This document shows, in pieces, positions 1-45,010 of a DNA stretch of 45,010 nucleotides. The translations under genes were made by a program, and so were the position numbers. The first letter of the stretch is position 1; the number at the start of each line of letters is the position of its first letter. The DNA comes from Terriglobia bacterium (GTDB lineage Bacteria > Acidobacteriota > Terriglobia > Bryobacterales > Bryobacteraceae): contig JAJPHN010000033.1 in NCBI GenBank assembly GCA_021325235.1, positions 1 to 45,010 of the forward strand. Reading direction: 5' to 3'. The notes under the pieces are model-generated. The model had not been told where the DNA came from. It did not search any database and saw only the letters and a program-made list of their open reading frames with translations.

Positions 1-231
1 CTGTTCTTCGCTGAACCTGCTGTTCTTCACCTTTTCGTTTTCCTTCCGCAACTTCGTTGCTTCGGAAAACCCAGTTTAGAGTGGCTCAGTTCTATCGGGC
101 AAGGTCAAGTTATCGTCGTGCGAGTTGCGCGCAGCCAGCCAACATTGAACGATCTCGTTGGCGGAATAACTCCTGGAAATCGTCACGGCGAACTAGATTG
201 GGGAAAATCGAAAGGTCGCGAGATTTGGTGA
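1..231 (+). CDS. MazE-like antitoxin, C-terminal part (start not identified)
   Basis: The frame is open from the window edge to a TGA at 229-231. Its last ~40 residues look like the toxin-binding tail of MazE: a Thr-Leu-x-Asp-Leu-Val segment, then GGITPGNRHGELDWG and a terminal Gly-Arg-Glu-Ile-Trp, which matches the family's ITPENxHxExDWG...KEVW ending. The part encoded by about 1-80 does not resemble the SpoVT/AbrB DNA-binding fold expected there. The N-terminus may therefore be frameshifted, replaced, or begin before the window. The stop overlaps the GTG of the following mazF (GTGA at 228-231), which is normal for a translationally coupled antitoxin-toxin pair. Recognition of the C-terminal tail is solid. 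Whether the protein is intact is uncertain. Confidence 0.6.
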   Translation: MFFAEPAVLHLFVFLPQLRCFGKPSLEWLSSIGQGQVIVVRVARSQPTLNDLVGGITPGNRHGELDWGKSKGREIW

Positions 232-572
232 AGAAGGGTCGCGCGGCCCAGGCGGGTGATTTGATCAAAATCAACTTCGATCCCCAGTCAGGCCACGAGC
301 AAGCTGGCTGGCGGCCGGCTTTGGTTATCTCGGAGGGTGTCTATAACGAGCGGTCGGATCTTGCTTTGATCTGTCCAATAACGAGCCAGGTGAAAGGATA
401 TCCGTTCGAGGTTCGTCTTCCTGAGGATTGCGCTTTTCGAGGTGTTGTACTAGCAGATCATGTCAAATCGGCAAATCTTAGAGCACGCGGGGCCAAGCAC
501 GTGGGGATTGCTCCAAAACAAGTGCTCGAAACGGTTCGCACCTATGTGGCGCTTCTGATCGGGCGCAAGTAG
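228..572 (+). CDS. mazF: MazF family endoribonuclease toxin
   Basis: This 114-residue protein is a MazF/PemK/ChpA-type toxin, a sequence-specific mRNA interferase. The family pattern is clear: GDLIKINFDPQSGHEQAGWR near the N-terminus (GDxI..xFDPxxGxEQAGxRP), then Pro-Ala-Leu-Val-Ile-Ser, a Cys-Pro-Ile-Thr segment, KGYPFEV, and LADHVKSANLRARGA near the C-terminus. GTG at 228 is chosen as start because it overlaps the antitoxin stop and gives the usual family length. Longer reading from 57 would run through the antitoxin gene in another frame and adds no family similarity. The catalytic-face residues (Arg of AGWRP and the Thr of the CPIT strand) are present, so the toxin looks intact even though its antitoxin is doubtful. 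Confidence 0.88.
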   Translation: MKKGRAAQAGDLIKINFDPQSGHEQAGWRPALVISEGVYNERSDLALICPITSQVKGYPFEVRLPEDCAFRGVVLADHVKSANLRARGAKHVGIAPKQVLETVRTYVALLIGRK

Positions 573-594
573 GCGGCTTTCTTATGCTGGAAAG

Positions 595-1344
595 ATGATC
601 GTTCTCATAACGGGCGCAAGTTCGGGATTCGGTGAAGCGGCGGCGCGGAAGTTCGTCGCGAATGGCGCGCAGGTGGTTGGAACCGGGCGGCGCGGCGACC
701 GGCTCGAGGCACTCGGGAAAGAACTGGGTTCGGCGTTTCATCCTCTCATCTTCGATGTGGGAAATCGCAAACAGGTCGAGGCGAGGCTGGGGAAGTTGCC
801 GAAAGAAGTCGCGGCGGTCGATGTGCTGGTGAACAACGCTGGCGGGGCGATCGGGCTCGACCCGGCACAGTCGGCGCATCTGGATGATTGGGACGCAATG
901 ATCGACAGCAATGTAAAAGGGCTGGTCTATTGCACGCGTCTGCTGCTGCCGGGCATGATCGAGCGCGGGCGCGGACATATCGTGAACATCGGGTCCGTGG
1001 CGGGCAACTGGCCCTATCCGGGCGGAAACGTGTACGGCGCTGCCAAGGCATTCGTGCAGCAGTTCAGCCTGAATCTGCGCTCGGATCTGCTGGGAACACC
1101 CGTGCGGGTGACCGACATCCAGCCGGGCCTCGCCGGCGGGACGGAGTTCTCTCAGGTTCGATTCAAGGGCGATGAGAAGCGTGCCGCCGCCGTTTACGAA
1201 GGCACTCAGCCGCTCACGCCCGAAGATATTGCCGAGACGATCTACTGGGTAGTGAACCAGCCAGCACATGTGAATGTGAACCGGATCGAGCTGATGCCCG
1301 TATGTCAGGCATTTGCGCCGCTTGCGGTGAAGCGTCAGGGCTGA
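595..1344 (+). CDS. ydfG: NADP-dependent 3-hydroxy acid dehydrogenase (YdfG-type SDR)
   Basis: A 249-residue classical short-chain dehydrogenase, almost the length of E. coli YdfG (248), which it follows along its whole length. The nucleotide-binding TGASSGFG is at residues 6-13, NNAG at 80-83, catalytic Ser at 134, and Tyr147/Lys151 in YGAAK. The YdfG-specific C-terminal half is present: GTEFSQVRFKGD, LTPEDIAE and PAHVNVNRIELMPV. YdfG oxidises L-allo-threonine, serine and 3-hydroxy acids and can reduce malonic semialdehyde; it is cytoplasmic. The gene starts 22 nt after mazF with a GGAAAG ribosome-binding site. No pathway partner is adjacent, so the physiological substrate is not set by context. 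Confidence 0.9.
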   Translation: MIVLITGASSGFGEAAARKFVANGAQVVGTGRRGDRLEALGKELGSAFHPLIFDVGNRKQVEARLGKLPKEVAAVDVLVNNAGGAIGLDPAQSAHLDDWDAMIDSNVKGLVYCTRLLLPGMIERGRGHIVNIGSVAGNWPYPGGNVYGAAKAFVQQFSLNLRSDLLGTPVRVTDIQPGLAGGTEFSQVRFKGDEKRAAAVYEGTQPLTPEDIAETIYWVVNQPAHVNVNRIELMPVCQAFAPLAVKRQG

Positions 1345-1410
1345 CTTGTCACGTTGCGGAATTTGTGTTGTAACGGAGCGCTATAAGGACGCACTGCATC
1401 AGCTCGCTAA

Positions 1411-1658
1411 ATGAAGGAACCCGAGTGGGTTGCTCCCGGAGTTGTTCTCGCGATTCAGGAGATGCAACTGGCCGAACATGGCGGCTCGCTCGGGATTCGC
1501 GATTGCTGAACGGGCGCGCGATGAGTGCGAGCCAGGCGGATGTGGTGATTGCGGTGATGAATCTGGCATCGGGCGCTTGCGGCGAAGAGGACTTCGCGGC
1601 GTGGCTGGCGCAGAAGGATGTTACGAAGCGGGCGGCTTTGAAAGCCAAGCACGCGTGA
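1411..1658 (+). pseudogene. Remnant of a Doc (death-on-curing) toxin gene, internally deleted and frameshifted
   Basis: The first frame, from ATG 1411, encodes 32 residues typical of a Doc N-terminus (Pro-x-Trp-Val start, AIQEMQLAEHGGSLGIRD) and then hits TGA at 1507-1509. A second frame resumes immediately with LLNGRA, the expected continuation of the same helix. It then jumps straight to a Doc C-terminus (SASQADVVIAVMNLASG, then EEDFAAWLA), ending at 1656-1658. The middle of the protein, including the Fic-like HxFx(D/E)GNKR catalytic motif, is absent. About 45 of the usual ~125-130 residues are missing. An open frame ending in TGA at 1412-1414 overlaps the ATG as an antitoxin gene would, but I cannot recognise it. 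This is a decayed toxin-antitoxin locus with no functional toxin. Confidence 0.75.
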
Positions 1659-1688
1659 CGAGCGAGGCCATTTCCGGTTCACATATTT

Positions 1689-1856
1689 TCAGCAGCACTT
1701 CGCGTTTGAATATTTTCGGCGATAGCGGCGGTCGGCGAATTGCTTCCACGCCGTTGAGGAATGCCGTTGTCCGGAGGCATGCAGATAGCGCGCGTAGGCG
1801 GACTGGTCCGAGAGCTCGCGGATTAAGTCGCGCACGTACGTGAAAAATCGTTTCAT
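1689..1856 (-). CDS. YbdD/YjiX family small protein (DUF466), cstA partner
   Basis: A 55-residue minus-strand protein starting at ATG 1854-1856 and ending at TGA 1689-1691. It begins [16 protein letters not shown], has a central Tyr-Ala-Arg-Tyr-Leu-His segment, a Trp-Lys-Gln-Phe segment, an Arg-rich stretch, and ends Lys-Cys-Cys. This is the form of the short YbdD/YjiX proteins encoded directly after cstA/btsT in many bacteria, including the characteristic C-terminal di-cysteine. Its ATG overlaps the cstA stop by 4 nt (1853-1856), so it is very likely translationally coupled to the transporter. In E. coli the YbdD/YjiX proteins are needed with CstA/BtsT for pyruvate uptake. The gene is easy to miss because it is so short. 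Confidence 0.85.
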
Positions 1857-3898
1857 ACCTGCTCCACTTCGAGCTGTGTCGGAACGAATGGCGCTTCCGA
1901 ACTGGCCACTATGCGCGTGCCGCGCAGCAGACCGTACCAGACGCGCACGGAATCCGCCACAATGATCAGAACCAGAACGAGAAAAGCGCCGCAGACCACC
2001 GCGTCCAGGCGCTCATTGAAGGCCACGCGTGCTGTTTTCGCTGCGCGATCGAGCAGAGTTGCATGGGAGAGAAAGCCGATGCGCGGGTCGGGTGAGAAAA
2101 TCTTCTGCCATCCGGCGGTAAACGTGACCGCGAGCAGCCAGATGAGCGGGCCCACTGTGATCCAGGCGTACCGGAGTCGATACATTTTGATCAAAATCGT
2201 GGTCGCAACACAGAGTGCCACCGCGCTCAGCAGCTGATTCGAAATCCCGAAGAGCGGCCAAAGAGAATTGATGCCACCCAACGGATCGATCACGCCCTGA
2301 TAGAGGAAATAACCCCAAGCGGCAGTGACGAGCGCGCTGGTGGCGAGCATGCCGGGAGTCCAGGAAATTCGCCCTAATGGTTTGTAAACGTGACCGAGCA
2401 GATCCTGCAGCATGAAGCGTCCGACGCGCGTGCCGGCATCGATAATCGTGAGAATAAAAAGCGCTTCGAAGAGAATGGCGAAGTGATACCAGAAGCTGAG
2501 CAGGCCGTCGCCGAAGCCGGTCTTCTGAAGTGCATTGCCAAAGATGTGCGCCATGCCGAGTGCGAGCGAGGGAGCGCCGCCGGTGCGTCCGAATAACGTT
2601 TTTTCGCCGACGCTGTGCGCCAGCTGTGCCATCTCGGCTGCGGAGACCGGGAAACCCCAGTTGGTGATGGTCGTAACGGCTGCTTGCGGCAATGCGCCGA
2701 CGATGCCCGGCGGCGAATTGACCGCGAAGAATATACCCGGCTGCAGACTGGCCGCGGCTACCATCGCCATAATGGCGACGAAACCTTCGAGCAGCATCCC
2801 GCCATAACCGATGGGCCAGGCCTGCCACTCGCGCGCGATCATTTTGGGCGTTGTGCCGGAGGAGATCAGCGAATGAAAACCCGAGATGGCACCGCAGGCG
2901 ATCGTGATGAAGCAGAACGGAAAAATTTTGCCGGCGAAAATGGGGCCGCTGCCATCCGTAAAGCGTGTGAGCGCAGGCAAGGCGAGCGGCGGATGCGTTC
3001 CGAGAATACCCAGCGCGAGCGCGAAGATGACGCCGAGCTTGATGAACGTGCTCAGATAATCGCGCGGAGCAAGCAGGAGCCAGACGGGCAGCGCGCTGGC
3101 GAGAAATCCGTACAGAATAATCGCGATGGTCAGCGCGATTCCGCCCCAGGTGAACCAGGGCGACCACGTTTCGGATGCGCCGACCAGCTTGCCGCCATAG
3201 ATACTCGCGATGAGCAGCACAAAGCCGATGGCGGAACATTCGAGCACTTTGCCGGGACGCAGAAGCCGCAGATAAAGGCCCATGAAGATCGCGATCGGGA
3301 TGGTCATAGCAATCGTGAACGTGCCCCAGGGGCTTGCCTTGAGCGCATTCACGACCACGAGTGCGACCACGGCGAGCAGGACGATCATGATCAGCAGCAC
3401 AGTGATGAGCGAAACGAAACCGCCCACTTTGCCGATCTCCTCGCGCGCCATCTGGCCGAGTGTCTTGCCGTCGCGCCGCATTGAGCAAAAGAGAATGACA
3501 AAATCCTGCACCGCGCCCGCGAGCACACAGCCGAAGAGAATCCAGAGCGTACCCGGCAGATAGCCGAATTGCGCGGCAAGCGTTGGGCCGACGAGCGGAC
3601 CGGGTCCGGCGATCGCGGCAAAGTGATGCCCGAAGAGGATCCATTTGTTGGTGGGCTCGAAATCGTGTCCGTCGCGCAGGCGCTCGGCGGGAGTCGCGCG
3701 GCGATCATCGAGAGCCATGACCTTGGCCGCAATGAATTTTGCGTAGAAGCGGAAGCCGACCAGAAACGTGCAGGCGGCCGCGGCAACCAGCCAGAGGCTG
3801 TTGACCGGTTCTCCGCGTGCGCTGGCAATCATGCCGATAGCGATTGCGGCGAGAACACTCACCAGCGCCCAAAGGAGCGTTGCGAAATGACGTCGCAT
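1853..3898 (-). CDS. cstA: Carbon starvation protein CstA family transporter
   Basis: A 681-residue, multi-spanning inner-membrane protein of the CstA/BtsT family, which imports pyruvate and has been linked to peptide uptake during carbon starvation. Family hallmarks are the early [20 protein letters not shown]-like segment, [31 protein letters not shown] (residues ~90-110), and the central [19 protein letters not shown] with SSGTTPKM. The length agrees with E. coli CstA (701) and BtsT (716). It lies between an unknown membrane-anchored gene (13 nt upstream) and the ybdD-like gene it overlaps, so the three probably form one minus-strand operon. No BtsSR-type two-component system is visible nearby. 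Confidence 0.93.
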
Positions 3899-3911
3899 AG
3901 ATAAGAGGATT

Positions 3912-4376
3912 TTAGAACCGAATCGTAGCGGTCACCAACGCGGCCAGTAAAGCGAGCACGATCGCGCCGGCGCAGGCTGTGATCAGAATACGATTCAGCG
4001 GCGATTTGCCGCGCGACTGGAGCCGGATTTCGACCACGCTCGCGCGCTTACCAGACCGCAGTTTCGGGCCGGCCTTCTGTGCGCAGGAAGGCAGTTCAAT
4101 CACCTGCTTCACTCGCGGCTCGACAGAACCGCCGCGTACATCGAGCGGCTGCGTCAGCCCGACCACCAGGCTGGTAGAAGTCTCGGTCACAGCGCCGATG
4201 TACTGCCGGGAGAGCCAGATTTCGGTGCCCGTTTTGGCGTTCACGACCTGTACTTCGGCGCGTTCGCCGATGCCCAGCAGCCATTCGTTGGGTTCGGAAT
4301 GCGCGATAGGCGGATAAAACGCGAACCTGCGGCGTCCCACGTAGTCGAGCGGCGAAGGCACGAGCGGCGCCGGCAT
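3912..4376 (-). CDS. Hypothetical protein with C-terminal membrane anchor
   Basis: I do not recognise this 154-residue protein. It has a soluble N-terminal ~115 residues containing [34 protein letters not shown] and a Cys in ELPSCAQ, followed by a Lys/Arg-rich stretch. A single hydrophobic segment (about residues 131-151) ends almost at the C-terminus, which resembles a tail anchor. The predicted strand content of the first part (short alternating hydrophobic stretches) suggests a small beta domain facing the cytoplasm. The gene is the first of a probable operon with cstA, 13 nt downstream. ATG 4376 gives the frame with good coding character. The overlapping ATG at 4380 belongs to a different, non-coding-looking frame. 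Confidence 0.65.
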
Positions 4377-4467
4377 CCATTAAAGTGTAACGAACAAATT
4401 ACGAAGAGCAAAAATGCTCGCTTGATGCACTAAACTGAAGGTTGCAATCCAAAACCGGATCGATCGT

Positions 4468-4911
4468 TTGTCCTCCACCACAGTCCTAGAAGCCAATTCG
4501 CTGATTGCAAGCAAAGCAGCCGCCCGGCGGTCGTTTGTGCTGATGTTCTTCTGCACCTTGATTGGTGCGGCGGCGCAGATGTTGATCAAGCAGGGCAGCG
4601 CGCAGCTTGGCACGCATGTAACGCTCGGCCAATTGCTTCAAAGCCCGGCCGTCTTCTTTCGCTTCGCGCTGGGAATGGTGACCAACGTCAAGCTGTTCTT
4701 TGGTTATAGCTGTTATGCCATCAATGTGCTGCTGATCGCGATGGCGCTCAAGGGGCGCGAGCTCTCGCGGCTCTACCCGATTATTGCGCTGACGTATGTG
4801 TGGGTGACGTTCCTGTCGCTGGCATTGCTGGGCGAGCATCTGAATTTTTTCAAAGCAATCGGCATTGCCTTCATTGTTGGGGGCGTTTCGGTGCTGGGGA
4901 TGAAGAAGTAG
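4468..4911 (+). CDS. EamA/SMR-like half-size transporter, first of pair
   Basis: A 147-residue membrane protein with about four hydrophobic segments after a ~20-residue hydrophilic head. It reads FCTLIGAAAQMLIKQGSAQL near the N-terminus. The last two helices carry RELSRLYPIIALTYVWVTFL and GIAFIVGGVSVLGM, the layout of half-size drug/metabolite (EamA, ArnE/ArnF, SMR-like) transporters. The start is TTG 4468; I see no in-frame ATG that preserves the first helix. It is followed without a gap by a paralogue at 4912, so the two probably assemble as a heterodimer. Substrate is unknown. ArnE/ArnF lipid-linked sugar flippases and small multidrug exporters are the nearest models. Confidence 0.75.
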   Translation: MSSTTVLEANSLIASKAAARRSFVLMFFCTLIGAAAQMLIKQGSAQLGTHVTLGQLLQSPAVFFRFALGMVTNVKLFFGYSCYAINVLLIAMALKGRELSRLYPIIALTYVWVTFLSLALLGEHLNFFKAIGIAFIVGGVSVLGMKK

Positions 4912-5274
4912 ATGCACGCCACGCACACGCCGCTCAGTTCAATTATTCTTGTCCTGGTCGGATCGTTCTTCGGATCGTTCGGGGCCGTGTTTTTGAAGCT
5001 GGGCGCGGAACATATGAAGGGGCAACTGGCTCGCCTGCTCACGAATTACTGGCTGGCCACCGGAGTTGCATTCTATCTTCTCTCGTCGGTGTTCTACATG
5101 GCCGGCGTTTCGCAGGGGCAGCTCACAGTCCTTTATCCGATGGTGTCGCTCGGCTATATCTGGGCGGTGCTTTGGGCGCGCATCTTCTTCAAAGAGCCGT
5201 TTACGATGGCGAAGATCGGCGGCCTGGCCATGATCATCTTCGGCGTTTCACTGATCAATTTCGGCAACGCCTGA
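4912..5274 (+). CDS. EamA/SMR-like half-size transporter, second of pair
   Basis: A 120-residue four-helix membrane protein whose ATG directly follows the stop of the preceding transporter. It shows SFFGSFGAVFLKLGAEHMKG in helix 1, a Met-Ala-Gly-Val-Ser-Gln-Gly-Gln-Leu turn, LYPMVSLGYIWAVLWARIFF and IGGLAMIIFGVSLINFG. The shared LYP(I/M)xxLxYxW motif with its neighbour indicates that they are paralogues from a tandem duplication. This protein lacks the soluble N-terminal extension of the first partner. The gene ends 6 nt from the convergent exchanger gene at 5281. The family assignment is good; the substrate cannot be inferred. Confidence 0.75.
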   Translation: MHATHTPLSSIILVLVGSFFGSFGAVFLKLGAEHMKGQLARLLTNYWLATGVAFYLLSSVFYMAGVSQGQLTVLYPMVSLGYIWAVLWARIFFKEPFTMAKIGGLAMIIFGVSLINFGNA

Positions 5275-5280
5275 GCACTC

Positions 5281-6456
5281 TCAGGCAATCTCGGCGCGCC
5301 ACGTCTCGGCGAAACTCGTAATCGCGGGCGGCAGACGGCGCGCTACCAGCAACCTGGCGATTTCGGCGCCGCTCCAGATGAAGAACGCGATCGTGATCCA
5401 GTGACGCGGCAGCGCAAACTGGGCCGCAAACAGAAGAAACATCAGCAGCGCTTCCCACCAATCGATTTCCATGTTGAGCAGAAGCATCAGCGCTGCGAGA
5501 CTCTGGGCAATCGTGAGCAGCAGCTCAGCCTGCTGTTTCGGATCGAGCGCAAATCCGGTGATTGCACCCTGGCTCATCGAGAACACGAGCGGCAGCATGG
5601 CGACGAGCAGTGTCCATTGATTGATGTTGCTGGAGGCGATGTTCATAATCGCGACGGGCGCTTTTTCCGGCTGTCGTGCGAAGTAAAAGGTTGAGGCGAG
5701 CTCCGGGAATTCGGAGATGATGGGCGCGAACCACTGGATGACGACAAAGGTCGGGATGCCGATTACAGTGGCGACGGCAATCATACTGCCGAGAAACGGT
5801 TCGGCTGTGAAATAGATGAGGCCGCCGCCAACGAGGAAGCAGGCAAAGATCGCGGCGATGCGCCTGGGACGCGCGGCTGTGACGATTGCGCGCGGAATGC
5901 CGCCGAGATCTTCGATCTCTTCTTTTTCCTGCGGCGGAAGCTTCGTCAGGAGCCATAAGTAGGCCGCATAGAAGAGAATAAGGACGCAGGCGTCGTAGGC
6001 GTGCAGGTTTGCTTTCCACCAGATGAACAGCGCGTAGAGGAGCGGCGGCGCGAGAGCGATCACCTCGACGCTGTGGTGCAGATCGAGCTCAATTTTGCGG
6101 AGCGGCGAATGCTCGTTGCGTCGATGAACCACAGCCGCAGTCAGATAAATGACGGGCCACGCGATACCGGTGAGCAAACGTAGTGCGCCGGTGAGATTCG
6201 CGAGCAGCAGATCGGTCTGGCGATGCCAGGCCAGCACGGCTTCGACTGCAAATTCGGGCAGCGTCTGCATCCACGCCAGGATCGCCAGCGCGAATCCCTG
6301 CGCTACGAAAAATTGCGCGGACTCGGCGCCCCAGGTGATCAGGATTGACGCAGCCAGGATGCAGGGCGCTGTCCAGAGCGCGGACCACGGGCTGGCGTGC
6401 GCAAGCGGCGCGGCGGCAACGAACAGAAAAATTCCGGCGAGCTGCTGCGGGCGCAT
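5281..6456 (-). CDS. Sodium/calcium exchanger-like membrane protein (CaCA superfamily)
   Basis: A 391-residue integral membrane protein with an N-terminal signal-like helix and about ten hydrophobic segments in two halves separated by a charged loop (KLPPQEKEEIEDLGG, near residue 180). Each half carries a version of the alpha-repeat of cation/Ca2+ exchangers: AWMQTLPEFAVEA near residue 60, and APIISEFPELASTF near 250 followed by MNIASSNINQWT. The conserved acidic residues (Glu in LPE and in FPE) and the Asn-x-x-x-Ser-Asn-x-x-Asn helix are kept. The canonical G(T/S)S of the first repeat is altered (MQT). It may move another divalent ion, so the ion specificity is open. Confidence 0.75.
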   Translation of the reverse strand: MRPQQLAGIFLFVAAAPLAHASPWSALWTAPCILAASILITWGAESAQFFVAQGFALAILAWMQTLPEFAVEAVLAWHRQTDLLLANLTGALRLLTGIAWPVIYLTAAVVHRRNEHSPLRKIELDLHHSVEVIALAPPLLYALFIWWKANLHAYDACVLILFYAAYLWLLTKLPPQEKEEIEDLGGIPRAIVTAARPRRIAAIFACFLVGGGLIYFTAEPFLGSMIAVATVIGIPTFVVIQWFAPIISEFPELASTFYFARQPEKAPVAIMNIASSNINQWTLLVAMLPLVFSMSQGAITGFALDPKQQAELLLTIAQSLAALMLLLNMEIDWWEALLMFLLFAAQFALPRHWITIAFFIWSGAEIARLLVARRLPPAITSFAETWRAEIA

Positions 6457-6463
6457 GTTTGGG

Positions 6464-7987
6464 TCAGACGAAGCGAATCTCCGGCTCGTCTGTACCCGGG
6501 CGCGCGCATTGGACGGAGTGTTTTTGAAAGGCCTCGGATTTCTGAGGAAAATCGGTGCGATAGTGGCCGCCGCGGCTTTCTTCGCGCGCGAGTGCTGCGC
6601 GTGAGATCAGCGTTGCGACCTGATGGATGTTGCGGATTTCGAAACGCGCGCGGTCGGGTACGGCCGAGCGCTCATAGGTACGCGCCTGCAGACGTTTGTA
6701 GGCAGCTTCCAACTCCGGGCCATTGCGCAGCACACCGCAGGCATTCCAGGCGATGGCGCGCAGATCGCGTTCACTGATCGCCGGAAAGCGTGCGTTGTAG
6801 GGGCGCGGAGGAATCGCTTTGGTGCGCGGTTCGACTGTTTTCATTGCTTTGCCGGCGCGCGCTCCGTAGACTACGCCTTCGAGCAGCGAATTGCTGGCCA
6901 GCCGGTTCGCACCATGCACGCCCGTGCAGGCCACTTCGCCCGCGGCAAACAGGCGTGCGATGCTGGTGCGGCCAAAGAGATCGGTCTCGACGCCGCCCAT
7001 CGCGTAATGCGCTGCCGGACGCACCGGAGCCGGCATGATTTCGAGATTCACTCCGTATTGCAGACAGGTCTCGAAGATGCGCGGATAATGCTCACGCACG
7101 AAGCCGGCGGGCAGATGCGTCAGATCGAGATAAGCACTGTCGTCGCCAGTGGCGCGGAGCTCCATCACGATCGAGCGGGAAACGACGTCGCGCGGCGCGA
7201 GTTCTTTGAGCGGATGGTAGCGCTCCATAAAGCGCTCGCCGCTTGCATTGCGCAGGTAGCCGCCTTCGCCGCGCAGCGCCTCGCTCAAAAGAAAGCGCGG
7301 TACGCCCGGGATGTAGAGCGCCGTGGGATGAAACTGCACGAATTCGATATCTTCGACCAGCGCCCCGGCGCGAAAGGCACAAGCCACGCCATCGCCGGTG
7401 GCTACGTCGGGGTTCGTGGTGTTTTCAAAGACGCGGCCAAGGCCGCCGGTAGCGAGCAGCACCGCGCGCGCCCGGATCGAAACGGTGGTCTGCGTTTTTT
7501 CATCGAAGGCAAAGACGCCGGCCACTTCGCCGTCTTCGACCAGCAGGTCTGTAACGGCCGCAAAAGCCTGGAACGAGATGCTATCGAGGGTGCGCGCTTT
7601 GTGGCGCAGTGTGCGTACGATCTCGCGGCCAGTGGAATCGCCATGCGCGTGCAGCACGCGATTGCGGCTATGGGCCCCTTCGCGTGCAAACAGGAGCTTG
7701 CTGCCTTCGCGATCGAACTCGGTTCCCCAGTCGATCAGCCGCTCAATGGCGGCCGGCGCCTCTTCGACGAGCACGCGCACGGCTTCTACGTTGCAGAGAC
7801 CGTCGCCCGCCACAATTGTGTCGTGCTCGTGAAGCTCGACTTCGTCGTCATCGCTGAGCGCAGCTGCGATTCCGCCCTGCGCATACTCAGAAGACGACTC
7901 TCGCAGGGTGTCTTTGGCAACCACCAGCACGCGTCCGGCGGCTGCTGCTTCGATAGCGGCGCTTAAGCCTGCAACCCCGGCTCCCAC
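6464..7987 (-). CDS. nadB: L-aspartate oxidase
   Basis: This flavoprotein oxidises L-aspartate to iminoaspartate, the first step of de novo NAD synthesis. Visible family features are the FAD-binding GAGVAGLSAA at the extreme N-terminus, SSSEYAQGGIAA, FVQFHPTALY, RGEGGYLRN, PRDVVSRSI, and the C-terminal FAD contact GANRLASNSLLEGVVYG. About 507 residues is near the usual 510-540. GTG 7987 is the last possible conventional start but removes most of the first beta strand; the frame is open upstream and reads Thr-Asp-Phe-Val-Val-Val before GAG. The true start may be a CTG near 8044-8047, just before the divergent aroB start. nadA and nadC are not in the window. Confidence 0.93.
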   Translation of the reverse strand: MGAGVAGLSAAIEAAAAGRVLVVAKDTLRESSSEYAQGGIAAALSDDDEVELHEHDTIVAGDGLCNVEAVRVLVEEAPAAIERLIDWGTEFDREGSKLLFAREGAHSRNRVLHAHGDSTGREIVRTLRHKARTLDSISFQAFAAVTDLLVEDGEVAGVFAFDEKTQTTVSIRARAVLLATGGLGRVFENTTNPDVATGDGVACAFRAGALVEDIEFVQFHPTALYIPGVPRFLLSEALRGEGGYLRNASGERFMERYHPLKELAPRDVVSRSIVMELRATGDDSAYLDLTHLPAGFVREHYPRIFETCLQYGVNLEIMPAPVRPAAHYAMGGVETDLFGRTSIARLFAAGEVACTGVHGANRLASNSLLEGVVYGARAGKAMKTVEPRTKAIPPRPYNARFPAISERDLRAIAWNACGVLRNGPELEAAYKRLQARTYERSAVPDRARFEIRNIHQVATLISRAALAREESRGGHYRTDFPQKSEAFQKHSVQCARPGTDEPEIRFV

Positions 7988-8048
7988 GACGACAAAATCG
8001 GTTTGAATAGTCTGAGGCGAGGCGGCGATACCCTCATAGTACAGCAGG

Positions 8049-9137
8049 ATGCTACAACAACAACGCAGCCAGAGCTTCGAAGTGCGAACCGCGCAGGCCG
8101 TTTATCCAAGCGTGGTTGAGCGTGCGGTGCTGGCGCGCGCCTCCGAATTTATTCCAGCCAAGACAGGCAAGCGTTTCATCGTCAGCGAACGCCACGTCTG
8201 GAAAATGCAGCAGCACAAGCTCGATCCGCGCTTAACGTCAGCGGCGCACGTTCTCTTCTTCCCCGGCGGCGAGCCGAACAAGCGCCTGGCTGCTGTGGAA
8301 GCGCTGGCGAATGAGATGCTTTCGCTCGGCGGCGACCGCACCAGTCTCGTTATCGGTTTCGGCGGCGGCATCGTGACCGATGTTGCGGGATTTCTGGCGG
8401 CGATTTTCATGCGCGGCGTGCCGGTGCTGCAGATTCCGACGACGCTGCTGGCGCAGGTGGATGCAGCAGTCGGTGGGAAAACGGGCGTGAATCTGGTGGG
8501 CGGAAAAAATCTCATCGGCAGCTTCCATCAGCCGAGCGCCGTGCTGATCGATCCCGATGTGCTCGCGACCTTGCCCGAGCGCGAGTACCGCGCCGGGCTG
8601 TTTGAAGTGGTCAAGTGCGGGATCATCCGCGATCGGGGATTATTTGAAATGCTCGAGAAGCACTCGGATGCGGTGCTTGCGAAAGAGCCCGAGATCGTGG
8701 AGACGCTGATCGCGGCGGCCGTGCGAATCAAAGCGGAAGTCGTCTCGGCTGACGAGCGCGAAGGCGATCTGCGCCGTATTTTGAATTTCGGCCATACGGT
8801 GGGGCACGCGATCGAAGCCGAAACGCATTATGAGGAGTTTTTGCACGGCGAGGCGATCGCCTGGGGCATGCGCGCGGCGATTCGTCTGGCCGGGCGGACC
8901 GGGCATCTGGATTCGCAAACAGCCGAAAGAATGGAGCGCGTCATCTCGCTTTACGGCCCGGTGCCGAGCGCTTCGCATCTGGATCCTGATCATTTATTGG
9001 CGCGTCTGGCGAGCGACAAAAAAACACTCCAGGGCAAAGTGCATTTCGTGTTGCCGGTGCGCGTGGGCGAAGTGAAAATCGTGAGCGGGATCGATCCCGA
9101 ACTCGTGCGCGGCGCGATCGCGGAAGCGCTGCGGTGA
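8049..9137 (+). CDS. aroB: 3-dehydroquinate synthase
   Basis: A 362-residue enzyme of the shikimate pathway that cyclises DAHP to 3-dehydroquinate using NAD+ and a divalent metal in the cytoplasm. Motifs run in the family order: GFGGGIVTDVAGF AA-type NAD loop (~residues 101-115), PTTLLAQVDAAVGGKTGVN, KNLIGSFHQP, LIDPDVLATLP, FEVVKCGI, and the metal-site NFGHTVGHAIE with LHGEAIAWGM. All metal ligands (Glu of FEVVK, His of FGHTVGHA, His of LHGE) are present. It is coupled to the next gene by a 4-nt GTGA overlap (9134-9137). The pairing of aroB with the menaquinone methyltransferase gene fits chorismate being the menaquinone precursor. Confidence 0.96.
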   Translation: MLQQQRSQSFEVRTAQAVYPSVVERAVLARASEFIPAKTGKRFIVSERHVWKMQQHKLDPRLTSAAHVLFFPGGEPNKRLAAVEALANEMLSLGGDRTSLVIGFGGGIVTDVAGFLAAIFMRGVPVLQIPTTLLAQVDAAVGGKTGVNLVGGKNLIGSFHQPSAVLIDPDVLATLPEREYRAGLFEVVKCGIIRDRGLFEMLEKHSDAVLAKEPEIVETLIAAAVRIKAEVVSADEREGDLRRILNFGHTVGHAIEAETHYEEFLHGEAIAWGMRAAIRLAGRTGHLDSQTAERMERVISLYGPVPSASHLDPDHLLARLASDKKTLQGKVHFVLPVRVGEVKIVSGIDPELVRGAIAEALR

Positions 9138-9877
9138 AGGCCGCCACGGGCACCACTCCGCCCGGAACCGAGAACGAGCAGCAGGCGGCGGGCTGGGTGC
9201 GGCAGATGTTCACCGAGATCGCGCCGCGCTACGATCTGCTGAATCATCTGCTTTCATTCAACATCGATCGCGGCTGGCGTAGGGCGTTGCTCGGTGCTCT
9301 GGCGCCGGTCGCGGCACGAACAGAGGCGAACATTCTGGATCTTTGCTGCGGAACGGGAGATGTTCTGCTCGATCTCACACGGATCTCGAAGGCGCGTACG
9401 TTCGGAGCGGATTTTTGCCATCCGATGCTTGTGAGCGCGCAGCAAAAGGCAGCGCGCCGGCAGCAGGCGGCCAGGCTGTTTGAAGCGGATGCGATGGTTT
9501 TACCGCTGGCGGATGGAACGCTCGATGCGATTGCGATTGCTTTTGGCTTTCGCAATCTTTCCAACTACCGGGCGGGACTGGCAGAATTTGCGCGCGTGCT
9601 GAAACCGGGCGGTGTGTTGGCGATTCTCGAATTCTCGCATCCGCCGAGCGCATTCGTCCGTGCTGCTTACAGTGTGTATGCGCGCTTCTTGCTTCCGGCG
9701 ATTGGAGGGATGATTTCGGGCTCGCGCGCGGCTTACTCGTATTTGCCGGAATCGATTGCGAAATTTCCGCGCGCCGCCGAGTTGAAGGAAATGATGAGAA
9801 ATGCCGGCTTTGCCGAGCCGCGATTCCGTTTGCTGTCAGGCGGAATCGCGGCCCTGCATACCGGCACCCGAGGTTAG
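9134..9877 (+). CDS. ubiE: Demethylmenaquinone/ubiquinone C-methyltransferase
   Basis: A 247-residue class I SAM-dependent methyltransferase of the UbiE/MenG family. The N-terminal signature FTEIAPRYDLLNHLLSFNID with GWRRALL (residues ~27-52), the SAM-binding LDLCCGTGDVLLDL, IAFGFRNLSNY and the C-terminal GGIAALHTGTR are all diagnostic. It carries out the C-methylation step of menaquinone (or ubiquinone) synthesis. In this lineage menaquinone is the likelier product. GTG 9134 overlaps the aroB stop. At its 3' end the stop (9875-9877) overlaps the stop of the convergent TonB-type receptor gene (9874-9876), leaving no room for a terminator between them. Confidence 0.94.
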   Translation: MKAATGTTPPGTENEQQAAGWVRQMFTEIAPRYDLLNHLLSFNIDRGWRRALLGALAPVAARTEANILDLCCGTGDVLLDLTRISKARTFGADFCHPMLVSAQQKAARRQQAARLFEADAMVLPLADGTLDAIAIAFGFRNLSNYRAGLAEFARVLKPGGVLAILEFSHPPSAFVRAAYSVYARFLLPAIGGMISGSRAAYSYLPESIAKFPRAAELKEMMRNAGFAEPRFRLLSGGIAALHTGTRG

Positions 9878-12800
9878 AAGAACAGCTTCAGCGAAAGCTG
9901 GACAATACGCGGGAAGTTTTGCTGGTAGAGATTGACTGTGCCAAAGCCCGTGTATGTGCCGTTGGCCTGCTTGGTGGGAGGACCATCGCCCGGGTTGTTG
10001 TCAGGGCCGGGGAACAGCACGGTGTTCGTCAGGTTAAGCGCTTCACCGCGGAACTGGAGGCGATAGCGCTCAGTGATGGCGAAGTCCTTGTGCACGGCGA
10101 AATCCAGATTCACAATGCTCGGATTACGTACCTGCGCGATCTGGTCCGGTAGATTCATCAATCCGTACTGCGGAATGCTGGCATAGCAGCCGAGCGGGTT
10201 GCCTGTGCTGTAGTTGTTGTACAGATAATTGTTCAGCTTCGAGCCGCCGTCCGGTGCATAGCCGTGACTGCATTCGTACCAATACCCGGTATCGAGGCCG
10301 GTTGGCGTGCCGGTCTGCGCCGACACGATGAAGTTCGCGCTCCATCCACCCGCCAGCGCATCGACAAATCCGTTGCTATTCGCAAGGAAGTGTCTGCCCT
10401 TGCCGAACGGCAATTGATACTCGCCATTGACCGTGAAGATCTGGGTGCGATCCTGGGGCGAAATCTCGTACTTCAGGTTCGGGTCCTGATACGGCCAGCC
10501 ATTCTGATATCCGGTGGCCTGCATGGTCTTGGACCAGGTGTAGGAGGCTTCGAAATTCAGACCGGCGCTCAGGCGTTTGGTCAGCTTCACTTCGAGAGCG
10601 TTGTAATTCTGCCTGCCGAGCGGATCGTTGTATTGTCCGATCAGATTACAGTACTGCGAAAGGGGCAGAATCAAATTGATTTTTGAGATAGTCGGGCTGG
10701 AACCGCAAGTTGAGCTGGCCGGAATCCCGGGCACACCGTAGTACGGGTTCGGGACCTGCTGATTGAACGCGCTCGGATTTGCTTGTGCGGCCTGTTGCTG
10801 TGCCAGCGTAAACGTGCCGTTGTCCCATACAAACACGCGCAAGCGGTCTGTGTAGTTTCCGGCATAGCGGGCGTCGAGGACCATCTGCCCCGGGAGTTCG
10901 CGCTGGAAGCCGAACGAGAATTCCTGCGAGCGCGGGATGCGGCGGCCGGGGAAGTCGATCGAAGCCTGGTTGCCTAATGCCGTCATCAGACCGAGGGAGT
11001 TACCCGGAGGCACCTGTACTCCACTTTGGAACGGAGTGCCGCTGGCGAAGTAGTTCGTGGGAGTTACGCCGCCATTGGTGGTGTTGATGTAAGGCGTTGA
11101 GACACTGAATCCAATGTCGCTGCCGCCTTCAAGCCCGACCGCGTAGAAGATACCGTAGCCCCCGCGAATGACCGTTTTGTCGTTTACCGCGTAAGCAAAG
11201 CCAAAGCGAGGCTCGATGTTGGTCCAGTCTGTGTCATACGCGTCTTTCGGGTTGCCGTTTACGCCGGGGAAAGTGAACCCGCCGTAAACCGTTCGGAGTG
11301 AGTTGGGATCGATACCGGCCGCCTGGTAGGCTGCAGCGTTGTTGGTGATATTGGCCTGGAAAGCCGCTTCGTTTGTGATGGGATTCACGCAGGTAAAGCA
11401 CATACCGCGATTCAGCCGATTGAACGCTTCGCGCAGTCCAGCCTGCAGATCGTAGCGCAGTCCGATGTTCAGGGTCAGCTTGTGGGTGACCTTCCAATCA
11501 TCCTGCACGTACGCCGCCCAGAAGGGAAAGCCTTGCAGCGTGGTCGTGTTGTAATCGACGTTCCCGCTCGAAGGATCACCGAGCAGCATGTCGCCCACGA
11601 TGAATCCGTCATTTACTCCCGGCAGCGTATTACGTTGCAGCGGATTGTACTGAGTGTTCTGCGTTCCGAAATTGAAGACACCATTCGGGCTGCCCACCGC
11701 GCCTGGATTGCCATATTGGAAATGAGCGATTTCGCCACCGAAGTGAATGGTGTGATTGGCAAGCGTCTTGGTCCAGTCGTTATCGAAGTACATTGTGTTG
11801 TACACGTCCACGCTGGTGTTGTTACCCACGACTTGGGGATAGTACGCGTTGGTATTAAACTCGGGCAACAACTTCAGATTGGTGGTCGGAACGTTCGGCA
11901 TGTTCAGCCCGATCGATTGCGGCGTAACTGTAGACGATAAATCGCCATTCGGGAAGTTATCGGTAAACCGCGAAAAGGAAGCCTTGAAGTCCGCGAGTAG
12001 CGTGGGCGTGAAGATATGCGTCATGTCCTGGCTCGCGACCAGTACCTGGCGCATGGTGTTAATGTTGCCGTTTTCGGCCGGTGGTGGGAACCCGCTCACG
12101 TTGCGGAATTCCGTACCATGCTGGAAGGCAAACGTGCTGTACCAGCGCGTCTTGTCGCTGGTATCGTAATCGACGCGTCCCATCGGCTGCCAATAGCGAT
12201 ACCGGTCGGGCACGTTGGCTGTGTAGTTATTCTGCAGTGCGTTGCTGCCTGTGTTGGGTAGTGGGTAAAGATTCAGAACTGCCGCTCCGATCGGGTTGAT
12301 ACGATTCGCCGGAATTGTGTCGTTCGGAAAAGCGGTGCGCGCGTACGCATTCCCGGGGCAGTTGGTCAGCGTTCCTCCGGGCGCAGTGCAAACGGTCGTT
12401 GTCGGATCGTAAACCGTATAACCGGTCTGCGTGAAATTCACGCCGCTGCCGTTGGTCGGCCGCAGATAGGCGGGCGGCACGCTGGTGACCGTCGTGAACG
12501 GGATGTTTTCGACGTAACCCTCGAAGCTACCGAAGAAGAAGACCTTGTCTTTCTTAATCGGACCGCCGAATACGCCGCCGAATTGGTTCTGTTGAAGATT
12601 CTGGCGCGGGATACCGTTCAGGTTGTTCTCGAAATTATTAGCATTCAGTACGCCGTTTTCGAAGTAATCGTAAACGTCACCGTGATACTCGTTCGTTCCC
12701 GACTTGGTGACCATGTTCACCGTGCCGCCGCCGGTGCGTCCGTAGCGTGCGTCGTAAGTCGTCGTCATCACGTTGACTTCCTGCAGAGCGTCCACGTTTG

Positions 12801-13473
12801 GCGCGATTTCCCATGTTCCCTGGCTGCCGTGCGCCTGCATGGTCACGTTCGAGCCGTCCAGCGTGAACTGCTGATAGCCCTGGACGCCGCCGCCCAGCGT
12901 GTAGTTATTCGAAACGTCCCAGCCGCGCGTTCCGGAGTAGCCCTGGGCACCGAACTGCGTCTGCAGAAACTGCGAACCGGGTGTGGTCCCGATCAGTGTG
13001 TAAACCTGGCGTCCGTTGAGCGGCAGGTTCTCGAGTTGCTGCTGGGTGAGAACCGTGCCGCCCGAGCCATTGGCCGTTTCAATCAGCGGCGGAGCTGCGC
13101 TTACATCGACGGTCTGTGTCTCGGTACCGATTTGAAGCGCAAAATTCAGGCCGCGCGATTGGCTCGCTTGTACGACGACGTTGTTCTGTACCTGTGTTTT
13201 GAAGCCCGGCGCCGTAACAGTCACGGTATACGTGCCCGGCAGAACATATGGAATAAAGTAAGCGCCGCGATCGGTGGTCGTGGCCGAATAGGCCTGCTGA
13301 GTGGCCGTGTTGACAGCCTTTACCGATGCGTTGGCGATGGTGGCGCCGCTTGGGTCGGTTACGGTTCCGGTAATGGTCCCGCGAAATTCTTGCGCCGAAA
13401 GAATGCCTGTGAAGGCGAAAAGCAGACAGACTGCGAGCACAGCACGCAGCCGCGTGGTCTTGCTGATTGACAT
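9874..13473 (-). CDS. TonB-dependent receptor-like outer-membrane protein with carboxypeptidase-regulatory domain
   Basis: A 1199-residue outer-membrane protein of the Oar-like group expanded in Acidobacteriota. It has a signal peptide (cleavage after SAQ, ~residue 27). An Ig-like carboxypeptidase-regulatory domain follows at ~30-115 (GTITGTVTDPSGATIANASV, Gly-Thr-Tyr-Thr-Val-Thr-Val). A plug domain has LENLPLNGRQVYTLIG and GGTVNMVTKSGTNEYHGDVY. A long beta barrel ends in the aromatic LSLKLFF typical of outer-membrane proteins. Such proteins are thought to import polymeric carbohydrates or other ligands, but the ligand is unknown here. No separate TonB/ExbBD or SusD is present. It has its own promoter region with two perfect inverted repeats (see 13493-13584) and follows a sigma-54 activator gene. 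Confidence 0.9.
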   Translation of the reverse strand: MSISKTTRLRAVLAVCLLFAFTGILSAQEFRGTITGTVTDPSGATIANASVKAVNTATQQAYSATTTDRGAYFIPYVLPGTYTVTVTAPGFKTQVQNNVVVQASQSRGLNFALQIGTETQTVDVSAAPPLIETANGSGGTVLTQQQLENLPLNGRQVYTLIGTTPGSQFLQTQFGAQGYSGTRGWDVSNNYTLGGGVQGYQQFTLDGSNVTMQAHGSQGTWEIAPNVDALQEVNVMTTTYDARYGRTGGGTVNMVTKSGTNEYHGDVYDYFENGVLNANNFENNLNGIPRQNLQQNQFGGVFGGPIKKDKVFFFGSFEGYVENIPFTTVTSVPPAYLRPTNGSGVNFTQTGYTVYDPTTTVCTAPGGTLTNCPGNAYARTAFPNDTIPANRINPIGAAVLNLYPLPNTGSNALQNNYTANVPDRYRYWQPMGRVDYDTSDKTRWYSTFAFQHGTEFRNVSGFPPPAENGNINTMRQVLVASQDMTHIFTPTLLADFKASFSRFTDNFPNGDLSSTVTPQSIGLNMPNVPTTNLKLLPEFNTNAYYPQVVGNNTSVDVYNTMYFDNDWTKTLANHTIHFGGEIAHFQYGNPGAVGSPNGVFNFGTQNTQYNPLQRNTLPGVNDGFIVGDMLLGDPSSGNVDYNTTTLQGFPFWAAYVQDDWKVTHKLTLNIGLRYDLQAGLREAFNRLNRGMCFTCVNPITNEAAFQANITNNAAAYQAAGIDPNSLRTVYGGFTFPGVNGNPKDAYDTDWTNIEPRFGFAYAVNDKTVIRGGYGIFYAVGLEGGSDIGFSVSTPYINTTNGGVTPTNYFASGTPFQSGVQVPPGNSLGLMTALGNQASIDFPGRRIPRSQEFSFGFQRELPGQMVLDARYAGNYTDRLRVFVWDNGTFTLAQQQAAQANPSAFNQQVPNPYYGVPGIPASSTCGSSPTISKINLILPLSQYCNLIGQYNDPLGRQNYNALEVKLTKRLSAGLNFEASYTWSKTMQATGYQNGWPYQDPNLKYEISPQDRTQIFTVNGEYQLPFGKGRHFLANSNGFVDALAGGWSANFIVSAQTGTPTGLDTGYWYECSHGYAPDGGSKLNNYLYNNYSTGNPLGCYASIPQYGLMNLPDQIAQVRNPSIVNLDFAVHKDFAITERYRLQFRGEALNLTNTVLFPGPDNNPGDGPPTKQANGTYTGFGTVNLYQQNFPRIVQLSLKLFF

Positions 13474-13492
13474 GTAATTAAATCCCTCGTAA

Positions 13493-13510
13493 ATCTGCAG
13501 AGGTGCAGAT
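13493..13510. repeat. Perfect inverted repeat in the 5' leader of the TonB-type receptor gene
   Basis: ATCTGCA-GAGG-TGCAGAT: two 7-nt arms and a 4-nt spacer, about 20 nt upstream of the receptor ATG and downstream of the predicted -10. It could be an operator or an mRNA hairpin near the ribosome-binding site. It has the same 7-4-7 layout as the repeat at 13567-13584. Confidence 0.6.
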
Positions 13511-13538
13511 CGAAATTTCCTGAAACGCTGTTACTTGG

Positions 13539-13568
13539 AATTTATTCCCGGAAGGAGGGCAATGTCAA
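13539..13568 (-). promoter_or_regulatory. Predicted sigma-70-type promoter of the TonB-type receptor gene
   Basis: On the minus strand a perfect TTGACA (13568-13563) is followed after 18 nt by TAAATT (13544-13539). This sits about 65 nt upstream of the receptor ATG and points toward it. A GAGGGA ribosome-binding site precedes the ATG. No GG-N10-GC sigma-54 element was seen in this gap, so the adjacent sigma-54 activator probably does not drive this gene directly. Confidence 0.55.
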
Positions 13569-13584
13569 TTGTTGAGAAACAATT
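13567..13584. repeat. Perfect inverted repeat abutting the -35 element
   Basis: AATTGTT-GAGA-AACAATT: two 7-nt arms and a 4-nt spacer, overlapping the first bases of the predicted -35 of the receptor promoter by two nucleotides. The position suits a transcription-factor operator. The following T-run on the plus strand also allows a weak AT-only hairpin, but no gene ends there on the plus strand. Confidence 0.5.
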
Positions 13585-13630
13585 TTTTGGAAATCGGCAA
13601 ATACGTCGAAGTGGAAGTAATACGAAGTAT

Positions 13631-15427
13631 TTATCTGCTCGCAGCCGCTGCGCCGCCATCGCCGAGAGCGCGATGAATTTCGTCTCGCAGATTTAGATTA
13701 CGCACGAGCCGCAGCAGGTAATTCGGATGCAAGCCCAGCAACCGCGCGGCCTGCTTGTAGTCGCCTCGCGCCTGCACATACGCGTCCACAATGGCATCGT
13801 GCTTGGCCTGACCGACGGACTGATGATACTTGGCTTTGGAGTCTTTCGGTGCGACCTCGAGCAGCGATTCCGGCAGATCCTCCGGCAGCACCCACTCGGA
13901 AACACCGAAGACCACGGCGCGCTCCATCGCGTTTTCGAGCTCGCGCACATTTCCGGGCCAGGGATACTGAACCAGAATCTCTTCGGCCTCAGGCGAGAGT
14001 CCGGCCACCTGGCGCTTGCAGCGCTCGGCTGATCGCTGCAGGAAATAGCGTGCCAGAAGCGGTATGTCGTCGCGGCGGTCGCGCAGCGGAGGGGATGCCA
14101 GATTCACCACGTTCAGCCGGTGGTACAGATCTTCGCGGAAACGTCCCTCGCGCACATCTTCGTTCAGATCGCGGTTCGTGGCTGCAATCACGCGAATATC
14201 CAGCGGATGCGCCTGCGTGCCGCCCACGCGCTCGAACTCGCGCTGCTGCAGAATGCGCAGCAGCTTGGCCTGTAAAGCCGGAGCGAGTTCGCCGACTTCA
14301 TCCAGAAAAATCGTCCCGCCCTGGGCGAGCTCGAACCGCCCGCGTTTTAGCGAAACAGCTCCCGTGAAAGCGCCTTTTTCGTGCCCGAACAATTCGCTTT
14401 CGAAGAGATTCTCGCTGAGAGCCGCACAATTGACGGCCACAAACGGACGCTCGGAGCGCGGACTCTGCTGATGCAGCGCACGGGCCACCAGTTCCTTGCC
14501 GGTACCGCTTTCGCCGGTGATCAGGACGGTGGTATCGCGCGGCGCGACGCGAGCCACCATGTCGAGCAATCGTCGGATGGCCGCGCTCTTTCCGACAATG
14601 CCGGTATTGGCGCCGATCTGCTCCTCGAGCAGCGCTTTCTCGGCTTTGAGCGTTTCTACTTCCTGGCTTGCTTCGAAGCCCACTGAGGCGAGTGAAGCGA
14701 TGGCCGTCAGCGTATCCAGGTGAGCTGCCAGCTCGTGCGCCGCATGGCTTGCGGTCTGGACCAGCAGCGCTCCGCCCAGCACACCGTCCAGATACAAGGG
14801 CACGCCCGCAATGCTGGCGGCATGGTCCTGAAACGCGCCTTCCTCGCAGACGCGAGCCAGCGTGCTGTAGAAGTTCGTGTTGTAGCGGGAGCAGCATTCC
14901 TCGTAACGCGCGCGCAGCTCGTCGTAGCTGCCGCCGAGCAGCAGCAGTCCTTCGCCCAGCGGAACCAGATCGCCCACCAGCCGCAGAATCTGCTCCTGCA
15001 GCAGAGCCGTTTGCGCCTGGCCATTGCTCGATGCCAGCGCGCGAAAGAGAAACACGAGCGAACAAGCAGCCAGCAATACAGGTTTGGTGTCCGCGGCGGG
15101 AGCGGCCGGAGTTTCCTCGCGCACCGCTTCACCCGAGCGAAACATCAAGACCGTGCGACCGACGCCGATCTGGTCGCGATCTTCGAGCCAGCGCTCCGCC
15201 GAGCGAATGCCGTTGACGTACGTGCCGAGCGAAGTGCGCAGATCGGTTGCCACAAAGCGATCGCCCTGACGGCGAATCGAGCAATGACGCCAGCCAATAT
15301 CGGGCTCGGAAAGGACCAGGTGAGAATTCGGGGCGCGGCCGATCAGAACCTCGTTACGGCCAAGAGGCAGACGGGTACCGGCAAGCGGCCCGTTGACCAC
15401 GATCAGTTCCGCGCTCATCGTCGACAA
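13631..15427 (-). CDS. FHA-GAF sigma-54-dependent transcriptional activator
   Basis: A 598-residue bacterial enhancer-binding protein. An FHA phosphothreonine-binding domain occupies ~25-100 ([28 protein letters not shown]). A GAF-like sensor domain follows at ~150-255, then a linker helix. The AAA+ sigma-54 interaction domain (~275-510) has Walker A GESGTGKE, the sigma-54 contact loop GAFTGA, Walker [11 protein letters not shown] and the Arg-finger region. A Fis-type helix-turn-helix is near the C-terminus ([18 protein letters not shown]). There is no receiver domain; FHA implies control by a Ser/Thr kinase or a phosphoprotein partner, which is not encoded here. It lies 24 nt after ttcA and 157 nt before the receptor gene on the same strand. 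Confidence 0.92.
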
Positions 15428-15451
15428 TTGCCTTAGTTTAACTGAATGATG

Positions 15452-16255
15452 TTAGCTGGCGCTTGACAGTGTGACCAGAGTTTGCCCGTCGCCGAGGAAG
15501 CCAGCCTCGTCGGAATCGCTCTCGAGATCGAGGAAGCGCGTATCGAGCAGCCGCGAGTGTTCGACGTTGCTCATTGCGGAAAGCAGCGTCTCTTTGAGGA
15601 ACGGATGATCACGCTCGATGTCGCCAAACATGTCGCGCAGGGTGCGGCGGACGGTGCCGGTCTTCTGCGAGCAGCCGCACGGGATCACCGGCGCGCCGAG
15701 CGAGGCGGCAAAGGCGCGCGTCAAGGTTTCCGGCACATAGACGAGCGGGCGAATGAGCCGGAACTCGCGTTTGCGCGACCAGGTGACCGCAGGCAGCGCG
15801 CTCAGCCGGCCGGTAAACATTGCATTGCGCAGAAAGGCTTCGCAGAAATCGTCGGCGGTATGGCCGAAGGCGATCACGTTCGCGCCGAGTTTGCGCACGA
15901 CGTCGTAAACAGCGCGGCGGCGGAAACGGCTGCAGAGGTCACAGCCGTGATCCGGGTGTTCGGTGAGCAGATTGAGCGAGGGTTTATCTTCGACGTACGT
16001 CCAATCGATGCCGCGGGCGCGCAGATACTCGCCCAGCGGCTGAATGGGCGCCAGAAATTTACCCTGCTCGATGGTGAAGGCGCAGACGGTGAAGTCGATC
16101 GGCGCACGTTTCTGCAGTTTGAGGAGAGCTTCGAGCAGCGTGACGGAATCCTTGCCGCCCGACAGGCCCACGGCGACGCGATCGCCATCGCGAATCATGC
16201 GAAAGCGGCTGATCGCTTCGCCTACTTTACGCAGCAGTGTTTTTTCGAGCTCCAC
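15452..16255 (-). CDS. ttcA: TtcA-type tRNA 2-thiolation protein
   Basis: A 267-residue PP-loop ATPase. The P-loop SGGKDS is at residues 32-37. A CxxC motif lies in HGCDLCSRFRR (~105), with the TtcA/TilS-like FGHTADDFCEAFLRNAMFTG and a further Cys pair in IPCGCSQKTG. These cysteines bind the Fe-S cluster used by TtcA to thiolate cytidine 32 of certain tRNAs. The spacing of the motifs and total length fit TtcA rather than TilS, which would be longer with a lysidine C-terminal domain. It could alternatively be a related TtuA/Ncs6-like enzyme, but the zinc-finger pattern of that group is missing. Probable operon with the sigma-54 activator downstream. Confidence 0.85.
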   Translation of the reverse strand: MELEKTLLRKVGEAISRFRMIRDGDRVAVGLSGGKDSVTLLEALLKLQKRAPIDFTVCAFTIEQGKFLAPIQPLGEYLRARGIDWTYVEDKPSLNLLTEHPDHGCDLCSRFRRRAVYDVVRKLGANVIAFGHTADDFCEAFLRNAMFTGRLSALPAVTWSRKREFRLIRPLVYVPETLTRAFAASLGAPVIPCGCSQKTGTVRRTLRDMFGDIERDHPFLKETLLSAMSNVEHSRLLDTRFLDLESDSDEAGFLGDGQTLVTLSSAS

Positions 16256-16437
16256 CTGATGTTCAGGTTAGCGGAATCGTGCCCCAGGGGCCCGGAACGC
16301 GGCTGAAACGCTCCCTCGCGTGCGCAAATCAGGGAGCGATCTGTCAAAATAGTATTGAACAACTTTCGCGAGCCGGGCGCAGTGTACCCATTTGCCGGGT
16401 TATCTTCCGTAAGCGCCAAGTCGCACTTCGAACTACT

Positions 16438-19400
16438 GTGACCAGAACCACCGAACCGCAGGATGGCGCGGCTCTCCGACTGCCATTTGGCCTCCTCTTT
16501 GAAGACATCTATTGCCGCGAGGGTTTACTGAAGCTCGATGAGCAGTTCCTGCGCGAACTCGGCGAATCGCATCCGGAACTGCGCGAGCAGTTGCTGGCGG
16601 CGCGCGCCAATCCTCCCGCTCCGCATATCAAGTCTGCTTCGGAACTGATTCTCGCGGTCGCTCCTTATGTAGAAGACTTCATCGGCAAACTCTTCGGCAT
16701 CGAAGGCGAGTTGCGCGTTTTGCAAACACGGCACTCCGAGCTGGCGCCTCTCTATTACGTTAAGCGCCAGTTCGTGCAGCGGAAGGCGCTGACCAAACAA
16801 ACTGCCGAAAGTGCCGCCCAGTTGGATGGTGTTGCTCTCGCGGCGCAGCTCGAAACGCTTTTCAACGAGCCGCTCACAGAATTCACCTTTGCCCGGCATG
16901 TCGCCAGCTGGCTCGAGCAGGAGCCGCTGCATGCGGAGCAGCTTCAGCTGGCGGCACACTACGCTGCCTGGGCTACGCTTTCGCCTGCGGGCCAGCGCAA
17001 GCATCAGCATGGCGTGCTTTTTAAAACGCCGCACAAGCTCGACATGCATCATCTCGTGCCGGTTGAGGAGGTGCATAAGGGCGATCTGGTGCAATTGCAA
17101 CTTGGCCAGGAACACTGGCGCCATCGCGAAGGCTTCCAGCTAACCGATGCCGGCACCGATCTCACCGGCGCGCTCGATCAGGCGCACTACTGCATCAAGT
17201 GCCACAACCAGGCGAAAGACAGCTGCTCGACCGGACTTAAAGAGAAAAACGGCGCATTCAAATCGAGCATATTCGGTGTGCCGCTGGCGGGTTGTCCGCT
17301 CGACGAAAAGATTTCCGAGATGAACCTCGCCAAGGAGCGCGGTAATCCGATCGGCGCGCTGGCGATCGTCACCATCGATAACGCGATGGCTGCCGGTACC
17401 GGACATCGCATTTGCAACGACTGCATGAAGTCGTGTATTTTCCAGAAGCAGGATCCGGTCGATATTCCGCAGATCGAAACACGCTCGCTCAAAGACGTTC
17501 TCGAACTGCCCTGGGGCTTCGAAATTTACAGCCTGCTCACGCGCTGGAACCCGCTGAACTTCGCGCGGCCGTATCCGAAAGCGCCGACCGGTTACAAAGT
17601 GCTGGTGGTTGGGCTCGGGCCCGCTGGGTTCACGCTCTCGCATCATTTAATGAATGACGGGCACACGGTCGTTGCCGTCGATGGTTTGAAGATCGAGCCG
17701 CTGCCGGCCGATATTTCGGGCGTTACACCATACGGCGAGCGCGTCCCGTTCCGCCCTTTGCGCGATATCACGGAAATTTACGAGCGCCTCGATGAACGTG
17801 TGCTGGCCGGCTTCGGCGGTGTTGCCGAGTATGGCATTACCGTTCGCTGGAACAAGAATTTTCTCAAAGTGATCCGGCTGCTGATCGAGCGGCGGCGCGA
17901 ATTTTCCATGTTCGGCGGCGTGCGTTTTGGCGGAACACTTACCGTCGAGAGTGCCTTCGAGCTCGGCTTCGATCACATTGCGCTTTGCGCGGGCGCGGGA
18001 CGTCCCACCGTGATTCCGATGAAGAATGGTCTGGTGCGCGGTGTGCGGCAGGCTTCCGATTTCCTCATGGCGCTGCAGTTGACCGGCGCTGCCAAGACCG
18101 ATTCGCTCGCCAATCTGCAGATCCGCATGCCGATTGCGGTGATTGGCGGCGGCCTGACTGCGATCGACACCGCCACCGAATCGCTCGCCTACTACGTCGT
18201 CCAGGTGGAGAAATTTCTGGTTCGCTACGAAGCGTTGCGCGAGGAAATTGGCGAGCGCGCCATTCAATCCGCCTGGACCAAAGAAGAAGCGGAAATCGCG
18301 CAGGAATTTCTGTCGCATGCCCGCGCCATTCGTGCCGAGCGCGCCGCGGCCGTCAAAGAAGGACGCCCGCCCAATCTGATCGCACTGCTCAATTCCTGGG
18401 GCGGTGTCACGATCGCCTACCGCCGCCGGCTCATCGACGCTCCCAGCTATACGCTCAATCACGAAGAAGTCGCTAAAGCGATGGAAGAAGGCGTTCGCTT
18501 CGCTGAATGCTTAACGCCCGAAGAAGTGCTAGTCGATGAGGCCAACACCGCCCGCGCGCTGGTGCTCGAGAAGCAGCGCTTTGATGAAGCGACCGGCAAG
18601 CTGGTCGCCACGGGCGAGCGCATCACATTACCCGCTCGTACCATTCTGGTCGCTGCCGGTACGCAGCCGAATACGGTGCTCGCGCGCGAAGACGAAGCCA
18701 ATTTCAAGCTCGATGGCCGCTATTTCCGCGCCGTTGACGAAAACGGTGAACCTGTAAAGCCCGAGCGTATCGCCAAGCCCGCCGAAGTGCGCGTGCTCGT
18801 TTCGCTTCACCCCGATGGCCGCGCCATCAGCTTCTTCGGCGACCTGCATCCGTCATTCTCGGGCAACGTTGTGAAGGCCATGGCCAGTGCCAAGCAAGGC
18901 TATCCCGTCATCTCGCGTGTGCTGGCGCGCCGTCAGCCCGAGAGCCCCGCGCCAGCCGAATTGCTCGCGCGTGTGAACCAAGAATTGCGCCCCGTCGTCG
19001 AGGACGTCATTCGTCTCACGCCCAACATTCTCGAAATTGTTGTCCGCGCGCCCATCGCCGCACGCGCTTTCCAGCCGGGGCAGTTCTATCGACTGCAGAA
19101 TTACGAATCGCTTGCGCCGCGCGTCGATGGCACGACGCTCGCCATGGAAGGACTCGCACTTACCGGGGCGTCAGTCAATCATGAGGAAGGACTGCTCTCG
19201 ACGATCGTGCTCGAAATGGGCGGATCCTCGGATCTCTGCACTCTGCTCAAACCCGGCGATCCGGTTATCCTGATGGGTCCAACCGGCACGCCCACCGAAA
19301 CGCCGGCGCAGGAAACCGTCCTCCTTGCAGGCGGCGGCCTCGGTAATGCCGTGCTCTTCTCCATCGGGCAGCAGTTACGCGCAGCCGGTTCGCGTGTGCT

Positions 19401-19971
19401 CTATTTCGCCGGCTACAAGAAGATCGTCGACCGCTACAAAGTGGAAGAGATTGAAGCCGCTGCGGACGTTGTCGTATGGGTCTGCGACGAAGCTCCGGGC
19501 TTTACGCCCGGGCGTGTGCAGGACAGCGCGTTTGTCGGTAATATTGTGCAGGCCATGGAAGCTTATGGCCGCGGCGAATTGGGCGATGGGGAAATCCCGC
19601 TCAGCTCGATTGATCGCCTGATCGTGATCGGCTCCGACGGTATGATGCGCGCGGTGCAGCAGGCTCGCCACAGCGTTCTGCGCCCTTATCTAAAGCCCGA
19701 TCATCACGCCATCGGCAGCATCAATTCGCCGATGCAGTGCATGATGAAGGAGATCTGCGCGCAGTGCCTGCAGGTGCACAAGGATCCCAAAACAGGAGAA
19801 GAAACCGTCGTCTTCTCCTGCTTCAATCAGGATCAGCCGCTCGACCACGTCGAGTTCAGTACGCTTCGCTCGCGTCTTTCACAAAACGGAGCGCAGGAAA
19901 AGCTCACCAAACTCTGGATCGATCATTGCCTGCGCGATCTGGGGGTGCGGCCCGAGTTAGTCGCGCAATAA
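16438..19971 (+). CDS. Large fused flavoprotein: GltD-like FAD/NAD domain plus PyrK/FNR-like domain
   Basis: A 1177-residue cytoplasmic redox protein. Residues 1-~245 form an unrecognised domain beginning LPFGLLFEDIYCREGLLKLD. A GltD/DPYD-type 4Fe-4S region follows, with Cys252, Cys255, Cys263, Cys286 and a second set near 327-334 (CNDCMKSC). Two Rossmann folds come next: VGLGPAGF at ~392 and IGGGLTAID at ~570. From ~840 on is a ferredoxin-reductase/PyrK-like domain, with an AGGGLGNAV nucleotide loop at ~965 and a [2Fe-2S]-type Cys1101, Cys1107, Cys1110, Cys1128. GTG 16438 is used because longer reading runs into ttcA. It is built to split or merge electrons between NAD(P)H, flavins and Fe-S centres; the partner and substrate are unknown. 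Confidence 0.85.
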   Translation: MTRTTEPQDGAALRLPFGLLFEDIYCREGLLKLDEQFLRELGESHPELREQLLAARANPPAPHIKSASELILAVAPYVEDFIGKLFGIEGELRVLQTRHSELAPLYYVKRQFVQRKALTKQTAESAAQLDGVALAAQLETLFNEPLTEFTFARHVASWLEQEPLHAEQLQLAAHYAAWATLSPAGQRKHQHGVLFKTPHKLDMHHLVPVEEVHKGDLVQLQLGQEHWRHREGFQLTDAGTDLTGALDQAHYCIKCHNQAKDSCSTGLKEKNGAFKSSIFGVPLAGCPLDEKISEMNLAKERGNPIGALAIVTIDNAMAAGTGHRICNDCMKSCIFQKQDPVDIPQIETRSLKDVLELPWGFEIYSLLTRWNPLNFARPYPKAPTGYKVLVVGLGPAGFTLSHHLMNDGHTVVAVDGLKIEPLPADISGVTPYGERVPFRPLRDITEIYERLDERVLAGFGGVAEYGITVRWNKNFLKVIRLLIERRREFSMFGGVRFGGTLTVESAFELGFDHIALCAGAGRPTVIPMKNGLVRGVRQASDFLMALQLTGAAKTDSLANLQIRMPIAVIGGGLTAIDTATESLAYYVVQVEKFLVRYEALREEIGERAIQSAWTKEEAEIAQEFLSHARAIRAERAAAVKEGRPPNLIALLNSWGGVTIAYRRRLIDAPSYTLNHEEVAKAMEEGVRFAECLTPEEVLVDEANTARALVLEKQRFDEATGKLVATGERITLPARTILVAAGTQPNTVLAREDEANFKLDGRYFRAVDENGEPVKPERIAKPAEVRVLVSLHPDGRAISFFGDLHPSFSGNVVKAMASAKQGYPVISRVLARRQPESPAPAELLARVNQELRPVVEDVIRLTPNILEIVVRAPIAARAFQPGQFYRLQNYESLAPRVDGTTLAMEGLALTGASVNHEEGLLSTIVLEMGGSSDLCTLLKPGDPVILMGPTGTPTETPAQETVLLAGGGLGNAVLFSIGQQLRAAGSRVLYFAGYKKIVDRYKVEEIEAAADVVVWVCDEAPGFTPGRVQDSAFVGNIVQAMEAYGRGELGDGEIPLSSIDRLIVIGSDGMMRAVQQARHSVLRPYLKPDHHAIGSINSPMQCMMKEICAQCLQVHKDPKTGEETVVFSCFNQDQPLDHVEFSTLRSRLSQNGAQEKLTKLWIDHCLRDLGVRPELVAQ

Positions 19972-19975
19972 CGGC

Positions 19976-20488
19976 TTATTTGCCCGCCTTCATCAGGTCT
20001 TTCGCGCCGCTCAGATGCTTGTCCAAAGTGGGAAGCGTCTGGGTGGCATAAGCCTTCACGTCCGCGTTTGTCCCGTCTTCGGACTCCTTTTTATACGCCG
20101 CGATTGCTTCCGTGTGCCCAGCGATCATTTCGTGCGCATATTTGCGATCGAATGCCGCGCCTTTCAGCTTCTCGAATGGCGCAATCATTTTTTCATGCTT
20201 CGCATCGAGGCCTTTGGGCACGGTCAGCCCGGCTTTGGTTGCAACGGCCGTGATCTGGTTGTAGTCCGCGGTGTGATCCTGGACGAGCGTCTGCGCGTAG
20301 TCCTTCACAGCCTGCGAACCAGCCTGATCGGCGGCCATCTGACCCAGGTGCGCTTCCGTCATATCCGTTTGCGCCGCCATGTCGACGAACTCCTGCGGGC
20401 TGAGTGCCGCGGCAGCAGGTTTTTTCTGCGCCAGCATCAGCGGACTCAAAACAGCAAGGCAAAGGAAACCTCTAACGATCGGTTTCAT
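19976..20488 (-). CDS. DUF4142 exported protein
   Basis: A 170-residue protein with a signal peptide (MKPIVRGFLCLAVLSPLML, cleaved near residue 20). A helical DUF4142 domain follows: LSPQEFVDMAAQTDMTEAHL, AVKDYAQTLVQDHTADYNQI, and a C-terminal GHTEAIAAYKKE and LPTLDKHLSGAKDL. The conserved His of QDH and the late His residues are at the family positions of this ferritin-like four-helix fold. The function of DUF4142 proteins is unknown; they are periplasmic and widespread in Proteobacteria and Acidobacteriota. The gene is divergent from the amylase at 20573 with an 84-nt gap that probably holds both promoters. It is convergent with the large flavoprotein, 4 nt away. Confidence 0.9.
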   Translation of the reverse strand: MKPIVRGFLCLAVLSPLMLAQKKPAAAALSPQEFVDMAAQTDMTEAHLGQMAADQAGSQAVKDYAQTLVQDHTADYNQITAVATKAGLTVPKGLDAKHEKMIAPFEKLKGAAFDRKYAHEMIAGHTEAIAAYKKESEDGTNADVKAYATQTLPTLDKHLSGAKDLMKAGK

Positions 20489-20572
20489 CTAGCATCTCTC
20501 CTGCCTGTTAGACGACGAAACCTCGCTTATCGCATCGGTATAAATACGGATTCGCGATACAGTCAGTACCGT

Positions 20573-22390
20573 ATGCGAGTCTGGGCCGCATTGTTTGTAA
20601 GCATCGCGTCGCTGGCGAACGCGGCAACGCTGGTCGCCAAAGTCGAGCCGCCGAACTGGTGGCCGGATCACACCCTGAATCCCGTCCGCGTTCTGATCCG
20701 CGGCTCCGGTCTGAGCGGCGCAACCGTCCAGGCGCGGGCGGGAATCGACGCTCAGAATGTTTTCGTGAACGCAAATGGGACGTATCTGCTGGTCGATTTG
20801 CGCATCGCACCGGGTCTGATGCCGGGCGAATATCCGCTGCACATTCGCACACCCCAGGGCACCGCAGACGCTCCGTTCCGGCTGGAAAAACCACTCGCCC
20901 CGCAGGGCCGCTTTCAGGGCTTCTCGCCGGACGATGTGATCTACCTGATCATGATGGACCGGTTCGCGGATGGCGATCCGGCAAACAACGATCCGGCAAT
21001 TTCGCGCGGTATGTTCGACCGTGCCGACCCGCACAGATATCACGGCGGTGATCTGCAGGGTATCATCGACCACCTGCCGTATCTCAAATCGCTCGGCATT
21101 ACCGCCATTTGGATCACGCCGGTTTACGACAACGTGAATCACCTGAATGAAAAACAGGCCGTTAACGGACAGGGAATCGCCGATTATCACGGCTACGGCA
21201 CGGTCGACTATTACGGCGTCGAAGAGCATTTTGGGGATCTGGCGCTTTTGCGGAAGCTGATCGATGCGGCACACGCTCTCGGGCTCAAGGTGATTCAGGA
21301 TCAGGTCGCAAATCATGTCGGCCCCGAGCACCCGTGGGTCGAAGACGAGCCGAAAATCACCTGGTTCCACGGCACGCCCGGTTCGCATATCAACGAGACC
21401 TGGCAAATCTGGAGCCTGCCCAATCCGCACGCCTCCGAAAGCATCAAGCGGGATGTGGTGAATGGCTGGTTCGCGAACGTGCTACCTGACTTAAACCAGG
21501 AAGACCCGGACGTCGCCCGTTACGAGATTCAAAATGCTCTCTGGTGGCTGGGCGAGGCCGGTTTCGACGGCATCCGCCAGGACACTCTGCCCTATGTTTC
21601 ACGCGCCTTCTGGCACGATTGGGCGAGCGCGCTCAAGCGCCAGTATCCGTCGGCGCGCGCAGTGGGCGAAGTGTTCGATCCGGATCCGGCTGTGCCGTCT
21701 TTCTTCCAGGGCGACATCGATAGCGTCTTCGATTTTCCTCTTTACTTCGCACTTCGCGATGTCTTCGCCCACAATGCTGCCATGGAACGTATTTCCCGAA
21801 TCTTCGCCCAGGATCGCCTGTATGCGAATCCGAACATGCTGGTGACCTTTTTGGGCAACCACGACGTTGTCCGCTTCCTGAGCGAGCCGGGTGCAAACGC
21901 CCAGCAGCTCAAACTCGCCTTTACGCTGCTTTTCACCGCGCGCGGCATTCCATCCATTTACTACGGCGACGAAATCGGGATGACGGGGGGTGCCGATCCC
22001 GATAACCGCCACGATTTTCCCGGCGGCTGGTCCGGCGATTCCCACAACGCCTTCGAAGTAAGTGGCCGCACAGCGGACGAAAACCACATCTGGAATTATG
22101 TCCACCAGTTGCTTGCGTTACGCGCGGGCTTCGAACCGCTTCGCCGCGGCACGATGGCCGAACTCGCTCTCGGCCGCGATACCTGGGTTTATGCGCGCCA
22201 AGCGGGCAAGCAGGCCGCTATCGTTGCGCTCAACAATGGCAGCAGCGCAGCCGATATCGCTGTCGCGTTTTCCATGGACGGAACCTACCGCGACGCGCTC
22301 GCCAACACACCCGCTCTTGCCATCCAAAGCGGCGCCGGGACCATCCATCTCGCACCGCACTCGGCCGCCATTTACGAAAATGAGCCTTGA
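20573..22390 (+). CDS. Secreted GH13 alpha-amylase / cyclomaltodextrinase-like enzyme
   Basis: A 605-residue glycoside hydrolase of family 13. A signal peptide (~18 residues, ending ANAA) leads into a cyclomaltodextrinase-type N-terminal beta domain (VEPPNWWPDHTLNPVRVLI). The (beta/alpha)8 barrel begins at DVIYLIMMDRFADGD. Catalytic residues are Asp337 in GIRQDT, Glu366 in VGEVFDP and Asp431 in GNHDVVRF. The usual first-region motif is DQVANHVG, and an all-beta C-terminal domain closes the protein. The N-terminal domain points to neopullulanase, SusA or cyclomaltodextrinase activity on maltodextrins rather than plain alpha-amylase. ATG 20573 is chosen because it begins the signal peptide. Its stop overlaps the next gene's ATG by one base. 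Confidence 0.92.
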   Translation: MRVWAALFVSIASLANAATLVAKVEPPNWWPDHTLNPVRVLIRGSGLSGATVQARAGIDAQNVFVNANGTYLLVDLRIAPGLMPGEYPLHIRTPQGTADAPFRLEKPLAPQGRFQGFSPDDVIYLIMMDRFADGDPANNDPAISRGMFDRADPHRYHGGDLQGIIDHLPYLKSLGITAIWITPVYDNVNHLNEKQAVNGQGIADYHGYGTVDYYGVEEHFGDLALLRKLIDAAHALGLKVIQDQVANHVGPEHPWVEDEPKITWFHGTPGSHINETWQIWSLPNPHASESIKRDVVNGWFANVLPDLNQEDPDVARYEIQNALWWLGEAGFDGIRQDTLPYVSRAFWHDWASALKRQYPSARAVGEVFDPDPAVPSFFQGDIDSVFDFPLYFALRDVFAHNAAMERISRIFAQDRLYANPNMLVTFLGNHDVVRFLSEPGANAQQLKLAFTLLFTARGIPSIYYGDEIGMTGGADPDNRHDFPGGWSGDSHNAFEVSGRTADENHIWNYVHQLLALRAGFEPLRRGTMAELALGRDTWVYARQAGKQAAIVALNNGSSAADIAVAFSMDGTYRDALANTPALAIQSGAGTIHLAPHSAAIYENEP

Positions 22391-23040
22391 TGAGAAAATC
22401 TGCTGTTCTCGCGCTTTCGTGTCTCCTGCTCAGCAGCTGTTCCATCCTCTACTTCAGCGCCATGGAACATCTCGGCAAGCAGAAGCGCGACATTCTGGTC
22501 CAGCGCATTCTCGCCGTCCGCAAAGATCAGCAGGCCACGCAGGAGCAGCTCAAGACCACGCTCGAAGCCTTCAAAGAAGTCACCGGTTTCCAGGGCGGCG
22601 ATCTTGAGAAGGTCTATAACCGGCTCAACAAAGAGTACGAGCGCTGCCAGTCGCGAGCCGATAAGCTCAAAGGCCGTGTCGATTCGGTCGACCAGGTCGC
22701 GCAGGCCATGTTCCGGGAGTGGGACGGCGAGATCCGGTCGATGCGCAATCGCTCGCTTCGCGATCAGAGCGAAAGTCTACTGCTCACCGCGCGACAGCAG
22801 CATGCGCAGTACATGCGGAAAATGCGCCGCACGGAGGAAAATATCCAACCCGTGCTGCAGGCTTTTCACGACCAGGTGATTTTTCTGAAGCACAACCTGA
22901 ACGCCCGCGCGATCAGCTCGCTCAAGAAGACCTCGGCCCAGATCGACGCGCAGGCGAGCGCGCTGATCCGCGACATCGACGCGTCCTCGCAGGAGGCCGA
23001 TCGTTATATTCAGACGCTCTCGCGTGCCGACACCAAGTAG
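22390..23040 (+). CDS. DUF2959 lipoprotein
   Basis: A 216-residue lipoprotein: MRKSAVLALSCLLLSSC gives a lipobox (Leu-Ser-Ser-Cys), followed by a mostly helical, charged domain with long coiled-coil-like stretches (DQQATQEQLKTTLEAFKEVT, RLNKEYERCQSRADKLKGRV). The C-terminal half has ISSLKKTSAQIDAQASALI. This composition and order match DUF2959, a family of unknown function. ATG 22390 overlaps the amylase stop (TGATG) and is preferred to the TTG just before it. The translational coupling to a secreted amylase is unusual. A role in envelope organisation is only a guess from localisation. Confidence 0.85.
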   Translation: MRKSAVLALSCLLLSSCSILYFSAMEHLGKQKRDILVQRILAVRKDQQATQEQLKTTLEAFKEVTGFQGGDLEKVYNRLNKEYERCQSRADKLKGRVDSVDQVAQAMFREWDGEIRSMRNRSLRDQSESLLLTARQQHAQYMRKMRRTEENIQPVLQAFHDQVIFLKHNLNARAISSLKKTSAQIDAQASALIRDIDASSQEADRYIQTLSRADTK

Positions 23041-23127
23041 AGTCCTGAGGCTGGCGATCCGAAACGAATGGTATGGGTCCGTAGCAGCGCCGTCACAATA
23101 CCAATCCCTGGGGATGCTTGCCTGACC

Positions 23128-23147
23128 GGGAACACTCCACTGTTCCC
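23128..23147 (+). terminator. Possible rho-independent terminator after the amylase-DUF2959 pair
   Basis: GGGAACA-CTCCAC-TGTTCCC forms a perfect 7-bp stem with a 6-nt loop, followed by TTCAAATTC rather than a clean T-run. It lies between two convergent genes (ends at 23040 and 23184), the right place for a terminator. The poor T-tract keeps confidence moderate. Confidence 0.45.
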
Positions 23148-23183
23148 TTCAAATTCAACGACAGCTAACGAACGGATCGTGGT

Positions 23184-24095
23184 TCACTCCGGCTCGCGAT
23201 TGCCCGCCAGATGCGCCAGCTTCGCGGGATTGGTGACCAGGTAAATCGCCTCGATGCGTCCATTCTTCTCGCGGAACGTCATCACCGATCGCGGCTTGCC
23301 GTTCATATACGAGATAACCCCCGGCTCGCCGTTGATCTCGGTAATGCGCGGCTCCAGACCATGTTCGACCAGCTTGCGGAATCCAATCGCTCCGCTTGCC
23401 ACGTTCGCGGCTCCTCGCACCGGCTCCCGGGAAGCGAAGCCTGCGGGGCCATCGGCATAGAGCACCACATCCTGTGCCAATACCGAAACCAGCGCTTCGG
23501 CATTTCCGTTCCGGGCAGCTTCAAGGAAGGTTTCGAGCAAATGCCGGTGCTTCTCGCGCGAGCCCTCAAATCGCGGGCGCATCGACCCGACGTGTTGCCG
23601 CGCGCGCCGCAGAATCTGGCGGCAGTTCGCCTCCGATTGATTCAAAATCGAGCTGATTTCGCTGTACTCGTACTCGAATACCTCGCGCAGAAGAAAGACA
23701 GCGCGCTCCATCGGCGTGAGCCTTTCGAGCAGGACCAGAAATGCCATCGAAAGTGTTTCATCTACCCGAATCAGAGCCAGCGGATCGCCGTCCTGGCCGG
23801 TCACGACGGGTTCCGGGAGCCATTCACCGACATACTGTTCCCGCTGCACGCGCGCCGATTGCAGTTGAGTGATGCACAGCCGGGTGATGATCGTCATCAA
23901 AAAGGCACGCGGCGATCGGATTTCGTCGTCCGCTGCCTGCAGCCAGCGGAGAAAGGTCTCCTGCAGCATGTCTTCGGCATCGACCACCGTCCCCAGCATG
24001 CGATAGGCAACGGAAAAGAGCAGTCCACGATACTGCTCGAACTCCGCCAGGCGTTTCGCATCGCGTGAGGAAGCTTCCACCTCATCCGCTTGCAT
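23184..24095 (-). CDS. ECF41-type RNA polymerase sigma factor with SnoaL-like C-terminal domain
   Basis: A 303-residue sigma factor. Region 2 (~20-90) has YRMLGTVVDAEDMLQETFLRW; region 4 (~120-175) has LTPMERAVFLLREVF and YSEISSILN. The linker carries GEWLPEPV, the WLPEP motif typical of ECF41. The C-terminal ~120 residues are a SnoaL/NTF2-like domain (LLETFLEAARNGNAEALVSV, then ADGPAG), ending with NPAKL, a variant of the ECF41 NPDKL motif. In this group the C-terminal extension both restrains and is needed for activity, replacing a separate anti-sigma factor. Its start overlaps the stop of a free-standing SnoaL-like gene by 14 nt. ECF41 neighbours are usually oxidoreductases or carboxymuconolactone decarboxylases, none of which is seen here. 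Confidence 0.9.
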   Translation of the reverse strand: MQADEVEASSRDAKRLAEFEQYRGLLFSVAYRMLGTVVDAEDMLQETFLRWLQAADDEIRSPRAFLMTIITRLCITQLQSARVQREQYVGEWLPEPVVTGQDGDPLALIRVDETLSMAFLVLLERLTPMERAVFLLREVFEYEYSEISSILNQSEANCRQILRRARQHVGSMRPRFEGSREKHRHLLETFLEAARNGNAEALVSVLAQDVVLYADGPAGFASREPVRGAANVASGAIGFRKLVEHGLEPRITEINGEPGVISYMNGKPRSVMTFREKNGRIEAIYLVTNPAKLAHLAGNREPE

Positions 24096-24462
24096 CGTTT
24101 CCTGTCCCGTGTGCCGGGCGAATATCCATCCGGCAGATCAATTCGCCGCGAAACGTGTAGATATGGTTTACCAGCTGATCGAGCAGCACATTCCCGGCGC
24201 TGTCGCGCACCACCTGGTGAACGCGCACAGCAACGCGATCGGCATCGATTTCGTCGATTGCCACTGGAGTGACCTGCGGGTCGATCGAAGCCCATTGTCC
24301 GTCCCAGTAAGCGCGGATCGCCTCGTATCCCAAGAGCCGAGTTCCGAGAATCGCGTTTGGCCAGTCGACATCTTCCGTCATCAAATCGAAAACCGCCCTG
24401 GCATCCCGGCGATTGAATGCCTCATATGCTTTGCTGATGCGCTCTCTTTTCGACACTTCCAC
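24082..24462 (-). CDS. SnoaL-like (NTF2 superfamily) protein
   Basis: A 126-residue single-domain protein of the SnoaL/NTF2 fold: an N-terminal helix pair (RISKAYEAFNRRDARAVFDL), the MTEDVDWPNAILGTRLLGYE strand-loop, AIRAYWDGQW, then beta strands ending IYTFRGELICRMDIRPAH. Proteins of this fold bind or isomerise small hydrophobic molecules, but the fold alone does not define a reaction. It overlaps the sigma-factor gene (14 nt) and the upstream membrane-protein gene (41 nt), so the three are one transcriptional unit. The same fold occurs as the sigma factor's C-terminal domain, which suggests shared ligand sensing or a past duplication; that is inference. Confidence 0.85.
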   Translation of the reverse strand: MEVSKRERISKAYEAFNRRDARAVFDLMTEDVDWPNAILGTRLLGYEAIRAYWDGQWASIDPQVTPVAIDEIDADRVAVRVHQVVRDSAGNVLLDQLVNHIYTFRGELICRMDIRPAHGTGNDASG

Positions 24463-25012
24463 CTCGCTGACGGTTCAAGTGTAGCTTCTGTCCTCGCGGA
24501 AGCGCGCCCAGCCAGCAGATCAACACGCACGCAAGAGTCGCGATCAACGAGGCCGCCGCGTTCGGTTTCGTGGTCATCAGAAACACTGCGGCCACGAGCA
24601 GGCCGACTCGCACGCTCAAAGAAACCTTCAACATCGGTGCCTGGACCTGGCGCAATGCCTCTTGGCGTCTGCCTGCTCCTTCCGCGAACGCCCTGCGCGC
24701 GCGGTTCAGCCTGCGAGCCGAAATTCCCGCCAGTGCGCCAAACGCGAGCACGATCCCGACCGCCACTTTCGGCCATGCCCGTTGCCACATCGCGAGCCGG
24801 TCCGTAAGATAGCCGCCCGAAAGAAGAAGAAAAAGCAGGCAAACGGTCGCGAGCACCCGCATTCCCGGCATACCGCCCAGCCAGGTTTGCGTGTCCACGT
24901 CCCCGTCCACACGCCGCACCTGCCAAAGTGCAATCGCTTCAAAAACGAGCGCGCCGACGATGCCCAGCGTGGCCAGCACATGCAGAAACAGGATTGCCGA
25001 ATACAGTGTCAT
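24422..25012 (-). CDS. Hypothetical four-helix membrane protein (DUF2269-like)
   Basis: A 196-residue membrane protein starting at ATG 25012, which is preceded by an AGGACGAAG ribosome-binding site; a longer reading from 25066 adds only a basic non-membrane leader. Four hydrophobic segments are visible (LYSAILFLHVLATLGIVGAL, LATVCLLFLLLSGGYL, VAVGIVLAFGALAGI, VGLLVAAVFLMTT followed by a fifth weak one). The first helix with Leu-His-Val-Leu-Ala and the overall layout resemble DUF2269 membrane proteins, but I am not certain of the family. The basic, Gln-rich C-terminal tail lies over the start of the SnoaL-like gene. First gene of the sigma-factor operon. Confidence 0.65.
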   Translation of the reverse strand: MTLYSAILFLHVLATLGIVGALVFEAIALWQVRRVDGDVDTQTWLGGMPGMRVLATVCLLFLLLSGGYLTDRLAMWQRAWPKVAVGIVLAFGALAGISARRLNRARRAFAEGAGRRQEALRQVQAPMLKVSLSVRVGLLVAAVFLMTTKPNAAASLIATLACVLICWLGALPRGQKLHLNRQRGGSVEKRAHQQSI

Positions 25013-25177
25013 CTTCGTCCTGCAACTCAAGACCGGGGAGCCGCCGCGTCTGTGACAGCGCCACACAGGTGTGCCCGAGTATTTCTCTCTTGCGCGCGAC
25101 AGAGCAGAGTTTCCGTACTATTCCGAGTAATCAAAACAGCAGAGTAGCTGCATCTCCAGAACGATACGCGCGCTCTG

Positions 25178-26944
25178 ATGGATCGCATCCGACTTACACA
25201 CATCTGCCTCGGCCTCTTCGTTGTTCTTCCCGCATTCGCACAGATTCAAAACCAGCCGGATGACGGTCAGTGGGTGATGCCGGCCAAGAACTACGCCAGC
25301 ACGCGCTACAGTACACTGGCCGAGATCAACGCCAGCAACGTCAGAAACCTTCGCACCGCCTTCACCTTTTCACTCGGCACGACGCGCGGAGCCGAAGCTG
25401 CGCCGCTCGTCGTGAACAACACGATGTACATCGTGACGCCGTTTCCAAACAACCTGTACGCGCTCGATCTCACTAAACCCGGCGCACCGGTGAAATGGGT
25501 GTATGAGCCGCACACTAATGCTTCGTCCCAGGGTGTCGCCTGCTGTGACGTGGTAAATCGCGGCGCGGCGTACTACAACGGCAAAATCTACTACAACCTG
25601 CTCGATGTGGAGACGGTCGCCGTCGATGCGAACACCGGCAAGCTCATCTGGCGCACCAAGCTGGGCGATATCAACAACGGAGAATCGATTACCATGGCGC
25701 CGATCGTTGCCAAAGGTAAAGTGCTGGTGGGCAACAGCGGCGGCGAATTCGGCGTGCGGGGCTGGCTCGCCGGCCTCGATGCAGACACGGGCAAAATCGC
25801 CTGGCGTGCCTACAGCGCCGGACCCGACAAAGACGTGCTGATCGGCCCGAATTTCAAGCCCTTCTACAAAATGGATCAGGGCACGGATCTGGGCGTGAGA
25901 ACCTGGCCTCCCGACGCCTGGAAAATCGGCGGCGCCTCTGCCTGGAGCTGGATTTCTTACGATCCCCAGCTCGACCTCTTCTACTACGGCACCTCGAACC
26001 CAGGCCCCTGGAATCCCGAGCAGCGTCCCGGCGACAACAAGTGGAGCTCGACGTTGTTTGCGCGCCGTCCCGATACCGGCGAAGCCATCTGGGCCTACCA
26101 GATGAACCCGCACGATTTGCATGACTACGACGGCGTCAACGAAAACGTGCTGCTCGATCTCACCGTCAACGGCCAGTCCCGCAAGCTGCTCGCCCATCCC
26201 GATCGCAACGGCTTCCTCTACCTGATGGACCGGCAGACGGGCGAGATCGTCTCGGCCGAAAAGTTTGGCTTTACCAATACCTCCGAGAGTGTCGATCTGA
26301 AAACCGGCGCGTTGCGTCTCAACACGCAAAAGCAGACCGGTTTCCACACCGTGCGCGATGCCTGCCCCGCGCCGCCCGGCGTGAAAGACTGGCAGCCTTC
26401 TTCCTATTCGCCCAAAACCGGACTGCTCTATATTCCGCACAACAATCTCTGCTACGAGTCGCAGGGGACGAATGCCAATTACATCGCGGGAACACCATAC
26501 GTCGGCATGAAAGTGCGCATGTACGCCGGGCCGGGCGGCAATCGCGGTGTCTTCGGCGCATGGGATCCGGTGCACGCCAAATACGTCTGGAGCATCAACG
26601 AGATGTTTCCGGTCTGGAGCGGCGCGCTCTCTACGGCCGGCGATATTGTTTTCTACGGCACTATGGACGGCTGGTTCAAAGCAGTCGACGCGCACGACGG
26701 CAAGCCGCTCTGGCAATTCAAAGTTGGATCGGGCATCATCGGCCAGCCCGTCGCCTACAAGGGCCCCGACGGAAAAGAGTACATAGCGATTCTCTCGGGC
26801 GTCGGCGGCTGGTCGGGGGCTGTAGTTTCCGGCGGATTGAACGGAGTGGATGGCACTGGCGCGCTCGGTTTTCTGAACGCCATGTCCGATCTCGGCAAAT
26901 ACACCACGAAAGGCGGCATGCTCTATGTCTTCTCGCTGCCTTAG
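25178..26944 (+). CDS. xoxF: XoxF-type PQQ-dependent methanol/alcohol dehydrogenase
   Basis: A 588-residue periplasmic quinoprotein with a signal peptide (cleaved after AFAQ, ~residue 22) and an eight-bladed propeller. Family landmarks are the vicinal disulfide in GVACCDVVNRG, GGEFGVRGW with metal ligand Glu190, GTSNPGPWNPEQRPGDNKW with Asn274, and HDLHDYDGVNE with catalytic Asp316. Asp318, two residues after the catalytic Asp, marks lanthanide-dependent enzymes; calcium-type MxaF has Ala there. The strong resemblance of DVLIGPNFKPFY and TWPPDAWK to XoxF supports the assignment over ethanol dehydrogenases. No fused cytochrome domain is present; electrons must go to a separate cytochrome c. 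It overlaps the next gene by 20 nt. Confidence 0.88.
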   Translation: MDRIRLTHICLGLFVVLPAFAQIQNQPDDGQWVMPAKNYASTRYSTLAEINASNVRNLRTAFTFSLGTTRGAEAAPLVVNNTMYIVTPFPNNLYALDLTKPGAPVKWVYEPHTNASSQGVACCDVVNRGAAYYNGKIYYNLLDVETVAVDANTGKLIWRTKLGDINNGESITMAPIVAKGKVLVGNSGGEFGVRGWLAGLDADTGKIAWRAYSAGPDKDVLIGPNFKPFYKMDQGTDLGVRTWPPDAWKIGGASAWSWISYDPQLDLFYYGTSNPGPWNPEQRPGDNKWSSTLFARRPDTGEAIWAYQMNPHDLHDYDGVNENVLLDLTVNGQSRKLLAHPDRNGFLYLMDRQTGEIVSAEKFGFTNTSESVDLKTGALRLNTQKQTGFHTVRDACPAPPGVKDWQPSSYSPKTGLLYIPHNNLCYESQGTNANYIAGTPYVGMKVRMYAGPGGNRGVFGAWDPVHAKYVWSINEMFPVWSGALSTAGDIVFYGTMDGWFKAVDAHDGKPLWQFKVGSGIIGQPVAYKGPDGKEYIAILSGVGGWSGAVVSGGLNGVDGTGALGFLNAMSDLGKYTTKGGMLYVFSLP

Positions 26945-27677
26945 CGTGTTCCTGGCGGTGGCGTTTGCAGGCGTGATGCAGGCCCGAACGTTACGTGTGT
27001 GCGCGGCACCCGACAACCTGCCGTTTTCCAATCGAACCAGCGAAGGCTTCGATAACAAGATTGCGGAACTCCTCGCAAATGTGCTCCAGGCTTCGCTCGC
27101 CTATACCTGGATCGAAGACAGCAAAGCGGAAGCAAGCCGGAGTCTCGCCTCCGGCGCTTGCGATGTGCTCACGGGCGTGCCCTCGGCGCTTGATGACGTG
27201 GCCGCCACGGAACCGTACTACCGCTCGAGCTATGTTTTCGTCTCGCGCGGCACGCTGGGCATTACCTCGCTGCTCGATGATCGTCTGGCGCAGTTGCGAA
27301 TTGGCATAAACGTCGTCGGCAATGACTACGCACCACCGGCCGCCGCGCTTGCCCGCCGCGGCATTACGCAGAACATCGTCTCATTCCCGCTCGCCGAGCC
27401 GCACAAGATTGTAGACGCTGTCGATAACGGCGAAGTCGATCTCGCGATCGTCTGGGGTCCCGTGGCTGGATACTTTGCCAAGTCAGCGCGCCACCCTGTG
27501 ACGCTCACTCCTGTTTCGCCGCCTGCTTTCATGGGCATCCCGTTTACCTTCCAAATCTCGATGGCCGTGCGCAAGAACGATACCGAATTGCGAGACGAAC
27601 TGAACCGCGCGCTCGCGCAGAACGGGCGCGCCATCAAAGCTGTGCTTACGGAATATGGCGTCCCTCAGATACAGTAA
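26925..27677 (+). CDS. xoxJ: XoxJ/MoxJ-like periplasmic binding protein
   Basis: A 250-residue protein of the quinoprotein-dehydrogenase-associated substrate-binding family (MoxJ/XoxJ). A signal peptide (cleaved near MQA, ~residue 20) precedes a type-II periplasmic binding fold: LRVCAAPDNLPFSNRTSEGF, then IAELLANVL, DVLTGVPSALDDVAATEPYY, RIGINVVGNDYAPPAAALA, VDLAIVWGPVAGYFA. XoxJ is thought to help activate or mature XoxF rather than to serve an ABC transporter, and no ABC permease is present here. The start lies 20 nt inside the dehydrogenase gene and the end overlaps the cytochrome gene by 23 nt, which binds the three functionally. Confidence 0.85.
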   Translation: MSSRCLSVFLAVAFAGVMQARTLRVCAAPDNLPFSNRTSEGFDNKIAELLANVLQASLAYTWIEDSKAEASRSLASGACDVLTGVPSALDDVAATEPYYRSSYVFVSRGTLGITSLLDDRLAQLRIGINVVGNDYAPPAAALARRGITQNIVSFPLAEPHKIVDAVDNGEVDLAIVWGPVAGYFAKSARHPVTLTPVSPPAFMGIPFTFQISMAVRKNDTELRDELNRALAQNGRAIKAVLTEYGVPQIQ

Positions 27678-28188
27678 GAGCGCTTTCTTCGCCGCGGCGC
27701 TGCTGCTCGCCTCCTGCCAGCGCGAAAAGCACGATATCCAACCCGCGCCCACCCGTCTTGCGATCTACGGCGATGCCGCACGCCAGAGTGCATTGCGTCC
27801 GGGCGGCTCGGTTAAGCCGCAGCCGGTCGTTACCAATCCTTACAATGCGAGCGGCTACGACATCTCCGAGGGCCAGCGCCTCTACGATTGGTACAACTGC
27901 TCCGGCTGCCACTTCGCCGGAGGCGGCGGCATCGGTCCACCTCTGATCAAGAAAGAATGGATCTACGGCGGCGAACCGGCCAATCTCTTCGACACGATCG
28001 TCAAAGGACGTCCCAATGGCATGCCGAGTTGGGGCGGCCGTATTCCCGAATACCAAATCTGGCAGATTGTCGCCTACGTGCGCTCGATGAATGGCGAGCA
28101 GCCGACTTCGGCCACTCCCACCCGCCCGGACACGATCGAGACGAATCCGCAGAACCTGGTCAATCGCGTTCCCGGAGCGACCAAGTGA
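27655..28188 (+). CDS. Lipoprotein cytochrome c, likely electron acceptor of the alcohol dehydrogenase
   Basis: A 177-residue protein with a lipobox (LLLASC, Cys21) and a single class-I cytochrome c domain. Haem binding is at Cys82-Ser-Gly-Cys-His86, followed by a Gly-rich loop (FAGGGGIGPPL). The probable sixth ligand is the Met in RPNGMPSWGGRIP, and the C-terminal helix is YQIWQIVAYVRSMN. This is the organisation expected for a XoxG/PedF-like partner: encoded right after the dehydrogenase and its XoxJ, but membrane-tethered rather than soluble. Its stop overlaps the GTG of oxidase subunit II by 4 nt. It probably passes electrons from the dehydrogenase to the oxidase; the order is inferred from context. 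Confidence 0.85.
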   Translation: MASLRYSKSAFFAAALLLASCQREKHDIQPAPTRLAIYGDAARQSALRPGGSVKPQPVVTNPYNASGYDISEGQRLYDWYNCSGCHFAGGGGIGPPLIKKEWIYGGEPANLFDTIVKGRPNGMPSWGGRIPEYQIWQIVAYVRSMNGEQPTSATPTRPDTIETNPQNLVNRVPGATK

Positions 28189-29204
28189 AGCGTCTCTGGT
28201 TCGCGCTCGCCGCTTTGGCGTATTCTGCCGCTGCTCAGCAGCAGTCCGCGCTCAATCCCGCGGGTCCGCAATCGGGCCGTATCGCCGGCCTCTGGTGGTT
28301 CTTCTTCTATCTGCTTGGCGCGATCTTCATCATCGTCATGCTCATCATGCTGCGCACGCTCATGCGCGGCCATCGTAATGCCGAGGAGAATCAGCCGCTC
28401 GAAAATCACGAACGCGCCCAGACCCGCGAAACGCGCCTGCGCAGCATCGTCACCGTTTCGAGCGTCGTTACGGTTGTTCTGCTCTTCATTCTGCTGGTCG
28501 CGAGCATCAGCATCGGCAAAGCCAACGCCGATCTCGGAGCAAGCGGCAAGCCGATGATCATCCAAGTCATTGGCAATCAGTGGTGGTGGCAATTCTCGTA
28601 TCTGAACGACGATCCGTCGCAGGTGCTCACGACCGCCAACGAGATTCACATCCCCATCGGTAAGACGGTACTCATTCAGGGCCAGTCAAACGATGTGATC
28701 CACAGCTTCTGGGTGCCGAATCTGCATGGCAAGCGCGATCTCATTCCTTCCCGCGTGACCACCGAGTACATTCGCGCTGATCGTCCCGGTATTTATCGGG
28801 GGCAATGCGCCGAGTTCTGCGGACTGCAGCACGCGCATATGGCGTTCTACATCGTCGCCGAGCCCGAGGACAAATTCAAAGCCTGGATGCAGGCGCAGCT
28901 GCAGCCTGCGGTTGCGCCCGCCACACCTGCGCTCGCGCAGGGCCAGCAGAATTTTCTAAATTACGCCTGCGTCTATTGCCACCAGATTCGCGGCACAACT
29001 GCTTCCGGCACGAACGGTCCCGATCTCACGCATTTCGGCTCGCGCCGCACCATTGCGGCCGGCACGCTACCGAATACGCCCGGCAATCTCGGCGGCTGGA
29101 TTGTCAATCCACAGAGCATCAAGCCCGGCAATCACATGGCGACGATCGCGGTGAAGCCCGACGATCTGCAGCCCATGATCCAGTACCTGGAGAGCTTAAA
29201 GTAA
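28185..29204 (+). CDS. coxB: Cytochrome c oxidase subunit II with fused cytochrome c domain (caa3 type)
   Basis: A 339-residue protein starting at GTG 28185, chosen because it begins the signal peptide and overlaps the preceding stop. Two transmembrane helices follow (GLWWFFFYLLGAIFIIVML and IVTVSSVVTVVLLFILL). The cupredoxin domain has the electron-entry aromatic cluster GNQWWWQFSY. The CuA ligands are His173, Cys208, Cys212, His216 and Met219 in QCAEFCGLQHAHM. A C-terminal cytochrome c domain has Cys262-x-x-Cys-His266. The fusion defines a caa3-type oxidase that accepts electrons through its own haem c. Located in the inner membrane facing the periplasm. Confidence 0.94.
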   Translation: MKRLWFALAALAYSAAAQQQSALNPAGPQSGRIAGLWWFFFYLLGAIFIIVMLIMLRTLMRGHRNAEENQPLENHERAQTRETRLRSIVTVSSVVTVVLLFILLVASISIGKANADLGASGKPMIIQVIGNQWWWQFSYLNDDPSQVLTTANEIHIPIGKTVLIQGQSNDVIHSFWVPNLHGKRDLIPSRVTTEYIRADRPGIYRGQCAEFCGLQHAHMAFYIVAEPEDKFKAWMQAQLQPAVAPATPALAQGQQNFLNYACVYCHQIRGTTASGTNGPDLTHFGSRRTIAAGTLPNTPGNLGGWIVNPQSIKPGNHMATIAVKPDDLQPMIQYLESLK

Positions 29205-31145
29205 ATGGCCACGCAGGACGTCTCTCCGCACATCCCGAACGAGCACGCCGAACTCAGTCTGCTCGATCGCGTCTGGCAGAACGGGCGCGGGATCTTCGGC
29301 TGGCTTTCGGTCACCACCCACCACGCCATCGGCATGCGCTACATCGTAACGGCCTTCGTGATGCTGCTGCTTGGCGGCATCGAAGCGCTGCTCGTGCGTA
29401 TTCAGCTCGCGCATTCGAACAACACATTTCTCGGGCCCGATCGCTACAACGAAATCTTCACGACTCATGGCACCACCATGATGTTTCTCTTCGCGGTGCC
29501 CGTGATGGAAGGCATGGCGATTTATCTTGTGCCGATGATGTGCGGCACGCGCAACGTTGCGTTCCCGCGCCTCAATGCCTTCGGCTACTGGCTCTACCTG
29601 GGCGGCTGTCTGTTCCTCTACTGGGGCGTCTTCACCAACGCCGCGCCTGATATGGGATGGTTCGCTTATCCGCCGCTCTCGGGCCCGCAATTCACGCCCG
29701 GCAAGCGTACCGATATCTGGGCGCAGATGATCACCTTCACCGAAGTCTCCGCCTTATGCGTAGCCACGGAACTCATCGCGACCATCTTCAAAATGCGGGC
29801 GCCACGCATGTCGCTCAATCGCATCCCGCTTTTTGTCTGGTCCATTCTCGTTCAGTCGTTCATGACGATCTTCGCCATGCCGGCTATCGTGATCGCGAGC
29901 TCCTATCTGCTCTCCGATCGCACCGTCGCGACGCATTTCGTCAATCCGGCCGAAGGCGGCGACCCGATTCTCTATCAGCATGTCTTCTGGTTCTTTGGGC
30001 ATCCCGAGGTCTACATCATTTTTATTCCGGCGCTCGGGTTCGTCTCGGCCATCGTCACTGCCCACAGCCGTCGCGCCATTGTCGGCTATCCCGCCATGGT
30101 GCTTTCGCTCATCGCCAACGGCTTTATCGCCTTTGGCCTGTGGGTCCATCACATGTTCGCCACCGGGCTGCCACAGATCGGCGAAGCCTACTTTACCGCC
30201 TCGAGCATGATGATCGCTGTCACGAGCGGTATCCAGATCTTCTGCTGGCTCGCCACGCTCTGGAGCGGTAAAGTGCGCCTCACTACCGCGCTGCACTTCG
30301 TCTATGGATTCCTGGTCATCTTTGTGCTTGGCGGATTGACGGGCGTAGTTCTCGCCTCGGTCCCGCTCGATCTGCAGGTCCACGACACCTTTTTCGTCGT
30401 GGCGCATTTTCATTACGTGCTGATCGGCGGCGCGCTCTTCCCACTCTTCGGCGCGCTTTACCACTGGTATCCGAAGATGACCGGCCGAATGATGAGCGAG
30501 CGGCTGGGCAAAATCAACTTCTGGTTTCTGTTCATCGGCTTCAATCTGACCTTCTTCCCGATGCACATTCTCGGCCTGCACGGCATGCCACGCCGCGTCT
30601 ACACCTACGGCCCCGAGATGGGCTGGGACAACCTGAATCTGCTCGCCACCATTGGGGCCTTTATCATCGCCATCGGCGGCATTCTGTTTCTGGTGAACGT
30701 TTTCTGGAGCCGTCGGCACGGGCGCATCGCGGGAAACAATCCGTGGGAAGCCGATTCGCTCGAGTGGGCCGCTGCTTCCCCGCCCAAGAATTACAATTTC
30801 GAATTTCTCCCGGTCGCGACCAGCCGGTATCCGCTGTGGGTCGCGCCCGAAAGTGAGCCCGCGTCTCTCAGCAAGGCGAAGACTCAACCGGATCGCGCCG
30901 TCGTCACCGGCCTGCGCAACGACCGCCGCGAAGTGCTCGTCACCACGCTGATGGATGCCGAGCCGCATCATCGCTACGTTCTGCCCGGCTCGAGCATCTG
31001 GCCGTTCATCACCGCGATCTGCGTCTCGATCGGGTTCATCGGCTCCGTTTTCAATCCCTGGTACATCATCTCGGGATCGATCATCTCGGGGCTGGCACTG
31101 CTTGGCTGGTTCTGGCCGCGCAAACTATTGGAGCTGGAGCCCTGA
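29205..31145 (+). CDS. coxA: Cytochrome c oxidase subunit I
   Basis: A 646-residue haem-copper oxidase catalytic subunit. CuB/haem ligands are visible: His266 and cross-linking Tyr270 in WFFGHPEVYIIFIP, His315-His316 in WVHHMF, and His401/His403 in VVAHFHYVL. The Glu of HPEVY and the Thr/Ser-rich helix SSMMIAVTSGIQ place it in the A1 class of proton-pumping oxidases. About twelve core helices are followed by an extension with two more hydrophobic segments near the C-terminus (FITAICVSIGFIGSVF and IISGLALLGWFW), as in longer bacterial caa3 subunits. The ATG follows the subunit II stop with no gap. Confidence 0.96.
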   Translation: MATQDVSPHIPNEHAELSLLDRVWQNGRGIFGWLSVTTHHAIGMRYIVTAFVMLLLGGIEALLVRIQLAHSNNTFLGPDRYNEIFTTHGTTMMFLFAVPVMEGMAIYLVPMMCGTRNVAFPRLNAFGYWLYLGGCLFLYWGVFTNAAPDMGWFAYPPLSGPQFTPGKRTDIWAQMITFTEVSALCVATELIATIFKMRAPRMSLNRIPLFVWSILVQSFMTIFAMPAIVIASSYLLSDRTVATHFVNPAEGGDPILYQHVFWFFGHPEVYIIFIPALGFVSAIVTAHSRRAIVGYPAMVLSLIANGFIAFGLWVHHMFATGLPQIGEAYFTASSMMIAVTSGIQIFCWLATLWSGKVRLTTALHFVYGFLVIFVLGGLTGVVLASVPLDLQVHDTFFVVAHFHYVLIGGALFPLFGALYHWYPKMTGRMMSERLGKINFWFLFIGFNLTFFPMHILGLHGMPRRVYTYGPEMGWDNLNLLATIGAFIIAIGGILFLVNVFWSRRHGRIAGNNPWEADSLEWAAASPPKNYNFEFLPVATSRYPLWVAPESEPASLSKAKTQPDRAVVTGLRNDRREVLVTTLMDAEPHHRYVLPGSSIWPFITAICVSIGFIGSVFNPWYIISGSIISGLALLGWFWPRKLLELEP

Positions 31146-31147
31146 AC

Positions 31148-31765
31148 ATGGAACTCGCTCCCAAAACTCTCGACGTCAGCCATCTCGAACCGTTCGATAT
31201 TTCCAGCCAGGCTCCGCTGTGGTGGGGACAGGTGCTCATCGCCTGCATCGAAGGCACGATGTTCTGCCTGCTCATCGCGGCATTCCTGTACACGCGGCTG
31301 CGCGTAGACGTGTGGCCTCTGCCCGGCGATCAGTTTCCGCACCTTACGCTGCCCACGCTCGCGCTCATTCCGCTCATCCTGAGCGCTGTCGGTTCCTTTA
31401 TCGCCAGCGAGGGTGCCAAAAGGAACGACCGTTCGCGCATGATCTTCGGCCTCACGCTCAATCTCGTGCTCGCCGCCATCTTCTTCGCCATGCGCATCGT
31501 CGAATGGCATTCGCTCAATTTCAACTGGAAGGCCGATATTCAGGGTTCCTACGTGTGGGCCTTCCTCGGCCTGCACAGCTTCGACGTCGTTGGCGATCTT
31601 GTCTTCACGCTCGTCCTGATCTTCTGCGTTGTCTCCGGCCGCTACGGAGAAAAGCAGCGCCTCGGCGTGCACGTTGATTCGGTGGTCTGGTATTTCCTGG
31701 TCGCGATCTGGATTCCGATTTACCTTGCCATCTACTGGGGCCCGAAACTTCTCGAATCGCAATGA
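31148..31765 (+). CDS. coxC: Cytochrome c oxidase subunit III
   Basis: A 205-residue five-helix membrane protein of the CyoC/CtaE family: APLWWGQVLIACIEGTMFC in helix 1, the conserved Glu region in FAMRIVEWHSLNFNW, GSYVWAFLGLHSFDVVGDLV with the family His-x-x-x-V-x-x-x, and a final VVWYFLVAIWIPIYLAIYW. It lacks the first two helices of seven-helix subunit III, as in many caa3 oxidases. It starts 2 nt after subunit I and its stop overlaps the next gene's ATG by 4 nt. It stabilises the catalytic subunit and is not itself redox-active. Confidence 0.9.
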   Translation: MELAPKTLDVSHLEPFDISSQAPLWWGQVLIACIEGTMFCLLIAAFLYTRLRVDVWPLPGDQFPHLTLPTLALIPLILSAVGSFIASEGAKRNDRSRMIFGLTLNLVLAAIFFAMRIVEWHSLNFNWKADIQGSYVWAFLGLHSFDVVGDLVFTLVLIFCVVSGRYGEKQRLGVHVDSVVWYFLVAIWIPIYLAIYWGPKLLESQ

Positions 31766-32118
31766 GCGCGCAAAGCACGACCCGCAATCTGATTCTCTGG
31801 ATCACGCTCCTTGCCGGCCCGGTGCTCTGGCTCATCAGTTTCCAGGCGAAATTCGCCTGGGCGCCCATCACCTGCTCGACGCAAAGTAAATTCGCGATCC
31901 TGCTCTTCTCGGCGCTGGCATTCGCCTTGAGTGCCATCGCGGGACTTCTCGCCTGGCGCACCTGGCGCTCGGTCGGCTCCGAAGTACCCGGCCAATCCGC
32001 CAATCCAATCGATCGGACGCGCTTCATGGCGCTGGGCGCCGTTGCTTTGTCAGCTGGCTTCTGCATCGTCATCGTGGCGCAGGCGATTCCCGATCTGATC
32101 CTCGAGGCATGCCAGTGA
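31762..32118 (+). CDS. Small hypothetical membrane protein in the oxidase operon
   Basis: I do not recognise a named family for this 118-residue protein. It has three hydrophobic segments: LILWITLLAGPVLWLISFQA, FAILLFSALAFALSAIAGLL, and FMALGAVALSAGFCIVIVAQ. Between helices 1 and 2 is a periplasmic-looking loop with APITCSTQSK. It ends ILEACQ, and both loop and end carry a Cys. Position between subunit III and CtaG with overlaps on both sides (4 and about 10 nt) argues that it acts in oxidase assembly or as an accessory subunit, perhaps replacing subunit IV. That role is inference from position only. Confidence 0.75.
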   Translation: MSAQSTTRNLILWITLLAGPVLWLISFQAKFAWAPITCSTQSKFAILLFSALAFALSAIAGLLAWRTWRSVGSEVPGQSANPIDRTRFMALGAVALSAGFCIVIVAQAIPDLILEACQ

Positions 32119-33002
32119 AGCAGCGCTCACTTGCGTTCATTCTTGTTCTACCGGCACTCGCGTTCGGGCATGCCGGCGAGCCGCTCGCTCCGCACGATCT
32201 CTGGTCTGCCTGGGAATTCGATCCCGGTGTCGTGCTCCCGGTAGCGCTCTCTGCCATTCTCTATGCGAGAGGCGCGCGCCGGCACACCGGACTCACGCTT
32301 CTGCAGCGCACCTGCTTCTGGACTGGCTGGCTTTCGCTCGTGCTCGCGCTGATTTCGCCGATTCACCCCATGGGAGAAGCGCTCTTCTCGGCGCACATGC
32401 TGCAGCACGAAATTCTGATGCTGATCTCGGCGCCGCTGCTCGTGCTCTCGCGCCCGCTCGTCACGTTTCTCTGGGCGCTTCCGATCGAGTGGCGCAAAGC
32501 TCTCGGGCGCTGGTCGAAAACGAAGCCAATTGCGCGCACCTGGAACGCCGTTACCGACCCGCTCACCGCCTGGCTGATCCACGCGGTTGCGATATGGGTC
32601 TGGCACGTGCCCTATCTCTTCCAACTCACTCTGCGCAGCGATCTCGCCCACAGCGGACAGCATTTGAGCTTTTTCCTTTCGGCATTGCTCTTCTGGTGGG
32701 CCGTCTTTTACGGCCATGGACGCAGAGCCTACGGCGCGGCCTTTCTTTACGTCTTCACCACTGCCATTCACACCGGAGCACTCGGCGCGCTGCTCACCTT
32801 CGCTCCTCACGTCTGGTATCCCGCCTACCGCACGACCACTCAAGCCTGGGGGCTCACACCTTTGCAGGACCAGCAGCTCGGCGGCTTGATCATGTGGGTG
32901 CCGGCCAGCCTCGTCTATCTCGCTGCTGGTCTGGCGCTGTTCGCCGCCTGGCTCAAGGAAAGCGATCTGCGTCTCGAAAGGACCCAGCTCGATGCGCGCT
33001 AG
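32109..33002 (+). CDS. ctaG: CtaG-type cytochrome oxidase assembly factor
   Basis: A ~297-residue membrane protein of the caa3-CtaG family, required for insertion of copper (CuB) into caa3-type oxidases. After an N-terminal signal-like helix there are six to seven helices. Conserved His residues occur in FSAHMLQHEILMLISAPLLV, WLIHAVAIWVWHVPYLF, HSGQHLSFF and TAIHTGALGALL; these His-rich helices are the family signature. ATG 32109 is possible, but GTG 32115 lies at better distance from the GAGG at about 32104 and gives the common GTGA overlap with the preceding stop. The gene overlaps the following cytochrome gene by 11 nt. Confidence 0.9.
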   Translation: MPVKQRSLAFILVLPALAFGHAGEPLAPHDLWSAWEFDPGVVLPVALSAILYARGARRHTGLTLLQRTCFWTGWLSLVLALISPIHPMGEALFSAHMLQHEILMLISAPLLVLSRPLVTFLWALPIEWRKALGRWSKTKPIARTWNAVTDPLTAWLIHAVAIWVWHVPYLFQLTLRSDLAHSGQHLSFFLSALLFWWAVFYGHGRRAYGAAFLYVFTTAIHTGALGALLTFAPHVWYPAYRTTTQAWGLTPLQDQQLGGLIMWVPASLVYLAAGLALFAAWLKESDLRLERTQLDAR

Positions 33003-33354
33003 CCTCTCGATTCTGCTCGCGGCTTTTCTTGTCTCCTGCGCGAATCCGCAGCACACCGCATCCGTCACGACCGGCGGCAACGCACAGCGCGGTAAAGCAG
33101 CCATCGCGCGTTACGGCTGCGGTTCCTGCCATCAGATCCCCGGCATTTCCGGCGCCGTGGGACTCGCCGGGCCGCCGCTCTCCGGTATCGCCAGCCGCTT
33201 CTACGTGGCCGGTGTTATGCCGAATACACCCGAAAATATGATTCGCTGGATCGAGCACCCCAAAGAAGTGGATGAAAAAACGCTCATGCCAGATCTGGGT
33301 GTCACTCCGGAAGACGCAACCGATATTGCCGGCTATCTTTATACGTTGAAATAG
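32992..33354 (+). CDS. Small lipoprotein cytochrome c
   Basis: A 120-residue protein with a lipobox (FLVSC, Cys16) and one haem c site at Cys43-Gly-Ser-Cys-His47, followed by QIPGISGAVGLAGPPLSGI. The likely Met ligand is in KTLMPDLGVTP, and the C-terminal helix ends AGYLYTLK. The domain is of the short membrane-tethered c-type cytochromes often encoded with caa3 oxidases. It is the last gene of the alcohol dehydrogenase-oxidase block and would give the oxidase a second electron-entry route besides the haem fused to subunit II. Whether it or the cytochrome at 27655 is the direct partner of XoxF cannot be told from sequence. Confidence 0.88.
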   Translation: MRASLSILLAAFLVSCANPQHTASVTTGGNAQRGKAAIARYGCGSCHQIPGISGAVGLAGPPLSGIASRFYVAGVMPNTPENMIRWIEHPKEVDEKTLMPDLGVTPEDATDIAGYLYTLK

Positions 33355-33466
33355 GCGAAAACCACTACACACGTTCGTCTGGCGCAACTCCTGGCCCCTG
33401 GCGTGCATCTCAAAACTGCGCGAGAAACGCAGATTTCGTGCTATTCTCTCGTTACAGCATTTAGGG

Positions 33467-34342
33467 GTGAACGTCTTGTTGAACGGGCGAATGGCCTGTT
33501 TAGGCCTTCTGTTGTGCATCTTCGGCGGAGTGCTCCCGGCCTCCGAGCCGAACCTGAAGAAAGCAGAAGAGCTCTACCAGCACACCAGCTACGAAGCTTC
33601 CATCGCTTTGCTCGATCGCAACAGCGGCGATCCCGCAGTCCACTTTCTGCTGGGCCGCGATTACTTCATGTCGGGCGATTTCAAACGTGCGACCGACCAC
33701 CTGGAAAAGGCCACCGAACTCAGCCCGTCCGACAGCGAATACATGGACTGGCTTGGCCGCGCCTATGGTAAGCGCGCCGAGACCGCCAATCCGCTTTCGG
33801 CCCCCGCCTGGGCCTCCAAAGCCCGGCAGGCTTTTGAAAAATCGGTAGCGCTGGATGCGCACAATCGCGACGCGCTCGACGATCTCTTCGACTACTATCT
33901 GGAAGCCCCCGGTTTCCTCGGAGGCGGTTACGATAAAGCCGCTCAAGTTGCCGATAAGCTCGCCGCCATCGATCCGCCGCAGGGGTTGCACGATCGCTCC
34001 CGGCTCGATGAAAAACGCAAGCAGATGAACAGCGCCGAGCAGCATCTGCGCGAAGCCGTTGCCGCAGCGCCGCATAGCGTGGGCCATCTGATCGCGCTCG
34101 CGAAGTTTCTCGCCAAGCAGGGCCGCACTGCCGAAAGCGACGCGGTGCTCGCCAAGGCTCAGCAGGTCTCTCCCAATAATCCGCGCATCTGGCTTGCGCA
34201 GGCCGATATTCTCGTGAAGCAGCGCCGGAATCTGGACGAGGCGCGCAAGCTGCTCAATCGTTATCTCCAGTCGCCCATCACGGCCGACGATCCGCCGCGT
34301 GAAGAAGCCGTGCGTCTGCTCAAAGAAGCCGGCGGCGCCTGA
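33467..34342 (+). CDS. Exported tetratricopeptide-repeat protein
   Basis: A 291-residue protein with an N-terminal hydrophobic signal (MACLGLLLCIFGGVLPAS) and a superhelix of TPR-type repeats: KKAEELYQHTSYEASIALLD, HFLLGRDYFMSGDFKRATDH, a central divergent region with APGFLGGGYDKAAQVADKL, then SVGHLIALAKFLAKQGRTAE and AQADILVKQRRNLDEARKL. It probably acts as a periplasmic interaction scaffold. GTG 33467 has a good upstream GGGG; ATG 33491 would also keep the signal peptide. It lies 112 nt after the oxidase block with no visible terminator, so read-through is possible, but its function is not evidently respiratory. Confidence 0.82.
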   Translation: MNVLLNGRMACLGLLLCIFGGVLPASEPNLKKAEELYQHTSYEASIALLDRNSGDPAVHFLLGRDYFMSGDFKRATDHLEKATELSPSDSEYMDWLGRAYGKRAETANPLSAPAWASKARQAFEKSVALDAHNRDALDDLFDYYLEAPGFLGGGYDKAAQVADKLAAIDPPQGLHDRSRLDEKRKQMNSAEQHLREAVAAAPHSVGHLIALAKFLAKQGRTAESDAVLAKAQQVSPNNPRIWLAQADILVKQRRNLDEARKLLNRYLQSPITADDPPREEAVRLLKEAGGA

Positions 34343-34415
34343 GGACCGCGCATACTGGTTGCATAGTCACCCGTCGAGTGATGAATCCGTTCGCTCGCCG
34401 GCGCCGTCCCGCGCG

Positions 34416-35639
34416 ATGAACCTAGCCGAAGCCGTCAGTTTTAGTTTCCAGGCGCTCAAAGCCAATCGCCTTCGCACCTTCCTCACCGCTCTCGGCCTGA
34501 TCATCGGCAACGCCTCTGTCATCCTCGTCGTCACCATCTCGCTAGCCGGCAAGAATCTCATTCTTGATCAGATTCGCGGCATCGGCTCCAATCTCGTCTA
34601 CGCCAGCGCCGAAGTGGGCAGCCAGAACGCCTCGCAGGTTCAGGGCGATTACATCAAGCTGGCCGACGTCCAGGCGATCCGCGATACGTTAGCGGGCCGC
34701 GTAGTCGCCGCCACCTCCGTCATGACCACCCACGACGACATCGTCGTAAACGGCAAGGTTCGCCAGGTGACCATCGATGGCGTGGACGAATATTACGCTC
34801 AGGTGCGCCATCTCGTGATCCTCGCGGGCCGCTCCTTCGATGCGAGCGACATTACCCTGCGCGAGCACGTCGCGATGCTGACCGACAAACTCGCCGTCCG
34901 CATGTTCGGCAGTCAGGAAGCAGCCATCGGGCAAACCATCAAGCTGTTCAAGCTGCAGTTCACAGTTATCGGCACCTTCCGCGAAAAGACCAGCACCATG
35001 GAAGTGGGCGAAATTGCCGACGAGACGATCCTCATCCCCGTCAGCGTCATCCGCTACTTCATCCCGTACGAGCGCGTCGACCCAACGTACATCGAAGTGC
35101 GCGACGCCGCCGATGTTCCCGCCGTACGCGAGCAGGTCAATCAGATACTTGAGAGCCGCCATCGTGCGGGCGCCAAGTATCAGGTCCATGATCTTACCGC
35201 CATCCTCGACACCGCCAACCAGATCGCCAACGTGCTCACCATCGTGCTGATCATCGTCTCCGCGATCGCGCTCATTATCTCGGGCATCGGCATCATGAAC
35301 ATCATGCTGGTCACTGTGACCGAGCGCACGCGCGAAATCGGACTCCGCATGGCGGTAGGCGCCTCGCGTAAAGAGGTGCTGCTTCAGTTTCTGGTCGAAG
35401 CCGTGCTGATCAGCCTCATCGGCGGTACCATCGGCATCATCATCGGCCTGGCCGTTCCGATCACGGTCACGATTCTCATCAAGCAGTTCCAGGTGCCCGC
35501 CTCGATCCACATCCCGGTCTCGCCGATCTCTGTGATCGTCGCTTTTGCCGTCTCGTTCACTGTTGGCGTCAGCTTCGGTCTGCTGCCCGCCCGCCGCGCC
35601 TCGCAGCTCAATCCCACGGAAGCTCTGCGATACGAATGA
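34416..35639 (+). CDS. MacB/FtsX-like ABC transporter permease
   Basis: A 407-residue permease of the MacB type: an N-terminal helix in the typical ALKANRLRTFLTALGLIIGN context, a large periplasmic MacB core domain (~50-275), then three helices from NVLTIVLIIVSAIALIISGI. The diagnostic IGIMNIMLVTVTERTREIGL and AVGASRKEVLLQFLVEAVL follow. It ends with the usual PARRASQLNPTEALRYE. Such permeases work with a separate or fused ATPase, and often a membrane-fusion protein, to export peptides, lipoproteins or toxins or to drive mechanotransmission. Neither ATPase nor adaptor is adjacent here. ATG 34416 is used; a reading from 34299 overlaps the TPR gene and adds non-family residues. Confidence 0.9.
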   Translation: MNLAEAVSFSFQALKANRLRTFLTALGLIIGNASVILVVTISLAGKNLILDQIRGIGSNLVYASAEVGSQNASQVQGDYIKLADVQAIRDTLAGRVVAATSVMTTHDDIVVNGKVRQVTIDGVDEYYAQVRHLVILAGRSFDASDITLREHVAMLTDKLAVRMFGSQEAAIGQTIKLFKLQFTVIGTFREKTSTMEVGEIADETILIPVSVIRYFIPYERVDPTYIEVRDAADVPAVREQVNQILESRHRAGAKYQVHDLTAILDTANQIANVLTIVLIIVSAIALIISGIGIMNIMLVTVTERTREIGLRMAVGASRKEVLLQFLVEAVLISLIGGTIGIIIGLAVPITVTILIKQFQVPASIHIPVSPISVIVAFAVSFTVGVSFGLLPARRASQLNPTEALRYE

Positions 35640-35778
35640 TTGGCGCGCTTGGGTTAACCTGATCGAGCGCCCATTTGGGCCGGCTCGAGGAACAGACGAA
35701 TGCGGCGGTAGCGAAGAACTCGTATGAGCCGATCGATGAGTGTGCGGCGAAGCGTGCGCCGGCCGCAGGTGAACATTC

Positions 35779-36756
35779 TCATCGCGGAGTCGCGGGGAGC
35801 CTAAGGAGACGTTCGGCGTTGCGGTGGGTGATTTTTTCGAGGTCGGCGGAATTGAGAGCGAGCCGGTCGAGGAACTGGCGTCCGGTCTGGTTGGAGCTGT
35901 AGGGGTAATCGATGGCGAAGAGGATGCGATCCGCGCCGAGGACCTGGAGGGCGAGATAGAGCGGAGGCGCGGTGAAGAGCCCGCTGGTGGTGATCCAGAT
36001 ATTGGTCTGGAAATAGGCGGAGGGCGGCTGGCGCAGGTTGGCGGTGACGCGTCCGAGTGCCTGATCGATGCGCGCGAGCTGGAAGGGAATCATTTCGCCC
36101 ATGTGGCCGATGATGAGCTGGAGTTTGGGGAAACGGTCGAAGGTGCCGGCGGCGATGAGGCGGAGGGTGTGCAGGGCGGTTTCGGCGTGCCAGCCCCAGC
36201 CGGCGATGGAGAGCATGGTGGCGACGGAGGGTTCGAGGCCGGCGAAATAGGTGTTCATGACGGGCTCGGGCGGCGGCGCGGGATGAAGGTAGATCGGAGT
36301 CCCGAGAGATTCGGCGCGTTCGAGCAGGGAATAGAAGAACGGGTCATCGAGGAACCGGCCCTGGGCGACGCCCTGGATCATAGCGCCCTGGAAATGAAGC
36401 TGGGTGACGGCGCGCTCGAGTTCTTTGGCGGCGGCGGAGGGGTCGGCGACAGGCAGAGAGGCGAAGGCGCCGAAACGGGCGGGGTAGCGGCCGACGGTGG
36501 CGGCGAGTTCGTCATTCACGCGAGCGCAAAGCGGGATAGCGCGGGCGGGCTCGACAATTTCGGGCGAAGGCACGGTATGCGAGAGCACCTGCAGGTCGAT
36601 TCCATTTTTGTCCATGTCCGCGATGCGCTCTTCGCCGATTTCGGCTAACTGGTCGGCGATCGGGCCGCGGCCCTGATCGAACCGGCGGTAGTAGTGCTCG
36701 CCCATATCGGACACAAGCGGGTTGCGGAAGTGCTCTTCGAGCGTGATGACGCGCAT
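35779..36756 (-). CDS. Amidohydrolase family 2 (ACMSD-like) protein
   Basis: A 325-residue TIM-barrel metal-dependent hydrolase or decarboxylase of the ACMSD/amidohydrolase-2 group. The N-terminal LEEHF puts Glu7-x-His9 at the metal site in place of the HxH of classical members, as in gamma-resorcylate and 2,3-dihydroxybenzoate decarboxylases. Other ligand regions are TPIYLHPAPP (His), LIIGHMGEMIPF (His) and FAIDYPYSS (Asp). These enzymes decarboxylate aromatic or iminomuconic acids in the cytoplasm without redox cofactors; the substrate here is unknown. The plus strand over this gene is extremely G-rich. No aromatic-degradation genes are adjacent. Confidence 0.85.
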   Translation of the reverse strand: MRVITLEEHFRNPLVSDMGEHYYRRFDQGRGPIADQLAEIGEERIADMDKNGIDLQVLSHTVPSPEIVEPARAIPLCARVNDELAATVGRYPARFGAFASLPVADPSAAAKELERAVTQLHFQGAMIQGVAQGRFLDDPFFYSLLERAESLGTPIYLHPAPPPEPVMNTYFAGLEPSVATMLSIAGWGWHAETALHTLRLIAAGTFDRFPKLQLIIGHMGEMIPFQLARIDQALGRVTANLRQPPSAYFQTNIWITTSGLFTAPPLYLALQVLGADRILFAIDYPYSSNQTGRQFLDRLALNSADLEKITHRNAERLLRLPATPR

Positions 36757-36784
36757 GGTCTCAGGCTAGCGAGCGGGAAGTGCT

Positions 36785-37312
36785 TTACCTGAGGCGGCGC
36801 GCCTTCGGGCCGAGTTGGTGGCGAAGCAGCTGTCTTAGCGAATGCAACTGGAACTCGTCGATTTGCTGCTTAGGAATGAGATGGAAGCTACCGCGCTGCA
36901 TCAGAACAAATAGGTAATTGCTGGTTTCGAAGGCGCCTGTGACAAGAGACCAGTCCGCTCGATTTTCGCCGTTTGAGAATTTGGCGGTGACGGTCAGGTC
37001 ATTGAACGTATAGGTGATTGGGTCGCGCAGGCCGGGATTCTTGAGCGACGCTCTGGTCGCGTTGTAGGGCATTGCGAGGAGAAAGAGCATGACTGCGAAG
37101 GGAGCGGTAATTGCGGCGAAAGGATTGTGCCGTAGATTAAGGAGGAGTGCAGCGGCAATCAGCAGCGGAGTGATCCAGTAGGTCCACGATCTGATTTGCT
37201 TCTCTAAGATTGCTCGAAATAAAGTGCCCCTGGAGAGTTGCACGGTGACGGTCACTTCGGTCGCGGTCGCATCCATTCGTTCGATGGTAGCCGGACAGAG
37301 TGTCCGAGGCAA
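36785..37312 (-). CDS. YcxB-like membrane protein
   Basis: A 175-residue protein (163 if it starts at Met 37276). Two adjacent hydrophobic helices (YWITPLLIAAALLL and TAPFAVMLFLLAMPY) follow a short N-terminal beta region. The cytoplasmic beta-rich C-terminal half reads PITYTFNDLTVTAKFSNGEN, then ADWSLVTGAFETSNYLFVLM and FHLIPKQQI. This matches the layout of YcxB-like proteins, which combine two helices with a PH-like domain carrying Tyr-x-Phe...Ser-x-Gly-x and Ile-Pro-Lys motifs. Function unknown. It is transcribed divergently from the phosphatase gene at 37361. Confidence 0.75.
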   Translation of the reverse strand: MPRTLCPATIERMDATATEVTVTVQLSRGTLFRAILEKQIRSWTYWITPLLIAAALLLNLRHNPFAAITAPFAVMLFLLAMPYNATRASLKNPGLRDPITYTFNDLTVTAKFSNGENRADWSLVTGAFETSNYLFVLMQRGSFHLIPKQQIDEFQLHSLRQLLRHQLGPKARRLR

Positions 37313-37360
37313 GGAGCGCGGGAACGAGTTTCGGGGAAGACTAGGTTAGGCTGACTTCGA

Positions 37361-38740
37361 GTGGATCTGATACCGCGGGAAGTTGTGTATGGCGTATTGC
37401 GCGCGAGCCTACCGTTCTTCGCGATTGCGTGCATCACCGTGGTGGCCGGGATTGCGGCGCTGCTGCTGTGGCGTTTGCGGACGCGGGACCGGCTGCTGCT
37501 GTGGGTGGGACTCTTTTCGCTGCTCTATGGCACGCGGCTGCTAATCCAGAACGAGCTGGTGCGGGATGCCTTCGGCGCGCCAGGGATCGGATACCGGCGC
37601 TGGGAGTTTGCCATCACGTACGCGATCAATATCCCGTACGTGTTGTTTGCGCTCGAGCTGCTGGGGCAGGGCTGGAAGCGGGTGATTCGCATCTGGCTGT
37701 GGTTGTATGTGGCCCTTGCGGCGGTGGCGATTCCGGTGACGCTGTGGCTCGGGCATCCGCTGCATGTGTTCGATCAGATCAACAGCGTGCTGGTGGTGAG
37801 CGGAACGCTGCTGCTGCTCGTTCAGGTTTTGATTGAACGATCGCGCAATCCGCTGGCCTGGGCGATGTTCTGGCCTTTGGTGATCTTCGGCGCGTTCGTA
37901 CTGGCGGAGAACCAGGGTCTGCGGCCCAGGGGATTCGATATCGAGCCGGTCGGTTTTCTGGTGCTGGTGGCGGGGCTGGCGGGGATTGCGGTTAAGCGAG
38001 CGCTCGAGACGGAGCGAAGGCTGCGAGATGTGGAGCAGGAACTGGCGACGGCGCGGCGGATTCAGAGTGCGATTCTGCCGGAGATGGCGCCCTCGCTTCC
38101 GAAGCTGCGGATTGCGACACGCTACGAGCCGATGACTTCGGTGGCGGGCGATTTCTACGATTTCCTGACGAACGGCGAGACGGCGGTGACGATTCTGGTG
38201 GCGGATGTCTCGGGGCACGGCGTGCCGGCGGCGCTGGTGGCTTCGATGCTGAAGGTCTGCTTCGCGGCGCAGAGCGAGCGGGCGCACGATCCGGCGGCGA
38301 TTTTGAGCGGCTTGAACCGGATGCTGCGCGGGAGCCTGGGCGGCCAGTATGTGACGGCGGCGTGTGCTGCGATCGACACCGCAGCGGGCACGATCCGGTA
38401 TGCCGGGGCGGGGCATCCGCCCGCGCTGCTGCTCGATAAGAAGAACAGGCGGGTAGTGGAACTGACTGAAAACGGCCTATTTCTGGGGCCGTTTCCGCAG
38501 GCGAGTTATTCCAGCATGATGGTGCCGGTTGCGAGCGGGGATGCGCTGCTGCTCTATACGGACGGGATTGTGGAGGCGCGGCTGGGGAATGGCGAGGAGT
38601 TTGGGCGGGAGCGATTGCGAATGATGCTGGAGAGCGCAGACGGCCATCCGCCGGCGCAGTTGATCGACTCGCTGTTCCGGCAGATTGCGGCGACGGAGCA
38701 GCAGGACGATCTGACGGCGGTGCTGGTACGGTTCGAGTGA
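37361..38740 (+). CDS. Membrane-anchored SpoIIE/RsbU-type serine phosphatase
   Basis: A 459-residue protein with a six-to-seven-helix membrane sensor region (~1-210, including FFAIACITVVAGIAALLLW and VGFLVLVAGLAGIAVKRALE). A short coiled linker (ETERRLRDVEQELATARRIQ) precedes a PP2C-like SpoIIE phosphatase domain (~240-459). Metal-binding motifs are AGDFYDF, VADVSGHGVPAALV and the late QQDDLTAVLV; AGHPPALLL is also family-typical. Such proteins dephosphorylate anti-anti-sigma factors in partner-switching stress pathways, but no STAS or kinase gene is adjacent. Start is GTG 37361. The sensor region may bind a membrane ligand; that is inference from topology. Confidence 0.9.
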   Translation: MDLIPREVVYGVLRASLPFFAIACITVVAGIAALLLWRLRTRDRLLLWVGLFSLLYGTRLLIQNELVRDAFGAPGIGYRRWEFAITYAINIPYVLFALELLGQGWKRVIRIWLWLYVALAAVAIPVTLWLGHPLHVFDQINSVLVVSGTLLLLVQVLIERSRNPLAWAMFWPLVIFGAFVLAENQGLRPRGFDIEPVGFLVLVAGLAGIAVKRALETERRLRDVEQELATARRIQSAILPEMAPSLPKLRIATRYEPMTSVAGDFYDFLTNGETAVTILVADVSGHGVPAALVASMLKVCFAAQSERAHDPAAILSGLNRMLRGSLGGQYVTAACAAIDTAAGTIRYAGAGHPPALLLDKKNRRVVELTENGLFLGPFPQASYSSMMVPVASGDALLLYTDGIVEARLGNGEEFGRERLRMMLESADGHPPAQLIDSLFRQIAATEQQDDLTAVLVRFE

Positions 38741-38788
38741 GAGCGGAGTGTGGGAGACGGCACGCTTACAGGTGCTGAGAGGGATCGT

Positions 38789-39775
38789 GTGAACGAAAGT
38801 TTTGGGCGCGTCCGGCTGCGGTATGGGTTGTTTCTGGCGGCGGCTCTCGCGATCAACCTGATCGACGGCGCGGTGGTGCGAGCGGCGGCGGATGCAGGGC
38901 AGCGGCTGGTGCTCGGTTTGGCCAGCAGTTTCGACGTGATCGGTACGGTGGCGCTGCTGTATTACCTGCTGCTGGTGCGACCCGGAATTCGTACGAAAGC
39001 GAGCGTGCTTGGCGTGGCCCTGCTGGGTGCGATGCGGGCAAGCCTGCTGTTTCCGGCCGGCGGGCGCGGGCGGATGGTGGTGTGGGGCATCTGCCAAGCG
39101 GTGTTGCTGGGCGGGGTGATGTACCTCGTGAGGCGGATGAGAGGTGCGAACAGAGATGGCGGCGACCCGCTGGTGGGGATCGGGGCGGCCATCGAGTGCC
39201 TTGTGCCCTCTCGAGTAGCCGCTCGGGCGCTGACGGCTGAACTGGGGATCCTGTATTACGCGCTGTTTGCCTGGCGCGCGCAGCCGCATGTTCCTGACGG
39301 CACACGAGCGGTGACGAATTACCAGAAAGCCGGGCGGGCGGACCTGCTGAGTGTGCTGCCGCTGGCATGTGCAGTCGAGATCGTTCCGGTGCATGTTGTG
39401 CTCAGCCGCTGGAGTGCCGGGCTTGCCTGGGTGGCGACGGCCATCAGTTTTTACGGGATTGTCTGGCTGGCAGGACTGGCGCGCTCGTTCCGGCTGCGGC
39501 CTACATTGATCGGGGCGGATTCGATATGTATCCGTTACGGATGCGTGTTCCAGCTGCGGGTAGCGCGCGAGAAGATCGCGAGTGTACGGAGAGCGAAGGC
39601 AGGCGATGACCGGTGGGCGGCGCCAGGAAAGGCGCAGCCAACGCACGCTATCGCGTTTACGGAAGAAGTCAGGGCAGAGAGACTGTTCGGTTTCACGAAG
39701 CGAGTGAAGCGGCTGGCGCTCGCAGTGGACGATGCGGCTGTCTTCGAGGAGGCGCTAGGCGCGCATTTCGAGTAG
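38789..39775 (+). CDS. Hypothetical membrane protein with C-terminal soluble domain
   Basis: I do not recognise this ~328-residue protein. GTG 38789 has a good AGAGGGA site upstream; an earlier GTG at 38750 is possible. The first ~230 residues contain about six hydrophobic stretches (LFLAAALAINLIDGAVV, VIGTVALLYYLLLV, ILYYALFAW, VATAISFYGIVWLAGLA). The last ~100 form a soluble, basic, PH-like region (DSICIRYGCVFQLRVAREKI, FGFTKRVKRLALAVDD). The strong G-richness matches its neighbours. It begins 48 nt after the phosphatase gene on the same strand, so the two may be co-transcribed. Its 3' end overlaps the convergent hydrolase gene by 21 nt. Confidence 0.65.
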   Translation: MNESFGRVRLRYGLFLAAALAINLIDGAVVRAAADAGQRLVLGLASSFDVIGTVALLYYLLLVRPGIRTKASVLGVALLGAMRASLLFPAGGRGRMVVWGICQAVLLGGVMYLVRRMRGANRDGGDPLVGIGAAIECLVPSRVAARALTAELGILYYALFAWRAQPHVPDGTRAVTNYQKAGRADLLSVLPLACAVEIVPVHVVLSRWSAGLAWVATAISFYGIVWLAGLARSFRLRPTLIGADSICIRYGCVFQLRVAREKIASVRRAKAGDDRWAAPGKAQPTHAIAFTEEVRAERLFGFTKRVKRLALAVDDAAVFEEALGAHFE

Positions 39776-40561
39776 CCGGGCGCCGGCCGGGTCCGGCTCG
39801 AGTTTGAGGACATCGAGCAATACGCGGCGGCAGGCTTCGGGCTGATCGGTGGTGAGGATGTGGCCGGCGTCGGGGATGAGGCGGAACTGGGCGCCGGGGA
39901 TACGTGAGGCGAGCGCGCGACCGTTTTCGGGCGGAATGAGGCGGTCGGAAGCGCCGTGGATGACCATGGTCGGTACGTGGATCTGCGGCAGGCGGCGCCA
40001 GGAGCTCCAGACGAGAATCCCGCTCAACTGATTCCATAGCGCGAGCCAGCTGCAGGCGCAGGCGCACTGGATGCGCAGATCCTCTTCGATACGTTCGCGC
40101 GGTGTGGTTTTGGAATAGAGCATCGGCAGAAAGGCCTGTTCGCGGCTGGAAGTGCCAAGACGCGGGAAGACGGGCCGCGGCCATTTGGCGACCACGCCGC
40201 CATAGCTGGTGCAGGCGAGCAGGAGGCTCGAGACGCGCTCAGGGTATTCGAGGGCGAGTTCCTGGGCGATCATACCGCCCATGGAGGCTCCGATCACGGC
40301 AGCCGTAGGGACGCCGGCGGCATCGAGCACGGCGGCGGCATCGCGGGCCATCTGGCGGATCGAATAGGGGCCTTTGGGACAATCGCTGCGGCCCACGCCG
40401 CGATTGTCGAACAGGATGACGCGGCGGCGCTTCCGGAGCACGGGCACGACGCGGTACCACATCTCATGGGTAAAGCTGAGGCCCATGATGAGGAGCACGG
40501 GCGGACCCTGGCCGATTTCGTTCCAGTAGAGGCGGACGCCGTCGCTCATCGCGTAGGGCAT
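39755..40561 (-). CDS. Alpha/beta hydrolase
   Basis: A 268-residue alpha/beta-hydrolase fold enzyme. The oxyanion region is PPVLLIMGLSFTHEMWYRV, FDNRGVGRSDCPKGPYS follows, and the nucleophile elbow is GASMGGMIA. The acid is Asp in MVIHGASDRLIPP and the catalytic His is in DAGHILTTDQP. The triad is complete. The family includes esterases, lipases, haloperoxidase-like and carboxylester hydrolases, and the substrate cannot be inferred. An unusual Cys-rich patch (QCACACSW, near residue 165) lies in the cap region. The gene overlaps the preceding convergent gene at its 3' end and is divergent from smc. Confidence 0.88.
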   Translation of the reverse strand: MPYAMSDGVRLYWNEIGQGPPVLLIMGLSFTHEMWYRVVPVLRKRRRVILFDNRGVGRSDCPKGPYSIRQMARDAAAVLDAAGVPTAAVIGASMGGMIAQELALEYPERVSSLLLACTSYGGVVAKWPRPVFPRLGTSSREQAFLPMLYSKTTPRERIEEDLRIQCACACSWLALWNQLSGILVWSSWRRLPQIHVPTMVIHGASDRLIPPENGRALASRIPGAQFRLIPDAGHILTTDQPEACRRVLLDVLKLEPDPAGARLLEMRA

Positions 40562-40698
40562 GGCAATGCACCTCTATATATTGTGGTCACGACGGCCGGA
40601 AGCCCAACAAACCGTACGCCGCTACCTTTACTTCCCAATCGTCCGGGTTTACCATGGAAGCACCCCCGAGAATTACGATTAGGAAGGGTAGTTGCTCT

Positions 40699-43600
40699 TT
40701 GCTGAAACTGAAGCGCGTCGAAATTCAAGGGTTCAAATCCTTTTACGACCGGACCGAGATGAAGTTCCCGGGTTCGGGGATAGCCGCGGTGGTGGGACCG
40801 AACGGCTGCGGAAAGAGCAATCTGAGCGACGCGATCAGCTGGGTGCTGGGCGAGCAGTCGGCGAAGAGCCTGCGCGGGGCGCGTATGGAGGATGTAATTT
40901 TCGCCGGAACGCGCGACCGGAAGGCGCTGGGGATGGCGTCGGTGACGATGACCCTCGTGCCGGACGAACAGGCGCTCGAGGCCTCGCGGGTGGTGGTTCC
41001 CGGTGACGAGCCTCATATTAGAGAAGACGCGCCGGAAGCGGGAACGGATTCCGAAGCAGACAGCGAAACGGTAACAGTATCGGAAGCGAAACCGCAGCAA
41101 CCGCGCGGGGAGATTACCATTACCCGCCGGCTCTATCGCTCGGGCGAGAGCGAGTACCTGATCAACGGCAAGCAGGCGCGGCTGCGGGATATTCAGGACT
41201 TGTTTCTGGGTACGGGACTGGGTCCGGAGAGCTACGCGATTATCGAGCAGGAGCGGATCGGGCAGATTTTGAGCAACCGTCCGCAGGACCGGCGCGCGGT
41301 GATCGAGGAAGCGGCTGGGATCACGAAGTTCAAGACGCGCAAGCGGCTGGCCGAGGCGAAGCTGGAGAGCGCAAAGCAGAACCTGTCGCGCGTTTTCGAC
41401 ATTTTGGAAGAAGTGACGCGGCAGGCGAACTCGCTGAAGCGGCAGGCCTCGAAGACGAAGCGCTACGGAGAGCTCAGGACGGAGGCGACGGCTTATCTAC
41501 GGCAGCTGCTTACGCTGAAGTTCCGGGCACTCGAACGCGAGATGGCTAGGATCACGATCGAGCTGAATCTGGCGTCGGCGGAACTCGAGAAGATGCAGGC
41601 GGAGATTGCCGGGCAGGAGAGCGCGCAGGAGAAGGTGCTGGCCGCTTCGTATGAAAACGAGCGCGAGCTGACGGAAGCGCGCAAGCAGCTGTCGGATCTG
41701 AAGCTCGAAGCGGAGCGGGTGCGCGGGAAGCTGGAGTATCAAACCAGGCAAATCGAGCGTACGGGGCAGGCGCTCGAGACGGGCCAGCGCGAATGGGAGT
41801 CACTGGGGGCGCAGCAGGCCGAGCGGAGCACGGAACTGGATGCACAGCAGGCGGAACTGGCGCAACTGGAGCAGGTTTTTGCAGAGGCGCAGGCGGAGCT
41901 GAATGCAAAGTCGGCCGAGCGGCAGACAGCGCAGAACGCCTTGCAGGAGCGCGAGCGCTCGCTCGAAGGGCGTCGGCAGGAGGTGATGCGCTTCTACAAC
42001 GAAGCGGGCGGGTTGAAGAATCGCCTCACGCAGCTCGAGGCACAGCTGGCGGGGTTCGATCGCGATGCGAACCGGGCGCGGGCGGAGGAGACGCAATCGG
42101 TGGCGGATCAGGCGCGCATTCAGCAGGCCAAGCAGCAACTTTCCGAACAGCTGGGACAGCGTCAAACAGCGCTGGTCTCGGTGGAAGAGCAGCGCCGGAC
42201 GATTGAAGCCGAACTGCAGCAGGCGCGGGCGGGGGTGCAGGAAGCGCGGGGGGCTGTAGACCGTCTACAAGCGGAAGTTTCGCGGGTGAAGGCGCGCAAG
42301 GATTCGCTCGAGGAGGTGATCCAGCATCGCAGCTACACGACCGAGACGGTGAAGCGACTGTTTACGGCCGTCGAGCGGGGGCGCGCGGAAAATTTTCAGC
42401 CGGTGGGTGTGCTGGCGGATTTTCTCGAAGTGGATTCGCAACTGGAAAAGGCCACCGAAGAGTTTCTGCACGACGAGCTGGAATACGTAGTGGTGCGGAA
42501 CTGGAGCGAGGGCGAGCGCGGCGTGGAACTGATGCGCGGCGATCTGAATGGGCGCGGGACGTTTCTGGTGGAGGATCCGGGGCGCGATGCCGAAGCCGCC
42601 GAGATTCCGCAGCCGCCGCTCGAGAACGGCTTGACGAAACTGCGGGATGCGCTGCGCTGGACTAATGGGCTGTCGCAACTGCCGATCGAGCAGTTGCCGC
42701 GCATTGCGAACTGCTACGTGGCGGGCGACCGAGCACTGGCCCGCGAACTGGCGACACAATTTCCGCACTGCTGGTTTCTGACCCCGGATGGTGTGAACTA
42801 TCACGGTCAATCGGTGAGCGGAGGCAAGAAAACGGGTGCCGGACCGCTGGCGCTGAAGCGTGAATTACGCGAAGTGCAGAAGCTTGCCGGGGCGAAACAA
42901 AGCGAACTGGATGCGGCGCGCACGGCGCTGTCGGAAGGCGAAAAGAAAGCCGCTGCGCTCGCGAGTGAACTCGACCGGCTGCGCGCACAGCAGCAGGCCC
43001 AGGAAAAGGAATTGCTGGCGCTCGATCACGAGAGCCGCAAGCTGGCCGAAGAACTGAATCGCGTGCAGAGCCGGCTTTCGCATGCGCGGCTCGAGTTAGA
43101 GCGTGTCGGGCGGGAACGAGTGAAGGTGGAAGAGAACCTGGCTGCCGATCGCGAAAAGCTGAGCGAGCGCGAACGTCTGCGGGCGGAAGGCGAAGCGGCG
43201 CTCGAAGCGGCGCGGGAAGAGCTTTCCGGGTTGCGCAATGAACTGGGGCGGTTGACGGAAGAGCACGCGACCAAACGCGCCGAACTGGCCGGAATTGAAG
43301 AGCGGCGGCGCGCCTTGACGAACAGCCGGGCGCGGCTCGAGACGCAGATTCGCGATCTGACAAACCGGCGCGCGCATATCGAAGCCGAACAGGAGCGCAT
43401 GAAGCAGGAGCGTGCGCAGCTGGAAGCAAGCAATGCTGAGCTGGCGGGGAAATCGGCGGAGCTGGAAGCGGCTACGGGCGACGTGACCGCGAGGGTGGAA
43501 CAGCTGGCCGTGCGCGAAGCCGAATTACGGTCGCAGTTGGCGGCGGCGGATGAAGATCTCAAGCGGCTGCGGGCGTTGGCGCAGCTGGAACAGGAGAAGC

Positions 43601-44427
43601 GCTCGGAGCGGCAGGTGGCACTCGCGCGCGCGGAGAGCGAACTGAAGCATCTGGAGCAGACCTGTGCGGAAGAGCTCTCGACGACGCTTGCGCAACTGGC
43701 CGAAGCCGCTGGAGAAGAGGAGCCGGTGGTTGTGCTGGAGGAATTGGAGGCGAGCTACGCCGAAGTGCGGCGCAAGATTGAAGCGCTCGGGCCGGTGAAT
43801 CCGACGGCGCTCGAAGAATTCGAGGAGGCGCAGCAGCGCCAGGAATTTCTGGCGGCCCAGCGGCAGGATCTGCTCGATTCAATTCGCGATACGGAGCGCG
43901 CAATCCAGGAGATCGACGCGGAATCGCGCAAACGCTTCGGGGAAGCGTTTCATGCCATTAACGCGAACTTCAAGCAGATGTTCCAGGTGCTCTTTGGCGG
44001 CGGCACGGGCGAGATGCGGCTGACGGACGAAGAGAATCTGGCCGAGTCGGGGATCGATATCGTGGCGTCGCCGCCGGGCAAGCGGCTGCAGAGCGTGCTG
44101 CTGCTGTCGGGCGGGGAGAAATCGCTGACGGCGATGGCGCTGCTGATGTCGATTTTCCAGTACACGCCGAGCCCGTTCTGCATTCTGGACGAAGTGGATG
44201 CGCCGCTGGACGAGCCGAACATCGAGCGGCTGACGCGGCTGCTGCAGAACATGTCGGAGGACACGCAGTTCATCGTGATCACGCATGCCAAGCGCACGAT
44301 GGAAGCGGCGCAGTCGCTCTACGGGGTCACGATGCAGGAGCCGGGCGTGTCGAAGCTGGTTTCGGTGCGGTTTAAGCCGCCGGCGGAAAAGGCGCAGGAG
44401 CGGGAGCTGGTGGCGGCGAGCGCGTAA
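40699..44427 (+). CDS. smc: Chromosome segregation ATPase SMC
   Basis: A 1242-residue SMC protein. TTG 40699, after an AGGAAGG site, gives the canonical MLKLKRVEIQGFKSFYDRTE start; ATG 40654 would add 15 unrelated residues. Walker A GPNGCGKSN is at ~33-41, followed by the head, a long coiled coil, and a hinge at ~540-690 (GVLADFLEVD, GRGTFLVEDP). A second coiled coil follows, then the C-terminal head with signature LLLSGGEKSLTAMALL, Walker B FCILDEVDAPLDEPN and a D-loop/H-loop (FIVITHAKRTMEA). SMC organises and segregates chromosomes with ScpA and ScpB, not in the window. An unusual acidic stretch is inserted in the N-terminal head (residues ~88-136). Confidence 0.96.
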   Translation: MLKLKRVEIQGFKSFYDRTEMKFPGSGIAAVVGPNGCGKSNLSDAISWVLGEQSAKSLRGARMEDVIFAGTRDRKALGMASVTMTLVPDEQALEASRVVVPGDEPHIREDAPEAGTDSEADSETVTVSEAKPQQPRGEITITRRLYRSGESEYLINGKQARLRDIQDLFLGTGLGPESYAIIEQERIGQILSNRPQDRRAVIEEAAGITKFKTRKRLAEAKLESAKQNLSRVFDILEEVTRQANSLKRQASKTKRYGELRTEATAYLRQLLTLKFRALEREMARITIELNLASAELEKMQAEIAGQESAQEKVLAASYENERELTEARKQLSDLKLEAERVRGKLEYQTRQIERTGQALETGQREWESLGAQQAERSTELDAQQAELAQLEQVFAEAQAELNAKSAERQTAQNALQERERSLEGRRQEVMRFYNEAGGLKNRLTQLEAQLAGFDRDANRARAEETQSVADQARIQQAKQQLSEQLGQRQTALVSVEEQRRTIEAELQQARAGVQEARGAVDRLQAEVSRVKARKDSLEEVIQHRSYTTETVKRLFTAVERGRAENFQPVGVLADFLEVDSQLEKATEEFLHDELEYVVVRNWSEGERGVELMRGDLNGRGTFLVEDPGRDAEAAEIPQPPLENGLTKLRDALRWTNGLSQLPIEQLPRIANCYVAGDRALARELATQFPHCWFLTPDGVNYHGQSVSGGKKTGAGPLALKRELREVQKLAGAKQSELDAARTALSEGEKKAAALASELDRLRAQQQAQEKELLALDHESRKLAEELNRVQSRLSHARLELERVGRERVKVEENLAADREKLSERERLRAEGEAALEAAREELSGLRNELGRLTEEHATKRAELAGIEERRRALTNSRARLETQIRDLTNRRAHIEAEQERMKQERAQLEASNAELAGKSAELEAATGDVTARVEQLAVREAELRSQLAAADEDLKRLRALAQLEQEKRSERQVALARAESELKHLEQTCAEELSTTLAQLAEAAGEEEPVVVLEELEASYAEVRRKIEALGPVNPTALEEFEEAQQRQEFLAAQRQDLLDSIRDTERAIQEIDAESRKRFGEAFHAINANFKQMFQVLFGGGTGEMRLTDEENLAESGIDIVASPPGKRLQSVLLLSGGEKSLTAMALLMSIFQYTPSPFCILDEVDAPLDEPNIERLTRLLQNMSEDTQFIVITHAKRTMEAAQSLYGVTMQEPGVSKLVSVRFKPPAEKAQERELVAASA

Positions 44428-44516
44428 GGGCGGTTGCTGTTGGACTCTGTTGCTTGCGCGCAGCTGTTTCTGAGAACGGTCTCCGCAGTTGCAAGAAAAT
44501 GCGACATACTGAAGCG

Positions 44517-44735
44517 ATGGCGATCTCCAGTTCGGTGATTGTTCGCGACGCGGACATCCTGGGCGGTGAGCCGGTGTTTGCAGGGACACGCGTTCCCTTT
44601 CAGGCGCTACTCGACTATCTGGAAGCGGGCGACACACTCGACAGATTTCTTGATCACTTTCCTTCCGTCACTCGCGACATGGCAATAGCTGCGCTGGAGA
44701 ACGCCAAGGAGTCGTCGCTCGACCGGATTGCATGA
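44517..44735 (+). CDS. DUF433 family antitoxin
   Basis: A 72-residue protein starting at ATG 44517. It has the DUF433 signature: Ile-Val-Arg-Asp-Ala-Asp-Ile-Leu-Gly-Gly-Glu-Pro near the N-terminus, VFAGTRVPFQALLDYLEAG, and a C-terminal helix FPSVTRDMAIAALENAK. DUF433 is a small helix-turn-helix family (VapB-like) usually found as antitoxin to a DUF5615 PIN-like toxin, exactly the next gene here, with an ATGA overlap at 44732-44735. Reading further upstream from 44454 adds residues not seen in the family. Likely cytoplasmic and autoregulatory. Confidence 0.9.
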   Translation: MAISSSVIVRDADILGGEPVFAGTRVPFQALLDYLEAGDTLDRFLDHFPSVTRDMAIAALENAKESSLDRIA

Positions 44736-45010
44736 AGGTTGTGCTGGACGAATGCGTTCCGAGACTCTTCTGCAACCAGCTGGTGGGCCACGAATGTCAG
44801 ACCGTGGTTCGTGCCGGATTCAAAAGTAAGAAGAATGGTGAATTGCTGAAGCTGGCAGCCGCGGCTGGTTTCGAGGTTCTTCTGATGGTGGACAGGAGCA
44901 TTCGAGACTGTAACGAAAACTGTGTAAGAGGGCGGAGCCAGGTCACAGTCAGAGCGAGTCGACGGAAGCGAGTTGGAGTCGCTCGCCGAACATCTGCATC
45001 AGCTGATTCA
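44732..45010 (+). CDS. DUF5615 PIN-like toxin, partial at window edge and apparently frameshifted
   Basis: The first ~65 residues match DUF5615 PIN-like proteins: MKVVLDECVPRLF with the acidic Asp-Glu, LVGHECQTV, KKNGELLKLAA and VLLMVDRSIR. In this frame the end becomes basic and unlike the family. Another frame, starting near 44964, encodes SELESLAEHLHQLI, the family C-terminus. Removing a single base from CGGAAG at about 44962-44967 joins the two (VTVRASRR then SELESLAEHLHQLI). The toxin is therefore probably inactivated by a one-base insertion, or there is a sequencing error. The Asp of VDRSIR and the N-terminal Asp/Glu of the PIN active site are intact. The gene continues beyond the window. 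Confidence 0.7.
   Translation, partial: MKVVLDECVPRLFCNQLVGHECQTVVRAGFKSKKNGELLKLAAAAGFEVLLMVDRSIRDCNENCVRGRSQVTVRASRRKRVGVARRTSASADS

Follow-up and report, generated by a model that had tools for sequence, protein, structure and literature searches.

Classical xoxFGJ modules consist of XoxF, XoxJ and a cytochrome c. According to the available parts of Degli Esposti et al. (PMC4013037), who described it in 2014, COX operon type a-II is an aa3 oxidase operon that often contains MxaF-related PQQ dehydrogenases and has a COX4-like fusion on COX1 and a five-helix COX3. The gene set of our locus is reported for 12 of 12 Acidobacteria genomes with XoxF in the accessible portion of Voutsinos et al. 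(2024; PMC10875860), where XoxF3 also makes up 340 of the 411 XoxF sequences from weathered-granite and soil metagenomes. The preliminary description of our locus had regarded its arrangement as unusual, which these two publications do not support. As far as the consulted parts of the expression studies go, Ce or ore raises XoxF3 and XoxJ in M. trichosporium OB3b (PMC12482762), which favours the reading of the locus reached below; against it, Methylocella silvestris hardly expresses XoxF3, and transcription of the gene there does not respond to Ln (PMC9291206).

The stretch of DNA that we analysed (the window; 45,010 nucleotides) comes from a Terriglobia bacterium, an acidobacterium of soil type, and carries a plus-strand run of nine open reading frames at 25178-33354 (Table 1), identified from Pfam, NCBIfam and PDB sequences. 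The eight junctions span -23 to +2 nt (next start minus previous end; negative values are overlaps): XoxF/XoxJ -20, XoxJ/CytC1 -23, CytC1/CoxB -4, CoxB/CoxA 0, CoxA/CoxC +2, CoxC/Orf118 -4, Orf118/CtaG -10 and CtaG/CytC2 -11. Relatives from more than one phylum share the -20 at XoxF/XoxJ and, at several other junctions, the -4 (with script-picked start codons), so we consider the tight junctions to be beyond chance. The ORFs, all at the coordinates given in the preliminary description, and the junction measurements bear out the tightly packed nine-gene run reported there, and its proposal of co-transcription and coupled translation is supported in that the nine genes, judged from their sequence, probably form one transcription and translation unit. 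A search for sigma-70-like promoters found 0, against a mean of 2.6 in shuffles, which says little in this phylum.

Table 1. Genes of the operon, with window coordinates and supporting evidence.
Feature	Coordinates	Strand	Evidence
XoxF-type PQQ alcohol dehydrogenase, 588 aa	25178..26944	+	TIGR03075 631.1 bits (cut-off 480.05); PDB matches; tree
XoxJ-like periplasmic binding protein, 250 aa	26925..27677	+	TIGR03871 237.7 bits (cut-off 212.15)
CytC1, lipoprotein cytochrome c	27655..28188	+	PF13442 55.7 bits; CSGCH; lipobox
CoxB, subunit II: CuA site CAEFCGLQHAHM and C-terminal haem c domain (CVYCH)	28185..29204	+	PF00116 and PF00034; TIGR02866 157.7 bits (cut-off 147.7)
CoxA, subunit I, 646 aa, C-terminal membrane extension	29205..31145	+	TIGR02891 694.6 bits (cut-off 670.75)
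CoxC, short subunit III, 205 aa	31148..31765	+	PF00510 43.5 bits (cut-off 23.8)
Orf118, membrane protein, 118 aa, three hydrophobic segments	31762..32118	+	alignment of 45 members
CtaG (Caa3_CtaG), probable CuB assembly factor	32109..33002	+	PF09678 197.2 bits (cut-off 27.7)
CytC2, second lipoprotein cytochrome c (CGSCH)	32992..33354	+	PF00034 28.9 bits (cut-off 21.3); lipobox

CoxB starts with GTG, and its profile scan used a sequence with one extra codon. CtaG is below the cut-off of the stricter model TIGR02737 (56.6 vs 279.35), and CytC1 is below that of the cytochrome cL/MoxG model TIGR03872 (34.3 bits vs 147.8); its position makes CytC1 the probable electron acceptor of XoxF, the role of XoxG.

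Among PDB sequences, the dehydrogenase matches 4mae best (652.8 bits); we take this entry to be XoxF2 of SolV. Asp318, presumably the Ln-coordinating residue, lies two residues past what we assume to be the catalytic Asp316; it is found in all 86 aligned sequences, that of the window included, and is replaced by Ala in the MxaF reference. Cys122-Cys123 we take to be the vicinal pair. A quick tree of 91 rows, from which sequences more than 85% identical to a kept one or shorter than 520 aa were omitted, groups the window XoxF apart from XoxF1, XoxF2, XoxF5 and MxaF, the clade labels that we assume for its five PDB references. The putative assignment to XoxF3 is made by elimination, among references that include no labelled XoxF3 or XoxF4, and from the available part of PMC10875860. 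The enzyme is probably rare-earth-dependent and alcohol-oxidising, with an alcohol suggested as substrate by its family. There is a real, if lesser, chance that methanol is not what the enzyme oxidises and that its substrate is a different alcohol or an aldehyde; the module would then dispose of detoxification electrons and not serve methylotrophy. No Fae was found in the 60 genomes searched, our own included, and our genome has no GSH-dependent formaldehyde dehydrogenase over the cut-off; XoxF3 is also without experimental study according to the consulted text of PMC10875860. However, the closest solved relatives of the dehydrogenase are methanol dehydrogenases, and formaldehyde can itself be oxidised by XoxF (PMC10875860, same portion).

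The cofactor supply bears on how independent the module could be. The preliminary description found no PQQ synthesis genes in the window; the annotated window proteins (a subset of the ORFs) agree, and the observation extends to the genome (95.7% complete), where PqqB, PqqC and PqqE have no match above the curated cut-offs. The single PqqC-like match in the genome was rejected as a PQQ synthase, being a CADD-family protein. With none of these three synthesis genes found, the cell probably obtains its PQQ from outside. A haem A synthesis gene is also missing from the nine genes. Calling the module self-contained was therefore an overstatement, given the probably external PQQ, the lack of Fae and of a GSH-dependent formaldehyde dehydrogenase at cut-off, and the lack of haem A synthesis in the run.

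The search for this synteny in relatives, which the preliminary description had proposed with the remark that conservation in no relative would refute it, showed the opposite. CytC1, CoxB, CoxA and CoxC lie downstream of XoxF, on the same strand and within 9 kb, at 51 of 56 untruncated named loci, and CtaG is also present at 47 of the 56; the count leaves out 24 of the 80 named loci, which have less than 5.5 kb downstream, and some of the 80 are the same records as genomes in the genome surveys. The conserved order spans Acidobacteriota, Pseudomonadota, Gemmatimonadota, Verrucomicrobiota and Myxococcota. The XoxF-linked CoxAs form one clade (SH-aLRT 100), and 14 sampled in-genome paralogues fall outside it (L179-L192, those with a fetched readable locus among 36 CoxA matches outside the lineage in 16 genomes). 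XoxF distances correlate with those of the linked CoxA (Mantel r 0.747, n=56), CytC1 (0.718) and CoxB (0.680), with shared ancestry not removed. An XoxF3-type gene occurs in just 11 of the 396 genomes of the phylum, and the CoxA lineage is present in all 11 vs 1 of the 385 others (Fisher test, 1.5e-20, kinship not removed). Four of the 15 XoxF-positive genomes were excluded as not XoxF3-type, G098 and G348 from their tree placement and G070 and G111 for sharing the genus code of G098; in all four the CoxA lineage is absent at E 1e-180. Conserved order, a single CoxA lineage and co-occurrence thus support the earlier proposal that the dehydrogenase is coupled to the terminal oxidase.

XoxF and oxidase halves are on different contigs in G251, and two loci (L110, L122) have XoxF without oxidase genes within the available stretch, which counts against this coupling. 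XoxF adjoins a different oxidase lineage in L131, L148 and L207, and in three plasmid copies (L200, L201, L202; Rhizobium C104, Ensifer adhaerens W2-B and Sphingobium TomTYG65) the same oxidase lineage adjoins an FdhF/YdeP oxidoreductase and not XoxF; of the plasmid records with XoxF at at least 60% identity, 4 of 16 were examined. The FdhF/YdeP-linked copies nest among XoxF-linked ones at two places in the tree, and strict dedication of the oxidase lineage to XoxF is weakened by them. At these six loci the partner is another oxidase or another dehydrogenase, and the link between XoxF and oxidase survives this swapping. These nested plasmid copies, together with one genome (G226) that has the oxidase lineage with no XoxF match at E 1e-150 and none in the surrounding 19 kb, would fit a cassette (CytC1-CoxBAC-orf-CtaG-CytC2) that is a general acceptor serving several dehydrogenases or the ordinary chain, XoxF3 being just its commonest neighbour. 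We think this unlikely, as the oxidase lineage is found without XoxF3 in just 1 of 396 phylum genomes and the order of XoxF and oxidase genes is tight and overlapping. That XoxF stands by chance beside a housekeeping caa3 operon, with no functional link, is extremely improbable and we reject it: two other COX1-family genes in the genome could serve general respiration, but no result favours chance, and the synteny in five phyla, the separate CoxA lineage and the co-occurrence contradict it.

The oxidase itself departs from the textbook at its proton channels. A1-type residues, in P. denitrificans numbering, are Asp124 and Glu278 of the D-channel and Lys354 of the K-channel (PMC3084760, Table 2). 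CoxA retains Glu268 (the Glu of GHPEVY), Tyr270 and the His ligands, but has Asn117 at the position of the D-channel Asp and Gln344 at that of the K-channel Lys and so fails the A1 definition. The preliminary description had named a caa3 oxidase; the enzyme is caa3-like in parts but does not have the canonical A1 residues. Among 66 lineage CoxAs (a set that omits thinned, partial, convergent and second copies), the Lys position is Gln in 65, the D-channel Asp position is acidic in 3 and non-acidic in 63, and helix IV has a Glu in 65. The 14 sampled paralogues all have the Lys, an acid at the D-channel position (13 Asp, 1 Glu) and Gly in place of the helix IV Glu. The omitted copies show Gln at the Lys position in 11 of 11 readable cases and Asn or Ser at the D-channel position in 13 of 14, with Asp in one (L139). 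Four plasmid oxidases weaken the idea that loss of the Lys is an XoxF-specific trait: their CoxA is longer (837-851 aa), the stretch fetched around them shows no XoxF match, and they too have Gln, so that the loss is probably older. Among the residues compared, it is the near-loss of the D-channel Asp that separates this lineage from those four. The available part of PMC8239418 treats variants of the K-channel in family A and its possible loss there, and the passages covered by our literature search contain no statement on the channel residues of XoxF3 operons. We tentatively suggest, as an idea that we do not favour strongly, that XoxF3 operons have a lineage of family-A oxidases in which both textbook proton-entry residues are lost and helix IV carries a lineage-wide Glu, and that protons would enter these enzymes by a rebuilt route; pumping may be reduced or absent. 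Such an enzyme might drain electrons from dehydrogenases (XoxF3, or FdhF/YdeP in some plasmids) quickly and at low energy yield, and would then not form a normal energy-conserving chain.

Orf118 has no reliable Pfam or PDB match. For its alignment we considered the loci in which CoxC and CtaG are 200-700 nt apart: of 48 such loci, 46 contain an ORF in the gap and two do not (L133, L151). L096 and L097 were left out, the ORF picked there having no hydrophobic segment. In the resulting alignment of the window and 44 loci, no columns are invariant except Cys38 and Cys117. A likeness to 'vesicle-mediated transport' is given for the small protein in the available text of PMC10875860. We set aside a free-standing subunit IV (CtaF), as the COX4-like part of type a-II is fused to COX1 (PMC4013037, in the part consulted).

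We conclude, with a probability of about 0.82, that this operon is the known XoxF3 / COX type a-II module in the form that it takes in Acidobacteriota, and that it would provide an electron route from XoxF to O2. The analysis establishes which genes are present and in what conserved order, that one CoxA lineage goes with XoxF3-type genes, that the catalytic and metal ligands are intact and that the K- and D-channel residues are lost; we infer the substrate and the path of the electrons, as well as regulation, the origin of the PQQ and the energy yield. Periplasmic XoxF, with PQQ probably taken up from outside and a lanthanide, would oxidise methanol or another small alcohol. The lipoprotein CytC1 would accept the electrons and hand them to CoxB, where they would travel over haem c and CuA before reaching haem a of CoxA and finally its haem a3-CuB site for the reduction of O2; quinol and any complex III would be skipped. 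XoxJ would assist XoxF, CytC2 would be a second carrier, and CtaG would aid oxidase assembly, in which Orf118 might also take part by means of two cysteines with a predicted periplasmic position. The operon predicts how its carriers would respire methanol or related alcohols with lanthanides, using a private cytochrome c oxidase. Should the absence of the channel residues alter pumping, the methanol sink would have a different energy yield from the one assumed, and the family would be a natural experiment on the pumping requirements of haem-copper oxidases.

Compared with known systems, the window agrees with the Acidobacteria XoxF3 systems of PMC10875860 (available part) in that most of them, too, have a protein of about 110-130 aa between CoxIII and CtaG, and differs in that neither NRAMP nor YncE is among the annotated window proteins (a subset of the ORFs). 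The window also encodes an outer-membrane beta-barrel protein with a CarboxypepD_reg domain (9874-13473, minus strand), about 11.7 kb upstream of the operon. We found no mention of the channel residues or of the small protein's two cysteines in the same portion of PMC10875860, and proton-channel terms are absent from the main text of PMC4013037. The XoxF systems in an operon figure of a 2024 ISME J review (PMC11845868) include cox, CytC and CtaG genes, to judge from the legend; the available text of the review mentions neither XoxF3 nor Acidobacteria. As in type a-II, there is a PQQ dehydrogenase in a COX operon, a C-terminal membrane extension of CoxA (a hydrophobic segment past residue 545 in 57 of 58 clade CoxAs vs none of the 14 sampled paralogues, which are shorter) and a short CoxC, judged by length and hydrophobicity; the consulted part of PMC4013037 describes type a-II for Proteobacteria, whereas our operon belongs to Acidobacteriota. 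Canonical A1 haem-copper oxidases share with the window oxidase the family A subunit I, the CuA subunit II, the Glu of GHPEVY, the Tyr and the His ligands, but not its Gln for the K-channel Lys or its Asn for the D-channel Asp. Unlike classical xoxFGJ modules, the window has the order F-J-cytochrome c and runs directly into a terminal oxidase.

The nine genes of the operon run XoxF, XoxJ, CytC1, CoxB, CoxA, CoxC, Orf118, CtaG and CytC2, with junctions of -20, -23, -4, 0, +2, -4, -10 and -11 nt. Profile searches identify a XoxF-type PQQ dehydrogenase, XoxJ, a cytochrome c, CoxB (with a haem c domain), CoxA, CoxC, Caa3_CtaG and a second cytochrome c, and assign no family to the 118-residue protein encoded by gene 7; motif searches locate a lipobox and CxxCH in both CytC1 and CytC2, and a CuA motif and CxxCH in CoxB. 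The window is contig 1 of its genome (5.03 Mb, 60 contigs, 95.7% complete, 4.8% contamination), and the nearest named relatives of its XoxF come from Bryobacterales and other Terriglobia MAGs (Acidobacteriota), which is accordingly taken as the phylum of the window. A gene for a sigma-70-family (ECF-like) factor, beside a SnoaL-like protein, is divergent from the operon and might regulate it. Some 11.7 kb upstream lies the gene for a large beta-barrel protein of the outer membrane that carries a CarboxypepD_reg domain; the protein is presumably TonB-receptor-like and may be linked to PQQ or lanthanide uptake.

Coordinates of the operon, its neighbours and related loci
Feature	Record	Coordinates	Strand
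Nine-gene operon	window	25178-33354	plus
Sigma-70-family factor and SnoaL-like protein	window	23184-24462	minus
Beta-barrel protein	window	9874-13473	minus
Second, more distant XoxF	G012:C369 (L027)	10403-12088	
FdhF/YdeP and oxidase	L200 (plasmid)	2783-11039	
FdhF/YdeP and oxidase	L201 (plasmid)	2993-11084	
FdhF/YdeP and oxidase	L202 (plasmid)	3307-10183	

The arrangement is kept in five phyla. Synteny was sampled in the best 80 of 247 named loci, a set seeded with window XoxF peptides and so biased to its kin, and counted on the 56 with at least 5.5 kb downstream, phyla being taken from record titles. In 51 of these 56, XoxF is followed within 9 kb by CytC1, CoxB, CoxA and CoxC, all on its own strand, and in 47 by CtaG as well: Acidobacteriota 18/18 (17 with CtaG), Pseudomonadota 21/26 (20), Gemmatimonadota 9/9 (8), Verrucomicrobiota 2/2 (1) and Myxococcota 1/1 (1). 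Two of the five exceptions (L110 and L122) have no oxidase gene within the fetched stretch, one (L127) has oxidase genes convergent to XoxF, and in the last two (L131 and L148) a different oxidase lies upstream of XoxF. With start codons picked by script, the 20-nt overlap of XoxF with XoxJ is seen again among the relatives, as are overlaps of 4 nt.

The XoxF-linked CoxAs form a single clade (SH-aLRT 100, in a quick tree without a mixture model), which excludes 14 other CoxAs, namely those of the 36 non-lineage matches in the searched genomes that have a fetched locus. The clade also takes in a second copy in L132 and the CoxA of genome G251, where XoxF and CoxA lie on separate contigs. XoxF is found at E <=1e-150 in 15 of the 396 genomes of the phylum; 11 are XoxF3-type (G251 being a basal branch) and the other four, set aside, were classed as XoxF2- or XoxF5-like. 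The CoxA lineage (E <=1e-180) occurs in 12 of the 396, that is in all 11 XoxF3-type genomes and in G226, and is absent from all four set aside (Fisher p 1.5e-20 for co-occurrence, uncorrected for kinship). G226 has no XoxF match genome-wide at E <=1e-150 and none in the 19 kb around the oxidase. Distances among the XoxFs correlate with those among the linked CoxAs (r 0.747, n=56), and likewise for CytC1 (0.718), CoxB (0.680), CtaG (0.635, n=52) and XoxJ (0.543, n=46).

Either partner can be exchanged. In L131, L148 and plasmid L207 (Methylocella tundrae), XoxF neighbours another oxidase lineage, in which the Glu of GHPEVY is Trp. This second lineage (GHPWVY), seen near XoxF3-type genes in these three loci and as the upstream copy in L145, has Ala or Thr at the K-channel Lys and keeps the D-channel Asp; L145 (Gemmatimonadales) carries tandem caa3-type operons, one per lineage, around one XoxF. 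Conversely, on plasmids of Rhizobium C104, Ensifer adhaerens W2-B and Sphingobium TomTYG65 (L200, L201 and L202), an FdhF/YdeP-type molybdopterin oxidoreductase takes the place of XoxF ahead of the XoxF-linked oxidase lineage, with no XoxF within the fetched stretch; TIGR01701 is above cut-off for the L200 and L202 oxidoreductases, the two scanned. These oxidases fall in two separate places inside the XoxF-linked CoxA tree. Either partner can thus change, while the dehydrogenase-oxidase link itself is kept. Sixteen plasmid records have a XoxF at 60% identity or more; in all four that were examined, oxidase genes adjoin XoxF, and two of these plasmids are typed conjugative (S. medicae pSMED03, L208, and S. 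fredii pSfreNXT3a, L209). On a fifth, conjugative plasmid, Bradyrhizobium p195_2 (L199; XoxF 59%), the oxidase genes precede xoxF.

This CoxA is unusual at its proton-channel positions. Numbering follows P. denitrificans as in Table 2 of PMC3084760, mapped by motif and by alignment to a mycobacterial subunit. Of 66 lineage members, 65 carry Gln and one carries Ile at K-channel Lys354, while the residues at D-channel Asp124 are Asn (40), Ser (13), Thr (4), Ala (3), Gln (3), Asp (2) or Glu (1). Glu278 is retained in 65, the other having Asp, and a helix IV Glu (180) is present in 65. The 14 paralogues have Lys at the first position (14), Asp (13) or Glu (1) at the second, Glu (7) or Ala (7) at the third and Gly (14) in helix IV. 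Copies outside the 66 show the lineage pattern where readable, barring one Asp in L139. The haem and CuB His ligands and the active-site Tyr are intact in 58/58 lineage CoxAs. The Asn199 position is acidic in 35/66 (34 Glu, 1 Asp; Glu189 in the window), and an acidic residue stands there or at Asp124 in 36/66. Loss of the Lys as a XoxF-specific trait is countered by four plasmid oxidases without a nearby XoxF match, which have Gln at Lys354 and Glu in helix IV and keep the Asp; the loss is therefore probably older. Variation in the K-channel of family A, and its possible loss, is treated in PMC8239418.

In 46 of 48 loci examined, CoxC and CtaG are separated by an ORF of at least 70 residues. 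With the L096 and L097 picks dropped for want of a hydrophobic segment, Cys38 and Cys117 are the sole invariant columns among 45 aligned members. The protein has three hydrophobic segments, and the loop that follows the second carries charged residues, a layout suggesting a periplasmic position for both cysteines; as a guess, the protein might handle disulphides or copper during assembly. It has no reliable family or PDB match.

Asp318 of the window XoxF is present in all 86 aligned sequences, the window counted, with Ala in its place in the MxaF reference; this extra Asp is a mark of lanthanide enzymes. A quick tree of 91 rows places the window XoxF inside a large clade apart from the PDB references, which we take to represent XoxF1, XoxF2, XoxF5 and MxaF. 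By elimination against these four, the enzyme would be XoxF3-type, a reading that also draws on PMC10875860, which assigns Acidobacteria XoxF to XoxF3. Further XoxF genes of the phylum occur in three genomes of one genus (L076, L077 and L078; G098, G070 and G111): that of L076 groups with the SolV XoxF2 reference (99), and L077 has two XoxJ-like matches without a linked oxidase. Tandem XoxF pairs precede a single oxidase operon in L069 and L151, and the second XoxF in G012 (51% identity) has a TAG inside its frame, with cytochrome and cox-like matches nearby (L063).

The module falls short of self-sufficiency. PqqB, PqqC and PqqE are all below cut-off in the window's genome, at 95.7% completeness; PqqC is above it in 5 of 13 genomes with a XoxF3-type match, the window's counted and several being incomplete drafts, and below it or absent in eight, including the 2-contig G024. 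PMC10875860 gives PQQ synthesis in 16/38 XoxF genomes. Fae is absent from 60/60 genomes searched, and no GSH-dependent formaldehyde dehydrogenase reaches cut-off in the window's genome.

The same gene set, including a protein of ~110 residues, is already reported in PMC10875860, which credits a 2014 mini-review (its reference 11, Keltjens) with xoxF3 operons including cox and ctaG. PMC4013037 describes COX operon type a-II, with a PQQ dehydrogenase, a COX1-COX4 fusion and a short COX3. The locus is thus of an already known kind, to which our analysis adds a count of its conservation, its link to a single CoxA lineage, the exchange of partners, the proton-channel residues and the cysteine pair of the small protein.
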